IMG/VR virus record: IMGVR_UViG_3300024346_011137
Coordinates: 1-48,432 of that record
Direction: 5' to 3' (one strand)
DNA length: 48,432 bases
Source: a virus
Shown: in pieces, positions 1 to 48,432 of the stretch
How the letters are laid out: each line of letters starts with the position of its first letter
How positions within the stretch are numbered: position 1 is the first letter of the stretch
The notes under the pieces: generated by a model
What the model was told of the DNA's origin: nothing
Seen by the model: the letters and a program-made list of their open reading frames with translations, nothing else
Database searches by the model: none
Program-made: the position numbers and the translations under genes

Positions 1-462
1 ATTCTAGAGGCTGACTTTGAAAAAAATGATTACATTGAATATTATTTTGATAATAAAAATGAGATAACAAAATTTGATGTATTACAAGAAGAATACAATT
101 TTAACTATTTCTATAATTTAGATCTTAACTCAACGGCGAGCTATAGACTGGGAGATAATCAAGATAATACAGTTAAAGGGCTATATGGCTCAAATATCAA
201 TATCAAAATCACACCTAAAGATTCTGGAATATTAAAGTTGTCTTTTTCCCCAAGAGGTGGTAGTGGGTTGCTTGTATTTTCTAACAAAGGTAAAATATAT
301 ACAACAAAACTTTGCGACGCTAAAAGTTACAATGAAGTATTTGTTTGTAATGTTGAAAAAAATATTTCTGAAACTTTTACTTTCATACCATTGGGTGGTT
401 TAAATTATCCTATATTATTGAATTTTAGTTTGCATAGTTTTGAAATTACGAAAGTTGCATAA
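1..462 (+). CDS. Unknown protein, C-terminal part (5' end outside window)
   Basis: The frame is open from base 1 to the TAA at 460-462, giving 153 residues, so the gene begins before the window. An internal ATG-like start near 238 would cut a continuous frame and is not needed. The residues are rich in Asn, Tyr, Phe and Ile with alternating hydrophobic positions, which suggests a beta-rich fold. No catalytic motif, signal or membrane segment is visible. The next gene starts 3 bases after its stop, so the two are probably co-transcribed. I do not recognise the family. Confidence 0.7.
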   Translation: MLEADFEKNDYIEYYFDNKNEITKFDVLQEEYNFNYFYNLDLNSTASYRLGDNQDNTVKGLYGSNINIKITPKDSGILKLSFSPRGGSGLLVFSNKGKIYTTKLCDAKSYNEVFVCNVEKNISETFTFIPLGGLNYPILLNFSLHSFEITKVA

Positions 463-465
463 AAG

Positions 466-918
466 ATGAAAGTTGAAGGAACGATTGTAGATGAGCTTAC
501 TGCTAAGAAGCAAACTGAAGAAGCTTTAGCAGAACTCATGAAAGTTGATGACACTCATAACATGAGTTTCCATAAAGTGCTTGTTGAAAAAAATGGGCAA
601 ATGGTGGAAATTGAAGTTCCAATTGATGACATTAATTTATTGGATGATTTTGATGATGAAGATCTTACAGAAGAGGGTGAAAGGTCATTGGGCATTATTG
701 ATGCTGAATATGACAGCACTTCTGATGATGGTCCAGAGAAGAAGCCAAGAAATAGAATGCCAGTGGTGGAGATTAATATCAAAGATAAAAATGATGATTT
801 TGAAATCATCTGTCCACACACTGGCAGTAAGAATGTTTATCAAATCAATTCTTTTGCATGGGCTAGTTATGAAACTGATGAGCCATTCATGGTAAGAATC
901 AACATCGAAGAAGATTAA
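466..918 (+). CDS. Acidic hypothetical protein
   Basis: This 150-residue protein has a strongly acidic middle (Asp/Glu runs around residues 55-90) and a C-terminal segment with a Cys-Pro-His-Thr-Gly stretch near residue 115. The start ATG lies 3 bases after the preceding stop and lacks a clear Shine-Dalgarno, so translational coupling is likely. The acidic linker may be flexible and the C-terminal part folded. Its stop overlaps the stop of the minus-strand gene at 915-1154, so the two genes converge. I cannot assign a function. Confidence 0.7.
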   Translation: MKVEGTIVDELTAKKQTEEALAELMKVDDTHNMSFHKVLVEKNGQMVEIEVPIDDINLLDDFDDEDLTEEGERSLGIIDAEYDSTSDDGPEKKPRNRMPVVEINIKDKNDDFEIICPHTGSKNVYQINSFAWASYETDEPFMVRINIEED

Positions 919-1154
919 TCTTCTTCCTCTTCAATAACAATACCGAAAGCTGGACTCAAATTATTTATAATTGTTTCCAGCTTTTTATTTATTTCACTCA
1001 GATTCTCTTCAATCGCTGAAAGTTTAAGTTTGATATCTTTAGAATGTCTACTAGAAGATTCCAAACTAGCGCTAGCAATCTCAGCAGCTTCTGCTAAGGT
1101 AATCTCTGAACTTTTGATTTTCTCATTAAGCTCATCTAATCTTATTTGTTTCAT
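915..1154 (-). CDS. Small coiled-coil protein, minus strand
   Basis: A 79-residue protein, mostly charged helix with Leu/Ile heptad-like spacing (residues 3-70) and an acidic C-terminus ending in a Glu/Asp run. The ATG (complement of 1152-1154) is preceded on the minus strand by GAGGA with 6 bases of spacing. It overlaps the end of the upstream minus gene as ATGA, so the pair forms a two-gene operon running against all neighbours. The ribosome site and overlap argue that it is real. The function is unknown; a small regulator or host-interaction protein is possible but unsupported. Confidence 0.7.
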   Translation of the reverse strand: MKQIRLDELNEKIKSSEITLAEAAEIASASLESSSRHSKDIKLKLSAIEENLSEINKKLETIINNLSPAFGIVIEEEED

Positions 1155-1351
1155 CTTGTTCCTCTAAAACTAATTTTTGGAAAACTAGAATTATTTTCTG
1201 ATGCTGGAGAATTAGAAATTAACTGTATGATTTCGTCTAATTTCTTTTTAGCTTTTAGTGCTTCATCATTTTGCAAAGCAGCTTCTGTGAGAAACGATCT
1301 CATATCGTATAATTCTACCAACAACATGTCTCTATCAATAGTAATTTTCAA
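1151..1351 (-). CDS. Small hypothetical protein, minus strand, TTG start
   Basis: A 66-residue protein. Its start is TTG (complement of 1349-1351), supported by a perfect GGAGG on the minus strand (plus positions 1359-1363) 7 bases upstream. The first about 48 residues are predicted helix with alternating charged and hydrophobic residues; the tail is Ser/Asn-rich and basic. Its Shine-Dalgarno lies inside the coding start of the divergent gene at 1352, so the two starts abut back to back. No family is recognised. Confidence 0.7.
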   Translation of the reverse strand: MKITIDRDMLLVELYDMRSFLTEAALQNDEALKAKKKLDEIIQLISNSPASENNSSFPKISFRGTR

Positions 1352-1849
1352 ATGAATGCCTCCAAATTTTATATTCCTGAACTTAATAGACTTTCAATTG
1401 TAAACAAAAGTATTTTTGCAAATATTTCTGTTCCTGGTCATATTACTGATTCAAAATTAATATTTTCAAACTCTTGTAATATAATTATTCCCAGGCTAAT
1501 TGAACTTCAACTATATGATTCTATTGAGAAACGAATATGCAATTATTATAAAGGCTTTCAACAAGAAACTATAGTGGAATTTAAGCTATTAGAAAACAAA
1601 ATAAATACTAATTTTGTCATCCCACATTTTGAATGTAAAAACTTCAAATGTTTGTCTTGTAACAAAATCCACACCAAAGATGCAGATAAATGTTGTGAAA
1701 TGAAAAAATCAATTTTAGAAATTTATGATTGTAAATTATATAAAATTACAATTCCTAAGCTGGATGAAATTAATATTAAATTAGAAGAAAGCAGAGATGA
1801 ATTTGTATCTTTGCATTTTCCAAGTTTGATGGATACAATAATGCTATGA
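1352..1849 (+). CDS. Hypothetical protein with Cys cluster
   Basis: A 165-residue protein. Around residues 97-115 it has a cluster of Cys and His (Cys-Lys-Asn-Phe-Lys-Cys, then Cys-Asn-Lys, His, Cys-Cys), which may bind zinc. The rest is Ile/Leu/Asn-rich. The start is uncertain because no Shine-Dalgarno is visible and the first ATG abuts the divergent minus-strand start. The stop overlaps the next ATG (ATGA at 1846-1849), so it is the first gene of the recombination-nuclease operon and may serve it. No function is assigned. Confidence 0.7.
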   Translation: MNASKFYIPELNRLSIVNKSIFANISVPGHITDSKLIFSNSCNIIIPRLIELQLYDSIEKRICNYYKGFQQETIVEFKLLENKINTNFVIPHFECKNFKCLSCNKIHTKDADKCCEMKKSILEIYDCKLYKITIPKLDEINIKLEESRDEFVSLHFPSLMDTIML

Positions 1850-3129
1850 GCGAAGAAGTATCAATAAATAGAAAAGTAAAATATATCCGGCTCACTAATT
1901 TTCAAAATCACAAAGAAACAGTGATAAAACTTGAAGATGGGCTGAACATGCTTACGGGTTCTAATGATAATGGTAAATCTGCTATTGTTAGAGCTATCGC
2001 ATTTGTTTACTATGGCAAAAGTGTTGAAGATTGTATTTTCTGGGGAGAAAATTTCACATCTGTTGAATTAGAATTTTTTGACAACTCTGCTGTCAGAAGA
2101 ATCAAACATAAAGATTACAACAAAATTGAAATTAGAAACTCAGACGAAACTGAATTTAAATCATATAAGGGATTTGGTACAAAATACCCCGAAGCTGTTT
2201 TAGATTTCTTGCAAGCTCCTATCATTCATAAAGAATTAGGATATTTAGCATATTCTGAACAATCTAACAAGAATTTCCTTATTGACATTCTTCCATCTCA
2301 TCTTCCAAATGTAATTTCATCCATTATTGGTGTAGATGACCTTGAGGAAGCTTCTAAAGTATTGTCTACAAAAACATTAAGAATAAATGACAAAATAAAT
2401 ACTTTAGAAAATGAAATTCAAGAAATAGATAAAGAAATTGAATCTGATTATTCAACATTAGATGAAGATATAGATAGTTATGATTCTGCTAAACAACTAT
2501 TTGATGATGCAGAAATCTTAAATTCCACCTTATCGGAAATGTCATCTTGCCAAGAGTCTTATTTAGAAATTCTTCGCAAAGGCAATAAGATTAAGAATGA
2601 AATCAAATATTACAAGCAAATTATTGACATTCTTTCTACAAATATAGATGAGATTGAAGATATCAATGCTGTTGCTACTAGTATGGAAGATCTATTTAAC
2701 AAGATTGAAACTAATCAAAAAACATTAGATTCAGTAGATAAATTTATCAATACTGTTCAACCATTCATTGATGAAGAGAAAAATATTACATCTTCTGAAA
2801 ATATGAATAGAAGTTTATCTTTCATGGAAGAGCATATTGAAAAAGTGAATTTAATTAATTCTCAAATCAAAAATGTTGAAGATACTCTTGAAAATATCAA
2901 TTTGATTATTAATGAAAAAAGTGAAATTGAAAAAGCTGAGTTTTATTTGTCAGGTGTAATTTTAGCCAATCCAATTCAAACTAACTATGATACTAATCAA
3001 AAAAGCATTGAAGAAATTGACAATGAATTGAAGCTGTTGAACAATGATTATTCAGTTCTTATTGAAGAGATTACAAATAAGAAACTATCTTGTTCAAAAT
3101 GTAAGACTATAGGAGGAGTGAAAATATGA
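1846..3129 (+). CDS. Rad50/SbcC/gp46-like ATPase, N-terminal half with zinc hook
   Basis: A 427-residue protein matching the N-terminal half of Rad50/SbcC/T4 gp46. It begins with the typical fold (LTNFQNHKE), has a Walker A GSNDNGKSA at about residues 39-47 and a Q-loop-like Ser-Glu-Gln near residue 140. About 260 residues of coiled coil then follow and end in Cys-Ser-Lys-Cys near residue 417. That CxxC looks like the zinc hook that sits at the apex of the coil in full-length Rad50. The protein stops 10 residues after the second Cys, so there is no returning coil, signature motif or Walker B. Those lie in the gene at 4366-5064. It overlaps both neighbours by ATGA, so translation is coupled. 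Identity as an N-half is strong; the hook assignment rests on position and CxxC. Confidence 0.9.
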   Translation: MSEEVSINRKVKYIRLTNFQNHKETVIKLEDGLNMLTGSNDNGKSAIVRAIAFVYYGKSVEDCIFWGENFTSVELEFFDNSAVRRIKHKDYNKIEIRNSDETEFKSYKGFGTKYPEAVLDFLQAPIIHKELGYLAYSEQSNKNFLIDILPSHLPNVISSIIGVDDLEEASKVLSTKTLRINDKINTLENEIQEIDKEIESDYSTLDEDIDSYDSAKQLFDDAEILNSTLSEMSSCQESYLEILRKGNKIKNEIKYYKQIIDILSTNIDEIEDINAVATSMEDLFNKIETNQKTLDSVDKFINTVQPFIDEEKNITSSENMNRSLSFMEEHIEKVNLINSQIKNVEDTLENINLIINEKSEIEKAEFYLSGVILANPIQTNYDTNQKSIEEIDNELKLLNNDYSVLIEEITNKKLSCSKCKTIGGVKI

Positions 3130-4094
3130 AAGTTTTATTTGTAGGAGATAATCATATTGATGGCAAAACTCCTCAAAATCGCACTGACAACTATATGGAA
3201 GCCACTTTAAGAAAACTTCAAGAATGCATGCAAATTGCTGAAGACAGAAAAGCAGATGCAGTGGTTTTTCTTGGAGATGTTTTCAATCACAGAGAAGTAA
3301 GTCCATTAGCTAGAAATGGTGCACTTAAAATTCTCAAATCTCAAAGTGATGGAAAGGCTTGGTCATTCCCATCTTATGTTGTTGTTGGGAATCATGACAT
3401 CCAATCTTCGCATCCTCTTGAAAATAGCAGCTTGGGAACTTTAATAGAAGCTGGTGTATTAATTAAGTCAGATTATGAGCCTAGCTTAGGAATTGCTTTT
3501 GGACATTTTACTAATGATTTAGATAATGAAATCAGAGAAGGTAAATTGACCACTAATTCTGCCATTATTTGGGCTTGCCATGCTTCCATCACAGATAGAC
3601 CTTCTAGGTTTTCTGAACACACTATTCTATTTGATTCTGTGTCTGTTCATCCTAACAATGTTTTAGTGATTTGCGGACATATTCATTATCCTATGGAAAT
3701 GATAAGAGATGATGGAAAATGGTTTGTTAATCCTGGAGCTATTGGAAGAATGGCAGCTTCTAAAGATAATTTCGAAAGAGATTTGAAAGTTTTTTGGCTC
3801 GAATATGAACTTGATGGAAATATTATCGATAAGAGATTCATTCCATTGAAATCTGCTGAAAATTACAAGAATATTTTTAGATTAGAAGAAATTGAAGTGA
3901 TTAAGGCAGAGAAGAAAGAAGTTCAAGAATTTATCAAAAAAGTTTCTTTGATTCGAGCTCATAATTGGAACTACACAACTTTAGACGATAAACTCATGGC
4001 GCTAAAAAGCTATGGCACTGAAAATAAAATTCATGATAAAACCATCGACATTGCGATGGAAGCAGTAAGATCAGTAAACGAGGAACAAAAATGA
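3126..4094 (+). CDS. Mre11/SbcD/gp47-like nuclease
   Basis: A 322-residue calcineurin-like phosphoesterase and the nuclease partner of the Rad50-like ATPase. The metal-binding motifs occur in order: GDNHID (residues 7-12), LGDVFNH (about 49-55), GNHD (about 88-91), a CHA segment near 151 and GHIH near 180. The C-terminal approximately 90 residues are charged helix, probably the ATPase-contact region. In cells and T4 this complex processes double-strand breaks and feeds recombination-dependent replication. The gene lies between the two halves of its ATPase, with ATGA overlaps at both ends, which would favour co-translational assembly. Confidence 0.92.
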   Translation: MKVLFVGDNHIDGKTPQNRTDNYMEATLRKLQECMQIAEDRKADAVVFLGDVFNHREVSPLARNGALKILKSQSDGKAWSFPSYVVVGNHDIQSSHPLENSSLGTLIEAGVLIKSDYEPSLGIAFGHFTNDLDNEIREGKLTTNSAIIWACHASITDRPSRFSEHTILFDSVSVHPNNVLVICGHIHYPMEMIRDDGKWFVNPGAIGRMAASKDNFERDLKVFWLEYELDGNIIDKRFIPLKSAENYKNIFRLEEIEVIKAEKKEVQEFIKKVSLIRAHNWNYTTLDDKLMALKSYGTENKIHDKTIDIAMEAVRSVNEEQK

Positions 4095-4369
4095 GTGAAG
4101 AATTGACCTATGCAGAAAGAGTTCAGAAATTAAGAACGAGTTTAGATAAAGCTACTGCAAGAAAAGAAGAAAAAGAAGAAACTCGTAAAAATTTGATTAA
4201 AGATTTTGACAATCTTAAAGCCAAATGCAAAGAACTTTTTGATTGTAATATTGATGAGCTTGCAAAGAAGATCATTGAAAAAGAAGAGCAACTTGAAAAG
4301 CTTATATCTGATTCTGAAGACAAACTAAAAACTGTCACTGATAATCTAAACAGCGGTAAAGATGCATGA
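4091..4369 (+). CDS. Small coiled-coil protein between SbcD-like and SbcC C-half
   Basis: A 92-residue protein that is almost entirely charged helix with heptad-like hydrophobic spacing, rich in Lys and Glu, with Cys at about residues 47 and 52. It overlaps its neighbours by ATGA at both ends. It sits exactly where the returning coiled-coil arm of a Rad50/SbcC chain would be encoded. I infer that it may supply part of that arm, or bridge the two ATPase halves. It has no ATPase motif of its own. The minus-strand frame over it is a shadow. Confidence 0.8.
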   Translation: MSEELTYAERVQKLRTSLDKATARKEEKEETRKNLIKDFDNLKAKCKELFDCNIDELAKKIIEKEEQLEKLISDSEDKLKTVTDNLNSGKDA

Positions 4370-5064
4370 CACTGATTGAATTAAAGAAGAGTTTGGAGTC
4401 TTGTAATTCCAAACTCTTAGTCATGAAAGCTAGAAGAGATAAATTACAAGAAGATAAAGTTTTAAAAGAAGATAAGTTGGAATCTGAAAAAGATGAAAAG
4501 TTTCATACTAACCAAGCTTCTTTATTGCTAAAATCTCAAGCTGCTGACACTAGAAAAACAGCTCTAGAAGCTATAGATGATATGACTACACAAGCTATCA
4601 AACCTATGTTTGGTGAAGATTATAGCTTCAAATTTGATTATGATGCTAATGCTTTAGATAAAGGGCTTAAATCTGGATTCAATATCACTCCAAAAATCAC
4701 AAGTATCATTAATGGACAACCTCTATCCACTTCAATCAAAGAAAGTAGAGGCGGTGGATTAATTGAAGTGATGAGTGTATTATTGAGATTCTCATTCTTA
4801 AGATTGATTGGATACAATGGTCTAATAATTTTAGACGAAACTTGGGTTAGTGTTTCTAATGATGAAAAGCTGAAGAATCTTATTAAGTTTCTAAATAGCT
4901 ATATTGAAGAAACTAATATTCAAGTTTTATTAGTAACTCATAGAGCTGAATTGTTTGGAAAAATTTCAAATAACATTTTGAAAGTTTACAAAGATGACGG
5001 TGTTGGTAAATGTATTCCTATATCTTACGATGACTTGATTGATGGAATGAAATCTATAGAATGA
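4366..5064 (+). CDS. Rad50/SbcC/gp46-like ATPase, C-terminal half
   Basis: A 232-residue protein carrying what the 1846-3129 gene lacks. It has a coiled coil at about residues 1-75, the ABC signature region ESRGGGLIEVMSVLLR (near 125-140), Walker B GLIILDETW (about 153-161) with the catalytic Glu, and a His switch in LLVTHRAE near 190. There is no Walker A. It should therefore form a composite ATP site with the N-half. The coil is much shorter than the N-half arm (about 260 residues), unless the 92-residue coiled-coil product completes it. ATGA overlaps at both ends indicate coupled translation. Confidence 0.88.
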   Translation: MTLIELKKSLESCNSKLLVMKARRDKLQEDKVLKEDKLESEKDEKFHTNQASLLLKSQAADTRKTALEAIDDMTTQAIKPMFGEDYSFKFDYDANALDKGLKSGFNITPKITSIINGQPLSTSIKESRGGGLIEVMSVLLRFSFLRLIGYNGLIILDETWVSVSNDEKLKNLIKFLNSYIEETNIQVLLVTHRAELFGKISNNILKVYKDDGVGKCIPISYDDLIDGMKSIE

Positions 5065-5897
5065 CAAAAAAAGAACTTGCAGATCCAATATATAAACTAA
5101 TGACAGACGTGTACAAAAGACCAGTTCCAGCGCAATCAGAATTATCTAATCCTTTTGCTGCAAATAAGCGCAGAAGGAAAACTTCTTTGTCTGACAAATC
5201 TAATTCATTGTCTGAAAATGTCGAAGAATGGAATGCTAAAGATTTTGTTCATTATTTTTCACAATGTTATTTCAAGAGTTATAATGCTACATATAAAGTC
5301 ACATATTCTTCAGATTGTTCTGTAATTTCTGAAATTCAAGATTTCATGAGCGACAATTCTCTTGAAGTTAATGCTAAGACAAGAGAATTTATAGATTGGT
5401 GCTTTGACAACAAGGCATTGATCTCAACTCGTACTGGCTATTTTTTCTTAGTTAGTACTCGACAGTTTTTAAATAGATACTATCAAGATAAGATCATTTC
5501 CCAAAATCCAAATCACAATCTTCTTGATTTCTTCAATGATGTGGAATCTTTATATAACAATAATCGCTCTAAAGAAATTTATTCTAAATATGGAATTCCA
5601 ATAGCATCTACATTTTTGATCAACAAGAAAAACATTGATAAGGAAAAAGTCAAGTCTGGATTAATTCAATGGATTTTGTCTTTGTCATCTGGAAATAATG
5701 AGCAAAGAAAGATGCTTGTAAGTATCTTGCAAAAATCAATAAGCCGATCTCCATACATAGATAATTTCGAATTGCTTGATTGGAGAGATGTTTTAAATGA
5801 TGTTATTGAAAAATTCAAGAATGAATCATGGTGGAGAGAAGAAGATTACCCAGGCTCTCCAAGATTTAAATTTGATAAATTTTTGAAAAATGAATAA
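5061..5897 (+). CDS. Hypothetical protein in replication operon
   Basis: A 278-residue soluble protein with a basic patch near residues 35-42 (Asn-Lys-Arg-Arg-Arg-Lys) followed by a Ser-rich linker and a mainly helical remainder rich in aromatic residues. It overlaps the SbcC C-half by ATGA and the next AAA+ gene by 8 bases, so it is translated within the recombination/replication operon. The basic patch could contact DNA. I see no recognisable catalytic motif and cannot name a family. Confidence 0.75.
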   Translation: MTKKELADPIYKLMTDVYKRPVPAQSELSNPFAANKRRRKTSLSDKSNSLSENVEEWNAKDFVHYFSQCYFKSYNATYKVTYSSDCSVISEIQDFMSDNSLEVNAKTREFIDWCFDNKALISTRTGYFFLVSTRQFLNRYYQDKIISQNPNHNLLDFFNDVESLYNNNRSKEIYSKYGIPIASTFLINKKNIDKEKVKSGLIQWILSLSSGNNEQRKMLVSILQKSISRSPYIDNFELLDWRDVLNDVIEKFKNESWWREEDYPGSPRFKFDKFLKNE

Positions 5898-7500
5898 TAA
5901 ACATGAAGAGATGATGATTGAAACGGAAACTCTTATCCGTTCTAAAAGAAATATTATCTATCTCGTAACACAAGAAGAGAATCGTGTAATGTCGGCTTTG
6001 GAATCTATATGTTCCAAGGCCGAAACTAAATGGGACGTTATAAAATGGGATATTGTCTCAGGGTTACATTCGTCTGATCCAGAGTTCTTACCTAAAAAAC
6101 AATCAGAAACTGAACTAGACCAATTGGAAGTGCTGGAATGGTTCGAAAAGCTGTTGGTACCTAAAGATAAGTTCTGTATCTTGATACTTAAAGATTACAA
6201 TAAATTCTTTGGCACTTCAAGCTATCGTGGACAAGCTGAGAATAGAACTATCAGATATATTAAAAATTTATCTTCAAAGCTTAATTCTCACAATAAAGCA
6301 ATCATTATCATTTCAAATTCTTTTGAAGTCCCGAATGATTTAGATAAATCCTTAGCTATTTTAGATTGGCCTTTTCCAGAAAAAAGCGAAATAAAAGAAA
6401 AGATTTCCGATTTATTATCTAAAGCATCAAAGAGAAAAGAATTAGCTGATAGATTTCAAACTAAATATTCTGAAGATGAAATTGAACATATAATTCAATC
6501 TTTTCAAGGACTCACTCTTACTGAATGTGAGCAAACTTGCGCTTATTGCATGATCAAACATTCAAAACTTCAACCTGAAATAATTTCAAATCATAAAAAA
6601 GACATCATTAGAAAATCCGGTTTACTAGATTGGGTTGATAGTGATATTGACATGAATGAGATTGGTGGTCTTGAAGGTTTGAAAAATTGGCTTGAAAAGA
6701 GAAAAGATGCTTTCTCTGAAGAAGCAGCAATATATGGCCTCCCAGCTAATCCTAAGGGCATTTTATTAGTGGGAATACAAGGAGCTGGAAAATCTTTATT
6801 TGCTAAGGGTATTTCTTCATTCTGGAATTTCCCATTGTTAAAATTAGATATGGGAAAGATTTTTTCAGGGTTAGTGGGATCATCTGAGCAAAACATGCGA
6901 CAAGTGTTCAAAGTGGCTGAATCTGTTGCTCCTTGCATTTTATGGTGTGATGAGATTGACAAAGGTATGTCTGGGTCTAAAAGTTCATCATCTTCTGATG
7001 GTGGTACAACTTCAAGAGTTTTAGGATCCTGGCTTACATGGATGCAAGATAGAAAAGCGCCTGTATTTGTAGTTGCCACTGCTAATGATGTTTCTAATCT
7101 ACCGCCTGAATTATTAAGAAAAGGTAGATTTGATGAGATATTTTTCGTTGATCTGCCAAAAGAAAATGAAAGAAAGAAAATATTTGAAATTCATCTTAAA
7201 AAGAGAAAACGTAATCCTAACCATTTTGATTTGGCAGCTTTAGTAGATGCTTCTGATTATTACACTGGTGCTGAAATTGAATCATCTATAGAAGCAGCAA
7301 TGTATGAGGCATTTAGTGACAATAGAAGAGATATCATCACTGAAGATGTTTTATTAAGTTTGCATAACACAGTTCCCATTTCAAAACTTATGAAAGAAGA
7401 AATTAGTGCTCTTAGGAAATGGGCTTCAGAACGAGCCAGAAATGCCTCTAAATCTGATAGAATTATCGTTAGAAACAAAGTTGAAGAGGAAGATTTGTAA
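5890..7500 (+). CDS. Ycf46-like AAA+ ATPase
   Basis: A 536-residue protein. Its N-terminal 250 residues begin with a TLIRSKRNIIYLVTQEE segment typical of Ycf46-type proteins. A classic AAA module follows: Walker A GIQGAGKS (about 296-303), Walker B LWCDEID (about 352), a Ser-rich loop with GTTSRVLG, sensor VATAND and RKGRFDE with the arginine finger. The C-terminal lid is helical. Ycf46 is a conserved ATPase of cyanobacteria and plastids, also found in other bacteria and phages; its biochemical role is unsettled. Next to helicase and loader genes it may remodel replication complexes. The AAA assignment is firm; the Ycf46 label is by resemblance. Confidence 0.85.
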   Translation: MNNKHEEMMIETETLIRSKRNIIYLVTQEENRVMSALESICSKAETKWDVIKWDIVSGLHSSDPEFLPKKQSETELDQLEVLEWFEKLLVPKDKFCILILKDYNKFFGTSSYRGQAENRTIRYIKNLSSKLNSHNKAIIIISNSFEVPNDLDKSLAILDWPFPEKSEIKEKISDLLSKASKRKELADRFQTKYSEDEIEHIIQSFQGLTLTECEQTCAYCMIKHSKLQPEIISNHKKDIIRKSGLLDWVDSDIDMNEIGGLEGLKNWLEKRKDAFSEEAAIYGLPANPKGILLVGIQGAGKSLFAKGISSFWNFPLLKLDMGKIFSGLVGSSEQNMRQVFKVAESVAPCILWCDEIDKGMSGSKSSSSSDGGTTSRVLGSWLTWMQDRKAPVFVVATANDVSNLPPELLRKGRFDEIFFVDLPKENERKKIFEIHLKKRKRNPNHFDLAALVDASDYYTGAEIESSIEAAMYEAFSDNRRDIITEDVLLSLHNTVPISKLMKEEISALRKWASERARNASKSDRIIVRNKVEEEDL

Positions 7501-8291
7501 TGGATGAATTTCTTAAGATATTGGGGGTAGATTCAGATAAATTAAAAACTGATGCTAAGAATCGCAGAAGAGATGAAGGCATTGGTTGTTCAATTTGTGA
7601 TTTTTCTGGATATATCAAAAAAGAAGACAATAAAACTTCTATGTGTGTTTGTCTCAAGGATCAATATTTTAAAGAATTATTCATCAAAGCAAATGTTCCA
7701 AATTTATACATTGGTAAATCTGTGGATGATTGGGACACAAGAATTGATTCTAGAGGAAATGAACTTGGGGCTGAACAGAAAATAAGTGAATGGGTATTCA
7801 CTTTGATTAAAGCTTATGATAAAAAATTAAGAGCTATTGTTTCTGGAAATTCTCCCAAGATAATTCACTCATTTAACAAAGAAGATTTTTTACATTCTCT
7901 GATTTTTGAAGGCAATATTGGAAGTGGTAAGACATTTATAGCTTCAGTGTTAGTTCAATCTGCTATAAGAAAAGGACTCACTGCTAAATTTTATGATTGG
8001 ACAGATATAACCACAACCATTTCGGATTTTGATAAAAAAGATGTAATTGATTCTTACTTAGATGAATTTAGAAACTTGGACTTTATTGCTATAGATGCTG
8101 TGGAGCATTATTCTTTTATGCCAAATCATGCTATACCATTGCTAGATAGAATCTTTAAGTCTAGACTAAATTCTGGCAAACCTACAATAATAATGACATC
8201 TCCAAACTACATAAATATCAATGGTGGTAGTGGATGGAATTCATTCTTAAGAAATTGTTTAGCTGTAAAACTTCCTAATGCGAGGAGATAG
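7500..8291 (+). CDS. DnaC/DnaI-like helicase loader ATPase
   Basis: A 263-residue protein. The N-terminal part has a Cys cluster (GCSICDF at about residue 28 and MCVCL near 48) that may bind zinc, as in several DnaC-like proteins. An AAA+ core follows with Walker A GNIGSGKTF (about 138-146) and Walker B LDFIAIDAVE near 197, in which the usual acidic pair is Asp-Ala. GKPTIIMTSPN is a sensor-1-like strand. The gene is directly followed by the DnaB-like helicase (2-base gap), the usual arrangement for a loader. GAGGA precedes the ATG by 8 bases. The non-canonical Walker B suggests weak or altered hydrolysis. Confidence 0.82.
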   Translation: MDEFLKILGVDSDKLKTDAKNRRRDEGIGCSICDFSGYIKKEDNKTSMCVCLKDQYFKELFIKANVPNLYIGKSVDDWDTRIDSRGNELGAEQKISEWVFTLIKAYDKKLRAIVSGNSPKIIHSFNKEDFLHSLIFEGNIGSGKTFIASVLVQSAIRKGLTAKFYDWTDITTTISDFDKKDVIDSYLDEFRNLDFIAIDAVEHYSFMPNHAIPLLDRIFKSRLNSGKPTIIMTSPNYININGGSGWNSFLRNCLAVKLPNARR

Positions 8292-8293
8292 AT

Positions 8294-9856
8294 ATGAAAT
8301 TTGATCAAAGGGAACTAGAGATAAGAGCACTTTCTCACTTGACTAAAAATCCTAAGTCAATGGATAAACTGCTATCCCGACAAATCTCCAAGCAGCATTT
8401 TATCTACAAAGAAAAAAGCGAAGAAGTATCTTTCACTAATAAACTATTTAAATTTGTAAATGATTATTGGTCTGAAAGTGGTGGCTCTTTATTCAATAGC
8501 TATGTTTTAGAATCCACATTCAATAAGTATAGAATGAAGGACCAACATAGATCTAAATTTTTATCTTTATGGACTGAAATAGAAGATTGTGAAATTGACG
8601 ATAATGAATTTCACGAGGTTCTTTCACAACTTAAGAATCAAAAATGTATGAGCATTATTTCTAGCATGCTTACAGAAGGGCAATCAAAATTACAATCTGA
8701 TGGTTTAGGTAATTTTGTCAAGGTTCTTCAAGATAACCTAGAAGAAATTCAAAATCAATTAAGCGAAATCAATGGAGATCGTCAGAATTTTGATGTATCT
8801 CAATCTTCCACATTGTTTAAGGATGAATATGAAAAAAGACTTTATCATCCTGAACTTTTTAAGGGTATCAATTCTGGAATAAGCAATATTGATTCTAAAA
8901 CATTTGGTTGGCTTCCAGGACAAATTATTGTTTTCTTAGCTCCTTCTTCAGGTGGCAAAAGTGTAATGCTCTTGAACACCGCTCTTCATGCTAATAAAGA
9001 GTGTCATAAGAAGGTTCTATACATGTCTTTTGAAATGAACTCTTGGTTATGTTTATTGAGACATGTAGCATTGAAATTTGAAATTCCATATAGTCATTTG
9101 AAAGATACCAATTTGTCGCATGATGAATTGAAAATGATTATTGAAGGATTGGATAAAGATTCAGAAGGACCATATTTTGAATATGACGTTAATATGGAAG
9201 ATCCTACACCTGAGTATATTGATTCAAGAATACGAGATCTTATTGCTACAAAAGGAAAACCAGATCTACTTGTTGTTGACTACATTGGAAATATGACAAT
9301 TAGAAATCCAACAGGAATAACAAAAGACTGGGAATTGCAATCTAAAGCGATTCAACAGCTCTTCATCATGGCAAAAAGATATAACATTCCTATCATCACT
9401 GCTCAGCAAATTAACAGAGAAACTATTAGAGATTCCAGAAAGTCTAAGGAAGCTAATAAATTCATGTCTTATGATCAGGCTGCTGCTTCAGGTGGACAGA
9501 ATCTTATGCACCTTTGTACCTACGCTATTGCTATGGAACCTAATAGGGAAAAAGGATACTGCGTGTTGCATCCTGTTAAGATGAGAGATGCTTGGTTTCA
9601 TCCTTTTCCAATTAGAATGAATCCTGAGTTTAACAAGGTGGAAGAAATGTCTATAGAAGAGCAACAAAACATAATGGCTCTTCATGCAATGGCCAACGGT
9701 GCCACTGCAGTTCCGACATCTTCTGTACCTGCCTCACAATCTAAAACTCCTATGCCAAAGCCCAAAGCTGTTGAAGATGATGATTTTTACGAAACTATTG
9801 ATACTTCAGATGATGAAGAAATTGTTCTTGCTGATTGGGTGTTGAACAATGGATAA
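8294..9856 (+). CDS. dnaB: Replicative DNA helicase, DnaB-like
   Basis: A 520-residue RecA-fold helicase. The N-terminal domain spans about residues 1-150; the motor has Walker A APSSGGKS (about 216-223), Walker B LLVVDYIGN (about 326), a Gln-containing TAQQINRE motif and a Ser/Gly-rich DNA loop. The C-terminus is a flexible linker (Ala/Pro/Ser) followed by an acidic tail that may dock a partner. GAGGAG lies 6 bases before the ATG. It would unwind the fork ahead of the DnaE-like polymerase and recruit the primase, whose zinc-binding half is encoded next with an 8-base overlap. Confidence 0.92.
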   Translation: MKFDQRELEIRALSHLTKNPKSMDKLLSRQISKQHFIYKEKSEEVSFTNKLFKFVNDYWSESGGSLFNSYVLESTFNKYRMKDQHRSKFLSLWTEIEDCEIDDNEFHEVLSQLKNQKCMSIISSMLTEGQSKLQSDGLGNFVKVLQDNLEEIQNQLSEINGDRQNFDVSQSSTLFKDEYEKRLYHPELFKGINSGISNIDSKTFGWLPGQIIVFLAPSSGGKSVMLLNTALHANKECHKKVLYMSFEMNSWLCLLRHVALKFEIPYSHLKDTNLSHDELKMIIEGLDKDSEGPYFEYDVNMEDPTPEYIDSRIRDLIATKGKPDLLVVDYIGNMTIRNPTGITKDWELQSKAIQQLFIMAKRYNIPIITAQQINRETIRDSRKSKEANKFMSYDQAAASGGQNLMHLCTYAIAMEPNREKGYCVLHPVKMRDAWFHPFPIRMNPEFNKVEEMSIEEQQNIMALHAMANGATAVPTSSVPASQSKTPMPKPKAVEDDDFYETIDTSDDEEIVLADWVLNNG

Positions 9857-10475
9857 AAAAATTGATAAAAAGTTTATAGAAGAATTAGCAAATAGCACTT
9901 CTATGATTGACTTTATGGAAAAAGAATTTAGCTCTGATTTTATTTATAGCAAAAATTCAGCATGGGCTAACACAAATTGCCCTATGCCTAACCATGAAGA
10001 TAATTCTCCTTCATTTGGTGTAAACACAGAATCAAATCGATATCATTGCTTTGGTTGTGGCGAAACTGGAGATATTATAAACTTAATCAAGAATGTTGAA
10101 GGTTTTAACTTTGCAGAAACTATCCAAAGATTAGCCTTATATTCTGGCTTGGATATCGAAACCACAGATCTTGATTTGAAATATCAATTTAATGAATTGC
10201 AAAATCTAATCAAAGATGAACTTAATTATGAGCATTCATCCTTATATCCAGGTGGGTTAAGTGAGGCAGCATTTCTCATTGCTTTTTCAAAAAGAACTAA
10301 GAAACTAGAAAGAGACAATAGTTTTAATCCAGATATAATTTCTTGGGTAGATCTTCAATATCAATGTATTGAGAAAGCTATAGAATCTAATGATATGAAA
10401 AAGATAAATAGTATTTGGAAATCTTTTTCTTCTAAATCTAAAGAAAAGAAAGAAGAAATTTATGAGCGATCTTAA
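9849..10475 (+). CDS. Primase zinc-binding half (DnaG CHC2 domain)
   Basis: A 208-residue protein with a CHC2 zinc ribbon: Cys-Pro-Met-Pro-Asn-His (about residues 44-49) and Cys-Phe-Gly-Cys (about 67-70), followed by GDIINLIKNVEG as in bacterial DnaG. The remaining 120 residues are helical and contain no TOPRIM domain. A TOPRIM-containing half of DnaG type occurs at 17922-18677, so the primase is divided into two genes about 7.4 kb apart. The zinc domain should recognise template and regulate primer length, acting with the helicase encoded just upstream. Confidence 0.88.
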   Translation: MDKKIDKKFIEELANSTSMIDFMEKEFSSDFIYSKNSAWANTNCPMPNHEDNSPSFGVNTESNRYHCFGCGETGDIINLIKNVEGFNFAETIQRLALYSGLDIETTDLDLKYQFNELQNLIKDELNYEHSSLYPGGLSEAAFLIAFSKRTKKLERDNSFNPDIISWVDLQYQCIEKAIESNDMKKINSIWKSFSSKSKEKKEEIYERS

Positions 10476-10716
10476 TTTTGAATTGGCTAAATACGAAGAT
10501 ATAATTCGAGAAGTTAATGATGCAGTGATGAATCCCCCAAGTGAAGTTTCTGTAAACATCATCTTAAAAGGGAATTCTGCTAAGAAATTTCACATTGTAA
10601 AAACTATATTAACATCATCATATCCTGAATTGGACGAAGAAGAAATTGATGCTTATATTGTAAGATCTGGAATACATAGAGAATTAGAAAAATTGTCCTC
10701 AATAATCAAATCATGA
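10462..10716 (+). CDS. Small hypothetical protein
   Basis: An 84-residue helical, acidic protein that starts 14 bases inside the primase zinc-domain gene and overlaps the next gene by ATGA. No domain is recognised. The position between primase half and DnaE suggests a replication accessory protein. Coupled translation and conserved spacing support a real gene rather than a shadow frame. Confidence 0.65.
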   Translation: MSDLNFELAKYEDIIREVNDAVMNPPSEVSVNIILKGNSAKKFHIVKTILTSSYPELDEEEIDAYIVRSGIHRELEKLSSIIKS

Positions 10717-11513
10717 AAAACAAGTTAGTTATATTTCCTGAAGTAATATCTGGTGTCATTAGAAATAATGAGCTAGATATTTTTCTTATCTGGCAATGCT
10801 CTAAATTAATTCCATCTTATGAAAATGGAATTATTGAAGTGAAAGAACTACTAAATATAGCTAAAAGATTATTTGGATATTCTGATACATATGCTTATAG
10901 CAAAATTAACAAAGGCATAGATAAATTCTGGAGAAAACCATTTGGATTGACCAGACAGAAAAAAGTGTGCCTGATAGCTATTGATAAGATAATTTTAAAA
11001 TATGAAATCAATGTCACTAGATGTATGCCATTTGAAATCCCTTTGTCTGTGCTTCAATATAAATCAATCAAGGAAATAAAGAATTTCTTTATCGGAATTG
11101 TTGCTAGCAGATATGATGCATCTAGACCAATTGCTATACATTCAATTGTCGAAAATTGTGGAATCTCAGAATCATCTATCAGGAATGCTTTACAAGACTG
11201 CCAATATGTCAAAACTAAGAGAAATTATCAACTTATTAGTCAAAGTTTTTCAAAAGTAGCACTAGGTAAAGAATTACAATCCAAGCAAGATCCTTGGGCA
11301 TACAGAATTATTTCTAATGAAAGCTATTTTCAATTAATAAGACAATTACCAAATTCATATTCAATGCCTGAATTTAATAGATTGTCTATGAAGATGCGCC
11401 CAAAATCTTTGAGAAAAATTGATAAGCAATTATTAGATAAAATTGATCAAAGAAAATACTTCAGTGTAGATAATACAAATTATCACTTTAATGATAAAAT
11501 ACTAACATACTAA
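10713..11513 (+). CDS. Hypothetical protein, possible winged-helix DNA-binding
   Basis: A 266-residue basic protein. Around residues 135-160 it has IAIHSIVENCGISESSIRNAL, the pattern of a helix-turn-helix (helix, Gly-Ile turn, Ser-Ser-Ile-Arg recognition helix). The N-terminal 100 residues could form a second helical domain of RepA/replication-initiator style, but the match is not strong. It lies just before the DnaE-like polymerase leader. A role at an origin or as a regulator is inference. Confidence 0.65.
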   Translation: MKNKLVIFPEVISGVIRNNELDIFLIWQCSKLIPSYENGIIEVKELLNIAKRLFGYSDTYAYSKINKGIDKFWRKPFGLTRQKKVCLIAIDKIILKYEINVTRCMPFEIPLSVLQYKSIKEIKNFFIGIVASRYDASRPIAIHSIVENCGISESSIRNALQDCQYVKTKRNYQLISQSFSKVALGKELQSKQDPWAYRIISNESYFQLIRQLPNSYSMPEFNRLSMKMRPKSLRKIDKQLLDKIDQRKYFSVDNTNYHFNDKILTY

Positions 11514-11522
11514 CCATCATCT

Positions 11523-11553
11523 GTAAGTGAATGACTGTTTACACGGCGCTTAC
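11523..11553 (+). promoter_or_regulatory. Hairpin before the polymerase ribosome site
   Basis: GTAAGTG (11523-11529) pairs with CGCTTAC (11547-11553), with one G-U pair and a 17-base loop. It ends two bases before the AAAGGGGA ribosome site of dnaE. It is not followed by a T-tract, so it is not a terminator. It could stabilise the message or modulate polymerase translation; this is inference only. Confidence 0.35.
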
Positions 11554-11565
11554 AAAGGGGACCTT

Positions 11566-14500
11566 ATGTGTAATAAAGATTTTGTTCATTTGCATGCTCA
11601 TACGCATTTCTCAATTCAAGATGCGTTGCCCACTCCTGCCAAATATGCTTTAAAAGCTAGAGAATTAGGCTTTCGTGCCAGTGCTATTACTGATCATGGT
11701 AAATTAGGCGGAGCTGTTGAATTTGTTGAAAATTGCCGAAGCAAATCTGATTTTGAACCTATTAAGCCAATTATAGGTATTGAAGTGTACACATGCCCTG
11801 ATAGATTTGATAAATCTAAAACTGATGATGGTAAAAGAAGAAAACTAAATCATCTTACTTTGTTAGCTCAAAATGAAGTGGGATATAAAAATTTACTTAA
11901 GCTATCAGCATTGGGAAATGATCCTGAAGCTTTTTATTATTCTCCTCGTGTTGATTGGGGATGCATTGAAAAATATTCTGAAGGGGTAATTGCTCTTTCA
12001 GGTTGCTTAGCATCTGAAGTTAATCAATCTTTGATGAGAGAAGATATAGATTCTGCTAGTAATATTGTCTCAAGATTCAAAAGTGTCTTTAATGACAGAT
12101 ACTTTATAGAATTGCAATATCATGGAATCAATGAGCAAAAACACAATATGAAGCATTTGCTAGATCTTGCTAAAAGATTTGGAATTAATACAGTGGCTTC
12201 AAATGATGTTCATTATCTGGATAAGCTTGACTGGAAGCTTCATGATGTCTTGATTCAGATGAGAGATCAAAGAGAGTCTCGTACTGGGGCTGACAAGAAG
12301 AATGGCAAAAAAGAAGCTTATGGTTCTCATCAGTTTTATCTTAAGTCTCATGAAGATATGATGAAGATTTTTGGGAATGGTGCTCCAGAAGCTATAAAGA
12401 ATTCAGTGTTAATTTCTGAAATGGTAGAAGATTTTTTCAAGATTGATGTACCTCACCTGTTACCATCAGCTGTGATACCAACAGACAATGCTGAGTTTAA
12501 TTCATTTTGGAAATCTAAACTTCCATATCACAAAGCTAACGAAGCTTATCTCGCATTCTTATCTTTGAAGAGTTTGAGAATCATGGGATTAGATAACAAA
12601 AATTATTTATCCAGACTGCAGTATGAACTTTCTCAAATTTGGTACATGGGTGTTACAGATTATTTTTTAATTCAACGAGAAATGGTTGAATTTATGAAAG
12701 ACAAAGAAATTTTATATGGCATTCGTGGCTCTGGAGTAGGTAGTTTAGTAAATTATTGTCTTGAGGTGTGCAATGTTGATCCGATTAAATGGAATCTAAT
12801 GTTCGAAAGATTCTTAAATCCCGGAAGAGGTACACAATACAACATTGATTTTAAAGAATTTCCTAGTTATCAATGGAAAAATGAGCATGGTGAAGAAGAT
12901 CAATTAGCTGTCACAAAACATATGAGATCTGTTGCAAAATCTTGGCTTAAGGATAATCCTGAGTTTAAGAAATATGAACCTGACATTGAGAAAGAACTTT
13001 GGGTATTAGAGAATCAAGGTTTGTCTTCTTATGTGTATGGTTTGTCACAGTCTGAAATTAAAGTGAAGAACGATGCTCAACTTTGGACTGCTTATATTTT
13101 AGGACTCTCTGAAGAACAACCTGAATCAACATTGAAGATTTCAAAAGTTGCTGCTCTTCCAGACGTTGATACTGATATTGATGATTCTAAAAGAAGTGAA
13201 GTTATAGATTGGACAAAGCATCGTTTTGGAGACGATCATGTTGCTCAAATTGGCACTTGGGGTAGATATGGAGCAAAAGCAGCAGTTGTAGGCTGTCTCA
13301 AATCATCTGATAAATTTCTTGATTATCATGGTGAAAATTATCACAATGAAGCTTTAAAAATTTCTGCATTAATATCAAAACGTCCAGGTGCAACAATTGA
13401 AGAAGCAATTAAAGAAAGTTTTGAATTTGCACAATATTATAAAGTTTGGGAAGAAGAGATTAATGCTGCGATAGATTTAGTAGGAACAATATCTAACTTT
13501 GGAGTTCATGCTTCTGGTGTTCTTGTTTCTAGTGAACCTATTGAACAACACGCTCCTCTTGAAAATTCCAAAGGTAACTTATGTTCAGCTTATGACATGA
13601 AAAATGTTGAGCGCATGGGTTTAGTGAAATATGACTTTTTAGGATTAGCAGCTTTTCAACAAATCAGTTTATGTTTGAAACACATTGAAAGATTGCATGG
13701 AAAGAAAATTCAATTCAAAGATATAAATCTTGAAGACCCAAAGATCTTTAAGTATATATATGCTAAAGGTAAAACTGCATCAGTATTTCAATTTGCATCT
13801 AAAGGCATGCAACAAGCCTTGCGTGAAGTTGAAGCATCCAATATTGAAGATCTCATTGCTGTGGCTGCTTTGTACCGCCCAGGCCCTATGGAATTTATTC
13901 CACAATATGCTGAAGGGAAAAGAAACCCAAGTTCTTTAGAATATGCTCATCCAGTCATTGAAAAGCATCTTTCAGTAACTTATGGAATTATGGTTTATCA
14001 GGAACAAGCTATGAAAATGGCTCGTGACATGGCTGGATTTACATGGACTGAAGTTGATAAATTAAGAAAAGCTATTTCTAAAAAATCAGGTAGAGATTTT
14101 GATGATGCTTGTAATCTTTTTAAAGAAAAGAGCCTTATCAGGGGAATTCCGGAACCTATAGTAGATTCAGTGTTAGCATTGATGGCTAAATTTGGAGGCT
14201 ATGCTTTTAATAGAAGTCATGCTTGTGCCTATGCATTGTTATCTTACTGGACTGCTTGGTTAAGGTATTATTACAAGTCTGAATGGCTTGCAGCGTGTAT
14301 ACAAATCGATAGATTAGATGAAGACAAACTTGCTATTCTGAAGAAAGAATGTGATATGGACAAAATTGTTATTAAGGAACCTAATATCAATGAATCCAGT
14401 GTTACCACTCTTGTGAATAAAAAAGGGGAAATTCTTCTTCCTTTATCTGTCATCAAGGGAGTAGGGGCAAGAGCTGAAGACATCATTGCTCATCAACCTT

Positions 14501-14808
14501 ACGATAGTTTGGAAGATTTTGCAGAAAGAGCAAGACCTAACAAAATGCTTGTTTCTGCTTTAGCTGAAGCAAGTGCACTAGATGTTTTGTCAGACGTTTT
14601 ACAATTTGATTATCTTGAAGATTTCTTGGAACATTGGGAATCCATTGTTGCAAATAGAAATGAAAGAGACAAACAAGCAGCAAAATTAAAGAGATTCAAT
14701 GATAGAAATTCAGTTTCTTTAGATAAAATTTTTGCTGGAAAAAAAGATGCATCAGAAAATAATTCTGATAAACTTAAAAATCTACTTAGTGATGATTTAT
14801 TTGATTGA
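11566..14808 (+). CDS. dnaE: DNA polymerase III alpha subunit, DnaE-type
   Basis: A 1080-residue C-family polymerase. The PHP domain opens the protein (HLHAHTHFS, later ITDHGKLGG and FIELQYHG). The polymerase core has RGSGVGSLVNY (about 387), FERFLNPGRG (about 412-421), catalytic PDVDTDID (about 532-539) and ASGVLVS; tRPGPMEF and FGGYAFNRSHACAYA follow. The start at ATG 11566 is chosen because AAAGGGGA sits about 5 bases upstream; the upstream GTG at 11527 lies in a hairpin and adds nothing conserved. About 105 extra residues separate FERFLNPGRG from the catalytic Asp motif, which in cellular DnaE are almost adjacent. The C-terminus is short and no DnaQ exonuclease domain is present. It should work with the clamp and loader genes at 28-33 kb. 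Confidence 0.93.
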   Translation: MCNKDFVHLHAHTHFSIQDALPTPAKYALKARELGFRASAITDHGKLGGAVEFVENCRSKSDFEPIKPIIGIEVYTCPDRFDKSKTDDGKRRKLNHLTLLAQNEVGYKNLLKLSALGNDPEAFYYSPRVDWGCIEKYSEGVIALSGCLASEVNQSLMREDIDSASNIVSRFKSVFNDRYFIELQYHGINEQKHNMKHLLDLAKRFGINTVASNDVHYLDKLDWKLHDVLIQMRDQRESRTGADKKNGKKEAYGSHQFYLKSHEDMMKIFGNGAPEAIKNSVLISEMVEDFFKIDVPHLLPSAVIPTDNAEFNSFWKSKLPYHKANEAYLAFLSLKSLRIMGLDNKNYLSRLQYELSQIWYMGVTDYFLIQREMVEFMKDKEILYGIRGSGVGSLVNYCLEVCNVDPIKWNLMFERFLNPGRGTQYNIDFKEFPSYQWKNEHGEEDQLAVTKHMRSVAKSWLKDNPEFKKYEPDIEKELWVLENQGLSSYVYGLSQSEIKVKNDAQLWTAYILGLSEEQPESTLKISKVAALPDVDTDIDDSKRSEVIDWTKHRFGDDHVAQIGTWGRYGAKAAVVGCLKSSDKFLDYHGENYHNEALKISALISKRPGATIEEAIKESFEFAQYYKVWEEEINAAIDLVGTISNFGVHASGVLVSSEPIEQHAPLENSKGNLCSAYDMKNVERMGLVKYDFLGLAAFQQISLCLKHIERLHGKKIQFKDINLEDPKIFKYIYAKGKTASVFQFASKGMQQALREVEASNIEDLIAVAALYRPGPMEFIPQYAEGKRNPSSLEYAHPVIEKHLSVTYGIMVYQEQAMKMARDMAGFTWTEVDKLRKAISKKSGRDFDDACNLFKEKSLIRGIPEPIVDSVLALMAKFGGYAFNRSHACAYALLSYWTAWLRYYYKSEWLAACIQIDRLDEDKLAILKKECDMDKIVIKEPNINESSVTTLVNKKGEILLPLSVIKGVGARAEDIIAHQPYDSLEDFAERARPNKMLVSALAEASALDVLSDVLQFDYLEDFLEHWESIVANRNERDKQAAKLKRFNDRNSVSLDKIFAGKKDASENNSDKLKNLLSDDLFD

Positions 14809-14816
14809 GGTTGAAA

Positions 14817-15545
14817 ATGTACAACAGTGATTTTGATGATATTGAAGATGATGATGACGAAGATGAAAAGATCGAAGTTTATGTAGCAGACTTCGAATGG
14901 GCTCCAGCAATTGAAAAAGTTGCATGGGATGACCCTAATCTTACTGAAATTGTCACAAGCAGATTAAAAGGTACAACTCCTGAAGGTTTTGCTACAGAAG
15001 TGAGAAACTGGCAAAAACATATCAATGTACTTCCTGTGTATGATGAAATTGCGATCAGGAAAGAAATTCAAAATTGGGACTATGGTTTTCCAGATGATGA
15101 CAATTATGAATTTGGTTCTTTTGCATCTGTTTATGCTCGTCAAGTGCAATACAGAACAAGATTGAATTATTTGATAAGTATTGTTAATGCTCATTATGAA
15201 ATGATTTCTCAAGCTGAAAAAACATTAAAAATGATTTCAATCAAGCTTTGTACGGGAACAGCAAAAGACAAAGAATCTGTAGCCACTTATGCAGTTCATC
15301 CTTTTACAATTCCTGCTACAGAAGCAAAAAGACTACTTACATATCTAGATAGCGTTCTTAAAAATATTGATTTTGCATCTATTCAAATGGATAGATTATT
15401 GAGAGAACATCAAGCACTTTCACGCATCAATAATGCTTTTGTAAATGAGGGCCAATCTTTCTCTTATGCAAAAGGACCCACACCTTTAAGAGCGAATATT
15501 AATGATAGCGTTGAAATAAAAACAAGAAATAATAGATTGAGATAA
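14817..15545 (+). CDS. Hypothetical acidic N-terminus protein between DnaE and SSB
   Basis: A 242-residue protein. ATG 14817 is chosen because GAGG at 14807-14810 lies 6 bases upstream and overlaps the DnaE stop; a TTG at 14805 would overlap that ribosome site. Residues 4-20 are nearly all Asp/Glu; the remainder is helical (long helices at about 95-200) with a basic C-terminus. The location just before SSB and RecA resembles accessory or loader genes of other phages, but no family is recognised. Confidence 0.72.
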   Translation: MYNSDFDDIEDDDDEDEKIEVYVADFEWAPAIEKVAWDDPNLTEIVTSRLKGTTPEGFATEVRNWQKHINVLPVYDEIAIRKEIQNWDYGFPDDDNYEFGSFASVYARQVQYRTRLNYLISIVNAHYEMISQAEKTLKMISIKLCTGTAKDKESVATYAVHPFTIPATEAKRLLTYLDSVLKNIDFASIQMDRLLREHQALSRINNAFVNEGQSFSYAKGPTPLRANINDSVEIKTRNNRLR

Positions 15546-15571
15546 TATCAATTGTTTCTTGCATCAGCCGG

Positions 15572-15626
15572 TATAATGCTATATTATTAGCTACTTACTT
15601 AGCGGGATATTAGTCCCCACATAGGA
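15572..15626 (+). promoter_or_regulatory. SSB promoter -10 and structured leader
   Basis: A perfect TATAAT is at 15572-15577; the -35 is poor (TTGTTT at 15552 has only 14 bases of spacing). The predicted start near 15584 gives a leader of about 53 bases, long for this genome. The leader contains two small hairpins (GCTA/TAGC and GGGA/TCCC) before TAGGAG, 9 or so bases from the ATG. A structured leader on a single-strand-binding protein gene invites comparison with the autoregulated T4 gene 32 leader. Confidence 0.5.
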
Positions 15627-15636
15627 GAATAAAAAA

Positions 15637-16614
15637 ATGGTTCGTCGTGTATCAGCATCTCAGATGCTAGTTGAGAAACCTGTAACATCAGCTTCTCGAA
15701 ATTCATTCCCCCGTCTTTCAGACATCCTTGTCAATCTTTCTGTCAAAGACACTCCTAAGGTTGTTCGCCGTTTGAAGTTGGTTGGTGATCCAATCATGTT
15801 CAAGGAGTTCACTGATAAGGTTTACGTTCCTAATCCACAGAATGATCCTGCCATCAAAGGCAAGACCATGCGTGTTCCTTTTCCTGATGCAGATGTAAAT
15901 AAGTCATTTACTCGCATTGGTCATGATGACGAATCAGAATGTCCATGGGCAAAGATGGGTTATATTTTTACCTTTCAATTTGCACAAAACTGTCTTGAGC
16001 GTCAAGAAGATGGTTCTTGGGAAGTTAAAGTCCTCAAGAAAGGCAAGAGCATTTTCAAGGCTATTGCTAAGGAACAAGAATTCCGCCGTCAAAATGTTGA
16101 AGATGATGACGATGGTTCATCCGCTCATTTTGGAACTCGTACTTCTCCATGTGTAAGAATCATTGCAGAAGCCACTGGTAAAGAAGGTCCTCAATCTGTT
16201 GAATATACTGTAAGTTTTGATCCTAAGCTTACAACTATCTCAGATGACATGATTGAGCTTCTTCGCAAAGCTGGTGAGCCTTCAGCTGATGATTTGGTCA
16301 ATGAGCGTAAAAATTATGAGCAGGACAAGAAGAGTGATCCTTCTTTGCCAGATTGGGAAGACTTCTTCGCATATGGTTTCAACTTGTCCCAAATCTTCAA
16401 GTTTACCGTTCCTAAGAATTCGACACAGACTGAAAAGGTGGTAGCTACTCCTAAAACTTTCAAGGATGAAGATATTGCTCCTGATATTCCTTCAGGTTAC
16501 ACTGTATCTCCACCAGTTGAAGAGAAGCCAAAAGCAAAGCCTGTTGCAAAGGCTGCTGCAAAGCCAGAACCAGCTGATGATGATGACGATTTAGACTGGA
16601 TGTCTGAAGACTAA
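15637..16614 (+). CDS. Single-stranded DNA-binding protein, gp32-like
   Basis: A 325-residue protein with the architecture of phage gp32-type SSBs: a basic N-terminus, a central aromatic-rich core (about 40-270), an Ala/Lys/Pro linker and an acidic tail with a run of five Asp followed by LDWMSED. Such tails recruit replication and recombination partners. It sits before a RecA/UvsX gene. Codon choice is noticeably different from its neighbours (more CGT/CGC, AAG, TTC, GGT), which fits very high expression. TAGGAG precedes the ATG. It would coat single strands at forks and during recombination. Confidence 0.82.
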   Translation: MVRRVSASQMLVEKPVTSASRNSFPRLSDILVNLSVKDTPKVVRRLKLVGDPIMFKEFTDKVYVPNPQNDPAIKGKTMRVPFPDADVNKSFTRIGHDDESECPWAKMGYIFTFQFAQNCLERQEDGSWEVKVLKKGKSIFKAIAKEQEFRRQNVEDDDDGSSAHFGTRTSPCVRIIAEATGKEGPQSVEYTVSFDPKLTTISDDMIELLRKAGEPSADDLVNERKNYEQDKKSDPSLPDWEDFFAYGFNLSQIFKFTVPKNSTQTEKVVATPKTFKDEDIAPDIPSGYTVSPPVEEKPKAKPVAKAAAKPEPADDDDDLDWMSED

Positions 16615-16623
16615 TCTACTTAT

Positions 16624-16652
16624 AGGGATGGATATAATCCATCCCTTTTTAA
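16624..16652 (+). terminator. Intrinsic terminator after SSB
   Basis: GGGATGGA and TCCATCCC form a perfect 8-base stem around a TATAA loop, followed by five or more T. It lies just after the SSB stop and before recA, so recA is either reached by read-through or has its own promoter. Confidence 0.88.
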
Positions 16653-16671
16653 ATCATAAAGAGGTACAAAA

Positions 16672-17877
16672 ATGGCAAAAGATGAATTAGAAGAAATTTT
16701 AGAAAAAGATTCCTTAAGGCTAATGAAGCAGAAAATGAAAGCTTTAGGGATTGATGATAAATGTATTAAAACAGGGAATGTTGGAGAAATTTCTTTCATT
16801 CCAACAGGAGTTTTTGAAGTTGATTCCATTTTAGGTGCAGGAATGGGAATACCTTCTGGCACTTTAATTGAGTTTTGCGGTGAGTCACAATCAGGTAAAA
16901 CTTGGCTTGGTTACAAACTCATTGCAGAAGCTCAAAAGTTAAATAAAAAATGTGCTTTTATCAATGTAGAAAATTCTTATTATCCACAAAGAGCTACATC
17001 ATGTGGAGTAAATATCAATCAACTCGTTTTGATTGAAAATGTAGGATCTGCCGAGAAATATGGCGAGCTGATCAAGTTTATGGTTGAAAGTTCTGAATAT
17101 GGAGTAATTGTAATTGACTCTATTTCAGCAATGATTCCTAATGATGAGCTCGAAAAATCATTAGAACAAGTGCAGACTATTGGTTTGCATGCTAGATTTG
17201 TCAAGAGATTAACAAAAGACCTTACTGCAAAAACAGCAGCATCTGGAACTATTGTTGTTCTTGTAAATCAACTATACATGGGTGCAGGAGCAATGCCAGG
17301 TTCAATGGTCAAAACAGCTTCTGGAGGTAATGCTATGAATTACTTCACCCATATGAGACTTTGGATTAACAAAATCAATGGCGCAGCTGGACAGGTTACT
17401 AAAAAGGATGCTGAAGGCAAAGATGTTATCATTGGTGGAAAATCCAAAGTACTTCTAGTCAAAACTCGATATGGACAACCTGGACTTACATGTGAATTCA
17501 AAATCATGTTCCATGATGATGAAATTTCAAATCCAGTTGATGAATTTCTATACAAGGCAAAAGCTAAAGGCTTTGAATACATCAAAGAGGTTAGAAAGAA
17601 ATTTATCTATGTTTTTGATGAAATTACTGGTGAGATGGTTGATTCCAAAGATCCATACGAATTTTGTCAATTGCTTCAAAAAACTCCAGCTCCTGAAAAG
17701 AGAACTAGAGGAGATATTTCCACAACAGCTTTTGAATACATTTGTGGAAGATTGAAAATCACTGAAAAACCATTAGCTGATTTAATTGAAGCTATCAATA
17801 AAGGATCTGATGAAGATAATTTAGATGATGATAGTGGCGGAATCTCATTTGAAGAAGCTGCAAAGATAATGTTGTAA
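16672..17877 (+). CDS. RecA/UvsX-like recombinase
   Basis: A 401-residue recombinase. Walker A GESQSGKT lies at about 70-77, the catalytic-type Glu in NVENSYYP near 104, Walker B VIVIDSISAM (about 145) and the LVNQLYMGAGAMPGSM loop with the conserved Asn-Gln. It lacks the typical bacterial N-terminal helix sequence and resembles phage UvsX/RecA. The acidic C-terminus resembles RecA tails that restrain DNA binding. It should form filaments on ssDNA, together with the SSB upstream and the Rad50/Mre11-like nuclease. AAGAGG precedes the ATG. The gene ends at a strong terminator. Confidence 0.92.
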   Translation: MAKDELEEILEKDSLRLMKQKMKALGIDDKCIKTGNVGEISFIPTGVFEVDSILGAGMGIPSGTLIEFCGESQSGKTWLGYKLIAEAQKLNKKCAFINVENSYYPQRATSCGVNINQLVLIENVGSAEKYGELIKFMVESSEYGVIVIDSISAMIPNDELEKSLEQVQTIGLHARFVKRLTKDLTAKTAASGTIVVLVNQLYMGAGAMPGSMVKTASGGNAMNYFTHMRLWINKINGAAGQVTKKDAEGKDVIIGGKSKVLLVKTRYGQPGLTCEFKIMFHDDEISNPVDEFLYKAKAKGFEYIKEVRKKFIYVFDEITGEMVDSKDPYEFCQLLQKTPAPEKRTRGDISTTAFEYICGRLKITEKPLADLIEAINKGSDEDNLDDDSGGISFEEAAKIML

Positions 17878-17906
17878 ATAAAAGCCTCGAAAGAGGCTTT
17901 TATTTT
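17877..17906 (+). terminator. Intrinsic terminator after recA-like gene
   Basis: A 12-base perfect stem (17877-17888 with 17893-17904) closes a GAAA tetraloop and runs into TATTTT-type sequence. It begins at the recA stop codon. The stem is strong in both directions, but no minus-strand gene needs it. Confidence 0.92.
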
Positions 17907-17907
17907 G

Positions 17908-17916
17908 TGATAGGAT
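17908..17916 (+). promoter_or_regulatory. Extended -10 promoter, leaderless start
   Basis: TGA-TAGGAT (TGn extended -10) is followed by 5 bases and then ATG 17922, so transcription would start at or next to the ATG. It lies immediately after the terminator, and the -35 region falls inside the terminator stem and is poor. It is the reason for preferring ATG 17922 over GTG 17907. Confidence 0.6.
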
Positions 17917-17921
17917 ACAGC

Positions 17922-18677
17922 ATGGATGATCGGGAAACTAATTTCAATCAATTTGTCAGAAACTTGAATTCTAATTCTGTTGCTCTAGAATATTTAAAAA
18001 GTAGAAGTTTATCTGAGAATTTGATATCTGAAAACATTGTAGGATTTTGTCCCCCTTACAGTAGATATTCTTTCCCATTACTAAAAGGCAGATTAATAGT
18101 TCCAATCAAAGATGTGCATGGAAATATAATTGCCTTAGCTGGAAGAAAAATTGATTCTTTGCAGCAAACAACAATTGAATCTTTTTGGGATGCATATGGT
18201 TCTGAACCTGCTAAATGTCAAGATAGAATAAACAAATGGACAAAAGGTAAATGGATCAATGAACCTTACCATAAAGGCAAAAATTTATATTTTCTTGACG
18301 TATCTAAAGAATATATCAGACAAAAAAATTATGCTATAATTGTCGAAGGCTATTTTGATGTCCTTAGCTTGTATGACAATGGACTAAAAAACGTTTGTGC
18401 AATTTCTGGCACTTCTATATCTGATTATCAAATCTCCTTATTGTCAAGATTTTGTGATCATATCTGTATCCTTATGGATGGTGACATAGCAGGAAATACA
18501 GCTGCACAAAAAATTTCTAAGAGAATAAATGAACTCGGATTAAAAGCTTTTTCTTTATTCTTACCAAATAATATGGATCCAGATGATTTTGCTAAAAATT
18601 ATGAGTTAGAATTTTTGGACAATTCAATTCAAAACATGATTGAAAATGACATAACCACATTGGAGATTGTTTTATAA
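17922..18677 (+). CDS. Primase catalytic half (DnaG TOPRIM domain)
   Basis: A 251-residue protein equal to the RNA-polymerase/TOPRIM part of DnaG without its zinc ribbon. The N-terminal basic subdomain has GRLIVPIKDVHGNIIALAGR (about 46-65). TOPRIM follows with IVEGYFDVLSL (Glu near 142), AISGTS and the LMDGDIAGNTAA Asp-x-Asp motif (about 185). DPDDFAK near the end matches DnaG. The zinc-binding half is at 9849-10475. ATG 17922 is preferred: the longer GTG start at 17907 would overlap the -10 box. The stop overlaps the RecJ start (TAATG). Confidence 0.88.
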   Translation: MDDRETNFNQFVRNLNSNSVALEYLKSRSLSENLISENIVGFCPPYSRYSFPLLKGRLIVPIKDVHGNIIALAGRKIDSLQQTTIESFWDAYGSEPAKCQDRINKWTKGKWINEPYHKGKNLYFLDVSKEYIRQKNYAIIVEGYFDVLSLYDNGLKNVCAISGTSISDYQISLLSRFCDHICILMDGDIAGNTAAQKISKRINELGLKAFSLFLPNNMDPDDFAKNYELEFLDNSIQNMIENDITTLEIVL

Positions 18678-20458
18678 TGCTTGAAACTAAATGGGTATTG
18701 AAACCTTGTGACCTGAACATTGCTAAAGAATTGGCATATGAATTAGAGATACCTTTATGTATTTCTCGTGTGTTAGTTTCAAGAGGAATTGATTCTATTT
18801 CCAAAGCTAATGATTTTGTAGACTTGAGCTTGAAGAAATTACATAATCCAATGTCATTACCTGATGCTCAAATTGTTATCGAAAGAATTAGTAAAGCAAT
18901 AGATCTTCAGGAAAAGATATTTGTCTGGGGAGATTATGATGTAGACGGTATTACATCTACAGCGATTGTTGTTACTGCTCTCAAGAAAATGGGGGCAAAT
19001 TTGGAATATAAGGTGCCTCATAGAATGGAGGATGGGTATGACATTAAAGTCCATTCTGTTGATGAAGCAATTGAACGTGAAGCTAAATTATTAATTTCAG
19101 TAGACTGTGGAATTGTGGCGTTTGAAACTGCTGCTTATGCAAAGAAACGTGGATTAGATCTAATCATTACTGATCACCACCATCCTTCAGATGATGGAAA
19201 GATTCCAGATTGTATAGGTGTGGTAAATCCAAACCGAGATGATCCAAACTATCCTGGTGAACATTTCAAGAATGATGAGTTCAAGAGATATCCTTTTGAT
19301 GCGTTAGCAGGTTGTGGTATTGCTTTCAAATTGATGCTTGGGCTAGCCAAATACCGAAAGATGTCTGTAGTTCCTTTCATTGATGAATTGATAGAATATG
19401 CAGCTCTTGGAACTGTTGCAGACGTTGCTCCTATGTTTGATGAAAACAGAGTAATAGTGAATCATGGTTGTTCAGTACTCACTAATTCAAGAAAGCCCGG
19501 AGTAAGAGAGCTACTAAGAATAGCAGGTGTTAAAGATGTAACTCCTACTACAATTGGTTTTCAAATTGGCCCAAGAATTAATGCTATTGGAAGATTAGCT
19601 GATGCCGGTACAGCACTAAATCTTATGCTTGCTGAAGATGACATCACTGCAAGTATGTTAGCTAATCAACTTAACAATGCAAATATCAAAAGACAACAGC
19701 AGCAAGAAGAAAACACTCTGAAGGCAATTGAGATTGTTGAAAAAACTGTTGATTTTGAGAACGAACACATCATTGTCATTGGAGATAAAAATTGGCATCC
19801 AGGGTTGATAGGTTTGATCGCTGGAAAAGTAGCTGAATTATTTCATAAACCTGCATTAGTTTGTTCATTCAAAGATGATGGATATGCCAAAGGTTCTTGC
19901 AGATCTGTGAGAGACTTTAATATTCTTGATGCTTTGAAATCTGAAAAAGCATGGGCATTATTTAAGAAAAGAGCTGATGGTTCTACTGTATGTGGTGGAC
20001 ATGCTTTTGCTGCTGGTTTTGAATTAGCTATTGATAATCTACCTGCTATGAGACAAGCATTAAATGATTATGCTCGTTCTATTGTAGGAGAAGTGATCAA
20101 AGAAAAAATCATTGAGGTTGATTCTAAAATTCAATTTCATGATCTTAATCAAAAAACATATAATCATTTATTAAAAATTTCTCCTTTTGGTGGAGGGAAT
20201 GTAAATCCATTATTTGTTACTCAGAATGCAAAGATTTTAGAAATCAAATCTATTAGTAATGGTAAACATTGTAAATTGAAATTTACAGATGGAGATGGAC
20301 TTTACATATCTGCTAATGCTTGGAGACGTGGACATTATTCAAAAGAATTTCAAGTAAATGACATTGTAGATTTAGTTTTTACAATGGAAATAGATACATT
20401 TACAGGTAGAAATAATCTTATCTTGATTATTGAAGATATGAAGCATTCTTCCATGTAG
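18677..20458 (+). CDS. recJ: RecJ-like single-strand exonuclease
   Basis: A 593-residue DHH-family exonuclease of usual RecJ length. Motifs in order: WGDYDVDGITS (about 84-94), a Ser-Val-Asp-Cys-Gly segment near 144, TDHHHPSD (about 162-169), NPNRDDP, LAGCGIAFK, YAALGTVADVAPM (about 238-250) and the DHHA1-like C-terminal GGHAFAAGFE near 442, then an OB-like domain. It would trim 5' ends during recombination or repair and cooperate with the RecA and SSB genes. The start overlaps the preceding stop as TAATG. Confidence 0.93.
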   Translation: MLETKWVLKPCDLNIAKELAYELEIPLCISRVLVSRGIDSISKANDFVDLSLKKLHNPMSLPDAQIVIERISKAIDLQEKIFVWGDYDVDGITSTAIVVTALKKMGANLEYKVPHRMEDGYDIKVHSVDEAIEREAKLLISVDCGIVAFETAAYAKKRGLDLIITDHHHPSDDGKIPDCIGVVNPNRDDPNYPGEHFKNDEFKRYPFDALAGCGIAFKLMLGLAKYRKMSVVPFIDELIEYAALGTVADVAPMFDENRVIVNHGCSVLTNSRKPGVRELLRIAGVKDVTPTTIGFQIGPRINAIGRLADAGTALNLMLAEDDITASMLANQLNNANIKRQQQQEENTLKAIEIVEKTVDFENEHIIVIGDKNWHPGLIGLIAGKVAELFHKPALVCSFKDDGYAKGSCRSVRDFNILDALKSEKAWALFKKRADGSTVCGGHAFAAGFELAIDNLPAMRQALNDYARSIVGEVIKEKIIEVDSKIQFHDLNQKTYNHLLKISPFGGGNVNPLFVTQNAKILEIKSISNGKHCKLKFTDGDGLYISANAWRRGHYSKEFQVNDIVDLVFTMEIDTFTGRNNLILIIEDMKHSSM

Positions 20459-20468
20459 CTTTTTTTAA

Positions 20469-20500
20469 TATAATTCTCTATAATAAATTAATTAAAGAGG
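20469..20500 (+). promoter_or_regulatory. Double -10 promoter region and RBS for the zinc sigma gene
   Basis: Two TATAAT hexamers lie 10 bases apart (20469-20474 and 20479-20484), with no good -35 for either. AAAGAGG (20494-20500) gives an 8-base spacing to the TTG start at 20509. The ribosome site decides the unusual TTG start. Confidence 0.5.
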
Positions 20501-20508
20501 ATTCTATT

Positions 20509-21489
20509 TTGTACAAAAGAGATTTACCCAGTAAGCCCATACTAGCGAATGCAAAAGTTCAGGAACATTTAGAAACAGCTATACTTCGTTACCAAGATGC
20601 TTTGAATAATGGTAACGAAAGAATGATTGACAAAGCATATAAGAGAATTTGTTCAATCTATCCTCCTCACATGCATATGCAAGAATGGTATGGGCAGTAT
20701 AAATATTTGTTTGATTCCTATGAAGATTTCGCACAAGATTATATTAGAATTTTCTGTAATGTTTTATCAAATTGGAAGCCTCGTGGTGTGAGAAAGAAAT
20801 CCAGATATGATGGATCTGGAGAATTTAAAAATTATTTTATTGGAGCACTTCAGCATAATTACATCAATATGGTAAAAGCTGATAATGCTGGTAAAAGAAA
20901 CCCTTCGCAAAAGTGTCCTATCTGTTCAAAATGGGTGAATCCTCTTTCCACCCATGTGTTAAATTGCCATGCAGATCTACTCTGGACAAATTTAGAATCC
21001 AAAAAAATGTCTGTTGAAATATTACAGTATTGTCCATTTTGTAAATCTCATAAAATGCCAAAAACGTTTGAGTGTCTTGAAAATTGCCAAAACAAAACTT
21101 CAGGTGCTTGTGAAGAATGTAAGCATAAATGTAGAGTAAACGCAATTAAAAGACATTTTTTATCAAAACATTCTAGTATGTTGTTTCAAATTTTCAATGA
21201 TTTATATCCTAATTATCAAACAATTTCACCAAGAGCTCTTTCTGTTTACATGAGAGATGATGAAGAAGAAGAAAATTGTGTTTACGATCAAATCAAAGAT
21301 GAAAATAAAGTGAATGATTTTCTAAAGTTTGATATGGATGAAATTGAAATACAAATAATCGAAAATGCTCTGAGCGGAAATTCAACAATAAAATTTGATG
21401 CAAAACTTTATAAATGTACTATTGATGAATTCAACAATGCTTTGGAAAATATAAAGACTAAGATGTCACTTGTTGGATTAGAAGGTTAA
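20509..21489 (+). CDS. Sigma-like protein with zinc-finger insertion
   Basis: A 326-residue protein with TTG start supported by AAAGAGG. Residues about 68-130 resemble sigma-70 region 2: YEDFAQDYIRIF, then FKNYFIGALQHNYINMVK. Two Cys/His clusters follow: CPICSKW with a His-x3-Cys-His (about 136-155) and CPFC, CEECKHKC with His-x4-His (about 180-225). The C-terminal 80 residues are acidic then helical and could be a region-4 remnant. If right, the zinc modules lie between sigma 2 and sigma 4. It may direct host RNA polymerase to a phage promoter class. A zinc-finger regulator of other type is the alternative. Confidence 0.6.
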   Translation: MYKRDLPSKPILANAKVQEHLETAILRYQDALNNGNERMIDKAYKRICSIYPPHMHMQEWYGQYKYLFDSYEDFAQDYIRIFCNVLSNWKPRGVRKKSRYDGSGEFKNYFIGALQHNYINMVKADNAGKRNPSQKCPICSKWVNPLSTHVLNCHADLLWTNLESKKMSVEILQYCPFCKSHKMPKTFECLENCQNKTSGACEECKHKCRVNAIKRHFLSKHSSMLFQIFNDLYPNYQTISPRALSVYMRDDEEEENCVYDQIKDENKVNDFLKFDMDEIEIQIIENALSGNSTIKFDAKLYKCTIDEFNNALENIKTKMSLVGLEG

Positions 21490-21495
21490 AAAACT

Positions 21496-21858
21496 ATGGA
21501 TGCATACGAAGTAAAAAAAGAAAAACCAATGAACGACCCAAGAGTACTGAAAGCAAGAGGTGGTGATCCTAATGATCCAGACCCAAATAAGCGCCCTACA
21601 GACCCTATTGGTTTATCTAGAAGCATCTTACATGTACTAGAAGATGGAAATGAATTTGTAACTGTATTATCAGTGGGTCCAACAGCTTTATCATCAGTAA
21701 TGGCATCTTTTAGATTAGCCTCAAAAGAAATTCAAGATAGAACTAGTGGCACTGTTTTAGTTTGTAGACAGACCGAGTACAATGCTGAAATTGCTGGTAA
21801 AAAGGCAAAGGGAATCAATACTCGAATTTTTGGTATCAGCATTAAGCATGCTTTGTAA
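21496..21858 (+). CDS. SpoVS-like (Alba-superfamily) protein
   Basis: A 120-residue protein. After a 40-residue charged and Pro-rich N-terminal tail, residues about 45-120 follow the SpoVS pattern: SRSILHVLEDGNEFVTVLSVG, then ALSSVMASFRLAS, a hydrophobic strand LVCRQ and GINTRIFGISIKHA. SpoVS proteins adopt an Alba-like nucleic-acid-binding fold and are linked to sporulation genes in Bacillus and Thermus. The match is by pattern only. In a phage it might bind nucleic acid or influence host development. Confidence 0.55.
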   Translation: MDAYEVKKEKPMNDPRVLKARGGDPNDPDPNKRPTDPIGLSRSILHVLEDGNEFVTVLSVGPTALSSVMASFRLASKEIQDRTSGTVLVCRQTEYNAEIAGKKAKGINTRIFGISIKHAL

Positions 21859-21861
21859 TAT

Positions 21862-22311
21862 ATGGACTTAAATAACTATAAAAACATCAAATTGAATATT
21901 TTGAGAGATTATTTAAAAGCAAAATTTTCTAATCAACCTTACAATATTAAAGAGAGATTTAATTTATTTACTAAGGAATTTGAATCGGAAAATGAGAATA
22001 TAGACTACAGATCATCCAGTCCTTGGGAAGTCTTAATTAAAGCTGCTCAACAGTTCGATTCTGTACCAGAATCCAAGGCAAATGATCTTTTTTTGTGTGG
22101 ATTTAAGTATGAAGACCAGCAATATCAAAGAATTGCTGATGCAAGTGTTAGTAAAGCTATCATTTGTCTTGCATACACAGGATTAGGCGATTCTGTATTA
22201 ATACACAAAATTAGGACATATATTTCAGACAATAGATTGCAAAAAAATTCTCTTAGTAATTTTGTAAGACGAATGAAGAATATTCACCCAGAATTACTTT
22301 CAGGGGATTGA
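21862..22311 (+). CDS. Hypothetical protein
   Basis: A 149-residue protein, mainly helical, with basic N- and C-terminal segments and no Cys-metal or nucleotide motif. It follows the SpoVS-like gene by 3 bases and closes this operon, since the RNR promoter lies across its 3' end. No family is recognised. Confidence 0.68.
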   Translation: MDLNNYKNIKLNILRDYLKAKFSNQPYNIKERFNLFTKEFESENENIDYRSSSPWEVLIKAAQQFDSVPESKANDLFLCGFKYEDQQYQRIADASVSKAIICLAYTGLGDSVLIHKIRTYISDNRLQKNSLSNFVRRMKNIHPELLSGD

Positions 22312-22335
22312 TTAAGCTAGAAATTAAGTTATAAT
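22308..22335 (+). promoter_or_regulatory. Sigma-70-type promoter of the RNR operon
   Basis: TTGATT (22308-22313), 16 bases, then TATAAT (22330-22335). The predicted start is near 22342, giving a leader of about 59 bases. Confidence 0.7.
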
Positions 22336-22340
22336 TCACA

Positions 22341-22391
22341 AAGGAAGGAACAGGAGAATATCTGTTGTGAAAACTTCAGATATTTTTTTCT
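22341..22391 (+). promoter_or_regulatory. RNR leader: purine-rich RBS followed by hairpin with T-tract
   Basis: The only Shine-Dalgarno-like sequence (AAGGAAGGAACAGGAG, 22341-22356) lies 44 bases before the NrdB ATG. Between them is a hairpin: AATATCTG (22357-22364), a 12-base loop, CAGATATT (22377-22384), followed by more T. Folding would bring the ribosome site to an effective 16-base distance; alternatively the hairpin plus T-tract is an attenuator. Confidence 0.5.
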
Positions 22392-22400
22392 GTCAAAAAC

Positions 22401-24344
22401 ATGGAAAATATATTACAAGAGAATAAAAGTCGGTTTGTTTTGTTTCCGATTGAGCATCACGATATCTGGGATTATTATAAGAAGGCTCAACAGGTTTTCT
22501 GGACCGCAGAAGAAATTGATTTATCCCAGGACCTAACAGATTGGGATAAATTAAATGAAGGCGAGAAGCATTTCGTAAAGCATGTTTTGGCATTTTTTGC
22601 AGCTTCTGACGGAATTGTAAATGAAAACTTAGCTGAAAATTTTGTATCTGAAGTTCAATATACAGAGGCAAAGTTTTTCTATGGCTTCCAGATTATGATG
22701 GAAAATGTCCACTGTGTCTCAGGAAATACTTTGATTTTGACTGACCAGGGACAGCTTGATATTAAAGATTGCGTTAATACATATGTCAATGTTTGGAATG
22801 GCGAAGTATTTTCAAATGTATTGATACAAGAAACTGGAATTCAAAATCTTTATCGTGTTAATTTATCTGATGGTAATTACCTTGATTGCACTGATGGTCA
22901 TAAATGGTTGATCCGCACTGGCAATCAGCTTCACCCTGAAAGATGTAAGACTGAACGAATTGAAACAAAAGATTTAAAGGAAGGAGATGTTATTGCTTTA
23001 TTTGAACTACCTGTAGTTCAATGTGAAGACCCAGACTTTTTCATGAATCCTTATATTCACGGTTTCTTCTGTGGGGATGGGAGCTATTCTAATGGATACC
23101 CTTACATCAAATTGTATGGTGATAAAGAAAACTTATTAGAGTATTTCTCTGTAGATTCTTCTAGTAACAAAGATCCTTATAAATTTTATGTAACTTCTAA
23201 AATCAACAAAAATAAATTTTTTGTTCCAGTAAATTATTCTGTTAAAACAAAACTTGATTGGCTTGCTGGATATGCAGATGCAGATGGTTGTGTAAATGTA
23301 AATTCCAGTAAAACAGCAACATCAATTCAAATTAGTTCTATAAATTATGAGTTTTTACTTGAAGTTAAGAATTTATTGGCAACTCTTGGTATACAAACAA
23401 ATATTGTGAAAACAAGAGATTTTAGTCAATCAACTTTTAATTACAATGATGGTACGAGTGGAACATATAATACGCAGCCAGTTTATTGTTTATATATTAC
23501 TGCTACTGATGTTGCTTTATTAAGTGATTTAGGGTTTGCTCCCAAAAGACTCAATCTGTTAATAGATCATTCAATTGTAGCTAAACGTAAATTAGTTAAG
23601 ATTGTAGGAGTTGAAGATTTAAATTGCGCCCAAATGACTTATTGCTTCAATGAACCTGAATTACATACGGGGACATTTAATAATATTCTTACAGGGCAAA
23701 GTGAAACATATTCTCTTTTAATTGATACATACATAAAAGACAAAGATGAACAGAACCATCTTTTCAATGCAATTGATACGGTTCCAGCTGTTCAAAAGAA
23801 AGCAGAATGGGCTCTTAAGTGGATTGGCTCTGAATCTTTTGTTGAAAGATTAGTTGCTTTTGCTGCTGTTGAGGGAATTTTCTTCTCTGGATCGTTCTGT
23901 TCTATTTTCTGGCTCAAGAAGCGTGGATTGATGCCTGGGCTTTCTTTTTCCAATGAATTGATTTCTCGTGATGAAGGCTTGCACACCGACTTTGCAGTTC
24001 ATCTATACAATAATCATATTGAAAACAAACTGTCCAAAGAAAGATTATTAGAGATTATTGACTCAGCTCTTGTAATTGAAAAAGAATTTATTACAGAAGC
24101 ATTACCTGTGTCTTTGATTGGAATGAATTCTAATCTTATGAAGCAATATCTTGAATATGTTTCTGACAGGCTTTTGATGGATTTTGGGGTTGGCAAGGTG
24201 TACAATGCCGAGAACCCATTTGACTTCATGCAAAATATTGCTATGGCTAATAAAACCAATTTCTTTGAGAAGAGAGTGGCAGATTATGTCAAGAGTGGTG
24301 TTGGTGAAGTTAAAGAACAAATCTCATTTGACGAGGACTTTTAA
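22401..24344 (+). CDS. nrdB: Ribonucleotide reductase class I beta subunit with intein
   Basis: A 647-residue precursor. Residues 1-104 and 434-647 form a 318-residue NrdB: HVLAFFAASDGIVNENL (Asp ligand), AKFFYGFQ with the likely radical Tyr, ENVH ligand pair, EGIFFSGSF and SRDEGLHTDF ligands, and a C-terminal SFDEDF tail that docks on NrdA. The sequence resembles eukaryote-type class Ia R2. The conserved ENxH-SETYS block is interrupted after His by a 329-residue intein. After splicing it makes deoxynucleotides with NrdA encoded 2 bases downstream. The ATG is the only in-frame start; its ribosome site lies upstream of a hairpin. Confidence 0.95.
   Translation: MENILQENKSRFVLFPIEHHDIWDYYKKAQQVFWTAEEIDLSQDLTDWDKLNEGEKHFVKHVLAFFAASDGIVNENLAENFVSEVQYTEAKFFYGFQIMMENVHCVSGNTLILTDQGQLDIKDCVNTYVNVWNGEVFSNVLIQETGIQNLYRVNLSDGNYLDCTDGHKWLIRTGNQLHPERCKTERIETKDLKEGDVIALFELPVVQCEDPDFFMNPYIHGFFCGDGSYSNGYPYIKLYGDKENLLEYFSVDSSSNKDPYKFYVTSKINKNKFFVPVNYSVKTKLDWLAGYADADGCVNVNSSKTATSIQISSINYEFLLEVKNLLATLGIQTNIVKTRDFSQSTFNYNDGTSGTYNTQPVYCLYITATDVALLSDLGFAPKRLNLLIDHSIVAKRKLVKIVGVEDLNCAQMTYCFNEPELHTGTFNNILTGQSETYSLLIDTYIKDKDEQNHLFNAIDTVPAVQKKAEWALKWIGSESFVERLVAFAAVEGIFFSGSFCSIFWLKKRGLMPGLSFSNELISRDEGLHTDFAVHLYNNHIENKLSKERLLEIIDSALVIEKEFITEALPVSLIGMNSNLMKQYLEYVSDRLLMDFGVGKVYNAENPFDFMQNIAMANKTNFFEKRVADYVKSGVGEVKEQISFDEDF
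22713..23699 (+). mobile_element. Intein with LAGLIDADG endonuclease in NrdB
   Basis: Residues 105-433 of the precursor. It begins with Cys (CVSGNTLIL), has a block-B-like CTDGHKW, and two dodecapeptide motifs IHGFFCGDGSY and LDWLAGYADADGC, so the homing endonuclease looks intact. It ends NNILTGQ before Ser+1 of the extein. The last residue is Gln rather than Asn and the penultimate is Gly rather than His. Gln-ending inteins are known (Pyrococcus abyssi PolII), so splicing is plausible. The insertion point is between the metal-ligand ENVH and SETYS. Confidence 0.92.
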
Positions 24345-24346
24345 GT

Positions 24347-26779
24347 ATGGATATTTTAAAGCGCAATGGAACAAAAGAGCCACTAAAGCTTGAAAAAATC
24401 GGTTCCAGAATCAAGAAGCTTACATACAGCTTACATGACATGGTTGATCCTGATCTTGTTAGCACAAAGGTTGTTTCTGGTCTATATGATGGTGTAAGCA
24501 GTGCAGAACTTGATCAGTTGAGCGCTGAAACATCTGCATCTATGATTACCACTCATCCTGATTATGGTAAGTTAGCTGCACGAATAGCTATCACTGCTCT
24601 TTATAAGGATGTAGAAAAAGATTTCTCAAGAGTTGCTACTAAACTCTACAATTACATTAACCCAAAAACTGGTGAAAAATCTGGCATGATTTCTGATGAA
24701 GTATATTCAGTAATTCAAAATCATGCTGATCAACTTGATGCGATGATTGTACATGATCGAGATTTTAACTTCGATTATTTTGGATTCATGACATTGAGAA
24801 AATCTTATTTGCTTAAGATTGATAGCAAGCCAGCGGAAACTCCTCAGCATCTTTATATGAGAGTGGCTGTTGGTATTTGGCGTGATAATTTAGAAATGGT
24901 TCAAAAGACTTATGATATGTTGTCCCAAGGTCTTTTTACCCATGCCACTCCAACGTTATTTAATGCTGGTACAAATAGACCTCAGCTATCATCCTGTTTC
25001 TTGTTAGATATTGATGACGATTCTATTCCAGGCATTTATAAGACATTATCTGATTGTGCTAAAATTTCTCAATCAGCTGGTGGTATTGGCATTAATATCC
25101 ACAAGATTCGTGCTAAGGGTAGTTACATTAAGGGCACCAATGGGCATTCTAATGGAATTATTCCTATGCTTCGTGTTTTCAATGAGACTGCTAGATATGT
25201 TGATCAGGGTGGTGGGAAGCGTAAGGGTTCCATTGCTGTATACCTTGAACCTTGGCATGGAGATGTCTACGACTTCTTAGATCTCCGTAAGAATCAAGGC
25301 AAGGAAGAAATGAGAGCAAGAGATTTGTTCTTAGCATTATGGATTCCTGACCTATTCATGCAAAGAGTAGAACAGGGTGGAGACTGGACATTATTCTCTC
25401 CTGAACAAGTTCCGGGACTCATTGATGCTTATGATTCACCTGATAATAAAGCTTTCACAGTTCTGTATGAAAAATATGAAGCTGAAGGTAAAGGTTTAAA
25501 GACAGTCAAAGCTCGTGAATTATGGGAAAAGATTCTTGATTCTCAAATTGAAACTGGCACACCTTACATGCTCTACAAAGATTCATGTAACTATAAGTCA
25601 AATCAAAAGAATCTAGGCACGATTTACAGCAGCAATTTGTGTACAGAAATTCTTGAGGTTAGCAACAAGAATGAAACTGCTGTGTGTAATCTTGCTTCTG
25701 TCGCATTACCTAAGTATGTTTTGATTCCATCAGGCAAGGTACGAGAGAAGGATAAAAAGCTTCGTAAGTTTGACTTCAGAGCTTTATATGATGTCACCTA
25801 TCAAGCCACTATTAATCTTAACCAAGTAATTGATATCAACTACTATCCAACAGAAGAAACATCAAACTCAAACTTTAAACATCGTCCTATTGGTTTAGGT
25901 GTTCAAGGTTTAGCAGATACTTTTGCAATTATGGGTCTTGCTTTTGATTCAGAAGAAGCTCGTAAATTAAACAAAGATATTTTTGAAACAATTTATTTTG
26001 CTGCTCTTACTGCTTCTAAGGATTTGGCAAAGGAACATGGTGCTTATTCGTCTTTTGAAGGATCTCCAACATCTCAAGGTTTATTACAATATGACTTATG
26101 GGGCCTTACTGAAAATGATCTTTCTGGACTGTGGGATTTTTCGGCTCTCAAAAAAGAAATCAAGCAATATGGATTGAGAAATTCTTTATTAGTTGCTCCT
26201 ATGCCTACAGCTAGCACTGCTCAAATTCTTGGAAACAATGAATGTTTTGAACCATTCACTGCGAACATTTACAAGAGAAATACACTTTCTGGTGAATATG
26301 CGATTATCAATAAGCATCTTGTTGAAGATCTTGTCAACCTTGGTATTTGGAGTGACAATATCAGAATGAAGCTTATTATTGACAATGGCTCTGTTCAGAA
26401 TATTGATGAGATTCCAACGGACATTAAGGAAGTGTACAAAACCGTTTGGGAAATTAAGGGTAAGTCAATTCTTGAAATGGCTAGAGATCGTAATTACTTT
26501 ATTGATCAAAGTCAGTCATTGAATATGTTTATGGCTGAACCTACTGTGTCCAAGCTTTCATCTGCTCATTTTTATGGATGGAAGATTGGTTTGAAGACAG
26601 GAATGTATTATCTTAGAACCAAACCTAAGGCTCAAGCTCTCAAGGGATTAGGAATTGATGTTTCTTCAATTCAACAAACTGAGAAGAAACCTGAAATTGA
26701 AATTAAACCTATGGAAGACGAGGTAGATATTCCTCAATGTAGGCTTGATAATCCAGATTGTGAAGCTTGTGGAAGCTAA
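24347..26779 (+). CDS. nrdA: Ribonucleotide reductase class I alpha subunit
   Basis: An 810-residue catalytic subunit of normal length. An ATP-cone is at the N-terminus (RNGTKEPLKLEKIGSRI). The core has ATPTLFNAGTNRPQLSSCFLL (active-site Cys near 217), AGGIGINIHKIR, NLCTEI and AVCNLASVALPKY (active-site Asn, Cys, Glu), MPTASTAQILGNNE, and the radical-transfer YYLRTKP near 762. The C-terminus ends in a Cys-x2-Cys pair (CEACGS) for re-reduction. It reduces NDPs to dNDPs with NrdB. The sequence resembles eukaryotic class Ia. It ends at a strong terminator. Confidence 0.95.
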   Translation: MDILKRNGTKEPLKLEKIGSRIKKLTYSLHDMVDPDLVSTKVVSGLYDGVSSAELDQLSAETSASMITTHPDYGKLAARIAITALYKDVEKDFSRVATKLYNYINPKTGEKSGMISDEVYSVIQNHADQLDAMIVHDRDFNFDYFGFMTLRKSYLLKIDSKPAETPQHLYMRVAVGIWRDNLEMVQKTYDMLSQGLFTHATPTLFNAGTNRPQLSSCFLLDIDDDSIPGIYKTLSDCAKISQSAGGIGINIHKIRAKGSYIKGTNGHSNGIIPMLRVFNETARYVDQGGGKRKGSIAVYLEPWHGDVYDFLDLRKNQGKEEMRARDLFLALWIPDLFMQRVEQGGDWTLFSPEQVPGLIDAYDSPDNKAFTVLYEKYEAEGKGLKTVKARELWEKILDSQIETGTPYMLYKDSCNYKSNQKNLGTIYSSNLCTEILEVSNKNETAVCNLASVALPKYVLIPSGKVREKDKKLRKFDFRALYDVTYQATINLNQVIDINYYPTEETSNSNFKHRPIGLGVQGLADTFAIMGLAFDSEEARKLNKDIFETIYFAALTASKDLAKEHGAYSSFEGSPTSQGLLQYDLWGLTENDLSGLWDFSALKKEIKQYGLRNSLLVAPMPTASTAQILGNNECFEPFTANIYKRNTLSGEYAIINKHLVEDLVNLGIWSDNIRMKLIIDNGSVQNIDEIPTDIKEVYKTVWEIKGKSILEMARDRNYFIDQSQSLNMFMAEPTVSKLSSAHFYGWKIGLKTGMYYLRTKPKAQALKGLGIDVSSIQQTEKKPEIEIKPMEDEVDIPQCRLDNPDCEACGS

Positions 26780-26808
26780 AAAGAGGGGAGAAATCCCCTC
26801 TTTTTTTA
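26780..26808 (+). terminator. Intrinsic terminator after nrdA
   Basis: A perfect 10-base stem AAAGAGGGGA / TCCCCTCTTT (26780-26789 with 26794-26803) with GAAA loop and a following T-run. The next promoter begins one base or so later. Confidence 0.92.
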
Positions 26809-26837
26809 TTTACAAGATAATTTTTTAGAGATATAAT
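26809..26837 (+). promoter_or_regulatory. Strong sigma-70 promoter with leaderless start
   Basis: TTTACA (26809-26814), 17 bases, TATAAT (26832-26837). The predicted +1 is the A of ATG 26844. No Shine-Dalgarno lies before that ATG. Confidence 0.8.
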
Positions 26838-26843
26838 GGATTT

Positions 26844-27164
26844 ATGAATCCTGAAGAAATAAAAAGAGTTGTAAGAGAAGTAAAAATTCTAGATGCAGTC
26901 TTGAAAGAAACAACTCCTACAGAAGAAGACAATAGAGTTCATCAATTTGTTTGGGTACAAATTCAAGACGTAGAATCAAAGAATATTTATGAAGTATCTC
27001 TTTCTTTGGATGATATTAAAAAAGCTGCTAAAAAAGAAGATTATTTAGAAGGCAGAAAACTCATAGATTTTACTACAAATCTTAAATTTATTGAAGAAAC
27101 AATTGATGCAATTTTTACTTTGCACAACGGCGGAATTGGGATAGAATTAGTCTTTGGAGAATAA
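26844..27164 (+). CDS. Small hypothetical protein, leaderless
   Basis: A 106-residue acidic/charged protein, helical at both ends with a short strand-rich middle (HQFVWVQIQDVE). It is the first gene of the operon that contains dUTPase and the clamp loader. The ATG coincides with the predicted transcription start. The function is unknown. Confidence 0.72.
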   Translation: MNPEEIKRVVREVKILDAVLKETTPTEEDNRVHQFVWVQIQDVESKNIYEVSLSLDDIKKAAKKEDYLEGRKLIDFTTNLKFIEETIDAIFTLHNGGIGIELVFGE

Positions 27165-27165
27165 T

Positions 27166-27681
27166 ATGGCAACATCAGCAAGTGGATCAGTTAATGTAAC
27201 AATGAATGGTTATCGAGCAAAAGTTGAAATCAAAGCTTTTAGAGAAGGTGCAGTAATTCCAGTAAAGGCTACAGAAGGTGCTGCAGGATATGATCTTTGT
27301 GCATGTATTCCTGATCAGTCTAATGGAATGATGATTCATCCTAACAATACTGGAATCATTCCCACTGGTTTAAACGTAAATATCCCTCAAGGATATGAAA
27401 TTCAAATTCGTCCAAGATCAGGTTTGGCTGCTAAGCATGGAGTGACTGTTTTAAACACTCCAGGGACAATTGATTGTGATTATTCTGGTGATGGTGAAAA
27501 CTTTGAACTCAAAGTGATTCTTATCAACCACAATAGAATGCCATTTGCTATTAACCACGGAGACAGAATTGCTCAAATGGTTGTTGCAAAACTTGCAGAT
27601 CATGATCTTGTGGAAGTTGAAGAATTTGGTGAAACAGCTAATAAATCTCGCACTGGTGGCTTGGGAAGTACTGGAAAATGA
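27166..27681 (+). CDS. dut: dUTPase
   Basis: A 171-residue trimeric-type dUTPase with the five motifs: AAGYDLCA (about 39-46), RPRSGLA (about 85), a region with DCDYSG (motif 3, catalytic Asp), GDRIAQMVV and the C-terminal RTGGLGSTG. ATG 27166 is chosen because GGAG (27155-27158) lies 7 bases upstream; a TTG at 27154 would sit in that site. It hydrolyses dUTP to dUMP and PPi, keeping uracil out of DNA and feeding dTMP synthesis. The next gene overlaps by ATGA. Confidence 0.93.
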   Translation: MATSASGSVNVTMNGYRAKVEIKAFREGAVIPVKATEGAAGYDLCACIPDQSNGMMIHPNNTGIIPTGLNVNIPQGYEIQIRPRSGLAAKHGVTVLNTPGTIDCDYSGDGENFELKVILINHNRMPFAINHGDRIAQMVVAKLADHDLVEVEEFGETANKSRTGGLGSTGK

Positions 27682-28013
27682 AATATCCAGAATTTAAGAA
27701 ATTTGTAAATCTGATCGGACATGATATTACAATTTCTGGACACGCAACTTTACCAAAATGCGAAAATCCTTGCCGGGTAGAAACAAAGCAAAGAATTATT
27801 GGACATTTGGCTGGAATTCCTATTGCTGAAACACATTTTGAAAAGATTGTAAATCTTCCTGAACCTGAAAATGGTGTTTATTATCTTGTCAATAGAATCA
27901 CAATGGATTTTGTGCCATTTGATCGTGAAGATGTATATAGTGTAGATACCGGCCATTCAGCAATTCGTGATGAAAATGGACAAGTTGTAGCAGTTACTCA
28001 ACTAACTTTATGA
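27678..28013 (+). CDS. NLTPH-type conserved phage protein
   Basis: A 111-residue protein. It follows the pattern of small phage/bacterial proteins starting with an NLTPH-like strand (here NLIGHDITI near residue 11), then VETKQRIIGHLAGIP, LPEPENGVYYLV near 73 and a DSAIRDENG-type end (SAIRDENGQVVAV). It is common in phage genomes but of unknown function. ATGA overlaps on both sides place it in an operon with dUTPase. Confidence 0.65.
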   Translation: MKYPEFKKFVNLIGHDITISGHATLPKCENPCRVETKQRIIGHLAGIPIAETHFEKIVNLPEPENGVYYLVNRITMDFVPFDREDVYSVDTGHSAIRDENGQVVAVTQLTL

Positions 28014-28474
28014 ATTCCTTAAGATTATTAGCTCAAGATTTGATCGAGAAATATTTTCCTTTTGTAGGTTATGTTGATCTCGATCAAATCTGTTTTATTT
28101 TAGATGACAATCCAAAGCCTAAAAAGGCTCCAGTTTATAAAGTTTCTGGAATCACTCAAACTTGGGTAAGGGATATTATCAACTCTTCTCCTGAGAATTA
28201 TGGAAAATTCTATTGTATTTCCGTTTATGAAGAAGAATGGAATGAATTGCAAAAATCTCAAAGAGAATGGTTCATGTTGAAATGTTTGTATTCGATAAGT
28301 CCTTCCTTAGATGGTAAAATCAGAACATTCGAAATTATCGATTATGCTTTTATAAATGAATATTTTATAAGAGTAGGTGTTGGGCCATATTGGGAACTTA
28401 GAGAAGATTTACCCTCTCTTTTAGGTTCAAATGATCCATTGCCACTGATATTACCAATGACTGATGAGGACTAG
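28010..28474 (+). CDS. Putative phage metallopeptidase relative, active-site His absent
   Basis: A 154-residue protein. Its order of segments resembles the phage putative-metallopeptidase family: helix with FILDDNPKPKKA, FYCISVYEEEWNEL, QREWFMLKCLYSIS, then DGKIRTFEIIDYAFI and a C-terminal EDLPSLL. Family members carry a DHELCH-type motif where this has LKCLYS, so the metal-binding histidines are missing. If the relation is right, it has lost peptidase activity. The match is from memory of pattern and needs a profile search. Confidence 0.45.
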   Translation: MNSLRLLAQDLIEKYFPFVGYVDLDQICFILDDNPKPKKAPVYKVSGITQTWVRDIINSSPENYGKFYCISVYEEEWNELQKSQREWFMLKCLYSISPSLDGKIRTFEIIDYAFINEYFIRVGVGPYWELREDLPSLLGSNDPLPLILPMTDED

Positions 28475-29539
28475 ATGAGTTTATATAATACATATCGACC
28501 AAAAACTTTTAAAGATATTAGAGCTTCTAAGTCATCTGAAATTATTGCAAAACAAATTTCATTAAATAAGACAGCTCATTCTTATATTCTTTCAGGCCCT
28601 CCAGGTACAGGCAAAACTACATTAGCCCGTGTAGCTTCTATGGCTTTACTATGCGATAATTTTAATGAAGAACCTTGTGGCATTTGTTCATCATGTATTT
28701 CAGTAATGGATGATAATAATCCAGATGTTTATGAAATAAATTGTGCAGTAAATAATGGAGTTGATCATGTTAGAGATAATATTATTCAACTTGCTAGACT
28801 CGCACCAATATCCGGAAAATATAAGATATTCATTTTAGATGAATGTCATATGCTAACTACACAAGCTCAAACTACTCTTATTAAGATTACAGAAGAGCCA
28901 CCAAAGCATGTAAAATTCTTCTTTTGTACTACAGATCCTAATAAAATTCTTAGATCTATCCAAACTAGAAGTCAAACTTTCCCAATGAAGAAATTATCTG
29001 ACAAAGATATTTTTGATTTGCTTGAAAATGTTTGCGACAAAGAGAATTTTATTTACGACATTGACGCATTGAATATAATTGCAAAAGAAGCTGAAGGTAG
29101 TGCAAGAACAGCATTGTCTATACTAGATCAAGCTTCTGTAAGTGATATTTCTGATGAAAACATTCGAGAATTATTAAATAAATCTCCCAAATTTGTTTCA
29201 TATGAAATTTTAGATGCAATATTTTCTTGCAATAGATCTCAAGCATGTAGACTAATTCAATCTTCTCATGCTGAAGGAAGAGATTTGTGCGCATTAACAT
29301 TAGAGTGTGCTCATATTACAATGACTGCTATTAACTATGTTTTGCTTAAAACTAAAAAGGAAGACAGAGTTACTGAGATAGAAAATATAGCAAGAACTGT
29401 AAAGAGTCCATATTTAGTGGAAATTACTGAACAGTTGTATAACTTATCCTGTAATATAAGGCAAACTGTCTCTGAAGATATAGTTGTGATGACTGGACTT
29501 CTAAAAATTATTGATTGGTACGCTAGAAATCAAGCGTAA
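28475..29539 (+). CDS. dnaX: Clamp loader tau/gamma subunit, DnaX-like
   Basis: A 354-residue AAA+ clamp-loader subunit. It has Walker A GPPGTGKTT (about 41-49), a four-Cys zinc motif (CDNF, CGICSSC at about 63-79), NNGVDHVRDNI, Walker B FILDECHML (Cys instead of the usual Val), sensor CTTDPNKI and an SRC-like TRSQTF (Ser-Arg finger position has Arg-Ser-Gln). Domain III-like helices follow; no tau extension. It would load the DnaN-like clamp at 31342. A GAGGA lies just upstream of the ATG. Confidence 0.92.
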   Translation: MSLYNTYRPKTFKDIRASKSSEIIAKQISLNKTAHSYILSGPPGTGKTTLARVASMALLCDNFNEEPCGICSSCISVMDDNNPDVYEINCAVNNGVDHVRDNIIQLARLAPISGKYKIFILDECHMLTTQAQTTLIKITEEPPKHVKFFFCTTDPNKILRSIQTRSQTFPMKKLSDKDIFDLLENVCDKENFIYDIDALNIIAKEAEGSARTALSILDQASVSDISDENIRELLNKSPKFVSYEILDAIFSCNRSQACRLIQSSHAEGRDLCALTLECAHITMTAINYVLLKTKKEDRVTEIENIARTVKSPYLVEITEQLYNLSCNIRQTVSEDIVVMTGLLKIIDWYARNQA

Positions 29540-29577
29540 ATTTAGAATTGAAATGAATATTGCCTTCGGAAGTAAAC

Positions 29578-30270
29578 ATGGCAACCGAAGATCCAAGAAT
29601 TGTAAGAATAGTAAATAAAGCAAAAAAAGGTGACGAAAAGTCATTTAAGCAGCTTCTTAAGATGGTTGAGCCGGATTTGAAAAAAATCGCTGCTCACTTT
29701 TTTATTTTAGGAAGTGATAGAGAAGATGTTTTGCAAGAACTTCGTTTAGGAGTTTTTAAAGCTGTTAATTCTTACGACTGTACAAAAGATACCACATTTA
29801 AGAATTTCTGTGTTAATTTAGTTTGCAAAAGACATTTAGCTACAGCAATTTCGTCTGCTAAAAGAATGAAAAATTCTGTATTGAATGACTCAATTTCTTT
29901 AGATGCTCCTTTGATATTAGGAGATGATGGTAATTTGCAAACCTTAGCTGACTATATACCAGACAAGCTCAATCCTTTTGATGAATCTCCAGAGACAAAT
30001 TTAGTGCAAGACATCTTAATGAGAGAAGAGTATGAAATCAATTCAAGCAAATTACTTGAAAAACTCACTCCTTTAGAAGCTGATATATATAAAGAATATA
30101 ACATCAATTCATCATACAAAGAAATTTCAGTAAAACTTCAAGTTCCAGCTAAATGTGTTGACAATGCACTCACAAGAATTAGAAAAAAAGCTAATGAAGT
30201 TTACGTTAATTACAAAGAAGAAGAAAAAAAAGATCCTGCTCACACAAATATCAGAAAATCAAAACAGTAG
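29578..30270 (+). CDS. SigH-like RNA polymerase sigma factor
   Basis: A 230-residue sigma-70 family protein. Region 2 is clear: FILGSDREDVLQELRLGVFKAVNSYD (split over about residues 38-65), then FKNFCVNLVCKRHLATAI. Region 4 near 165-205 has LTPLEADIYKEY followed by an HTH-like SYKEISVKLQVPAKCVDNALTRIRKK. It resembles Bacillus SigH. ATG 29578 is chosen because GGAAG lies 6 bases upstream; a TTG at 29560 is an alternative. It probably directs transcription of a phage gene class. Confidence 0.87.
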   Translation: MATEDPRIVRIVNKAKKGDEKSFKQLLKMVEPDLKKIAAHFFILGSDREDVLQELRLGVFKAVNSYDCTKDTTFKNFCVNLVCKRHLATAISSAKRMKNSVLNDSISLDAPLILGDDGNLQTLADYIPDKLNPFDESPETNLVQDILMREEYEINSSKLLEKLTPLEADIYKEYNINSSYKEISVKLQVPAKCVDNALTRIRKKANEVYVNYKEEEKKDPAHTNIRKSKQ

Positions 30271-30313
30271 GAATTTTTTTAATAATAATCGAATCTTAAA
30301 TAAACTTTGCCTC

Positions 30314-30342
30314 TTGTCAATATTTCTACAATGATGTAGAAT
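30314..30342 (+). promoter_or_regulatory. Sigma-70 promoter of the PurA/PurZ-like gene
   Basis: TTGTCA (30314-30319), 17 bases, TAGAAT (30337-30342). The predicted start lies at about 30349-30350, the A of ATG 30350. The earlier ATG at 30341 lies inside the -10 box, so it is unlikely to be used from this promoter. Confidence 0.75.
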
Positions 30343-30349
30343 GTGCATT

Positions 30350-31345
30350 ATGGAAACTTCAACTGTTGATGTAGTTATCGGGATGCAGTATGGCGACGAG
30401 GGCAAGGGAAAAATAGCCAATCAAATGGCTGCATCAGGTGATTATGATTATGTGTTTCGCTTCAATGGAGGAGGAAACGCAGGTCATACAATTTACCTCA
30501 ATGGAGAGAAAATTGTTACACATTTGGTTCCTTGTGGTATTCTGCATGGCATCCCTAGTGTCATTGGTAATGGTTGTGTTATCAATACGAAAAAGTTATT
30601 TGACGAACTTGAGTATCTTGAGACATTTGGATTCGACACATCATTATTAAAAATTGCAGAAAACGCTCATATAATAACTAAAGAACATATCGAAGAAGAT
30701 TCCAAAGATACAATTATTGGAACTACTCGCACTGGAAATGGCCCTTGTTATAAAGACAAAGTTGGTCGCACAGGCCTTCGTGCCAAAGATGTTCCTGAAT
30801 TAGCGCCATATCTAGTTGATATGTATAGTCTTATTCATTCTTCCCCAAAGAAATTTCTAGCTGAAGGTGCTCAAGGGTACTGGCTTGATATTGACTTTGG
30901 TGATTATCCTTATGTCACATCATCAAATACCGGAGTGGGAGCTGTATTAAATAATGGTTTCAATTTTAAGCAAGTACGGGATGTTGTCGGGGTTATCAAA
31001 TGTTATTCTACCTATGTTGGAGCTAAAGGATATCAAAAACACGATGAAAGATTTGAAAAGCTGCGTGAGATTGGTCAAGAGTTTGGAGCCACTACTGGAC
31101 GACCAAGACAAATTGATTGGCTAAATTTCAATGAAGTAATTACAGCTTGCCAAATGAATGGTGTAACCAAGCTAATTGTAAACAAAATGGATGTTTTAGC
31201 TCAAATTGAAAATGGCTGGGATTGGTATCAGGATGGTAAATTACATTTTGTTGATGATGAAGGTTCATTTATGCTTTGTCTTATGAATTACATTGCAAAA
31301 TACAATTCAGATATTGAAGTTGAATTCCAGGGTCAATTACATTGA
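30350..31345 (+). CDS. Adenylosuccinate synthetase family protein (PurA/PurZ-like)
   Basis: A 331-residue protein, shorter than bacterial PurA (about 430) and similar to archaeal PurA and phage PurZ-type enzymes. Motifs: YGDEGKGK P-loop (about 11-18) with the catalytic Asp of PurA retained, GGGNAGHTI (about 36-44), a TTRTGNGPCYKDK loop, LAEGAQGYWLDIDFG and YVTSSNT, then GATTGRPRQIDWL and NKMDVL guanine-binding. PurA joins IMP and Asp; PurZ acts on dGMP towards 2-aminoadenine (Z) DNA. Classical PurZ replaces the catalytic Asp, so this one is ambiguous. No DatZ, MazZ or DpoZ is in the window. The start at 30350 matches the promoter. Confidence 0.88.
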   Translation: METSTVDVVIGMQYGDEGKGKIANQMAASGDYDYVFRFNGGGNAGHTIYLNGEKIVTHLVPCGILHGIPSVIGNGCVINTKKLFDELEYLETFGFDTSLLKIAENAHIITKEHIEEDSKDTIIGTTRTGNGPCYKDKVGRTGLRAKDVPELAPYLVDMYSLIHSSPKKFLAEGAQGYWLDIDFGDYPYVTSSNTGVGAVLNNGFNFKQVRDVVGVIKCYSTYVGAKGYQKHDERFEKLREIGQEFGATTGRPRQIDWLNFNEVITACQMNGVTKLIVNKMDVLAQIENGWDWYQDGKLHFVDDEGSFMLCLMNYIAKYNSDIEVEFQGQLH

Positions 31346-32460
31346 AATTCAAACTATCTAAAATTGATCATCTCTCTAAATTGCAAGTATTGAATAAACT
31401 TGAAAAATCTAAGCTTGCAATTTCTGAAAATAAATCCTCAATTTATAGCAATCTGATATTTTACACAAATAACAATAAATTATTTTGTTATTTGAATAAT
31501 ATGCATGCTTTTTCTTCAGTGTTTCTAACCGATGTTGAAGAAGAATTTGCTTTTTCATTAGACTGTAATATATTTTTGAATGCTTTCAATAATTTTCCCA
31601 CAAATGAAATTCAATTTATTTACAATTCAGAAAATAATACATTAGTTTTTGGCAATAAGAAAACCAGGGTATCATTGTCAACATCTCTTGTATCTGAAAA
31701 AGTGATTGAAAGTTTAGAAAATTCATTCATTTATGATAAAGATAACATTGTTGATATAAACAATGATGAATTAGCAAAAGCAATCAAATATACATTGTTT
31801 GCATGTGCGCCGGATGCTGAAGAATATCCTTACACTTCTATTTTGTTTTACATAAAGGATAATAGTGTATGCTGCCAATCATCTGACAAGCATAGAATAG
31901 CTTTATTTGGAGATTCAATACTGCCAAATAACACATATCTAATTTCTAAAAATAATGCTGATAATATACTAAACTTTTTAGATTACAGAAAAGAAAGCAA
32001 GTTTTATTTATCAAGAAATTCATTATTTTTAGTGAATGAGAATGATAAATTTGGTTGTCAACTTGAATCAAATGAATACAGTGCTGTATTTGAAAATTAC
32101 AAAAAGTTTCTAAATACTGCTGAATCAATATTTTCTATAAAGCTTGACAAATCTGATGTTACAAAATCAGTAAAGTTCATTTCGAATATAAGTTCTGGAA
32201 ACACTGTGACTTTTCAATTCCAGAATGATGAATTAATTCTAGGTAGTTCTTCTCATGAAAAGGGAAGTGCTATTGACAAAATAAAACTTGATGAAACTGT
32301 AAATGATTTATCAGTAGTTTATTTAGCGAGTCATGTCAACAAGGTCTTAGATATTCTGCCTGAAAACATTGTTGAATTTGATTTTTTGAACTACAATGGA
32401 TATACACTGCTAAAACTAAAAGCAGACAGCTATATTCACTTAATTTTCCCAATGGAATAA
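31342..32460 (+). CDS. dnaN: Sliding clamp, DNA polymerase III beta-like
   Basis: A 372-residue protein of usual DnaN length. The three repeated domains are weakly conserved; SSDKHRIALFG (about residues 172-182) and C-terminal LKADSYIHLIFPME match the beta-clamp pattern (protein-binding pocket and the terminal Met-Pro-like tail). The TTG start overlaps the preceding TGA stop (TTGA), with AGGG about 10 bases upstream. It would tether the DnaE-like polymerase and be loaded by DnaX and the delta-like protein encoded nearby. Confidence 0.85.
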   Translation: MKFKLSKIDHLSKLQVLNKLEKSKLAISENKSSIYSNLIFYTNNNKLFCYLNNMHAFSSVFLTDVEEEFAFSLDCNIFLNAFNNFPTNEIQFIYNSENNTLVFGNKKTRVSLSTSLVSEKVIESLENSFIYDKDNIVDINNDELAKAIKYTLFACAPDAEEYPYTSILFYIKDNSVCCQSSDKHRIALFGDSILPNNTYLISKNNADNILNFLDYRKESKFYLSRNSLFLVNENDKFGCQLESNEYSAVFENYKKFLNTAESIFSIKLDKSDVTKSVKFISNISSGNTVTFQFQNDELILGSSSHEKGSAIDKIKLDETVNDLSVVYLASHVNKVLDILPENIVEFDFLNYNGYTLLKLKADSYIHLIFPME

Positions 32461-32462
32461 AA

Positions 32463-33458
32463 ATGTCATCTAAAATTTTTATTGGTTCAAGACACCAGGC
32501 TTATATTTTCTTAAGAGCCAAGAATAACTCCACTGTTACTGTGCATAACGTTCAGTCTCATGTTAAGAGTTTTTCACCTTTATTTGATGGTAATAAAACT
32601 TTTATTTACAATAATCCATCTTCTGAGGAAATAAAATTGATTTCCACTCTGGTTGATAAGAATATGGGTGAGCATTGTTTACTGTTTGATGATGAAAGTT
32701 TTGATGGAAGAATTTCTTTAATCCAAAAAATAAGAAAGAGTAATTCTGTATATAATTTTTCCTATCCAGTATTAGGTGACACCACTGAACTTAAAAGAAG
32801 AGTTTTGCAATTTACAAAAACTTTAGAAATAGAAATAGACAACAATTGCTTTGACTGGATATCACAAAATTGTCCAATCTTTAGAATCAAGTCCAAAGAA
32901 TCTGGTTCTAAAAAAGAATCTCTTACATACGACATAGAATTGCTTTTCCAAGAGCTATATAAGATTAGTTCTTACACAGACAAGATAACATTAGAAGAAT
33001 TACAAAATTCTAATTTCAACACTGATTCTGATATTTTCATGTTCATTGATCAAATATTGAATAAAAAACTAAATGAGGCTCTAGTTTCATCCCAGTTGCT
33101 TATGTCAAGTATGGGTGAACAAGGTATGCTTTTAATTCTTTTGAATCAATTGTTGTTTCTTCTTCATGTTTCTCAATGCAAAGAAGAAAGAATCTACAAC
33201 ACTGATGATGTATTGAAGAGATTAGAGAATAGAGATTTAATTGGTAAATATTTATCAGAATCTTGGGAATTGATTTCAGTGCCAATAAAAAGCCAAAATC
33301 CCACCAGAGTTCGTATTGAAATTTCAAAAGATACATATTCAACAATCAAATTATCAAAAATGATTAATTTCGTTGTGGATACAATCAAAGATCTAAGAAA
33401 TCACGGCAACAAAAATATAGCAATGTTTTTATTGCTAAATAAAATGCAAATTGTATAA
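32463..33458 (+). CDS. Clamp loader delta subunit-like (HolA)
   Basis: A 331-residue protein of the right length and layout for HolA: an N-terminal alpha/beta region without Walker motifs, a helical region with DIELLFQELYKISSYTDKITLEEL (in two parts, about 158-180) and a C-terminal helical collar with LLILLNQLLFLLHVSQ. It lies directly after dnaN. It is assigned by layout and context rather than by a diagnostic motif. It would open the clamp for DnaX. Confidence 0.65.
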   Translation: MSSKIFIGSRHQAYIFLRAKNNSTVTVHNVQSHVKSFSPLFDGNKTFIYNNPSSEEIKLISTLVDKNMGEHCLLFDDESFDGRISLIQKIRKSNSVYNFSYPVLGDTTELKRRVLQFTKTLEIEIDNNCFDWISQNCPIFRIKSKESGSKKESLTYDIELLFQELYKISSYTDKITLEELQNSNFNTDSDIFMFIDQILNKKLNEALVSSQLLMSSMGEQGMLLILLNQLLFLLHVSQCKEERIYNTDDVLKRLENRDLIGKYLSESWELISVPIKSQNPTRVRIEISKDTYSTIKLSKMINFVVDTIKDLRNHGNKNIAMFLLLNKMQIV

Positions 33459-33459
33459 A
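33432..33459 (+). promoter_or_regulatory. Possible leaderless promoter for sigma gene
   Basis: TTGCTA (33432-33437), 16 bases, TATAAA (33454-33459), then 7 bases to ATG 33467. It overlaps the 3' end of the delta-like gene. No Shine-Dalgarno is seen. Confidence 0.5.
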
Positions 33460-33466
33460 ATCAGTA

Positions 33467-34024
33467 ATGTTAGAAGATAGATATGTATACATAAATAATT
33501 TAATTGATAAAATTAAATCTGGAAATTCTGAAAGTTTGTTTGAACTGAAAGAGTTTTACAAACCTCTTATCTTAACTTCTATAAAAAGATGCATAGCTAA
33601 AGATCAAAGATTATTTCCTTACAGAGAAGACATATTATCCGAATCAATTTTTGTATTAGAAAAATTAGTACATCAATATGATCCATCTCTTACATATTTC
33701 TCTTATTTTTTATCTACAAGAATAGATATCAATATAATCAGATATTCTGTTGATAAATTTTTAGATAAAAATGAATCTAATGAAAATTATGAATTTGAAG
33801 CTACTTCAGACCCACTAAGTAGAATTGAAGATGTAATTACATTGCACGAAGCTATTAATAAATTGAATCCTAGTCAAAAAGAAGCTATTGAACTTTATTT
33901 CTTTCAACAAAAGGATCAAGAAGAAGCTGCAAGTATTTTAAATATCACACAAAGTGCTTTTTCGAAAAGATTACAAAGAGCAATTGCTTCTTTGAAAGAT
34001 ATTCTTGGTAAAGACTTTTATTGA
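33467..34024 (+). CDS. ECF/sigma-70-like sigma factor
   Basis: A 185-residue protein. Region 2: YREDILSESIFVLEKLVHQYDPSLTYFSYFL (as two adjoining segments at about 45-77). Region 4: LHEAINKLNPSQKEAIELYFFQQ followed by an HTH, DQEEAASILNITQSAFSKRLQRAIASLK (about 145-172). It ends just before the head-gene region, so it is a candidate late sigma. With the SigH-like and zinc-containing proteins it makes three sigma-like genes in 14 kb. Confidence 0.87.
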   Translation: MLEDRYVYINNLIDKIKSGNSESLFELKEFYKPLILTSIKRCIAKDQRLFPYREDILSESIFVLEKLVHQYDPSLTYFSYFLSTRIDINIIRYSVDKFLDKNESNENYEFEATSDPLSRIEDVITLHEAINKLNPSQKEAIELYFFQQKDQEEAASILNITQSAFSKRLQRAIASLKDILGKDFY

Positions 34025-34070
34025 TGGAATATAAACAGATTATTTTTGTAATATATTATTATGTTTTCCA

Positions 34071-34102
34071 AATTCCTTTAGAACAATCGATCTAGAGGAA
34101 TT
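34071..34102 (+). terminator. Hairpin between sigma gene and head region
   Basis: AATTCCTTTAGA (34071-34082) pairs with TCTAGAGGAATT (34091-34102) around an 8-base loop, with one G-U pair, followed by ATTTTATTT. It is a probable terminator or processing hairpin. The next gene's ribosome site AAGGGGA begins ten bases later. Confidence 0.6.
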
Positions 34103-34126
34103 ATTTTATTTAAGGGGATTCTAATT

Positions 34127-34843
34127 GTGGTAGAAAACAATATTTCCGATGACATGATTTACAATTGGCGCAATGAATTACGTGCTCATAAAGACGGTGT
34201 ATATGTTGTAGCCAATTCGACAGCTAGCAAATTAAAAAACCAAGGTTTTAACAAATCAGAAGTTATCGAGTTACTCGCAGCTAATAATTACGAAATAGAA
34301 TTAGCTAACAGAGTAGCTTCTAATCTTTTTGACGAAAATCCAAATGTCGAACAGAATTCTACAGTTGAAGTTGCAGTAGTTCCAACCAAATATTCTGATT
34401 GCGCCCCTATTATTGAAAAAAATCTTCAAAAATTATCAGCTAAAGAATTCACTAAGCGTTTGTGCACTGGCCCTTATGCAATTGTGAAAACTGATGATAG
34501 AGGAATTACTCAATGGCAAAGATGGGCTTCAATGGCTAAAGAATCAGAAGCAGGAATGCAAAATTTACATTCAGCTCTTAAACCTTACATTGAGGAACAG
34601 TTACTCTACAGTGTTCTTACCGCTCAATCTGAACAGGCTGAAATTAAAACAGCATCACAAGATAGATATATTGTTTCAATGAAAAAGGGCACTGCTGAAG
34701 TAGACTTAATGAATGGAACATCCACAAGTGATAAATATGTTCAAGGTAGCTATTCATCATTTGGGCTTGTAGATGAATTTTTAGTCAAAGCTGCAGACAC
34801 TGTTTCCCCTTATATGAGACTCAAAAGAGCAATCGTAGATTAA
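34127..34843 (+). CDS. Hypothetical protein before terminase genes, GTG start
   Basis: A 238-residue protein. The GTG start is set by AAGGGGA at 34112-34118, 8 bases upstream. The N-terminus is helical (KSEVIELLAANNYEIELANRVASNLF, in two segments), the middle has CTGPYAIV and WQRWASMAKE, and the C-terminus is rich in Ser/Thr. It is followed by a strong terminator, so it is a single-gene transcript. A structural or packaging-associated role is possible from its place next to the terminase genes; no family is recognised. Confidence 0.7.
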   Translation: MVENNISDDMIYNWRNELRAHKDGVYVVANSTASKLKNQGFNKSEVIELLAANNYEIELANRVASNLFDENPNVEQNSTVEVAVVPTKYSDCAPIIEKNLQKLSAKEFTKRLCTGPYAIVKTDDRGITQWQRWASMAKESEAGMQNLHSALKPYIEEQLLYSVLTAQSEQAEIKTASQDRYIVSMKKGTAEVDLMNGTSTSDKYVQGSYSSFGLVDEFLVKAADTVSPYMRLKRAIVD

Positions 34844-34862
34844 TACATATAAACTATTCATT

Positions 34863-34892
34863 GAGCCGTGTTTTAATCACGGCTCTTTTCTT
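34863..34892 (+). terminator. Intrinsic terminator upstream of terminase genes
   Basis: GAGCCGTG (34863-34870) and CACGGCTC (34878-34885) form a perfect 8-base stem with a 7-base loop, then TTTTCTTTT. It separates the preceding gene from the packaging operon. Confidence 0.9.
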
Positions 34893-34893
34893 T

Positions 34894-34899
34894 TATAAT
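34894..34899 (+). promoter_or_regulatory. Consensus -10 box, leaderless start
   Basis: TATAAT followed by 6 bases and ATG 34906, putting the predicted +1 on the A of the ATG. The -35 position falls in the terminator loop (TTTTAA) and is weak, so an activator or phage sigma may be needed. Confidence 0.6.
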
Positions 34900-34905
34900 A
34901 CTACT

Positions 34906-35592
34906 ATGGAAGAAGTTGTAGATTCTCTAATCCCAGTTCAAAATAAAAGCCTGACGAAGGATGATAAAAAGCCTTCGAGAATGTTCAGTGATTTAAAGGA
35001 AAATGAGAGACCAATAATTCCTTTACCTCCTGACAATATGAGTGATATTTCTTATCCTCAATTTATTGAACCGAGATGTGCTATTTGTGTATCCCCATTC
35101 AGAGATTTAGCAGAACATGTTTTTCTTGAGTCTGGGAAAAAACCTCAAACTGTTTTAAACTATTTTGCTAAACACTTTGATGCAAAGATGAACTGGGTGC
35201 AAATTAGCACTCACATGGAACAGCATTGTGATTTTAAGAAAATCGCAACATCTGGATTGAAAAACTATGAGCAGAGAGAAGAACTTATTGCTCCATGGAT
35301 TTTCAGAGAACATCAATTGGCTCTTACAGCATTACTTGTTGAACTTGATGATGTAAGAGGCATGGACTGCTCTAAAAACAATGAGATGAAAATCAAAAGA
35401 GCAGCAATGGTTGAAAAACTCATTAGTAAAATTTTGCAAATCAAAGATGCAAGAGATAACCAGGGAGTTTATTCAATTAATATTTTTGAAATCTTAATGA
35501 AATTACATGAAAAAATGGAATCTGAATTTGATAAAAAAATTATAAGAGATGAACTTGTAGAACTTAGACATAAAATTCAGTCAGATAATTAA
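34906..35592 (+). CDS. Possible small terminase subunit / packaging protein
   Basis: A 228-residue protein directly before the large terminase (2-base gap). Near residues 58-110 it has CAICVSPFRDLAEHVF and HMEQHC, a possible zinc-binding set with interposed helices (TVLNYFAKHF, KMNWVQISTHM) that could be an HTH. The C-terminal half is long charged helix, suited to oligomerisation. The position and helical/HTH pattern fit a small terminase, but no diagnostic motif confirms it. ATG 34906 is chosen over an upstream TTG at 34861 lying in a terminator. Confidence 0.5.
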   Translation: MEEVVDSLIPVQNKSLTKDDKKPSRMFSDLKENERPIIPLPPDNMSDISYPQFIEPRCAICVSPFRDLAEHVFLESGKKPQTVLNYFAKHFDAKMNWVQISTHMEQHCDFKKIATSGLKNYEQREELIAPWIFREHQLALTALLVELDDVRGMDCSKNNEMKIKRAAMVEKLISKILQIKDARDNQGVYSINIFEILMKLHEKMESEFDKKIIRDELVELRHKIQSDN

Positions 35593-35594
35593 AA

Positions 35595-38500
35595 ATGAGA
35601 AAACCTTCTCCGGACAAACTAAAACAATACGATCTTAAATCTCAAATGCTACAACACTCAGCTGCTGTAGTTGATTTTTTCAAAGAACAGGGTTTCGAAG
35701 GAGAATTTACAGATGAAATTTTTCCTGAAACAAGGTCTGAAGTATCTCATCCCGCTATACCAGAAAAAACAAGATTTAACCCTGATCAAATTGTAGATAT
35801 TGTTACTTTTATAGAACATCCTTATTTTTGTAACTTAAAACCATACCCTTGGCAAAAATTAATTCTTAAATTGTTCTACATGGGTCAAGAAGGCAACACG
35901 AATCTAGAAATTACTAATTCAGAAAATCAAATTGATTGCGATGGATGTGTATGGTCTTATATCAAAGATAATGAATTAGATTTTTACAATACAAGAAATA
36001 GTCAAAGGCAAGTTAAGACAATCTTTTCAATTACAAATTCACCTTGTGTTCAATGCAAAAGATTAGATCCAGTGGTTAAAGAACACAGATATGAACGTGC
36101 TAATTCTGAAGCTACAAACCCTGATGCTGAAAAAAAAGTAAAAGAGTTTGAAGAAAGAGCAATAACTGACAATTATCAATCTGAAATGGATCTTCTTTAC
36201 TCTGAAGAGTTTGATCCAAAATTAAGAATGCAAGTAGAGACCAAATGTCTTAACAGATACAAATTTGAAGAACTTGTTTTGGTGCTTGGTCGTCGTTCTG
36301 GAAAAGCTCTAAACTTAGAAACACCAGTATATACAATGTCTGGATGGTCTACAATGGGTGAATTGAAACCAGGAGAGTATGTATTTGCCCCTGATGGAAC
36401 TCCTACTAAAATTATTGCTAAGTCTGATGTGGATTATCAAAAGCAAGCATATGAATTAGTATTTAGTAATGGAGATAAAATTGTTGCCTGTGAAGATCAT
36501 GAATGGGTGACATTGACAAAAGCTCAAAGAAAAAATGCATCCAGAGGAAAATATTCAAAAGATCCTGTGCCTCAAGTTTTTACTACACAACAAATCTATG
36601 AATCATTAACATATGGCAATCCAAGACAGATGCTTAAAAAAGGCTCGCAAACTGAAAGAAATGAAAAATTATCTGTTGAGTATAATCATGCTATAGAGAT
36701 TACAAAACCACTTATATTCCCAGAAAAAGAGCTATTGATTCATCCATATCTTTTGGGAGCATGGTTGGGAGACGGTTCACAGTCTTCTTGTCAAATAGCC
36801 GGAATTGATATGGAAATTTTTGATTACATAGAAGCTAACTGTAACCAGACTGTAAAACATTCAGAATACAATAATACTTCTCATTTTATTAAGCCAAATA
36901 ATGAAAGAGATAAAATATTCTTGCACTTAATAAAAGAAATAGGAATATACAAAAACAAGCATATTCCATCGATTTATAAACAAGCTTCTATTGAACAAAG
37001 ATTAGAATTAGTCCGAGGATTGAATGATACAGATGGTTATGTAGATCCTAAAAAATTTACAGTGGAATTTTGTAACACTAATGAAACTCTTGCTTATGAT
37101 TATTATGAATTGGTTTGTGGATTAGGTTTCAAAGCAAGTATAAAAAAATCTGATGCAAAATTATATGGCAAAAAAATATCTGATCGTTGGCGCATCACTT
37201 ATTCTGTCCGTCCTGGAGATAAGGTATTTAATTTATCTAGAAAACAATCGGTATTAGATAACAAAACATCAATAGATAAATCTGATAAATACAGAATTTT
37301 TATCAAGGAATGTAATCTTGTTGCTAATTCTGGTATGCAATGTATACAAGTAGAGCATCCTTCTCATATGTACTTAGCTGGTAGGAGCATGATTCCTACA
37401 CATAATTCATTTCTTGTTTCTGCCATGGCTCTTTATGAGCTTTACAGGCTTCTTTCCATGGGTCATCCACAAGGAAGATATGGGCTCATGGAGTTTGATG
37501 AAATTGTTTTGCTAAATGTTGCTAGAAACGAAGAGCAAGCAAAAAAAGCAATCTTCTCTAAAATCAAACAAACAGTTTTAGCTTCTCCTTACTTTCAACC
37601 TCATATTGGTAAAGATACTGAATTGGAGATGAGATTTTTAAATGATCATGACCTGAAAGAAAATGAAAGAAGAATTGCTTTAGGTCTTAATCAATTTGCT
37701 GGAAGTTTAGTATTAAGATGCGGTTCAAGTAATGCTTCAGGTCTTGTTGGTCTTACTTGTTGGTCAATCATCATGGACGAAGTTGCTGCTATGGCTGGTG
37801 ACAATCCTGATTCAGGCGTTGACAATGAATTGTATGATGAATTAAAACCATCTTTAGCAACCTTTGGTAAAGATGGAAAAATGATGATGCTTTCTAACCC
37901 AAAAGGACCAATTGGGTTACTATTTGATTTACATGAAAATCGACAAGATGATCCAACAACATTAGTATTAAGATTACCAACCTGGCTTACAAATCCTAAT
38001 ATTGATAAAGATTGGCTTGAAAATCAAAAACGCAAAGATCCCAATGAATTTATGATGCAATATGGAGCTGAATTTGGAGCTTCATCATCTGATCCAATGT
38101 TTACTCCTGATTCAGTGCAAAGAATGTTTTCAAGCATGAACATGGTGAAACGTGCTGAACAAGGACATTCTTTACATGAATATTTTTGCCATTTAGATCC
38201 AGCAAGAACTTCAGATTACTATGCACTAGTAATTGGACACGCAGAAAGAATCAATGGAACTATTGGACCAGATTTTCAACCTTTGAGAAGAGTTGTAATT
38301 GATCATATCCATTTTTGGAGTCCAATTTCTAAAAATCAACCTATCTCCGAAAGAGAAGTGGAAGATTATGTAATTGAACTTAATCAAAAATTCAGATTCA
38401 GACAAGTTAGTATTGATCAATGGCATTCTCAATCTTCAATCATCAAACTAAAATCAAGAGGTGTTAACATTGTTGAAAGACAGTTTAATAAAGAATATAA

Positions 38501-38807
38501 AGAAAAAATTTACACTGAACTGACTCAATTAGTAAGAGAAGATAGAATTGATGTTTACGATATTTCAAATGGCAAATACATTGATGCTGGTGGACAAGAA
38601 CAGCATTTGAATGAAATACAAGAAGCTAAAACTCAATTCTTATTCTTACAGAAAAAATGGAAAGGCAAAAGATATTATATTGAAGCTTTATCAGGCTATA
38701 AAGATGATATCTGTGATGCTATTGCTGCAGTGTCTTATGAATGCACCACAAATAAAATTCTACAAAGACTACCATCAAGTAAAATGGTTAGATTTTCTAG
38801 AAGGTAA
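35595..38807 (+). CDS. Terminase large subunit with intein
   Basis: A 1070-residue precursor; without the intein it is 703 residues. The ATPase has Walker A GRRSGK-S (residues 232-237 joined to 605), Walker B SIIMDEVAA and a KMMMLSNPKG coupling segment. The nuclease has HLDPARTSDYYAL, a VSIDQWHSQ and DDICDAIAAV acidic residues. Before the ATPase is a 200-residue extension with two Cys pairs (CDGC at about 115-118, CVQC at about 152-155) that may bind zinc. It packages DNA into the prohead through the portal. The intein sits between Lys and Ser of the P-loop. Confidence 0.93.
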   Translation: MRKPSPDKLKQYDLKSQMLQHSAAVVDFFKEQGFEGEFTDEIFPETRSEVSHPAIPEKTRFNPDQIVDIVTFIEHPYFCNLKPYPWQKLILKLFYMGQEGNTNLEITNSENQIDCDGCVWSYIKDNELDFYNTRNSQRQVKTIFSITNSPCVQCKRLDPVVKEHRYERANSEATNPDAEKKVKEFEERAITDNYQSEMDLLYSEEFDPKLRMQVETKCLNRYKFEELVLVLGRRSGKALNLETPVYTMSGWSTMGELKPGEYVFAPDGTPTKIIAKSDVDYQKQAYELVFSNGDKIVACEDHEWVTLTKAQRKNASRGKYSKDPVPQVFTTQQIYESLTYGNPRQMLKKGSQTERNEKLSVEYNHAIEITKPLIFPEKELLIHPYLLGAWLGDGSQSSCQIAGIDMEIFDYIEANCNQTVKHSEYNNTSHFIKPNNERDKIFLHLIKEIGIYKNKHIPSIYKQASIEQRLELVRGLNDTDGYVDPKKFTVEFCNTNETLAYDYYELVCGLGFKASIKKSDAKLYGKKISDRWRITYSVRPGDKVFNLSRKQSVLDNKTSIDKSDKYRIFIKECNLVANSGMQCIQVEHPSHMYLAGRSMIPTHNSFLVSAMALYELYRLLSMGHPQGRYGLMEFDEIVLLNVARNEEQAKKAIFSKIKQTVLASPYFQPHIGKDTELEMRFLNDHDLKENERRIALGLNQFAGSLVLRCGSSNASGLVGLTCWSIIMDEVAAMAGDNPDSGVDNELYDELKPSLATFGKDGKMMMLSNPKGPIGLLFDLHENRQDDPTTLVLRLPTWLTNPNIDKDWLENQKRKDPNEFMMQYGAEFGASSSDPMFTPDSVQRMFSSMNMVKRAEQGHSLHEYFCHLDPARTSDYYALVIGHAERINGTIGPDFQPLRRVVIDHIHFWSPISKNQPISEREVEDYVIELNQKFRFRQVSIDQWHSQSSIIKLKSRGVNIVERQFNKEYKEKIYTELTQLVREDRIDVYDISNGKYIDAGGQEQHLNEIQEAKTQFLFLQKKWKGKRYYIEALSGYKDDICDAIAAVSYECTTNKILQRLPSSKMVRFSRR
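36306..37406 (+). mobile_element. Intein with LAGLIDADG endonuclease in terminase P-loop
   Basis: Residues 238-604 (367 residues). It begins ALNLETPVYT after GK, so the first residue is Ala, not Cys or Ser. Block B is ACEDHEW. The endonuclease motifs are YLLGAWLGDGS and LVRGLNDTDGY, apparently intact. It ends MIPTHN before Ser+1. Ala-1 places it with class 2-type or terminase-type inteins that start splicing by direct attack from the +1 residue. The site disrupts ATP binding until splicing occurs. Confidence 0.93.
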
Positions 38808-38836
38808 AACAATAACTTTTTTATGAAAATATAAAC

Positions 38837-39826
38837 ATGTCTACCAAGAATATTAAAACAGCTCAATTTGGTGGTGTTGGTGGAGGTGGTAACGGTACAC
38901 CTTTTGCACCTGGTGGAAGTCCTATTGGCAACAAAGGAAAGAACCAAGGTTCATGGGATATCAACATGTACATCGACGAAGATGCAAGTTTTGATAAAAT
39001 TTTAAGTCGTACTCATCTTGATAGAAATTATGATTCAAGCGACAATATTGAAAAAAGACTAACTCCACAACATAGAGATTCAGAACTAGAACTAAATTAT
39101 ATACTTTCTCCAGCTGAAAGAAGACAGAAGAGAATTTGGGATTCATTCTTTACATATCAAGAATCTTTGAGAAATCATGCTGAAGAAATAAAGAATCAAT
39201 CAAAAAATATCAACTACACTAAACCATCTCACTTGATGACTACAGAAGAGTCTCTTAAGTCTAGAAGAAATCACGATGATCTTGCATTAAATAGACATGA
39301 CAGAGAAGATAAAAGTCCTGATCAAATCAAGCCCGAAAGAACACATCCCGTATTATCAGAAACAGAACTAATTCGTGTTGCTCAATATTTAAATAATAAT
39401 GATGATGATGAAATTGTTTATATTTCTGGAAATAAAATGACTAATGATACTCAACGGGATCCAACTTCGAAAATTCAAAAAACAATCAATCCTTACAATT
39501 ACAACACTCCTGTTTTAACAGATGGCGTAGAACTTGACGATTATCTTGAAAATTCAGACAAAGCTAATAGAGGTGGGCAAGATTCTATGTACAACGAGCC
39601 CACAATTTTAGACTATACCAATCCTGATTATGCTCCTTCTTTTCCTAATCCTAGAGTAAAACCAATAACAAAAAAAACTGACGAAAACAAAGATAATATT
39701 GAAAAAAGATTGCATACAGAAAAATACATAACTAACACATTTGATAGATTGTATGAAAAAGACAGTTTGGAAGAGCAATACGACACTTATCCAGCTGGTA
39801 CATTACCTCACACACCTTTCGGATAA
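38837..39826 (+). CDS. Disordered virion-region protein with E-K-R-L type motifs
   Basis: A 329-residue hydrophilic protein with a Gly-rich N-terminus (GGVGGGGNG) and long stretches rich in Asn, Asp, Lys and Arg, so it is likely unfolded in large part. DNIEKRL occurs twice (codons near 39041 and 39692) and TTEESL once (near 39238). These match a short motif also present in proteins at 43.5-47.4 kb. It follows the terminase and has a weak TATGAA box upstream and no good Shine-Dalgarno. The function is unknown; a head-assembly role is plausible. Confidence 0.7.
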   Translation: MSTKNIKTAQFGGVGGGGNGTPFAPGGSPIGNKGKNQGSWDINMYIDEDASFDKILSRTHLDRNYDSSDNIEKRLTPQHRDSELELNYILSPAERRQKRIWDSFFTYQESLRNHAEEIKNQSKNINYTKPSHLMTTEESLKSRRNHDDLALNRHDREDKSPDQIKPERTHPVLSETELIRVAQYLNNNDDDEIVYISGNKMTNDTQRDPTSKIQKTINPYNYNTPVLTDGVELDDYLENSDKANRGGQDSMYNEPTILDYTNPDYAPSFPNPRVKPITKKTDENKDNIEKRLHTEKYITNTFDRLYEKDSLEEQYDTYPAGTLPHTPFG

Positions 39827-39828
39827 TG

Positions 39829-39834
39829 TAAAAT
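39829..39834 (+). promoter_or_regulatory. -10-like box 6 bases before glf ATG
   Basis: TAAAAT at 39829-39834, 6 bases before ATG 39841; no strong -35 is visible and no Shine-Dalgarno. It fits the leaderless arrangement seen elsewhere in the window. Confidence 0.45.
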
Positions 39835-39840
39835 ATACTT

Positions 39841-40950
39841 ATGTATGATTACTTAGTTGTTGGAGCCGGATTATTCGGCTCCATTTTTGCATTTGAAGCT
39901 AATAAACTTGGTAAAAAAGTATTAGTTCTTGAAAATAGAAATCATATTGGTGGAAATTGCTATTCTGAGCCATATGAAGATTATCATATTCATAAATATG
40001 GCCCTCATATTTTTCATACAAACAAAAAACACATCTGGGACTATATAAATCAATTTGCATCTTTCAACAATTTTACATTAAGAAATAAAGCTTTTGTAAA
40101 TGGAAAAATTTATTCATTGCCAATAAATCTATCAACAATTCATCAAATTTGGCCTGATGTCAAAAATCCGAAAATGGCTCAGGAAATGTTAAAAAAAGAT
40201 TCGATAAAGATTGATAATCCACAAAACTTTGAAGAATATTGTTTGTCTACCATGGGCAAGACTTTATATGAAATGTTTTTCTACGGATATACAAAAAAAC
40301 AATGGGGTCGAGATCCCGAAACTTTACCAGTTTCGATTGCTAAAAGAATACCCCTTAGATATTCATTTGATGATAGATATTATCATGATGATTATATTTA
40401 TGAAGGCATACCAATCAATGGCTACACAGCTATATTTGAGAAGCTTTTAGAGAACATTGATATTGAATTAAGATGTGATTATTTAAAAGACAAAGAAGAA
40501 TTTGATAAGCTTGCTAAAAAAACAATTTACACAGGATCTATAGACAGATATTTTAATTACATGTTTGGAGATTTAGAATATAGAACTCTCAAACATAACA
40601 CAGTATTTACAAAAGAAGATTTGTGTGGGACAGCTTTGATGACATATCCCTCATTGATTTATAGTCACACTAGAATAATTTCACATAATTATTTCACGAA
40701 CAGTAAATCTAATAATAAAGCGATCACATGGGAATATTCCAAAACTTATGAAAAAAAATCTAGCAGTGAAGATCCATATTATCCAATCAATGATGAAATA
40801 AATAATAATATTTATAAAAAATATAAAGATTTTGCTGATACAAATTTCCCTAATTTACTAATTGGTGGAAGATTAGGCGATTACAAATATTACGATATGG
40901 ATGCGACAATTGACAAAGCATTGGCACTTTGTTTAAAGGAATTTTCATAG
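39841..40950 (+). CDS. glf: UDP-galactopyranose mutase
   Basis: A 369-residue flavoenzyme of normal Glf length. The FAD-binding GAGLFGS (about 8-14) is at the N-terminus, then LENRNHIGGNCY, YGPHIFHT (substrate-site Tyr-Gly-Pro-His), FFYGYTKKQWG, PINGYTAIF and C-terminal LIGGRLGDYKYYDMD. It interconverts UDP-galactopyranose and UDP-galactofuranose, a precursor of galactofuranose in surface glycans. It sits among head genes with its own -10 box, suggesting a moron-like cargo that could alter host surface polysaccharide or glycosylate a virion protein. Confidence 0.93.
   Translation: MYDYLVVGAGLFGSIFAFEANKLGKKVLVLENRNHIGGNCYSEPYEDYHIHKYGPHIFHTNKKHIWDYINQFASFNNFTLRNKAFVNGKIYSLPINLSTIHQIWPDVKNPKMAQEMLKKDSIKIDNPQNFEEYCLSTMGKTLYEMFFYGYTKKQWGRDPETLPVSIAKRIPLRYSFDDRYYHDDYIYEGIPINGYTAIFEKLLENIDIELRCDYLKDKEEFDKLAKKTIYTGSIDRYFNYMFGDLEYRTLKHNTVFTKEDLCGTALMTYPSLIYSHTRIISHNYFTNSKSNNKAITWEYSKTYEKKSSSEDPYYPINDEINNNIYKKYKDFADTNFPNLLIGGRLGDYKYYDMDATIDKALALCLKEFS
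39862..39888 (+). terminator. Terminator-like hairpin inside the glf start
   Basis: GGAGCCG (39862-39868) and CGGCTCC (39876-39882) form a perfect 7-base stem with a 7-base loop, followed by ATTTTT. It codes for the FAD-binding glycine loop, so it could be coincidental, but it has full intrinsic-terminator form 22 bases into the gene. Confidence 0.5.
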
Positions 40951-40970
40951 TTTCTAATGTATGAAACACT

Positions 40971-41408
40971 ATGGATCACACGAATTCACAGATTCTTCTT
41001 CAAAAAGCTTCTATTTTAGACAAACAAGGGCATTATCTAAAATCAGATGCTATCTTTTTAAGATTAGCAAATTATTATCAATTAGATGACGTTACAAATC
41101 CTGGAGTTTCCATGTCTGAATATGACGAGATGGAGGACGAATTCCAAAATGCTGAACAGCTTAGAAGAAAAAAACCAAACTTGTTGCCTAAACAATATTT
41201 TGATCTTGGTGGTGAAGCAGATGGGCAAAATATGGAAGGGTTACTTAATGGCCCTGACAGTGTACCAGGTCCAGCTTATATAGATCCAGGAAATTTAGCA
41301 TCAAGTCCATCTATGGCAGGTGATGTTGATGGACATTTATTCTCAGAAACTTACGAAAAGAATGAAGAAGAGGGAAATGGTTGGAAGAATAGAATTCCAG
41401 ATAGATAA
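40971..41408 (+). CDS. Hypothetical protein, virion region
   Basis: A 145-residue acidic protein. The N-terminal 35 residues form a helical hairpin-like segment (ASILDKQGHYLKSDAIFLRLA) of a type repeatedly seen in phage structural proteins; the rest is Gly/Pro/Asn-rich and probably flexible. TATGAA lies 5 bases before the ATG, another possible leaderless start. The function is unknown. Confidence 0.68.
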   Translation: MDHTNSQILLQKASILDKQGHYLKSDAIFLRLANYYQLDDVTNPGVSMSEYDEMEDEFQNAEQLRRKKPNLLPKQYFDLGGEADGQNMEGLLNGPDSVPGPAYIDPGNLASSPSMAGDVDGHLFSETYEKNEEEGNGWKNRIPDR

Positions 41409-41420
41409 CAGGAGAAAATT

Positions 41421-41912
41421 ATGCCTTTACCAATTAAATCATTAAATGATCAAAACATGAATAGTTCAATTTTAGATATGCCAGAAATGTCCACTTTAGG
41501 ATTGTCTGATTTGCAAATTCAATTATTTGGTTTTACACAAACTGAATCTAGAGAAGCATCAAAAATTTCTGACAGACAGCTTATTATGCTTAAACAAATT
41601 GATGCTAATGTTAACGAAGTAGTTACAGCAGCTAATCAAGTTGCTAATATCAAAGATTCTAAAGTTTGCTCTGTACCACAAGATATTACAGATCATGATT
41701 TATTATCTCTTAAAACTGCTGGATTGATTTCAGGATATGGCAGATCTGTAACATTAACAGATAGAGCTAAACTTGCTTTGAGAGATCATTATCTTTCACA
41801 AGAAACTGTAAATGAATTTAAAAAATCTAGAACAAAGAATAAATTTAATTTAGAAGAAGCTAGATCAGTAAAAGCATCTGATAAGCCAAGATTTGTAAAA
41901 GTAGCATCTTGA
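41421..41912 (+). CDS. Hypothetical protein with HTH-like region, ends at UGA before DUF192
   Basis: A 163-residue protein with AGGAGA upstream of its ATG. The middle (about 90-130) reads DITDHDLLSLKTAGLISGYGRSVTLTDRAKLALRDHY in overlapping parts, which looks like a small winged-helix domain. The C-terminus is basic. It ends with TGA at 41910-41912, but the same frame continues open for 126 codons through a DUF192 domain. The UGA product alone looks complete, so both short and long forms may exist. Confidence 0.75.
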   Translation: MPLPIKSLNDQNMNSSILDMPEMSTLGLSDLQIQLFGFTQTESREASKISDRQLIMLKQIDANVNEVVTAANQVANIKDSKVCSVPQDITDHDLLSLKTAGLISGYGRSVTLTDRAKLALRDHYLSQETVNEFKKSRTKNKFNLEEARSVKASDKPRFVKVAS

Positions 41913-41942
41913 CTCACTGATGATGAATTCCGTGATGAATTC
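41910..41942 (+). other. In-frame UGA with downstream stem-loop, candidate readthrough site
   Basis: UGA-CUC at 41910-41915, in the leaky UGA-C context, is followed after 12 bases by GAATTC (41925-41930), a 6-base loop CGTGAT and GAATTC (41937-41942), which pair into a 6-base stem. The reading frame is open on both sides. No ATG, GTG or TTG occurs in frame until 41991. Confidence 0.55.
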
Positions 41943-42290
41943 GATGTAAGGTTTGTAGCAAATACAAATGCTACAAGACAAAAGGGCTTAATGTTTGCAG
42001 AGCCTTTAGATGAATACGAAGTTGTTTTTTTTGATTTTCCTGATGAAGATCAACATAGTTTTTGGAACAACAACGTAGATTTTTCTTTAAGTTTAGCTTT
42101 CTTGGATAACAAAAATGTAATCCTTGATTTCAAAGACCTAAAGGAGCAAGATAAAAAACTTGTTTCTCCAAAATCTAATAAAGTTAAATATGTTGTAGAA
42201 GCAAAACATGGTGTATTTGACAAATTAGGTATAAAAATTGGAGATAAATTGATTTTGAAGGATAAAAAACTTATTTTAAGAAAAAAGTAA
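41913..42290 (+). CDS. DUF192 domain, reachable only by UGA readthrough
   Basis: A 125-residue open segment in the same frame as the preceding gene. It follows the DUF192 pattern end to end: FDVRFVANTNATRQKGLMF, then FFDFPDEDQHSFWNNNVDFS, VKYVVEAKHGVFDKLGIKIGDKL. The domain's first strand starts at about 41943, upstream of the only in-frame ATG (41991), and no Shine-Dalgarno lies before that ATG. So either it is a C-terminal extension made by readthrough, or a broken gene, or a sequencing error turned a sense codon into TGA. Beginning at 41991 would cut the fold. Confidence 0.65.
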   Translation, partial: LTDDEFRDEFDVRFVANTNATRQKGLMFAEPLDEYEVVFFDFPDEDQHSFWNNNVDFSLSLAFLDNKNVILDFKDLKEQDKKLVSPKSNKVKYVVEAKHGVFDKLGIKIGDKLILKDKKLILRKK

Positions 42291-42367
42291 ATGAATAACA
42301 ATCCAAAGGTTTTAAGCCTTTAAAATCAGAAGGATTTAATTATTCTTTCTTGAGGAGAAGATTAATA

Positions 42368-43399
42368 ATGGCAGATAGAATTTTCCCAAGCAATTATTCA
42401 GAAGATGCATTAGATTCTGAACTTGTGTTTAAGGGTATTGATTGGGACAACTTTAATACTAAATTAGCAGAAGTGCAAAGCACTATGCAGACTACAGAAC
42501 TTCCTGAAGAATTCAAAGAAGTTTTGGCTGGTAAATCAGAAGGTATTCCACAAGAAGTTCTTGACAAATGGAATGCAAAAAAACCTAAGTCAAAAGGAAA
42601 TATTGAAAAACTTCCTGGTGATGAAAATAGTGGTTTAGAAGGCTACGTCAGAAAACATAAAAAATCTGATGATGATAGCGACAAAGAAGACAAAGAAGAC
42701 AAAAAAGTGGAATCCAAAGATTGCACTTGTGGCAAAAAGCCTTGCGCTTGCACTAGTGAAATGAAAAAAGAAGTGAAATCAAAAGATTCCATTGACAAAA
42801 AAAATGAGATGAAGAAACAAGCTTCTTTCCATTTTAGTCATCCATCACAAATTGATGCTTCTGCTGTTGAAACAGCTATTTCAGAAGGCGATGACTTACT
42901 TGTTAAAGCTATTTTAGCAGCTAGACAAGAAAGAAGAATGAGATTAGCAAATAAAATTGAAAGAACAATTATTGCTCAAGATATGGAAAAAAATCTCAAA
43001 CTTGCTAATGAAAAAGTTCAAACATCTAGAACAGCAATCGTAAAGAAAACATCAAAAGTAAGCAACACTGAAACTGGTGATTCTTTTGTAAAGGTATCTA
43101 ATATGAGTCCTAATTATAAAAAAGCATTTGCAGCAAAAGCAATTGCACATGGTTTTCCACAAGAATACATTGATGCAATGTTGGGTGAATCTGAAACCAA
43201 AGCTGATAGCACTGTTGAAATTAGAGAAGTTATGTCTTCTAAGCTTAATTCAAATGTTAAAAAAGCAGCTGTTACATCAATGGTTAAAGAAGCAAACCTT
43301 ACTAATGAAGATTATTCAAGATTACTCGATTATTGGATTAACGAGCTTGGATATGAAAAAGAATGGGCAGAAGCTCTCTTTACAAAGAAATACGATTAG
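42368..43399 (+). CDS. Hypothetical virion-region protein with Cys motif
   Basis: A 343-residue protein. ATG 42368 is chosen because GAGGAG (42352-42357) is 10 bases upstream; a TTG at 42350 overlaps that site. The middle is a Lys/Asp/Glu-rich linker with a Cys-x-Cys-x4-Cys-x-Cys cluster (CTCGKKPCAC, about residue 119) that could bind metal. The C-terminal 150 residues are helical, with repeated helical motifs ending in EWAEALFTKKYD. The function is unknown; abundant linker suggests a head-assembly or scaffold component. Confidence 0.72.
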   Translation: MADRIFPSNYSEDALDSELVFKGIDWDNFNTKLAEVQSTMQTTELPEEFKEVLAGKSEGIPQEVLDKWNAKKPKSKGNIEKLPGDENSGLEGYVRKHKKSDDDSDKEDKEDKKVESKDCTCGKKPCACTSEMKKEVKSKDSIDKKNEMKKQASFHFSHPSQIDASAVETAISEGDDLLVKAILAARQERRMRLANKIERTIIAQDMEKNLKLANEKVQTSRTAIVKKTSKVSNTETGDSFVKVSNMSPNYKKAFAAKAIAHGFPQEYIDAMLGESETKADSTVEIREVMSSKLNSNVKKAAVTSMVKEANLTNEDYSRLLDYWINELGYEKEWAEALFTKKYD

Positions 43400-43415
43400 T
43401 TATCCTCAAGAAAAA

Positions 43416-43444
43416 TATCCCAGAAGTAATTTGCTTCTGGGATA
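43416..43444 (+). terminator. Hairpin between virion genes
   Basis: TATCCCAGAAG (43416-43426) and CTTCTGGGATA (43434-43444) form a perfect 11-base stem with a 7-base loop, followed by AATCTTCTTG rather than a T-run. Either a weak terminator or a message-stabilising/processing hairpin. Confidence 0.6.
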
Positions 43445-43478
43445 AATCTTCTTGTAATAATCACACCAGGAATTAAAA

Positions 43479-44291
43479 ATGAGTAAATTTAAGAAAGTAT
43501 CTGAAAATAATGAAATCCCGAATTTCATCGAAAAGAAATTCGTAGGAGCTAGCTATCAAGTAGAAGAAGATCCTTATGCTGAATTGAGGAATAATTCTGC
43601 AGAAAACAGAATCAAAATTTCTAAAAATGAAATTGGATTAAGAAAAGAAGCAACAAGTGTAGCAAAATCCTGGGAAAAAGTTCAAGGCGCTTCTGTATAT
43701 GAAGATCTTCGTGCTCAAAGCATGGAAGAAAGATTGGCAAATTTAGAATTTGGTTCAATCAAAAGATCTGATTATGGAATTGAAGAAAACTCTGTAAGAA
43801 CTACCACTAGTAATTTACAAGCTTTCAGCCAAGATGATTATTTAGATGCTATGCTAAGAAAATCAGCTTCAATATTTAACCCAGATATGATTCAAATTAC
43901 TGAAGAATTTATGAATAGCCAACAAACTACAAGTGAACAAAGTAGATTTGAACAACAACAAAAAAGAGAAGCTAAAGCAAGCAGACATTCTCAATGGGAA
44001 AACAAAAAAATGAATTCCATCAGAGAAGACAAAGTTGTTAGCACAAGAGCTCATTCAATTCTCAGAACATCAGCTGACGTATCAAACAATTCACAATTTG
44101 GAATGATTGACACATCAGTTTTAGATGAAAGAGAACAAATTAGAATTGCTAATCAAGAAGCAATCAGAAATAAAAAGTCTGCTGTCAAAGCACACAAACA
44201 AGAAGCTATGTCTGAAAACTCCAAGTTAAGCGCACAGACAGCTAGAGATATTTATAATTTTGTTTCTTTAGATTTTGATGATTTAGATTAA
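43479..44291 (+). CDS. Helical virion-region protein with EERL motif
   Basis: A 270-residue charged, Gln/Ser/Arg-rich, largely helical or disordered protein. SMEERLAN at about residues 81-88 matches the repeated motif of this region. An AGGA precedes the ATG by about 8 bases. A Gln/Arg stretch (RFEQQQKREAKASRH) lies in the middle. No enzymatic motif. Possibly scaffold-like. Confidence 0.7.
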   Translation: MSKFKKVSENNEIPNFIEKKFVGASYQVEEDPYAELRNNSAENRIKISKNEIGLRKEATSVAKSWEKVQGASVYEDLRAQSMEERLANLEFGSIKRSDYGIEENSVRTTTSNLQAFSQDDYLDAMLRKSASIFNPDMIQITEEFMNSQQTTSEQSRFEQQQKREAKASRHSQWENKKMNSIREDKVVSTRAHSILRTSADVSNNSQFGMIDTSVLDEREQIRIANQEAIRNKKSAVKAHKQEAMSENSKLSAQTARDIYNFVSLDFDDLD

Positions 44292-44294
44292 AAA

Positions 44295-45263
44295 ATGAAA
44301 AAACTTTCTCAAACACAATTCTTAGCGTCTAATCCAGCAACTGCTAAAAGTTTAGGATTAGACAACATGCCTATGAATAATGTAGCTCAAGAAAATGCTT
44401 CACCTGCTGGGGATACTGATTCTCAAGGGGGTGTTTCACCTGATGAGATGAAGAAAGTACTTCATGAAATTGTCAACGCAGATAATCCTGAAGATTGTAT
44501 GCCTAAAATTGAAGCAATTGCTTCGAAACCAATGAATGATGGTAAATGGACAGAAAAATTAAACATCCTTTATCATGCATGCAAAATGGCTAATGATCCA
44601 AGACAAAGATCTGTCGATCAAGACACTGGAAAAATGGACCCCACTCCTAAAGAATTAGCATTAAGATATATAAAAGAATTGGAGAAAAATATGACAGCAG
44701 ATGCTCAAGTTTATAACTTCAAATTATCACAAAAATTAACACAAAAGAAGAAAAAAACAAGAGGAAATCCTTTTAGAGTTTTAATGGGTAAAGTAGGAAA
44801 GCTTCTTGATCATGGTATTGAGAAACAAGATATTGTTCGCTATATTTCAAAGCTAAACTACTGGAACAAAGAAACTATCGAAAGAGCTGTTCAAATTGTC
44901 CAAGAATATAATCGCAAAAAAGAACATAAAAAACAAACAAAAAACACTTCTAAAAAAGATGTGGTAGAAGATGTTGTTGATGAAATTAAAACTCATGGTA
45001 ACAAAACAGCATCTAAAATTTCAACAGCAGCTTACGATTACACTGCTAAACCAAATTTTAAGACAAGATCCACTGGTGAATTAATTTACAGAGCTGGTTT
45101 TTTATTAGATTTACAAGTTATTGATAAAAATACCAAACAAGGTGATTTCAAAGAAGTGGCAGATAAAAAAGGCGCTAAAGAAGAACTTCAACAAATTAAA
45201 GCAGCTCTTAAAGACAGAGGCATGGGGCCAGAAGAACTTGAAATGTTGGGACTGGGGAAATAA
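44295..45263 (+). CDS. Hypothetical virion-region protein, Lys-rich
   Basis: A 322-residue protein. Residues 1-60 are Asn/Ala/Pro-rich; the middle is a helical domain (DEMKKVLHEIVNADNPED, then LNILYHACKMAND); a Lys-rich linker (KEHKKQTKNTSKKD) leads to a C-terminal helical segment. It follows the previous gene by 3 bases and the next begins directly after it. No family is recognised. Confidence 0.7.
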   Translation: MKKLSQTQFLASNPATAKSLGLDNMPMNNVAQENASPAGDTDSQGGVSPDEMKKVLHEIVNADNPEDCMPKIEAIASKPMNDGKWTEKLNILYHACKMANDPRQRSVDQDTGKMDPTPKELALRYIKELEKNMTADAQVYNFKLSQKLTQKKKKTRGNPFRVLMGKVGKLLDHGIEKQDIVRYISKLNYWNKETIERAVQIVQEYNRKKEHKKQTKNTSKKDVVEDVVDEIKTHGNKTASKISTAAYDYTAKPNFKTRSTGELIYRAGFLLDLQVIDKNTKQGDFKEVADKKGAKEELQQIKAALKDRGMGPEELEMLGLGK

Positions 45264-45264
45264 A

Positions 45265-46938
45265 ATGAGTGGTTATAAAATTACAACTAAATTAAAAACT
45301 CAAGATAATGATTTAGCAAACGATCTTATGGAAGGATTAGGCGGAGGAGCTTTAATCAATATGGTTTCTGATCTTGTTCACTCAACAGAAGCTAATAATC
45401 TTCCAGCTGATGATTTATTTGAAAGTTCTCCTTTCAGTGTGGTTCGTATTTCAGATTTCAACCAAAAAGATCCTGTAATAGCTCAATTTGTCCTTCAAGG
45501 TGGAATTAAATTCATTAAAACACTTTTGACAAAAAATGATGCTCCATTTAGACTTTCTGAATTACATAGGGACTTAGTTGTAATTAGAACGTCCTCTATG
45601 AGAAAAGTTTTGAGATCAGCTTACAATTCAATGCAAAATTGTATTGACAGTGCTAATGAAGCAGTAAAGCTTGAAAGAACAGCATCAAACTTAAATGAAA
45701 AATCTAAAGGTTCATGGCAGGTAGAAGCTATTGAACATTTAGATAAATTTTCTTCATATGGCACAAATCATGAAACCGCTAGTAAAATTTCTTTAGCTAG
45801 AGAGTATATGCTTTCAGGTGAAAAATTATTCTTCAAAAAGGCCTCAAATTTAGTAAAACAACTATTTGAAGTGATTACACCAAAAGAAAACAAAAGAGTG
45901 GCATATACCACATTATTTACCCAAAATAATGAACCATATTTGATGTGTCCTAAAGGTGTAATTGAATTAGGTGCAGCTGTTCCTATGGAAATTAGTAAAT
46001 GTAGAGAAAACTGCATTGACTCTAGAGTAAGTAGAAATGGCGAAGTATCTTGTGCTTATCAAGATTGGCTTAAAGTTTCTTTCCAAAATAATGCTGAAGT
46101 TTTTGCTCGTTTAGATGTATCAAGACATCCTGATAATGAAGAAAATTCATTAGAACTTAAAGATGGTGAAAGATCTAAGCCTTTAACAAAGAATGAAGTT
46201 GGCCTTGAGGCACGAATGGATGCTAATAAACGTGGTGGCCATCATTATAAAAAATTAGAAGATCTTGAAGATTACAGAAATAGAGAATTGCAATTAAGCG
46301 AATCAAAGAAAAATTTCCCAGGACACAGAAATGGTGATCCTATGGTGAAAGCTCCAAGACAAGCTCAAATGAAAACATTTGATGAACAATTACCAAGAAC
46401 ATATCAATCAACAGACAAAACTCTCGAAGAGCAAACTCAAAACATTTCTGTAATGCCAAAATATAATTTTCTCAATCATATGAAGACTAGAGAAGAAAGT
46501 TTAGATGATAAAGGCTGGAATTCTCGTAAGGGAGAACCTAAAGAATTTTATCCTGATCTTCTCGCAGAAAATGATTCAGATGAAGAGTCTATAACAAAAC
46601 AAATTAATGATGAAGCTGGAGATGGATCTTCAGACACGACATCAAATTTGTTAAATAAAATTGCTAAAAAAGTTGAAAAAGATCTAACATTTGATCAAAA
46701 ACTTGATGAGCATAGAAATGATAAAAAATCATTTGAACAAACTAGAGAAGAAAATTTATCCGACAGAAGAAAAAATAAAGATAAAAATATTGACTCTTCT
46801 ATTCAAGCTCTTTTAGATGAAGAAGATGAAGATTCTTTTGGACATCAATTTTCTGATGAAGACCTTAAACATTTTGCTGATGAATTAGGACTTGATTACA
46901 TTTTGTCAGAGCATTCAGAAGATGGGTTGGATTTCTAA
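45265..46938 (+). CDS. Large virion-region protein with repeated motifs
   Basis: A 557-residue protein; ATG 45265 follows GGGG at short range and the longer frame from 45121 would overlap the previous gene fully. Residues 1-330 look folded, with CxnnC-type Cys (KCRENCIDSR near 250). From about 330 on it is charged and probably disordered, with TFDEQL, TREESL, TFDQKL and TREENL copies of the shared motif (46371-46760) and an acidic tail. It lies just before the last gene and the portal, so a head or tail-connector role is plausible. Confidence 0.72.
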   Translation: MSGYKITTKLKTQDNDLANDLMEGLGGGALINMVSDLVHSTEANNLPADDLFESSPFSVVRISDFNQKDPVIAQFVLQGGIKFIKTLLTKNDAPFRLSELHRDLVVIRTSSMRKVLRSAYNSMQNCIDSANEAVKLERTASNLNEKSKGSWQVEAIEHLDKFSSYGTNHETASKISLAREYMLSGEKLFFKKASNLVKQLFEVITPKENKRVAYTTLFTQNNEPYLMCPKGVIELGAAVPMEISKCRENCIDSRVSRNGEVSCAYQDWLKVSFQNNAEVFARLDVSRHPDNEENSLELKDGERSKPLTKNEVGLEARMDANKRGGHHYKKLEDLEDYRNRELQLSESKKNFPGHRNGDPMVKAPRQAQMKTFDEQLPRTYQSTDKTLEEQTQNISVMPKYNFLNHMKTREESLDDKGWNSRKGEPKEFYPDLLAENDSDEESITKQINDEAGDGSSDTTSNLLNKIAKKVEKDLTFDQKLDEHRNDKKSFEQTREENLSDRRKNKDKNIDSSIQALLDEEDEDSFGHQFSDEDLKHFADELGLDYILSEHSEDGLDF

Positions 46939-47399
46939 TGTGGTACAGAAGTGTCTTAGCCCAAATATTTCCTGATCAACAACTTATTCCATCTCAAATG
47001 TCTAAGGGAAATATGTATCCAGAATTAGAAGAAATACTTACTAAAATGGGTAAAAACACTGATGATTATTATCAGATGACAAAAGATCAACAACAAGAAA
47101 TTTGGAACATGCTGGTTATGAAATCTGGATCAAATTCATATGATGGATTTGAAGGTGAAGACACTTCTGGGTTTGATGCAATGGAAGCTGCATCTAATTC
47201 TTCATATCAAGATAAAAGTATGATGAACATGGAACAAAGATTAGAAGATGCAAGACATGAACATACAGATGTATATCCTGGAAAACTAAATGAAAACATT
47301 AGGGGTGTAGAACAAATTCGTGGTACTTATCAAGAAAGATCTAGAAAAACAGAACCAAGAATATTTGGAAACCTACCATCTAACATTTCATTAATCTAA
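46938..47399 (+). CDS. Small virion-region protein
   Basis: A 153-residue protein overlapping the previous stop (TAATG). The N-terminus MWYRSVLAQIF is hydrophobic, the rest is Gln/Glu/Asn-rich, with NMEQRLED (near residue 97) matching the region's motif. It ends just before the portal promoter box. The function is unknown. Confidence 0.7.
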   Translation: MWYRSVLAQIFPDQQLIPSQMSKGNMYPELEEILTKMGKNTDDYYQMTKDQQQEIWNMLVMKSGSNSYDGFEGEDTSGFDAMEAASNSSYQDKSMMNMEQRLEDARHEHTDVYPGKLNENIRGVEQIRGTYQERSRKTEPRIFGNLPSNISLI

Positions 47400-47409
47400 A
47401 GTGTAGCGG

Positions 47410-47415
47410 TATAAG
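47410..47415 (+). promoter_or_regulatory. -10-like box before portal start
   Basis: TATAAG at 47410-47415, 6 bases before ATG 47422, so the predicted +1 is the A of the ATG. The -35 (TTTCAT at 47386, 18-base gap) is weak. There is no Shine-Dalgarno. Confidence 0.5.
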
Positions 47416-47421
47416 TAGATT

Positions 47422-48432
47422 ATGGCAACAAGACAAACATTGGCAGGAGCTATTAGAGTTGCTGCCTCTTTAGCATATGGGAACGATACTTCTACAGAAT
47501 CATCTAATAAAAATTATGGGTCAAGTAGAGTCAGTCAAGGTGTTGGGCCATCTATAACAAGAACAGCTCAATCTACAGGTAATATTACCACAGCGCCTAA
47601 CTTTTATTCACCTTTTCTTACCCCAAGTGCATTTCAAATTCCAAATGCCAGAAGAGAAGTTTATTTATGGGCAAACTGGTGGAAAAATAATGAGCCTAAA
47701 GTTTCTGCAGCTATAAACTTTTATGCAAATTTCCCTTTTGCAGGTTGGAAACTTGAATGCTCATCTACATATGTTAAAGACTATTTTGAAAAAATGGTGG
47801 ATAAACTTAATTTTCAAAAATGGTTGCCAGAAATTTCAAAAGTTTATCACTTGCTTGGTGATTCATTTGTTTTATTGTCCATAGATTGCCCACACTGTCA
47901 TGGCTCAAACTGGGATGAAGAAAAGCAAGAGACATGTAATCACGATGGTGCTTCTTGGAAATCAATTTCAATATTAAATCCAGATAGTGTTATGAAAACA
48001 CCCGGTATGATTGATCAGCCAGGTATGTATGTTTATAGACCTTCTGCTGATGAAATGAAAATTGTCAACGAGAGACAACCAAAAGAAATTTATGATTCAA
48101 TCCCCGATAATGTAAAGAAAATGATTTTGAAAGGGGATCCTATTAAGTTAAATCCTATTTCAATTCATCACTTTAAACATGGTTCTAACCCTTGGGAAGA
48201 TTATGGGACATCTATGGTTAGATCCTTATTCCCAGTGTTGACATATAAAGATAAAATTAGACAAGCCCAATTTATCATCGCTGAAAGAATGGTCCTTCCA
48301 GTTAAAGTGGTAAAAGTTGGAAATAATGAACGTCCTGCATCACAAGAAGACATTGACAGCGTTCAAGAAGAATTAGCAGCAATTGCTAATGATCCTAACC
48401 TTACATTAGTGACACACCATGCATTTGAATTT
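47422..48432 (+). CDS. Portal protein, N-terminal part (3' end outside window)
   Basis: The frame is open from ATG 47422 to the last base (337 codons), so the gene continues beyond the window. The pattern fits phage portal proteins: EVYLWANWWKNNEPKVSAAI with a membrane/clip-like start, a folded middle with a CPHCHG and later CNHDG that may bind zinc, then HHFKHGSNPWEDYGTSMVRSLFP and YKDKIRQAQFIIAERM, a stretch very typical of portals. It would form the dodecameric vertex through which the terminase packages DNA. Confidence 0.85.
   Translation, partial: MATRQTLAGAIRVAASLAYGNDTSTESSNKNYGSSRVSQGVGPSITRTAQSTGNITTAPNFYSPFLTPSAFQIPNARREVYLWANWWKNNEPKVSAAINFYANFPFAGWKLECSSTYVKDYFEKMVDKLNFQKWLPEISKVYHLLGDSFVLLSIDCPHCHGSNWDEEKQETCNHDGASWKSISILNPDSVMKTPGMIDQPGMYVYRPSADEMKIVNERQPKEIYDSIPDNVKKMILKGDPIKLNPISIHHFKHGSNPWEDYGTSMVRSLFPVLTYKDKIRQAQFIIAERMVLPVKVVKVGNNERPASQEDIDSVQEELAAIANDPNLTLVTHHAFEF

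What the first reader, a model, noticed from the sequence alone, without database searches (positions are those of the whole stretch)
1846..5064. Rad50/SbcC-like ATPase split at its zinc hook with the Mre11-like nuclease gene between the halves
Seen: the first gene has Walker A and an N-arm coil ending at Cys-x2-Cys, and stops 10 residues later. The Mre11/SbcD-like gene follows, then a 92-residue coiled-coil gene, then a gene with coil, ABC signature and Walker B. All overlap by ATGA. Known: in Rad50/SbcC/gp46 these are one chain with the hook in mid-protein. Inference: the ATPase is assembled from two or three polypeptides, with the small coiled-coil protein supplying part of the return arm.
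Basis: partly seen in the sequence, partly recalled or inferred. Interest (0 to 1): 0.85.

Follow-up and report, generated by a model that had tools for sequence, protein, structure and literature searches.

The report
Rad50 split at its zinc hook
A DNA-break repair motor that was thought always to be one long protein is here made from three separate proteins, cut exactly at the tip where two motors clasp each other, and the same three-part version turns up in other phages, in plasmids and on the chromosomes of many Bacillota, often beside recA.

Summary
Window 1846-5064 encodes four ATGA-coupled genes: a Rad50 N-half ending 8 residues after CxxC, an Mre11-like nuclease, a 92-aa coil and a Rad50 C-half. 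It is not an isolated oddity. The same three-part Rad50 (N-half ending at the hook, 75-95-aa coil, C-half), with an Mre11 gene close by, was found in Bacillus, Microcystis and jumbo phages, in named plasmids and in about 1 in 7 sampled Bacillota genomes. In 55 of 55 loci examined the N-half stops 3-32 residues after CxxC and the coil gene is present. In 23 of 35 checked genome loci the set lies between recA and rny. Genomes with the split version mostly lack single-chain SbcC (2/20 against 14/20). Some plasmids fuse Mre11 to the N-half. Three genomes fuse Mre11, N-lobe and C-lobe into one chain without arm, hook or coil gene. Profiles of the halves match the two chains from which the PfRad50 ATPase was crystallised. 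I read it as a divergent Mre11-Rad50 whose ATPase assembles from separate polypeptides. Not shown: physical assembly, where the coil sits, and how it works with RGGG in place of LSGGE. I found no paper describing it; one key paper could not be read.

The parts
1846..3129 (+). Rad50 N-half: N-lobe with Walker A, Q-loop and a 250-aa helical arm, ending 8 residues after the CxxC hook
   Evidence: AAA_23 3.5e-10; phrog_16465 4.7e-26; PRK03918 positions 2-407 of 878
1957..1980 (+). Walker A GSNDNGKS (residues 38-45)
3091..3102 (+). Zinc-hook CSKC (residues 416-419)
   Evidence: invariant in the 21-row alignment A8; 55 of 55 loci
3111..3116 (+). AGGAGG Shine-Dalgarno-like site of the nuclease gene, inside the codons of the N-half tail (KTIGGVKI)
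   Evidence: sequence; function inferred
3126..4094 (+). Mre11/SbcD-like nuclease with the phosphoesterase motifs conserved (D8, H10, D51, GNHD, H152, GHxH)
   Evidence: (Metallophos_2 1.6e-12)
4091..4369 (+). 92-aa coil protein, third Rad50 polypeptide; two helices around a conserved break
   Evidence: 75 residues align to the coil family model
4366..5064 (+). Rad50 C-half: short helix and C-lobe
   Evidence: phrog_15167 1.5e-21; 1f2u_B, TM 0.82 by target, 2.6 A
4747..4758 (+). RGGG in place of the LSGGE signature
   Evidence: no signature serine in any of 47 C-halves in the ungapped alignment
4828..4839 (+). Walker B ILDE with the catalytic glutamate
4939..4941 (+). H-switch histidine (His192)

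Best explanation
These four genes encode a divergent Mre11-Rad50 (SbcCD/gp46-47-like) complex in which Rad50 is made as three polypeptides instead of one. The N-half brings Walker A, the Q-loop and the outgoing arm and ends at the zinc hook. The C-half brings the signature, Walker B and H-switch. The two lobes associate into one ABC head, as PfRad50 fragments do when produced as two chains, and two heads bind ATP between them. The small coil packs on the arm, most likely standing in for part of the return arm. Pairs of N-halves join through the CxxC hook. Mre11 binds near the arm base and trims or cuts DNA ends, feeding phage recombination with the UvsX-like recombinase encoded in the window. 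Shown: gene anatomy, homology, conservation of the break point, the coil family, linkage to Mre11, natural fusions, and the SbcC complementarity. Inferred: physical assembly, coil position, hook dimerisation, nuclease function and biological role.
For: Anatomy. Fold and family: the N-half profile finds PfRad50 chain A (1f2t_A 5e-10) and Rad50 (5f3w_B 1.6e-18) and weakly a Rad50 hook structure (6zff, 3.3e-4); the C-half profile finds the separate C-terminal Rad50 chains first (3qkr_B 7e-14, 1f2t_B 1e-12); the Mre11 profile finds SbcD and Mre11. The models agree. Conservation: N-half ends 3-32 aa after CxxC and coil gene present in 55 of 55 loci. Spread. Linkage: the recA-rny neighbourhood in 23 of 35 checked genome loci. 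SbcC present in 2/20 split against 14/20 non-split genomes, p = 2.4e-4. Fusions: Mre11 with N-half in Aneurinibacillus, Geobacillus and P. polymyxa plasmids; Mre11-N-lobe-C-lobe chains of 686-702 aa without arm, CxxC or coil gene, nested inside the split clade on the Mre11 tree.
Against: No complex was predicted or measured. The signature serine, which contacts ATP across the dimer in known Rad50s (own knowledge), is missing family-wide, so ATP binding may differ. The N-arm outgrows the available return arm, and AF2 leaves its geometry open (pTM 0.33). Magritte's N-half has no CxxC. The window's proteins are only 15-31% identical to relatives, and its Mre11 is a long branch on the tree. The SbcC comparison does not correct for relatedness of the genomes.
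Confidence: 0.85

Rival explanations
1. The halves are products of gene decay, or a once-single gene broken by a mobile element, and no longer form an active enzyme.
For: An AP2-domain gene sits between N-half and coil in several Bacillus phages, as expected if a mobile gene entered there. The signature serine is lost.
Against: Break point, reading frames, coil gene and Walker A, Walker B and H-switch residues are conserved over proteins about 20% identical and in 55 loci. Gene overlaps are kept in chromosomes. Decay would not keep all parts.
Confidence: 0.05
2. The N-half and C-half act as separate proteins: the C-half is a distinct ATPase, and the hook-bearing N-half is a tether or a partner of some other protein.
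For: In phage Magritte the N-half, C-half and Mre11 genes are far apart, and other genes sit between the parts in several genomes.
Against: Neither half carries a complete ATP site; each matches one lobe only. Both lobes are fused to Mre11 in one chain in L139-L141. Every locus examined for both halves has both.
Confidence: 0.07
3. The 92-aa coil is not part of the arm but a separate regulator or adaptor that happens to be co-transcribed, and N-half and C-half alone make the Rad50.
For: The N-arm shows its own 47-aa repeat structure and varies in length while the coil does not, so the two are not matched in length. The coil has a conserved break, not one straight helix.
Against: The coil is present in all 55 hook-bearing loci and not detected in the three armless genomes or in hook-less Magritte, which ties it to arm and hook.
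Confidence: 0.25
4. A defence-type Rad50-like ATPase of the Lamassu (LmuB) kind, not a DNA repair Mre11-Rad50.
For: The window N-half matches LmuB models (2.5e-10, residues 10-410), and the Bacillus phage N-half does so better (1.4e-14). LmuB also has short arms and often a zinc hook (PMC10586767).
Against: The nuclease matched no PADLOC model and is Mre11/SbcD-like. The Walker B glutamate, usually replaced in LmuB (PMC10586767), is kept. The genome copies often sit between recA and rny.
Confidence: 0.03

Closest known systems
Archaeal Rad50, especially the two-chain P. furiosus Rad50 ATPase structures (1F2T/1F2U, 1II8, 3QKR)
   Same: N-lobe and C-lobe folds; separate chains for the lobes in the crystals; the window N-half aligns to positions 2-407 of the 878-long archaeal Rad50 model.
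   Different: There the split is laboratory-made and cuts off most of the arm; here it is natural, lies at the hook and adds a separate coil protein. Signature LSGGE against RGGG.
Bacterial SbcCD and phage T4 gp46-gp47
   Same: Mre11-family nuclease plus Rad50-like ATPase encoded side by side.
   Different: SbcC (about 1,000-1,250 aa in the genomes here) and gp46 (560 aa) are single chains; the split lineage's nucleases separate from the five single-chain partners tested (98% SH-aLRT).
Mre11/Rad50 fusion proteins (Mimivirus R555 and twelve others, PMC3175470)
   Same: Mre11 N-terminal to Rad50 in one chain, sporadic in phages and plasmids. [quoted passage not shown]
   Different: A search of its text found no mention of a split. 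Here some Mre11-N-half fusions are completed by separate coil and C-half genes. Whether its two incomplete cases are the same could not be checked.
PHROG families 16465 (exonuclease), 15167 (ATPase), 18563 (unknown)
   Same: The N-half matches 16465, the C-half 15167, and most coil proteins 18563.
   Different: They are listed as separate families; the link between them as one split Rad50 is not stated there.
Split enzymes of phages (jumbo-phage Pol III alpha and RNA polymerase subunits, PMC7824862; Aeh1 NrdA from own knowledge)
   Same: One enzyme chain encoded by two genes.
   Different: Other enzymes; that review treats phage SbcC as an ABC ATPase partner of SbcD and the passages found report no split of it.

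Membership tests
Rad50/SbcC (coiled-coil ABC ATPase) | N-lobe with Walker A and Q-loop, homologous to Rad50 | tested here: met
Rad50/SbcC (coiled-coil ABC ATPase) | C-lobe with Walker B and H-switch, homologous to Rad50 | tested here: met
Rad50/SbcC (coiled-coil ABC ATPase) | LSGGE/Q signature with serine | tested here: not met
   RGGG or similar in all 47 C-halves, so I claim a divergent lineage that works like Rad50, not a canonical member
Rad50/SbcC (coiled-coil ABC ATPase) | Zinc hook CxxC at the end of the outgoing arm | tested here: met
   55 of 55 loci; exception Magritte
Rad50/SbcC (coiled-coil ABC ATPase) | Both lobes in one polypeptide joined by the arms | tested here: not met
   separate genes throughout; the only one-chain forms found (L139-L141) lack the arm
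Rad50/SbcC (coiled-coil ABC ATPase) | Hook-mediated dimer and ATP-driven head engagement | not testable with these tools
   needs protein work
Mre11/SbcD nuclease | Phosphoesterase motifs I-V (DxH, GD, GNHD, H, GHxH) | tested here: met
   Mvi-JY20 deviates (GQHD, GDTH)
Mre11/SbcD nuclease | C-terminal Rad50-binding helices | tested here: inconclusive
   a C-terminal extension with conserved positions is present but was not matched to the known binding domain
Lamassu LmuB | Partner LmuA effector and degenerate Walker B | tested here: not met
   Mre11-like partner without a PADLOC match; Walker B glutamate kept
Split intein product | Intein fragments at the break | tested here: not met
   only 3-32 residues follow CxxC, too short for an N-intein

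The most novel reading that the evidence does not exclude
A large section of Bacillota, with their phages and plasmids, uses an unrecognised Mre11-Rad50 in place of SbcCD: three Rad50 polypeptides that meet at the hook, an outgoing arm built of 47-residue repeats, a small exchangeable coil protein on that arm, and an ATP site without the signature serine. The apex of the arm is then a place where chains end, so the ring could open or exchange parts there.
Probability: 0.45. Interest if true: 0.9.

Novelty: new variant of a known kind. Interest (0 to 1): 0.82.

Why it matters
Rad50 is a central protein of DNA-break repair, and its long arm and zinc hook are hard to dissect because they sit in the middle of one chain. 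A natural version cut exactly at the hook, with the coil as a separate gene and with relatives that have lost arm, hook and coil together, allows each part to be removed, swapped or titrated. It also supplies a likely DNA end-processing enzyme for Bacillota that lack single-chain SbcC, in genes now labelled 'AAA family ATPase' and 'hypothetical protein'.

Tried and rejected
Close relatives of the window's own C-half and nuclease: none in IMG/VR, and no DNA match among phage records. Intron or RNA element in the window: no Rfam match, no tRNA. Split intein: rejected, tails too short. Lamassu: rejected as above. phrog_1499 as a further split family: rejected, since its full-length member L048 is a single chain with mid-protein CxxC. 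Signature alignment: one HMM alignment put Arg on the signature serine; the ungapped alignment puts Gly on Ser and Arg on Leu, and I use the latter. AF2 of the N-half was taken as evidence for the fold of the lobe only, not for arm geometry. A read-through coil plus C-half fold was considered and left out because it would have had no alignment. The 2020 ABC ATPase classification (10.1093/nar/gkaa726) is not in the library, nor is the 0305phi8-36 record in the phage collection.
Full report
OBSERVATION. The window is the whole of a 48,432-base IMG/VR virus record. Large terminase, portal, clamp loader and UvsX-like genes mark it as a tailed phage. Searches confirm the four genes. The first (1846-3129) has Walker A at residues 38-45 and ends ...LSCSKCKTIGGVKI. 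The second (3126-4094) is an Mre11-like phosphoesterase. The third (4091-4369) is a 92-residue coil. The fourth (4366-5064) is an ABC C-lobe. All junctions are ATGA, and the codons of the N-half tail contain the AGGAGG site in front of the nuclease gene.

FAMILY. The window N-half aligns to archaeal Rad50 from position 2 to 407 of 878, the half that lies before the hook (PRK03918). A profile of 23 N-halves finds Rad50 structures (5f3w_B 1.6e-18; 1f2t_A 5e-10) and weakly a Rad50 hook structure (6zff, 3.3e-4). A profile of 23 C-halves finds the separate C-terminal chains of PfRad50 first (3qkr_B 7e-14, 1f2t_B 1.3e-12). The structural models agree: N-half to 1f2u_A and 9a9j_A, C-half to 1f2u_B with TM 0.82 by target and 2.6 A. 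The natural proteins thus correspond to the two chains that crystallographers made to study the Rad50 ATPase.

RELATIVES IN PHAGES. Microcystis phage Mvi-JY20 has the same order as the window: N-half ending CSQC plus 14 residues, Mre11, 94-aa coil, C-half. Bacillus phage vB_BboS-125 has N-half ending CPLC plus 9 residues, an AP2-domain gene, a 78-aa coil and the C-half, then an Mre11 ORF that is not annotated. The 485-kb phage LR745208 has all parts over about 8 kb. Twenty-seven IMG/VR loci (one of them vB_BboS-125 itself) and four named Bacillota genomes carry the Bacillus-phage type. Tunturiibacter phage Tunturi_5 has the two halves far apart, the N-half again ending shortly after CxxC (CGKC). 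Microbacterium phage Magritte has an N-half without CxxC and no detectable coil.

RELATIVES IN GENOMES. In 398 Bacilli genomes, 50 have a stand-alone C-half at E <= 1e-40, including two genomes already known. In 398 genomes drawn from the phylum, 61 do (counted from its table). Thirty-five loci were fetched. In all 35 the N-half ends soon after CPxC, and the coil and C-half are separate genes. RecA and RNase Y genes flank the set in 15 of 20 and 8 of 15 loci. Named plasmid cases include Geobacillus subterraneus pGspE55-1, Paenibacillus polymyxa pSC2, Aneurinibacillus sp., Alkaliphilus sp. and Bacillus velezensis p3. There the C-half is annotated 'hypothetical protein' or 'ParA'. Over 55 loci in one count, 55 of 55 have CxxC within 36 residues of the N-half's end (range 3-32, median 19) and 55 of 55 have the coil. 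These loci are related (L101 and L161 are the same plasmid), so the count is not 55 independent events, but they span proteins about 20% identical.

EVIDENCE THAT THE PARTS WORK TOGETHER. (a) Neither half alone has a complete ABC site. (b) In three plasmids Mre11 is fused to the N-half, with coil and C-half separate. (c) In three genomes Mre11, N-lobe and C-lobe are one chain of 686-702 aa with no arm and no CxxC, and those genomes have no detectable coil gene. The Mre11 tree nests them in the split lineage (97% and 100% SH-aLRT), so they look like re-fusions that lost arm, hook and coil together. AddB/AddA-like genes follow them (read from sequence only). (d) The coil is present with hook-bearing arms and not detected without them. 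(e) Single-chain SbcC is found in 2 of 20 split genomes against 14 of 20 others (Fisher p = 2.4e-4, not corrected for relatedness), as expected of a replacement.

DEPARTURES FROM KNOWN RAD50. The signature LSGGE is RGGG followed by V, I or L in most C-halves, and no signature serine appears in any of 47, while Walker B DE and the H-switch are kept. The N-arm shows a 47-residue repeat (self-similarity z = 31 at offset 47 and 26 at 94 in 33 genome arms; 15.1 and 11.5 in Bacillus phages; not clear in the window). The distance from Walker A to CxxC clusters near 383-389, 429 and 476, while the matched coil length stays at 72-81 in all but one locus. The return arm available (coil plus C-half helix) is therefore usually about half the N-arm. 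Whether several coil copies fill it, or the N-arm folds on itself, is open. In phage members the tail after CxxC is rich in Cys and His (30 observed against 3.6 expected over 19 unique tails), which could provide extra zinc ligands; the window's own tail has none.

MECHANISM. Most likely the N- and C-half co-fold into one ABC head, two heads engage over ATP, Mre11 sits at the base and processes DNA ends, and hooks of two N-halves clasp, with the coil on the arm. The head assembly follows from homology and fusions. The coil position and hook dimer are inferred. The effect of the missing signature serine is unknown.

NOVELTY. Searches of the open-access library for split, bipartite or two-polypeptide Rad50/SbcC found nothing of this kind. 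A 2011 paper on Mre11/Rad50 fusions noted two fusions in which one P-loop segment was not observed (PMC3175470), perhaps the same phenomenon. A jumbo-phage review reports other split enzymes but, in the passages found, not this one (PMC7824862). The 2020 ABC ATPase classification could not be read. I therefore call it a new variant of a known kind, with the reservation that unread literature may mention it.

Noticed in passing
N-halves of L083-L100, L142-L156 and Bacillus-phage loci: The outgoing arm is built of 47-residue repeats and changes length in steps of about 47, unlike a plain heptad coiled coil.
   Followed up: partly
C-terminal ends of phage N-halves, for example L001:3482-3520: Tails after CxxC are rich in Cys and His, for example CPLCEQTHKGGGC, CPLCEQAVAHTH, CPLCDQPVNKGACC, as if completing a zinc site within one chain.
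   Followed up: partly
L139:4758-6815, L140:6655-8760, L141:6086-8182: Armless single-chain Mre11-Rad50 proteins without hook, directly followed by AddB/AddA-like genes.
   Followed up: partly
L001:5363-6340 (NC_048735.1): An Mre11-like ORF lies in a gap of the deposited annotation of Bacillus phage vB_BboS-125.
   Followed up: partly
L001:3523-4095, L015:5062-5598, L018:2524-3060, L032, L034, L035, L041: An AP2-domain or similar gene sits between N-half and coil in several Bacillus phages, possibly a mobile gene connected with the fission (only the L001 protein was tested against Pfam).
   Followed up: partly
window 1352-1849: A 165-aa protein with a Cys-rich stretch (CKNFKCLSCNKIHTKDADKCC), no significant family match, joined to the N-half gene by ATGA.
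   Followed up: no
L006:4816-5949 and L044:7895-9010: A gene that reads like a sliding clamp lies between coil and C-half in jumbo phages; not tested against a family library.
   Followed up: no
L149:5628-6464: A ParB-like gene lies between coil and C-half in one genome locus (read from sequence only).
   Followed up: no
L007:4633-5592: The Mre11-like protein of Mvi-JY20 has GQHD and GDTH instead of GNHD and GHxH, so its nuclease may be altered.
   Followed up: no

Follow-up and report, generated by a model that had tools for sequence, protein, structure and literature searches.

The described proteins closest to the gene analyzed here are cellular PurA and the phage enzymes PurZ and PurZ0. 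In a 2026 survey, Ser replaces the catalytic Asp of PurA in 147 of 147 phage PurZ/PurZ0 proteins (PMC12884076). A second study assigns roles to the corresponding S-2L residues; it describes PurA R303 as balancing the 2'-oxygen of IMP, and lists S-2L R240 among the residues that complete the dGMP pocket (PMC8342488). Purine genes in huge phages are known in general, and an earlier paper mentions a GMP reductase in a pelagimyophage (PMC7162821 and PMC7029224, respectively). Search listings of open-licence PMC papers gave no description of PurA–GMP reductase pairing in phages.

We analyzed a 48,432-base IMG/VR virus record (the window; GC 0.326), which may be a fragment. A first-pass annotation had placed a PurA-family synthetase gene at 30350–31345 of this phage, and this proved correct. 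The ORF (30341–31345, plus strand) is intact, encodes 334 aa from an alternative upstream ATG at 30341, and matches PF00709 with 281.8 bits (E = 1.1e-83; Pfam gathering score, 27 bits). The ATG at 30350 is the start common to relatives (METS..., MDNS...) and gives a protein of 331 aa. With a probability of roughly 80%, judged from sequence, the product of this gene is a shortened phage version of adenylosuccinate synthetase with PurA-like activity, which most likely supplies adenine. Its features are as follows.

30350–31345, plus strand: short phage PurA (adenylosuccinate-synthetase type), 331 aa, from PF00709, tree and fold model
30392–30412, plus strand: P-loop GDEGKGK; its Asp is the catalytic residue of PurA (E. 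coli D13), Ser in PurZ and PurZ0
31013–31015, plus strand: Tyr replacing E. coli Arg272 in the alignment, where a remodelled loop of the nucleotide pocket starts
31091–31108, plus strand: aspartate loop TTGRPR, which contains the counterpart of E. coli R303, from alignment
31181–31192, plus strand: NKMD, GTP-base motif of PurA (NFxN/Q in PurZ representatives, mostly TMxD in PurZ0 representatives)

Relatives were gathered in several scans. The IMG/VR scan returned 56, comprising 52 of the window clade, three more distant ones (L056, L058 and L059) and a fragment (L055). Another scan covered 56 loci near L056 (the L056 family), and a broad scan (A1scan) found 507 relatives, the best 80 of which were used; of 79 A1scan loci, 38 were counted out because they have the HolA and second sigma genes of the window clade. 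The scans re-sampled common contigs (four loci of the G011 lineage, for example, represent two contigs). Because loci overlap between scans, the fractions given below describe loci, not independent events. Several short phage records numbered OR84xxxx contain a PurA about as similar as bacterial ones and, judging by length and match pattern, probably represent host DNA. The window purA is kept in the 52 window-clade loci, many of them near-identical contigs and so not 52 independent cases. Its dN/dS against 12 relatives is 0.07–0.20, indicative of purifying selection.

The protein scored below the NCBIfam cut-offs for PurA equivalogs (PRK01117, 280.7 versus 402; TIGR00184, 260.9 versus 395.6), for archaeal PurA (PRK04293, 188.4 versus 368) and for PurZ (NF038379, 117.8 versus 300). 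As the equivalog cut-offs are missed, we classify it on the PurA side of PF00709, in a short phage branch, and not as a curated PurA equivalog. An AlphaFold2 model built from 45 window and IMG/VR sequences (mean pLDDT 91.2, pTM 0.90) found its best fold matches in full-length PurA (Z = 41.0 for 1iwe and 40.9 for 1cg4). Scores against other PF00709 structures were 37.2 for the short archaeal PurA 5k7x, 32.9 for PurZ0 and 31.5–29.7 for ligand-bound PurZ; because two PurA entries from Legionella reach only about 30, the groups cannot be told apart by Z alone.

Residues were compared in an alignment of 164 representatives, with E. coli PurA numbering. This alignment was relied on in place of pattern counts for the GTP motif and Asp loop, which were crude and missed many rows. 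The P-loop, YGDEGKGK, keeps the PurA catalytic Asp, as the first-pass annotation had stated. So do 133 of 133 distinct viral relatives with a readable P-loop (7 of 140 were unreadable), including those with the variants GDTGKGK (seven A1scan rows) and GDCGKGK (one L056-family row). The window protein matches PurA at D13, T271, T300, G302, R303, K331 and D333, where nine PurZ/PurZ0 representatives mostly differ. These have S13, I271 and V300 (9/9 each), K, Q or N at 302 and a changed 331, with Asp333 retained in PurZ0. Short archaeal PurA, too, usually has V300, which hence is not diagnostic by itself. All the PurA-side features scored (Asp13, His41, R303, K331/D333 and the TTGR.R loop) are present in the window protein. 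Of 64 columns that are ≥98% conserved in cellular long PurA, it keeps 52, versus 33–35 in PurZ and 38–40 in PurZ0.

The 12 altered columns include R272Y and the 276–281 loop near the nucleotide. More generally, the viral clade differs at positions that are nearly invariant in cellular PurA: D21, R272, G276, P277 and R306. R272Y occurs in 34 of 34 representatives of the window and A1scan clades, with G276/P277 lost and the loop shortened, and the L056 family has its own substitutions (R272K in 19 of 20 representatives, V273S in 20 of 20). In our alignment, E. coli R272 pairs with S-2L R240. R303 is kept in 34/34 representatives of the window and A1scan clades. The remodelled pocket loop may bear on the preference for IMP or dIMP. 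Three PurA-like proteins (L146, L147 and L220), from Vibrio phage phiTY18, from a Rhizobium phage and, as a third copy, from a Chryseobacterium genome, keep Asp13 while most of the TTGR.R loop is absent in the alignment; on sequence grounds they perhaps use another substrate.

We placed the gene in a tree of 41 sequences under a site-mixture model, leaving out L058 and L275 (an earlier tree had long branches). The short phage PurA proteins form a clade (support 100/99), and its sister, a full-length PurA, comes from a 735-kb phage (LR756501; 97/87). Bacteroidota PurA joins these two (99/97), and PurZ and PurZ0 form a clade of their own. Grouping the viral proteins with PurZ was rejected (AU p = 0.0136). 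Thus the phylogeny against PurA, PurZ and PurZ0 that had been proposed at the outset places the gene, as far as sequence goes, with PurA.

The first-pass annotation had also called the length archaeal-type. This holds for the length as such: short archaeal PurA representatives have 337–345 aa, and they and the window PurA miss the same two profile stretches, about 148–190 and after 331–333. These stretches are not needed for binding, since the 5k7x structure was determined in the presence of GTP, IMP and hadacidin. It does not hold for placement in the tree, where grouping of the phage clade with short archaeal PurA was rejected (AU p = 0.005; p = 0.039 with PurZ left out), so that an archaeal origin is disfavoured. 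One test, which put every short form together (viral, short archaeal and PurZ), did not reject that grouping (AU p = 0.14). Despite this, the residues and the full-length sister suggest that the short length of the phage PurA probably arose separately from that of the archaeal form.

The window purA, flanked by genes for a sigma-like factor and a DnaN-like clamp, lies within an all-plus-strand replication block that encodes DnaB, DnaE, RecA, primase, RecJ, ribonucleotide reductase chains, dUTPase, DnaX, sigma factors, DnaN and HolA. The main members are listed here.

11527–14808, plus strand: DnaE-type replicative DNA polymerase (PF07733, PF17657, PHP)
22401–24344, plus strand: ribonucleotide reductase small chain (NrdB) with a LAGLIDADG insert, a probable intein
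24347–26779, plus strand: ribonucleotide reductase large chain
27154–27681, plus strand: ordinary dUTPase (157 bits, cut-off 103)
28475–29539, plus strand: DnaX-like clamp loader
29560–30270, plus strand: sigma-70-like factor, directly 5' of purA
31342–32460, plus strand: DnaN-like sliding clamp (listed TTG start; 4-nt overlap with the purA stop)
32463–33458, plus strand: HolA-like clamp-loader delta subunit
33467–34024, plus strand: second sigma-70/ECF-like factor

The whole order MetPep-DnaX-sigma-PurA-DnaN-HolA-sigma is found in 30 of the 52 window-clade loci; the others stop at contig edges or had DnaN missed by the search. HolA and the second sigma factor are present in 52/52. The polymerase is indeed DnaE-type, as first described. 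LAGLIDADG_3 inserts occur both in NrdB and in a 1070-aa ORF at 35595–38807 with no other Pfam match, and are probable inteins. A UDP-galactopyranose mutase gene (39841–40950; 335.8 bits, cut-off 303.75) is unusual cargo adjoining the replication genes. PADLOC, run on eight proteins, gave no match. DutZ was considered for the dUTPase and rejected, as the protein passes the ordinary dUTPase cut-off and has D-x-D-Y like E. coli, not the D-x-G-Y of DutZ rows; its best match, 'DutZ_Sapo', was merely the nearer of two dUTPase queries.

In sister clades, purA often has a partner gene of the IMPDH/GMP-reductase family. Such a gene lies near purA, often directly beside it, in 29 of 57 L056-family loci and, among the matches listed, in 19 of the 41 A1scan loci that fall outside the window clade. 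For the L056 family the partner is mostly GMP reductase, with three of four tested proteins passing PRK05096 (L228, L242 and L261 at 509, 521.5 and 516 bits; cut-off, 397). The other five tested (L315, L318, L340, L346 and L269, the last from the L056 family) stayed below this cut-off. The A1scan-clade partner is below every cut-off and has neither CBS domains nor the IMPDH flap. IMP dehydrogenase was rejected for it: the IMPDH model scores highest (220–275 bits), yet there are no CBS domains and no flap with the RY pair. The flap pattern test also failed a clear IMPDH (L367), making the alignment the better evidence that the flap is missing. Phage GMP reductase falls in the PHROGs family phrog_9582, named 'dehydrogenase'.

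A reverse search starting from GMP reductase found phage PurA within 4 kb in 41 of 80 viral loci; the remaining 39, some with little flank, showed none within that distance. The order PurA-GuaC-PolA occurs in 17 of these loci. In one of them (L416, 363–4166) PurA and GuaC overlap by 4 nt, and in this and the 16 others the row of PurA, GMP reductase and family-A DNA polymerase is mostly followed by a dNMP-kinase-like gene. This row mimics the PurZ–DpoZ pairing yet keeps the Asp. Elsewhere, a GMP-reductase-like partner ends nine bases before the purA start (L318), and L346 has the order DnaE-PurA-dUTPase-ClpP-ThyX-x-GuaX. In the distant G011 lineage (L059, 6998–12102 of a 190-kb virus record), GuaX, PurA and PurB lie in the same direction within 5.1 kb, with PurA and PurB overlapping; this phage would thus carry three consecutive purine steps. 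Within the window clade, GMP reductase was beside purA in 0 of 52 loci. One of 10 searched window-clade records (G003, 358 kb) has a divergent GMP-reductase homologue about 137 kb from purA. This gene (203908–205731; L065) is two genes from a weak match to DUF1599, 'nucleotide modification associated', which we discarded as a base-modification neighbour because its score is too low (22.1 versus a cut-off of 25).

IMP is the metabolite common to PurA and GMP reductase; in functional terms, this is what chiefly points to IMP as the substrate. The enzyme would convert IMP, aspartate and GTP to adenylosuccinate, GDP and Pi; host PurB would then turn adenylosuccinate into AMP, and the phage's own ribonucleotide reductase (22401–26779) would reduce ADP, towards dATP. 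If purA is transcribed as one unit with the replisome block, its position there may let adenine supply track DNA synthesis. In the sister lineages, GMP reductase and PurA may together turn guanine into adenine nucleotides. The phage PurA family most likely runs the route GMP → IMP → adenylosuccinate → AMP, or only the final part of it. The idea of a purine-supply gene, one of two offered by the first-pass annotation, thus gains from the PurA residues, the PurA-side position in the tree and the sister lineages with GMP reductase and, once, PurB. Counted against PurA-like supply are the missed equivalog cut-offs, the 12 of 64 altered columns and the lack of GMP reductase beside window-clade purA. 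An AT-rich genome's need for A is a weak motive, since contigs with the PurA–GMP reductase module range in GC from 0.28 to 0.49.

Recycling of dC to dT is known, and dG to dA would be its purine counterpart. It is conceivable, though unlikely, that the module works at the deoxynucleotide level, with the GMP-reductase-like partner converting dGMP from degraded host DNA to dIMP and PurA carrying dIMP towards dAMP, so that host dG is recycled to dA. What speaks for this is the loop on the ribose/deoxyribose side of the pocket (around E. coli V273, according to PMC8342488), which is remodelled in the viral clade through R272Y and loop shortening, or through R272K and V273S in the L056 family. The neighbouring ribonucleotide reductase, dUTPase and ThyX genes also serve deoxynucleotide supply. 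Yet R303, which faces the IMP 2'-OH in PurA (same study), is unchanged in all representatives of the window and A1scan clades. The partner enzyme bears on the question too. The Asp of the DGG motif in GMP reductase binds ribose, and 50 of the 52 scanned rows of viral GMP-reductase-like proteins retain this Asp, which argues against a deoxyribose substrate. If the deoxynucleotide route were true, these phages would have a dedicated purine-switching unit, with the window PurA as its replisome-operon branch.

We consider it very improbable that the enzyme is of the PurZ type, making dSMP from dGMP in a phage whose 2-aminoadenine DNA is copied by a DnaE polymerase, the new pairing that the first-pass annotation had entertained. 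Short length and a phage location are shared with PurZ, and the tree test that united all the short forms gave no rejection (p = 0.14). There is also a family name: PHROGs phrog_1211, '2-aminooxy adenylosuccinate synthetase', matches the window protein with 231.7 bits. As this label sits on a PurA-side gene, annotation with PHROGs would over-call Z phages. Against a PurZ-type enzyme stand Asp in place of Ser at the P-loop, the low PurZ-model score, the rejected viral-plus-PurZ clade and the searches for Z partners. As the first-pass annotation had reported, no DatZ, MazZ or family-A polymerase was found in the window. We searched 16 records with profiles for DatZ (PF12917), family-A polymerase (PF00476), DUF550 (PF04447) and DUF5664 (PF18909). 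Z-phage controls matched (Vibrio phage QH, DatZ and PolA; S-2L, DatZ and DUF550; Arthrobacter phage Wawa, PolA and DUF5664). All four families were absent from 12 of 12 IMG/VR records, which may be incomplete; 10 of these belong to the window clade, among them records of 300,536, 315,852 and 358,269 bases. A terminal repeat was sought in the last of these (G003), and none convincing was found. Likewise, blastp with DatZ, MazZ, DmtZ, DUF5664 and both DpoZ proteins gave no match in 194 PurA-scan loci; in the 80 GMP-reductase loci the QH polymerase alone matched, in seven loci (21% identity in the pair compared). The 735-kb phage has one DUF550 (dATP/dGTP pyrophosphohydrolase) match, at 644830–645060 of LR756501, far from its purA. 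On residues, tree and these partner searches we reject a Z-DNA role for this gene, and the window purA does not look like a Z-genome marker.

Pool control, in which the enzyme drains IMP, GTP or aspartate and so starves host processes or blocks a GTP-based alarm, is a slim prospect: PurA does consume GTP and IMP (PMC12884076) and the gene is set among replication and sigma genes, but GMP reductase recurs as its partner, and PurB appears once, which speaks for making a product.

These results strike one candidate from the Z-DNA list and explain how such candidates arise; the Ser/Asp site, together with the tree, tells PurA-side genes from PurZ. They also bring out a broad phage PurA family, with several clades coupled to GMP reductase. 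This coupling makes conversion of guanine to adenine nucleotides during infection testable, and is the part worth following.

Compared with bacterial PurA (E. coli, 1cg4), the phage form shares the catalytic Asp and His, the aspartate loop, the GTP motif and the fold (Z = 40.9), and falls on the same side of the tree. It differs in missing two stretches of roughly 40 and 60–80 residues, in the remodelled loop at 272–281 and in scoring below the equivalog cut-offs. The PurA of the 735-kb phage is, like the window's, phage-encoded, and it has the catalytic Asp and is the sister in the tree; however, it is a long form of 399 aa that passes the PurA cut-off (449 versus 402). The window's replication genes are absent from the 41-kb stretch around this purA (blastp, E = 1e-6). 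Short archaeal PurA (Pyrococcus horikoshii PH0438, 5k7x) resembles the phage form in length and missing stretches, but belongs to a separate clade. PurZ and PurZ0 (phiVC8, S-2L, Gordonia) are likewise short, phage-encoded members of PF00709. They differ in having Ser for Asp, I271, V300, altered 302/303 and an altered GTP site, and those of Z-DNA phages have DatZ, MazZ, DpoZ or DutZ/DmtZ as partners. E. coli GuaC, finally, has its counterpart in the neighbor gene of the sister phage clades, a gene that is absent beside the window's own purA.

Follow-up and report, generated by a model that had tools for sequence, protein, structure and literature searches.

UGA followed by C is a weak stop, and in the coat/A1 system of phage Q-beta a leaky UGA in a phage gene yields both a short and an extended protein. 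Q-beta is also where in-frame readthrough was first found (PMC8310308). For bacterial SECIS elements, the rules comprise a loop of 3-9 nt, a stem of at least 4 bp and a distance of 16-37 nt from the UGA, with a G in the first two loop positions, mostly as NG[G/U] (PMC13188914), and the SECIS of epsilonproteobacteria is a 5/6-bp hairpin with an invariant loop G (PMC4607533). Huge phages with annotated tRNA-Sec genes have been described and phage-encoded selenoproteins have been suggested (PMC10747093); in the open-licence papers searched we found no phage selenoprotein, and earlier reports may exist elsewhere. Here we analysed a gene with an in-frame UGA in an IMG/VR virus record of 48,432 nt (the window), which is a linear piece of a dsDNA phage genome and carries a terminase along with replication genes of bacterial type.

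Architecture of the interrupted gene

The gene begins at ATG 41421 on the plus strand, as do all features given below, and direct reading places a Shine-Dalgarno-like AGGAG (41410-41414) 6 nt before this start. Its N-terminal reading frame (41421-41909) encodes 163 aa, with a conserved KF.KV motif just before the UGA at 41910-41912, which is the sole in-frame stop between the ATG and the TAA at 42288-42290. CTC (41913-41915) follows directly, and the downstream frame, consisting of a linker and the DUF192 domain, extends from 41913 to 42290. The 125 codons 3' of the TGA belong to DUF192 (PF02643), with a Pfam E-value of 9e-22 over profile positions 5-94 of 96 and a score of 77.5 bits against a curated cut-off of 27. 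The earliest in-frame ATG, GTG or TTG past the TGA is ATG 41991, at codon offset 26 and inside the domain. An earlier, sequence-only reading of this DNA had described a frame broken by a single TGA and then continued by 125 DUF192 codons with no in-frame start before 41991, and our analysis agrees on both points. It had also reported a UGA-C context with a 6-base stem-loop (GAATTC-CGTGAT-GAATTC, 41925-41942) 12 nt downstream, which is present as described, and the use of UGA as an ordinary stop elsewhere in the window, which we confirm for 12 other genes. Reassignment of UGA was rejected, since TGA ends these 12 genes and also 92 gene calls of the 358-kb relative G001, and frameshifting was rejected because the N part and DUF192 lie in one frame.

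AlphaFold pLDDT is mostly 80-92 in the DUF192 domain, which Foldseek matches to 3m7a and 3pjy. Confidence is low for the N part and falls below 50 for linker residues 151-170; the UGA residue thus sits in a low-confidence, variable linker. No CxxU-like or redox motif is present at this residue, which counts against a selenocysteine (Sec) reading. The N part matches the profile HTH_Crp_2 at E=0.17, below the cut-off, and the label 'HTH-like' given to it earlier is not established.

Several neighbouring genes have features of their own. A gene for UDP-galactopyranose mutase (GLF, PF03275; 39841-40950) separates the terminase from the recoded gene in the phage late region, and the terminase large subunit (35595-38807) is split by an intein-like insertion with LAGLIDADG_3 (PF14528). 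By-eye reading of the translation alone suggests that a ribonucleotide reductase small subunit-like protein (22401-24344) is interrupted midway by an intein-like insertion (VHCVSGNT...). A short adenylosuccinate synthetase of 334 aa (30341-31345) matches PHROG 1211 ('2-aminooxy adenylosuccinate synthetase') and might be a sign of modified adenine in the phage DNA, although it retains the GDEGKGK motif of PurA.

Constancy of the UGA among relatives

Scans of IMG/VR yielded many related loci, including contigs 358, 316 and 300 kb long, and gave a first set of 57 distinct sequences and a larger set of 75 distinct sequences that cover the N part and the junction. TGA-CTN is kept in 57/57 of the first set. 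In the larger set, 73 of the 75 sequences align with TGA in this column and remain open into DUF192, the contig ending first in two; these 73, which are all of the non-split relatives, come from many samples and metagenomes and extend down to ~50% protein identity. The comparison of this codon in related phages, proposed beforehand as a check with sense, UGA or absence as outcomes, therefore returned UGA in every non-split relative. The next codon is CTC in 47, CTG in 25 and CTA in 1, so that UGA-CUN is found in all of them. Of the Leu codons of these phages, CTC and CTG together account for just 7.4%, so what is constrained directly 3' of the UGA is the RNA and not leucine alone. Searches of PHROGs and INPHARED gave no fusion relatives.

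Purifying selection acts in one frame on both sides of the UGA (pN/pS 0.26 and 0.32 among the 57 relatives), while synonymous sites are strongly diverged, with pS of about 0.55 and dS of about 0.8-1.7 relative to the window. The site combines a conserved stop, selection on both sides and a second part with no start of its own. It is the only TGA with a conserved in-frame extension in five phage genomes (about 770 kb), and among the 52 long ORFs of G001 that end in TGA, CT comes next in one, which is this site. These genomes use TAA more than any other stop, and a plain terminator would therefore be expected to have changed. Neither Cys nor any other sense codon occupies the UGA position in any of the 73 relatives, which suggests that both outcomes, stopping and reading on, are needed. 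A Cys homologue is usual, though not obligatory, for selenoproteins, and its lack here is unusual for a selenoprotein family; an in-frame UGA within a conserved reading frame, as expected of a selenoprotein, is found in 73/73.

G001 is a contig of 358,269 bases (L126-L143) with 424 gene calls and nine tRNA genes. At about 107300 on its minus strand, a TAG is followed in frame by 86 further codons, the first 37 of which include no start.

The remaining two of the 75 sequences (L021 and L023) have a split version: the TGA and an ATG overlap as ATGA, and DUF192 has a reading frame to itself (L021:5001-5872). A standalone DUF192 with its own ATG is found at L240:2989-3360, with an unrelated gene upstream and the same downstream gene. 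There is no residue at the UGA position in these split and standalone relatives. The split arrangement shows that DUF192 can act alone and suggests that the selected output is two proteins, whatever amino acid is inserted; these loci are useful controls for the role of the fusion.

A SECIS-like hairpin in changing linkers

In the window, the UGA is followed by a two-storey hairpin (41917-41950). Its SECIS-like upper stem-loop, U-GAAUUC-CGUGAU-GAAUUC-G (41924-41943), begins 11-12 nt after the UGA, and the apical loop CGUGAU (41931-41936) places GU at nt 20-21 after the UGA (41932-41933). The lower stem (41917-41922 with 41945-41950) is optional and imperfect in the window.

The linkers of the relatives fall into ten types (A-J) of unlike sequence and length. 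Type A occurs across several lineages of the tree including deep ones, the deep forks being weakly supported, and the other types look like replacements. The loop CGUGAU is unchanged in 26/27 type A sequences. The outermost pair of the upper stem (41925-41942, nt 13 and 30 after the UGA) is G-C in 19 and A-U in 8 of the 27 distinct type A sequences and broken in none, and two double changes are required for it on the tree. In the lower stem, which is broken in several sequences, the occurrence of UA, CG and UG at one pair gives further support. The type A codons for FRDEF after the UGA have a synonymous variation of 0.000 against a gene mean of 0.334, the lowest six-codon window of the gene, and this peptide is absent from the other types.

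In nine of the ten types a hairpin starts about 11-15 nt after the UGA and carries an [N]GU or [N]GG loop at 18-23 nt, the apical loops being CGUGAU, GUU, AGUU or UGGAU. The ensemble probability of an [N]G[GU] hairpin in these nine types is 0.72-1.00, whereas only 6.2% of random positions reach at least 0.5. This calculation left out the first 11 nt after the UGA, which would lie inside the ribosome when the UGA is in the A site. Such loops arise in only 2-14% of synonymous shuffles of these peptides, and by minimum free energy (MFE) the [N]G[GU] loop is found in 45/52 distinct sequences; the linker types share ancestry and these fractions are not simply to be multiplied. Which codon positions supply the loop letters varies between types. 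Types G and H align codon for codon, and between them two adjacent pairs have changed on both sides (A-U to G-C and A-U to U-A) while the loop AGUU is constant. Type J retains AGUU but has another best fold, in which the loop is G-first and lacks [N]G[GU].

Loop, stem and spacing together with the G rule of bacterial SECIS are satisfied by 30 of 31 representatives, compared to 15.7% of codon positions in the same phage. With the energy limit added (MFE of -7.5 kcal/mol or lower, a program threshold), the values are 20/31 and 4.1% of background positions; the window hairpin, at -5.5 kcal/mol, misses this limit. Hairpin energy alone is not exceptional against synonymous shuffles and is non-significant for most sequences. 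Therefore, the case for the hairpin rests on loop, spacing and covariation. An Rfam search gave no meaningful match to a SECIS family. Types A and B share the position of the loop GU, nt 20-21 after the UGA, with E. coli fdhF, whose sequence we took from RefSeq and folded.

The codon, the UGA-CUN context, the frame and the [N]G[U/G] hairpin are conserved while the linker turns over, and this comparative evidence strongly supports the UGA as a programmed recoding site. Of the readthrough proposed earlier, programmed decoding is thus upheld and its stem-loop gains compensatory changes and repeated re-invention in unrelated linkers, while the SECIS-type hairpin geometry and the [N]G[U/G] loop speak for selenocysteine insertion, a possibility absent from that reading, more than for generic leakage.

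Decoding of the UGA and relation to known systems

The agreement with the SECIS rules and the fdhF-like position of the loop GU favour Sec insertion through host SelB and tRNA-Sec. We consider it fairly probable that SECIS-directed insertion by host SelB competes with termination at this codon. The ribosome would pause at the weak stop UGA-C, and the hairpin, acting as a bacterial-type SECIS, would recruit host SelB-GTP-Sec-tRNA(Sec) to it; a fraction of ribosomes would then insert selenocysteine and continue into DUF192 while the remainder terminate. One mRNA would thereby give the N-protein alone and an N-Sec-linker-DUF192 fusion, in a presumably defined ratio. The point of the device is probably this two-product output more than the chemistry of a selenium residue, because the codon is never sense (no Cys) and DUF192 is encoded by a coupled ORF of its own in relatives. 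The gene resembles a selenoprotein at the RNA level. We do not file it as a proven selenoprotein, since there is no Cys homologue or redox motif, the phage records searched hold no selB or tRNA-Sec, and the window's own hairpin misses the usual energy limit.

Against Sec insertion, selB was not found in 15 records of these phages and tRNA-Sec was not found in 23. The matches to the tRNA-Sec model, when examined, were tRNA-Ser(UGA), tRNA-Leu and tRNA-Met instead, and no phage suppressor or Sec tRNA that could act as decoder was found in the records searched. Contigs of GTDB genomes contained neither a relative of the N part nor a stretch identical to a phage tRNA piece, giving no clue to the host, and the relatives of TerL and PolIII-alpha, at 36% identity or less, likewise indicated none.

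The alternative that survives best is ordinary programmed readthrough, in which a near-cognate host tRNA (probably that for Trp) would read the weak UGA-CUN at a low rate, aided by the hairpin and free of selenium. We regard it as a possible but rather doubtful explanation. It accounts better than Sec insertion for the invariance of UGA-CUN, which goes beyond known SECIS needs, and it suits the lack of Cys homologues and of Sec genes in the phage records searched, as well as the apparent unimportance of the residue, judged from its linker position and the split relatives; a conserved leaky stop with two products is also the Q-beta type of solution. However, it leaves unexplained why an [N]G[U/G] loop stays at a fixed distance while its stems are replaced, and why the distance from UGA to hairpin, 11-12 nt, is that of the fdhF SECIS.

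Termination at the UGA followed by reinitiation, giving DUF192 as a protein of its own, is the arrangement of the outgroup L021-L023 with its ATGA overlap of stop and start, and it recalls the standalone DUF192 of L240; many type A sequences also have a TTG or ATG that overlaps the TGA. Such a start opens the -1 frame, though, and meets a stop after a few codons (mostly three), and none of the 57 relatives has an in-frame ATG, GTG or TTG before strand 1 of DUF192 (CTG is present in only 15/57). Reinitiation would not need the frame across the UGA, which is nevertheless kept in all 73, and we judge it very unlikely. Hardly credible is a constraint at the DNA level, such as a promoter or operator across the stop: the window has TTGACT, whose TTGAC resembles a -35 box, but other types have CATGACTG, GCTGACTG and AATGACTG, and what is conserved while the linker turns over is paired positions and the loop, with no fixed DNA word. 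A sequencing error or a decaying pseudogene, either of which in the earlier reading would have undone the case, has a negligible chance, since the same codon stands in 73 distinct sequences from many metagenomes with purifying selection on both sides, and the second premature stop in L040, inside DUF192 at residue 252, is possibly a sequence error or a decayed copy.

If Sec insertion at this UGA is right, these phages would possess a recoding site of the selenocysteine type, and their SECIS-like element, rebuilt several times around a changing coding sequence, would be a rare case that offers a natural experiment on what SelB needs. Large phages would then depend on a trace-element pathway of the host, their hosts would be restricted to Sec-decoding bacteria, and genome annotation would have split the N-Sec-DUF192 protein in two. 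It is conceivable, as a tentative extension, that the Sec system serves as a switch and not for redox chemistry: the UGA would decide whether a late-region protein ends or receives its DUF192 extension, and virion composition or host take-over would track the selenium status of the host. If the mechanism is plain readthrough, the locus is still a single-site cassette for UGA readthrough in DNA phages, structured and strictly conserved.

Compared to DUF192 proteins elsewhere (PF02643, COG1430; PDB 3m7a, 3pjy), the domain here is complete by profile and fold, but the phage copy can be reached only via the recoded UGA. The huge phages of PMC10747093 present the opposite situation to the one described here, with tRNA genes annotated and no selenoprotein gene shown. 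With Q-beta coat/A1 the locus shares a leaky UGA in a phage gene and, as predicted here, a short and an extended protein; it differs in belonging to a DNA phage, in its defined SECIS-like hairpin and in the globular DUF192 extension. It resembles the epsilonproteobacterial SECIS in the 5/6-bp hairpin with an invariant loop G (PMC4607533). The closest likeness in geometry is to the SECIS of E. coli fdhF, with UGA-C, a hairpin 11-12 nt later and loop GU at nt 20-21. In contrast to the fdhF/SelB system, the phage site has no Cys homologues or redox motif, its residue lies in a domain linker, and the phage records searched contain neither selB nor tRNA-Sec; the phage stem is weaker and AU-rich, and UGA-CUN is invariant in the phages as well.
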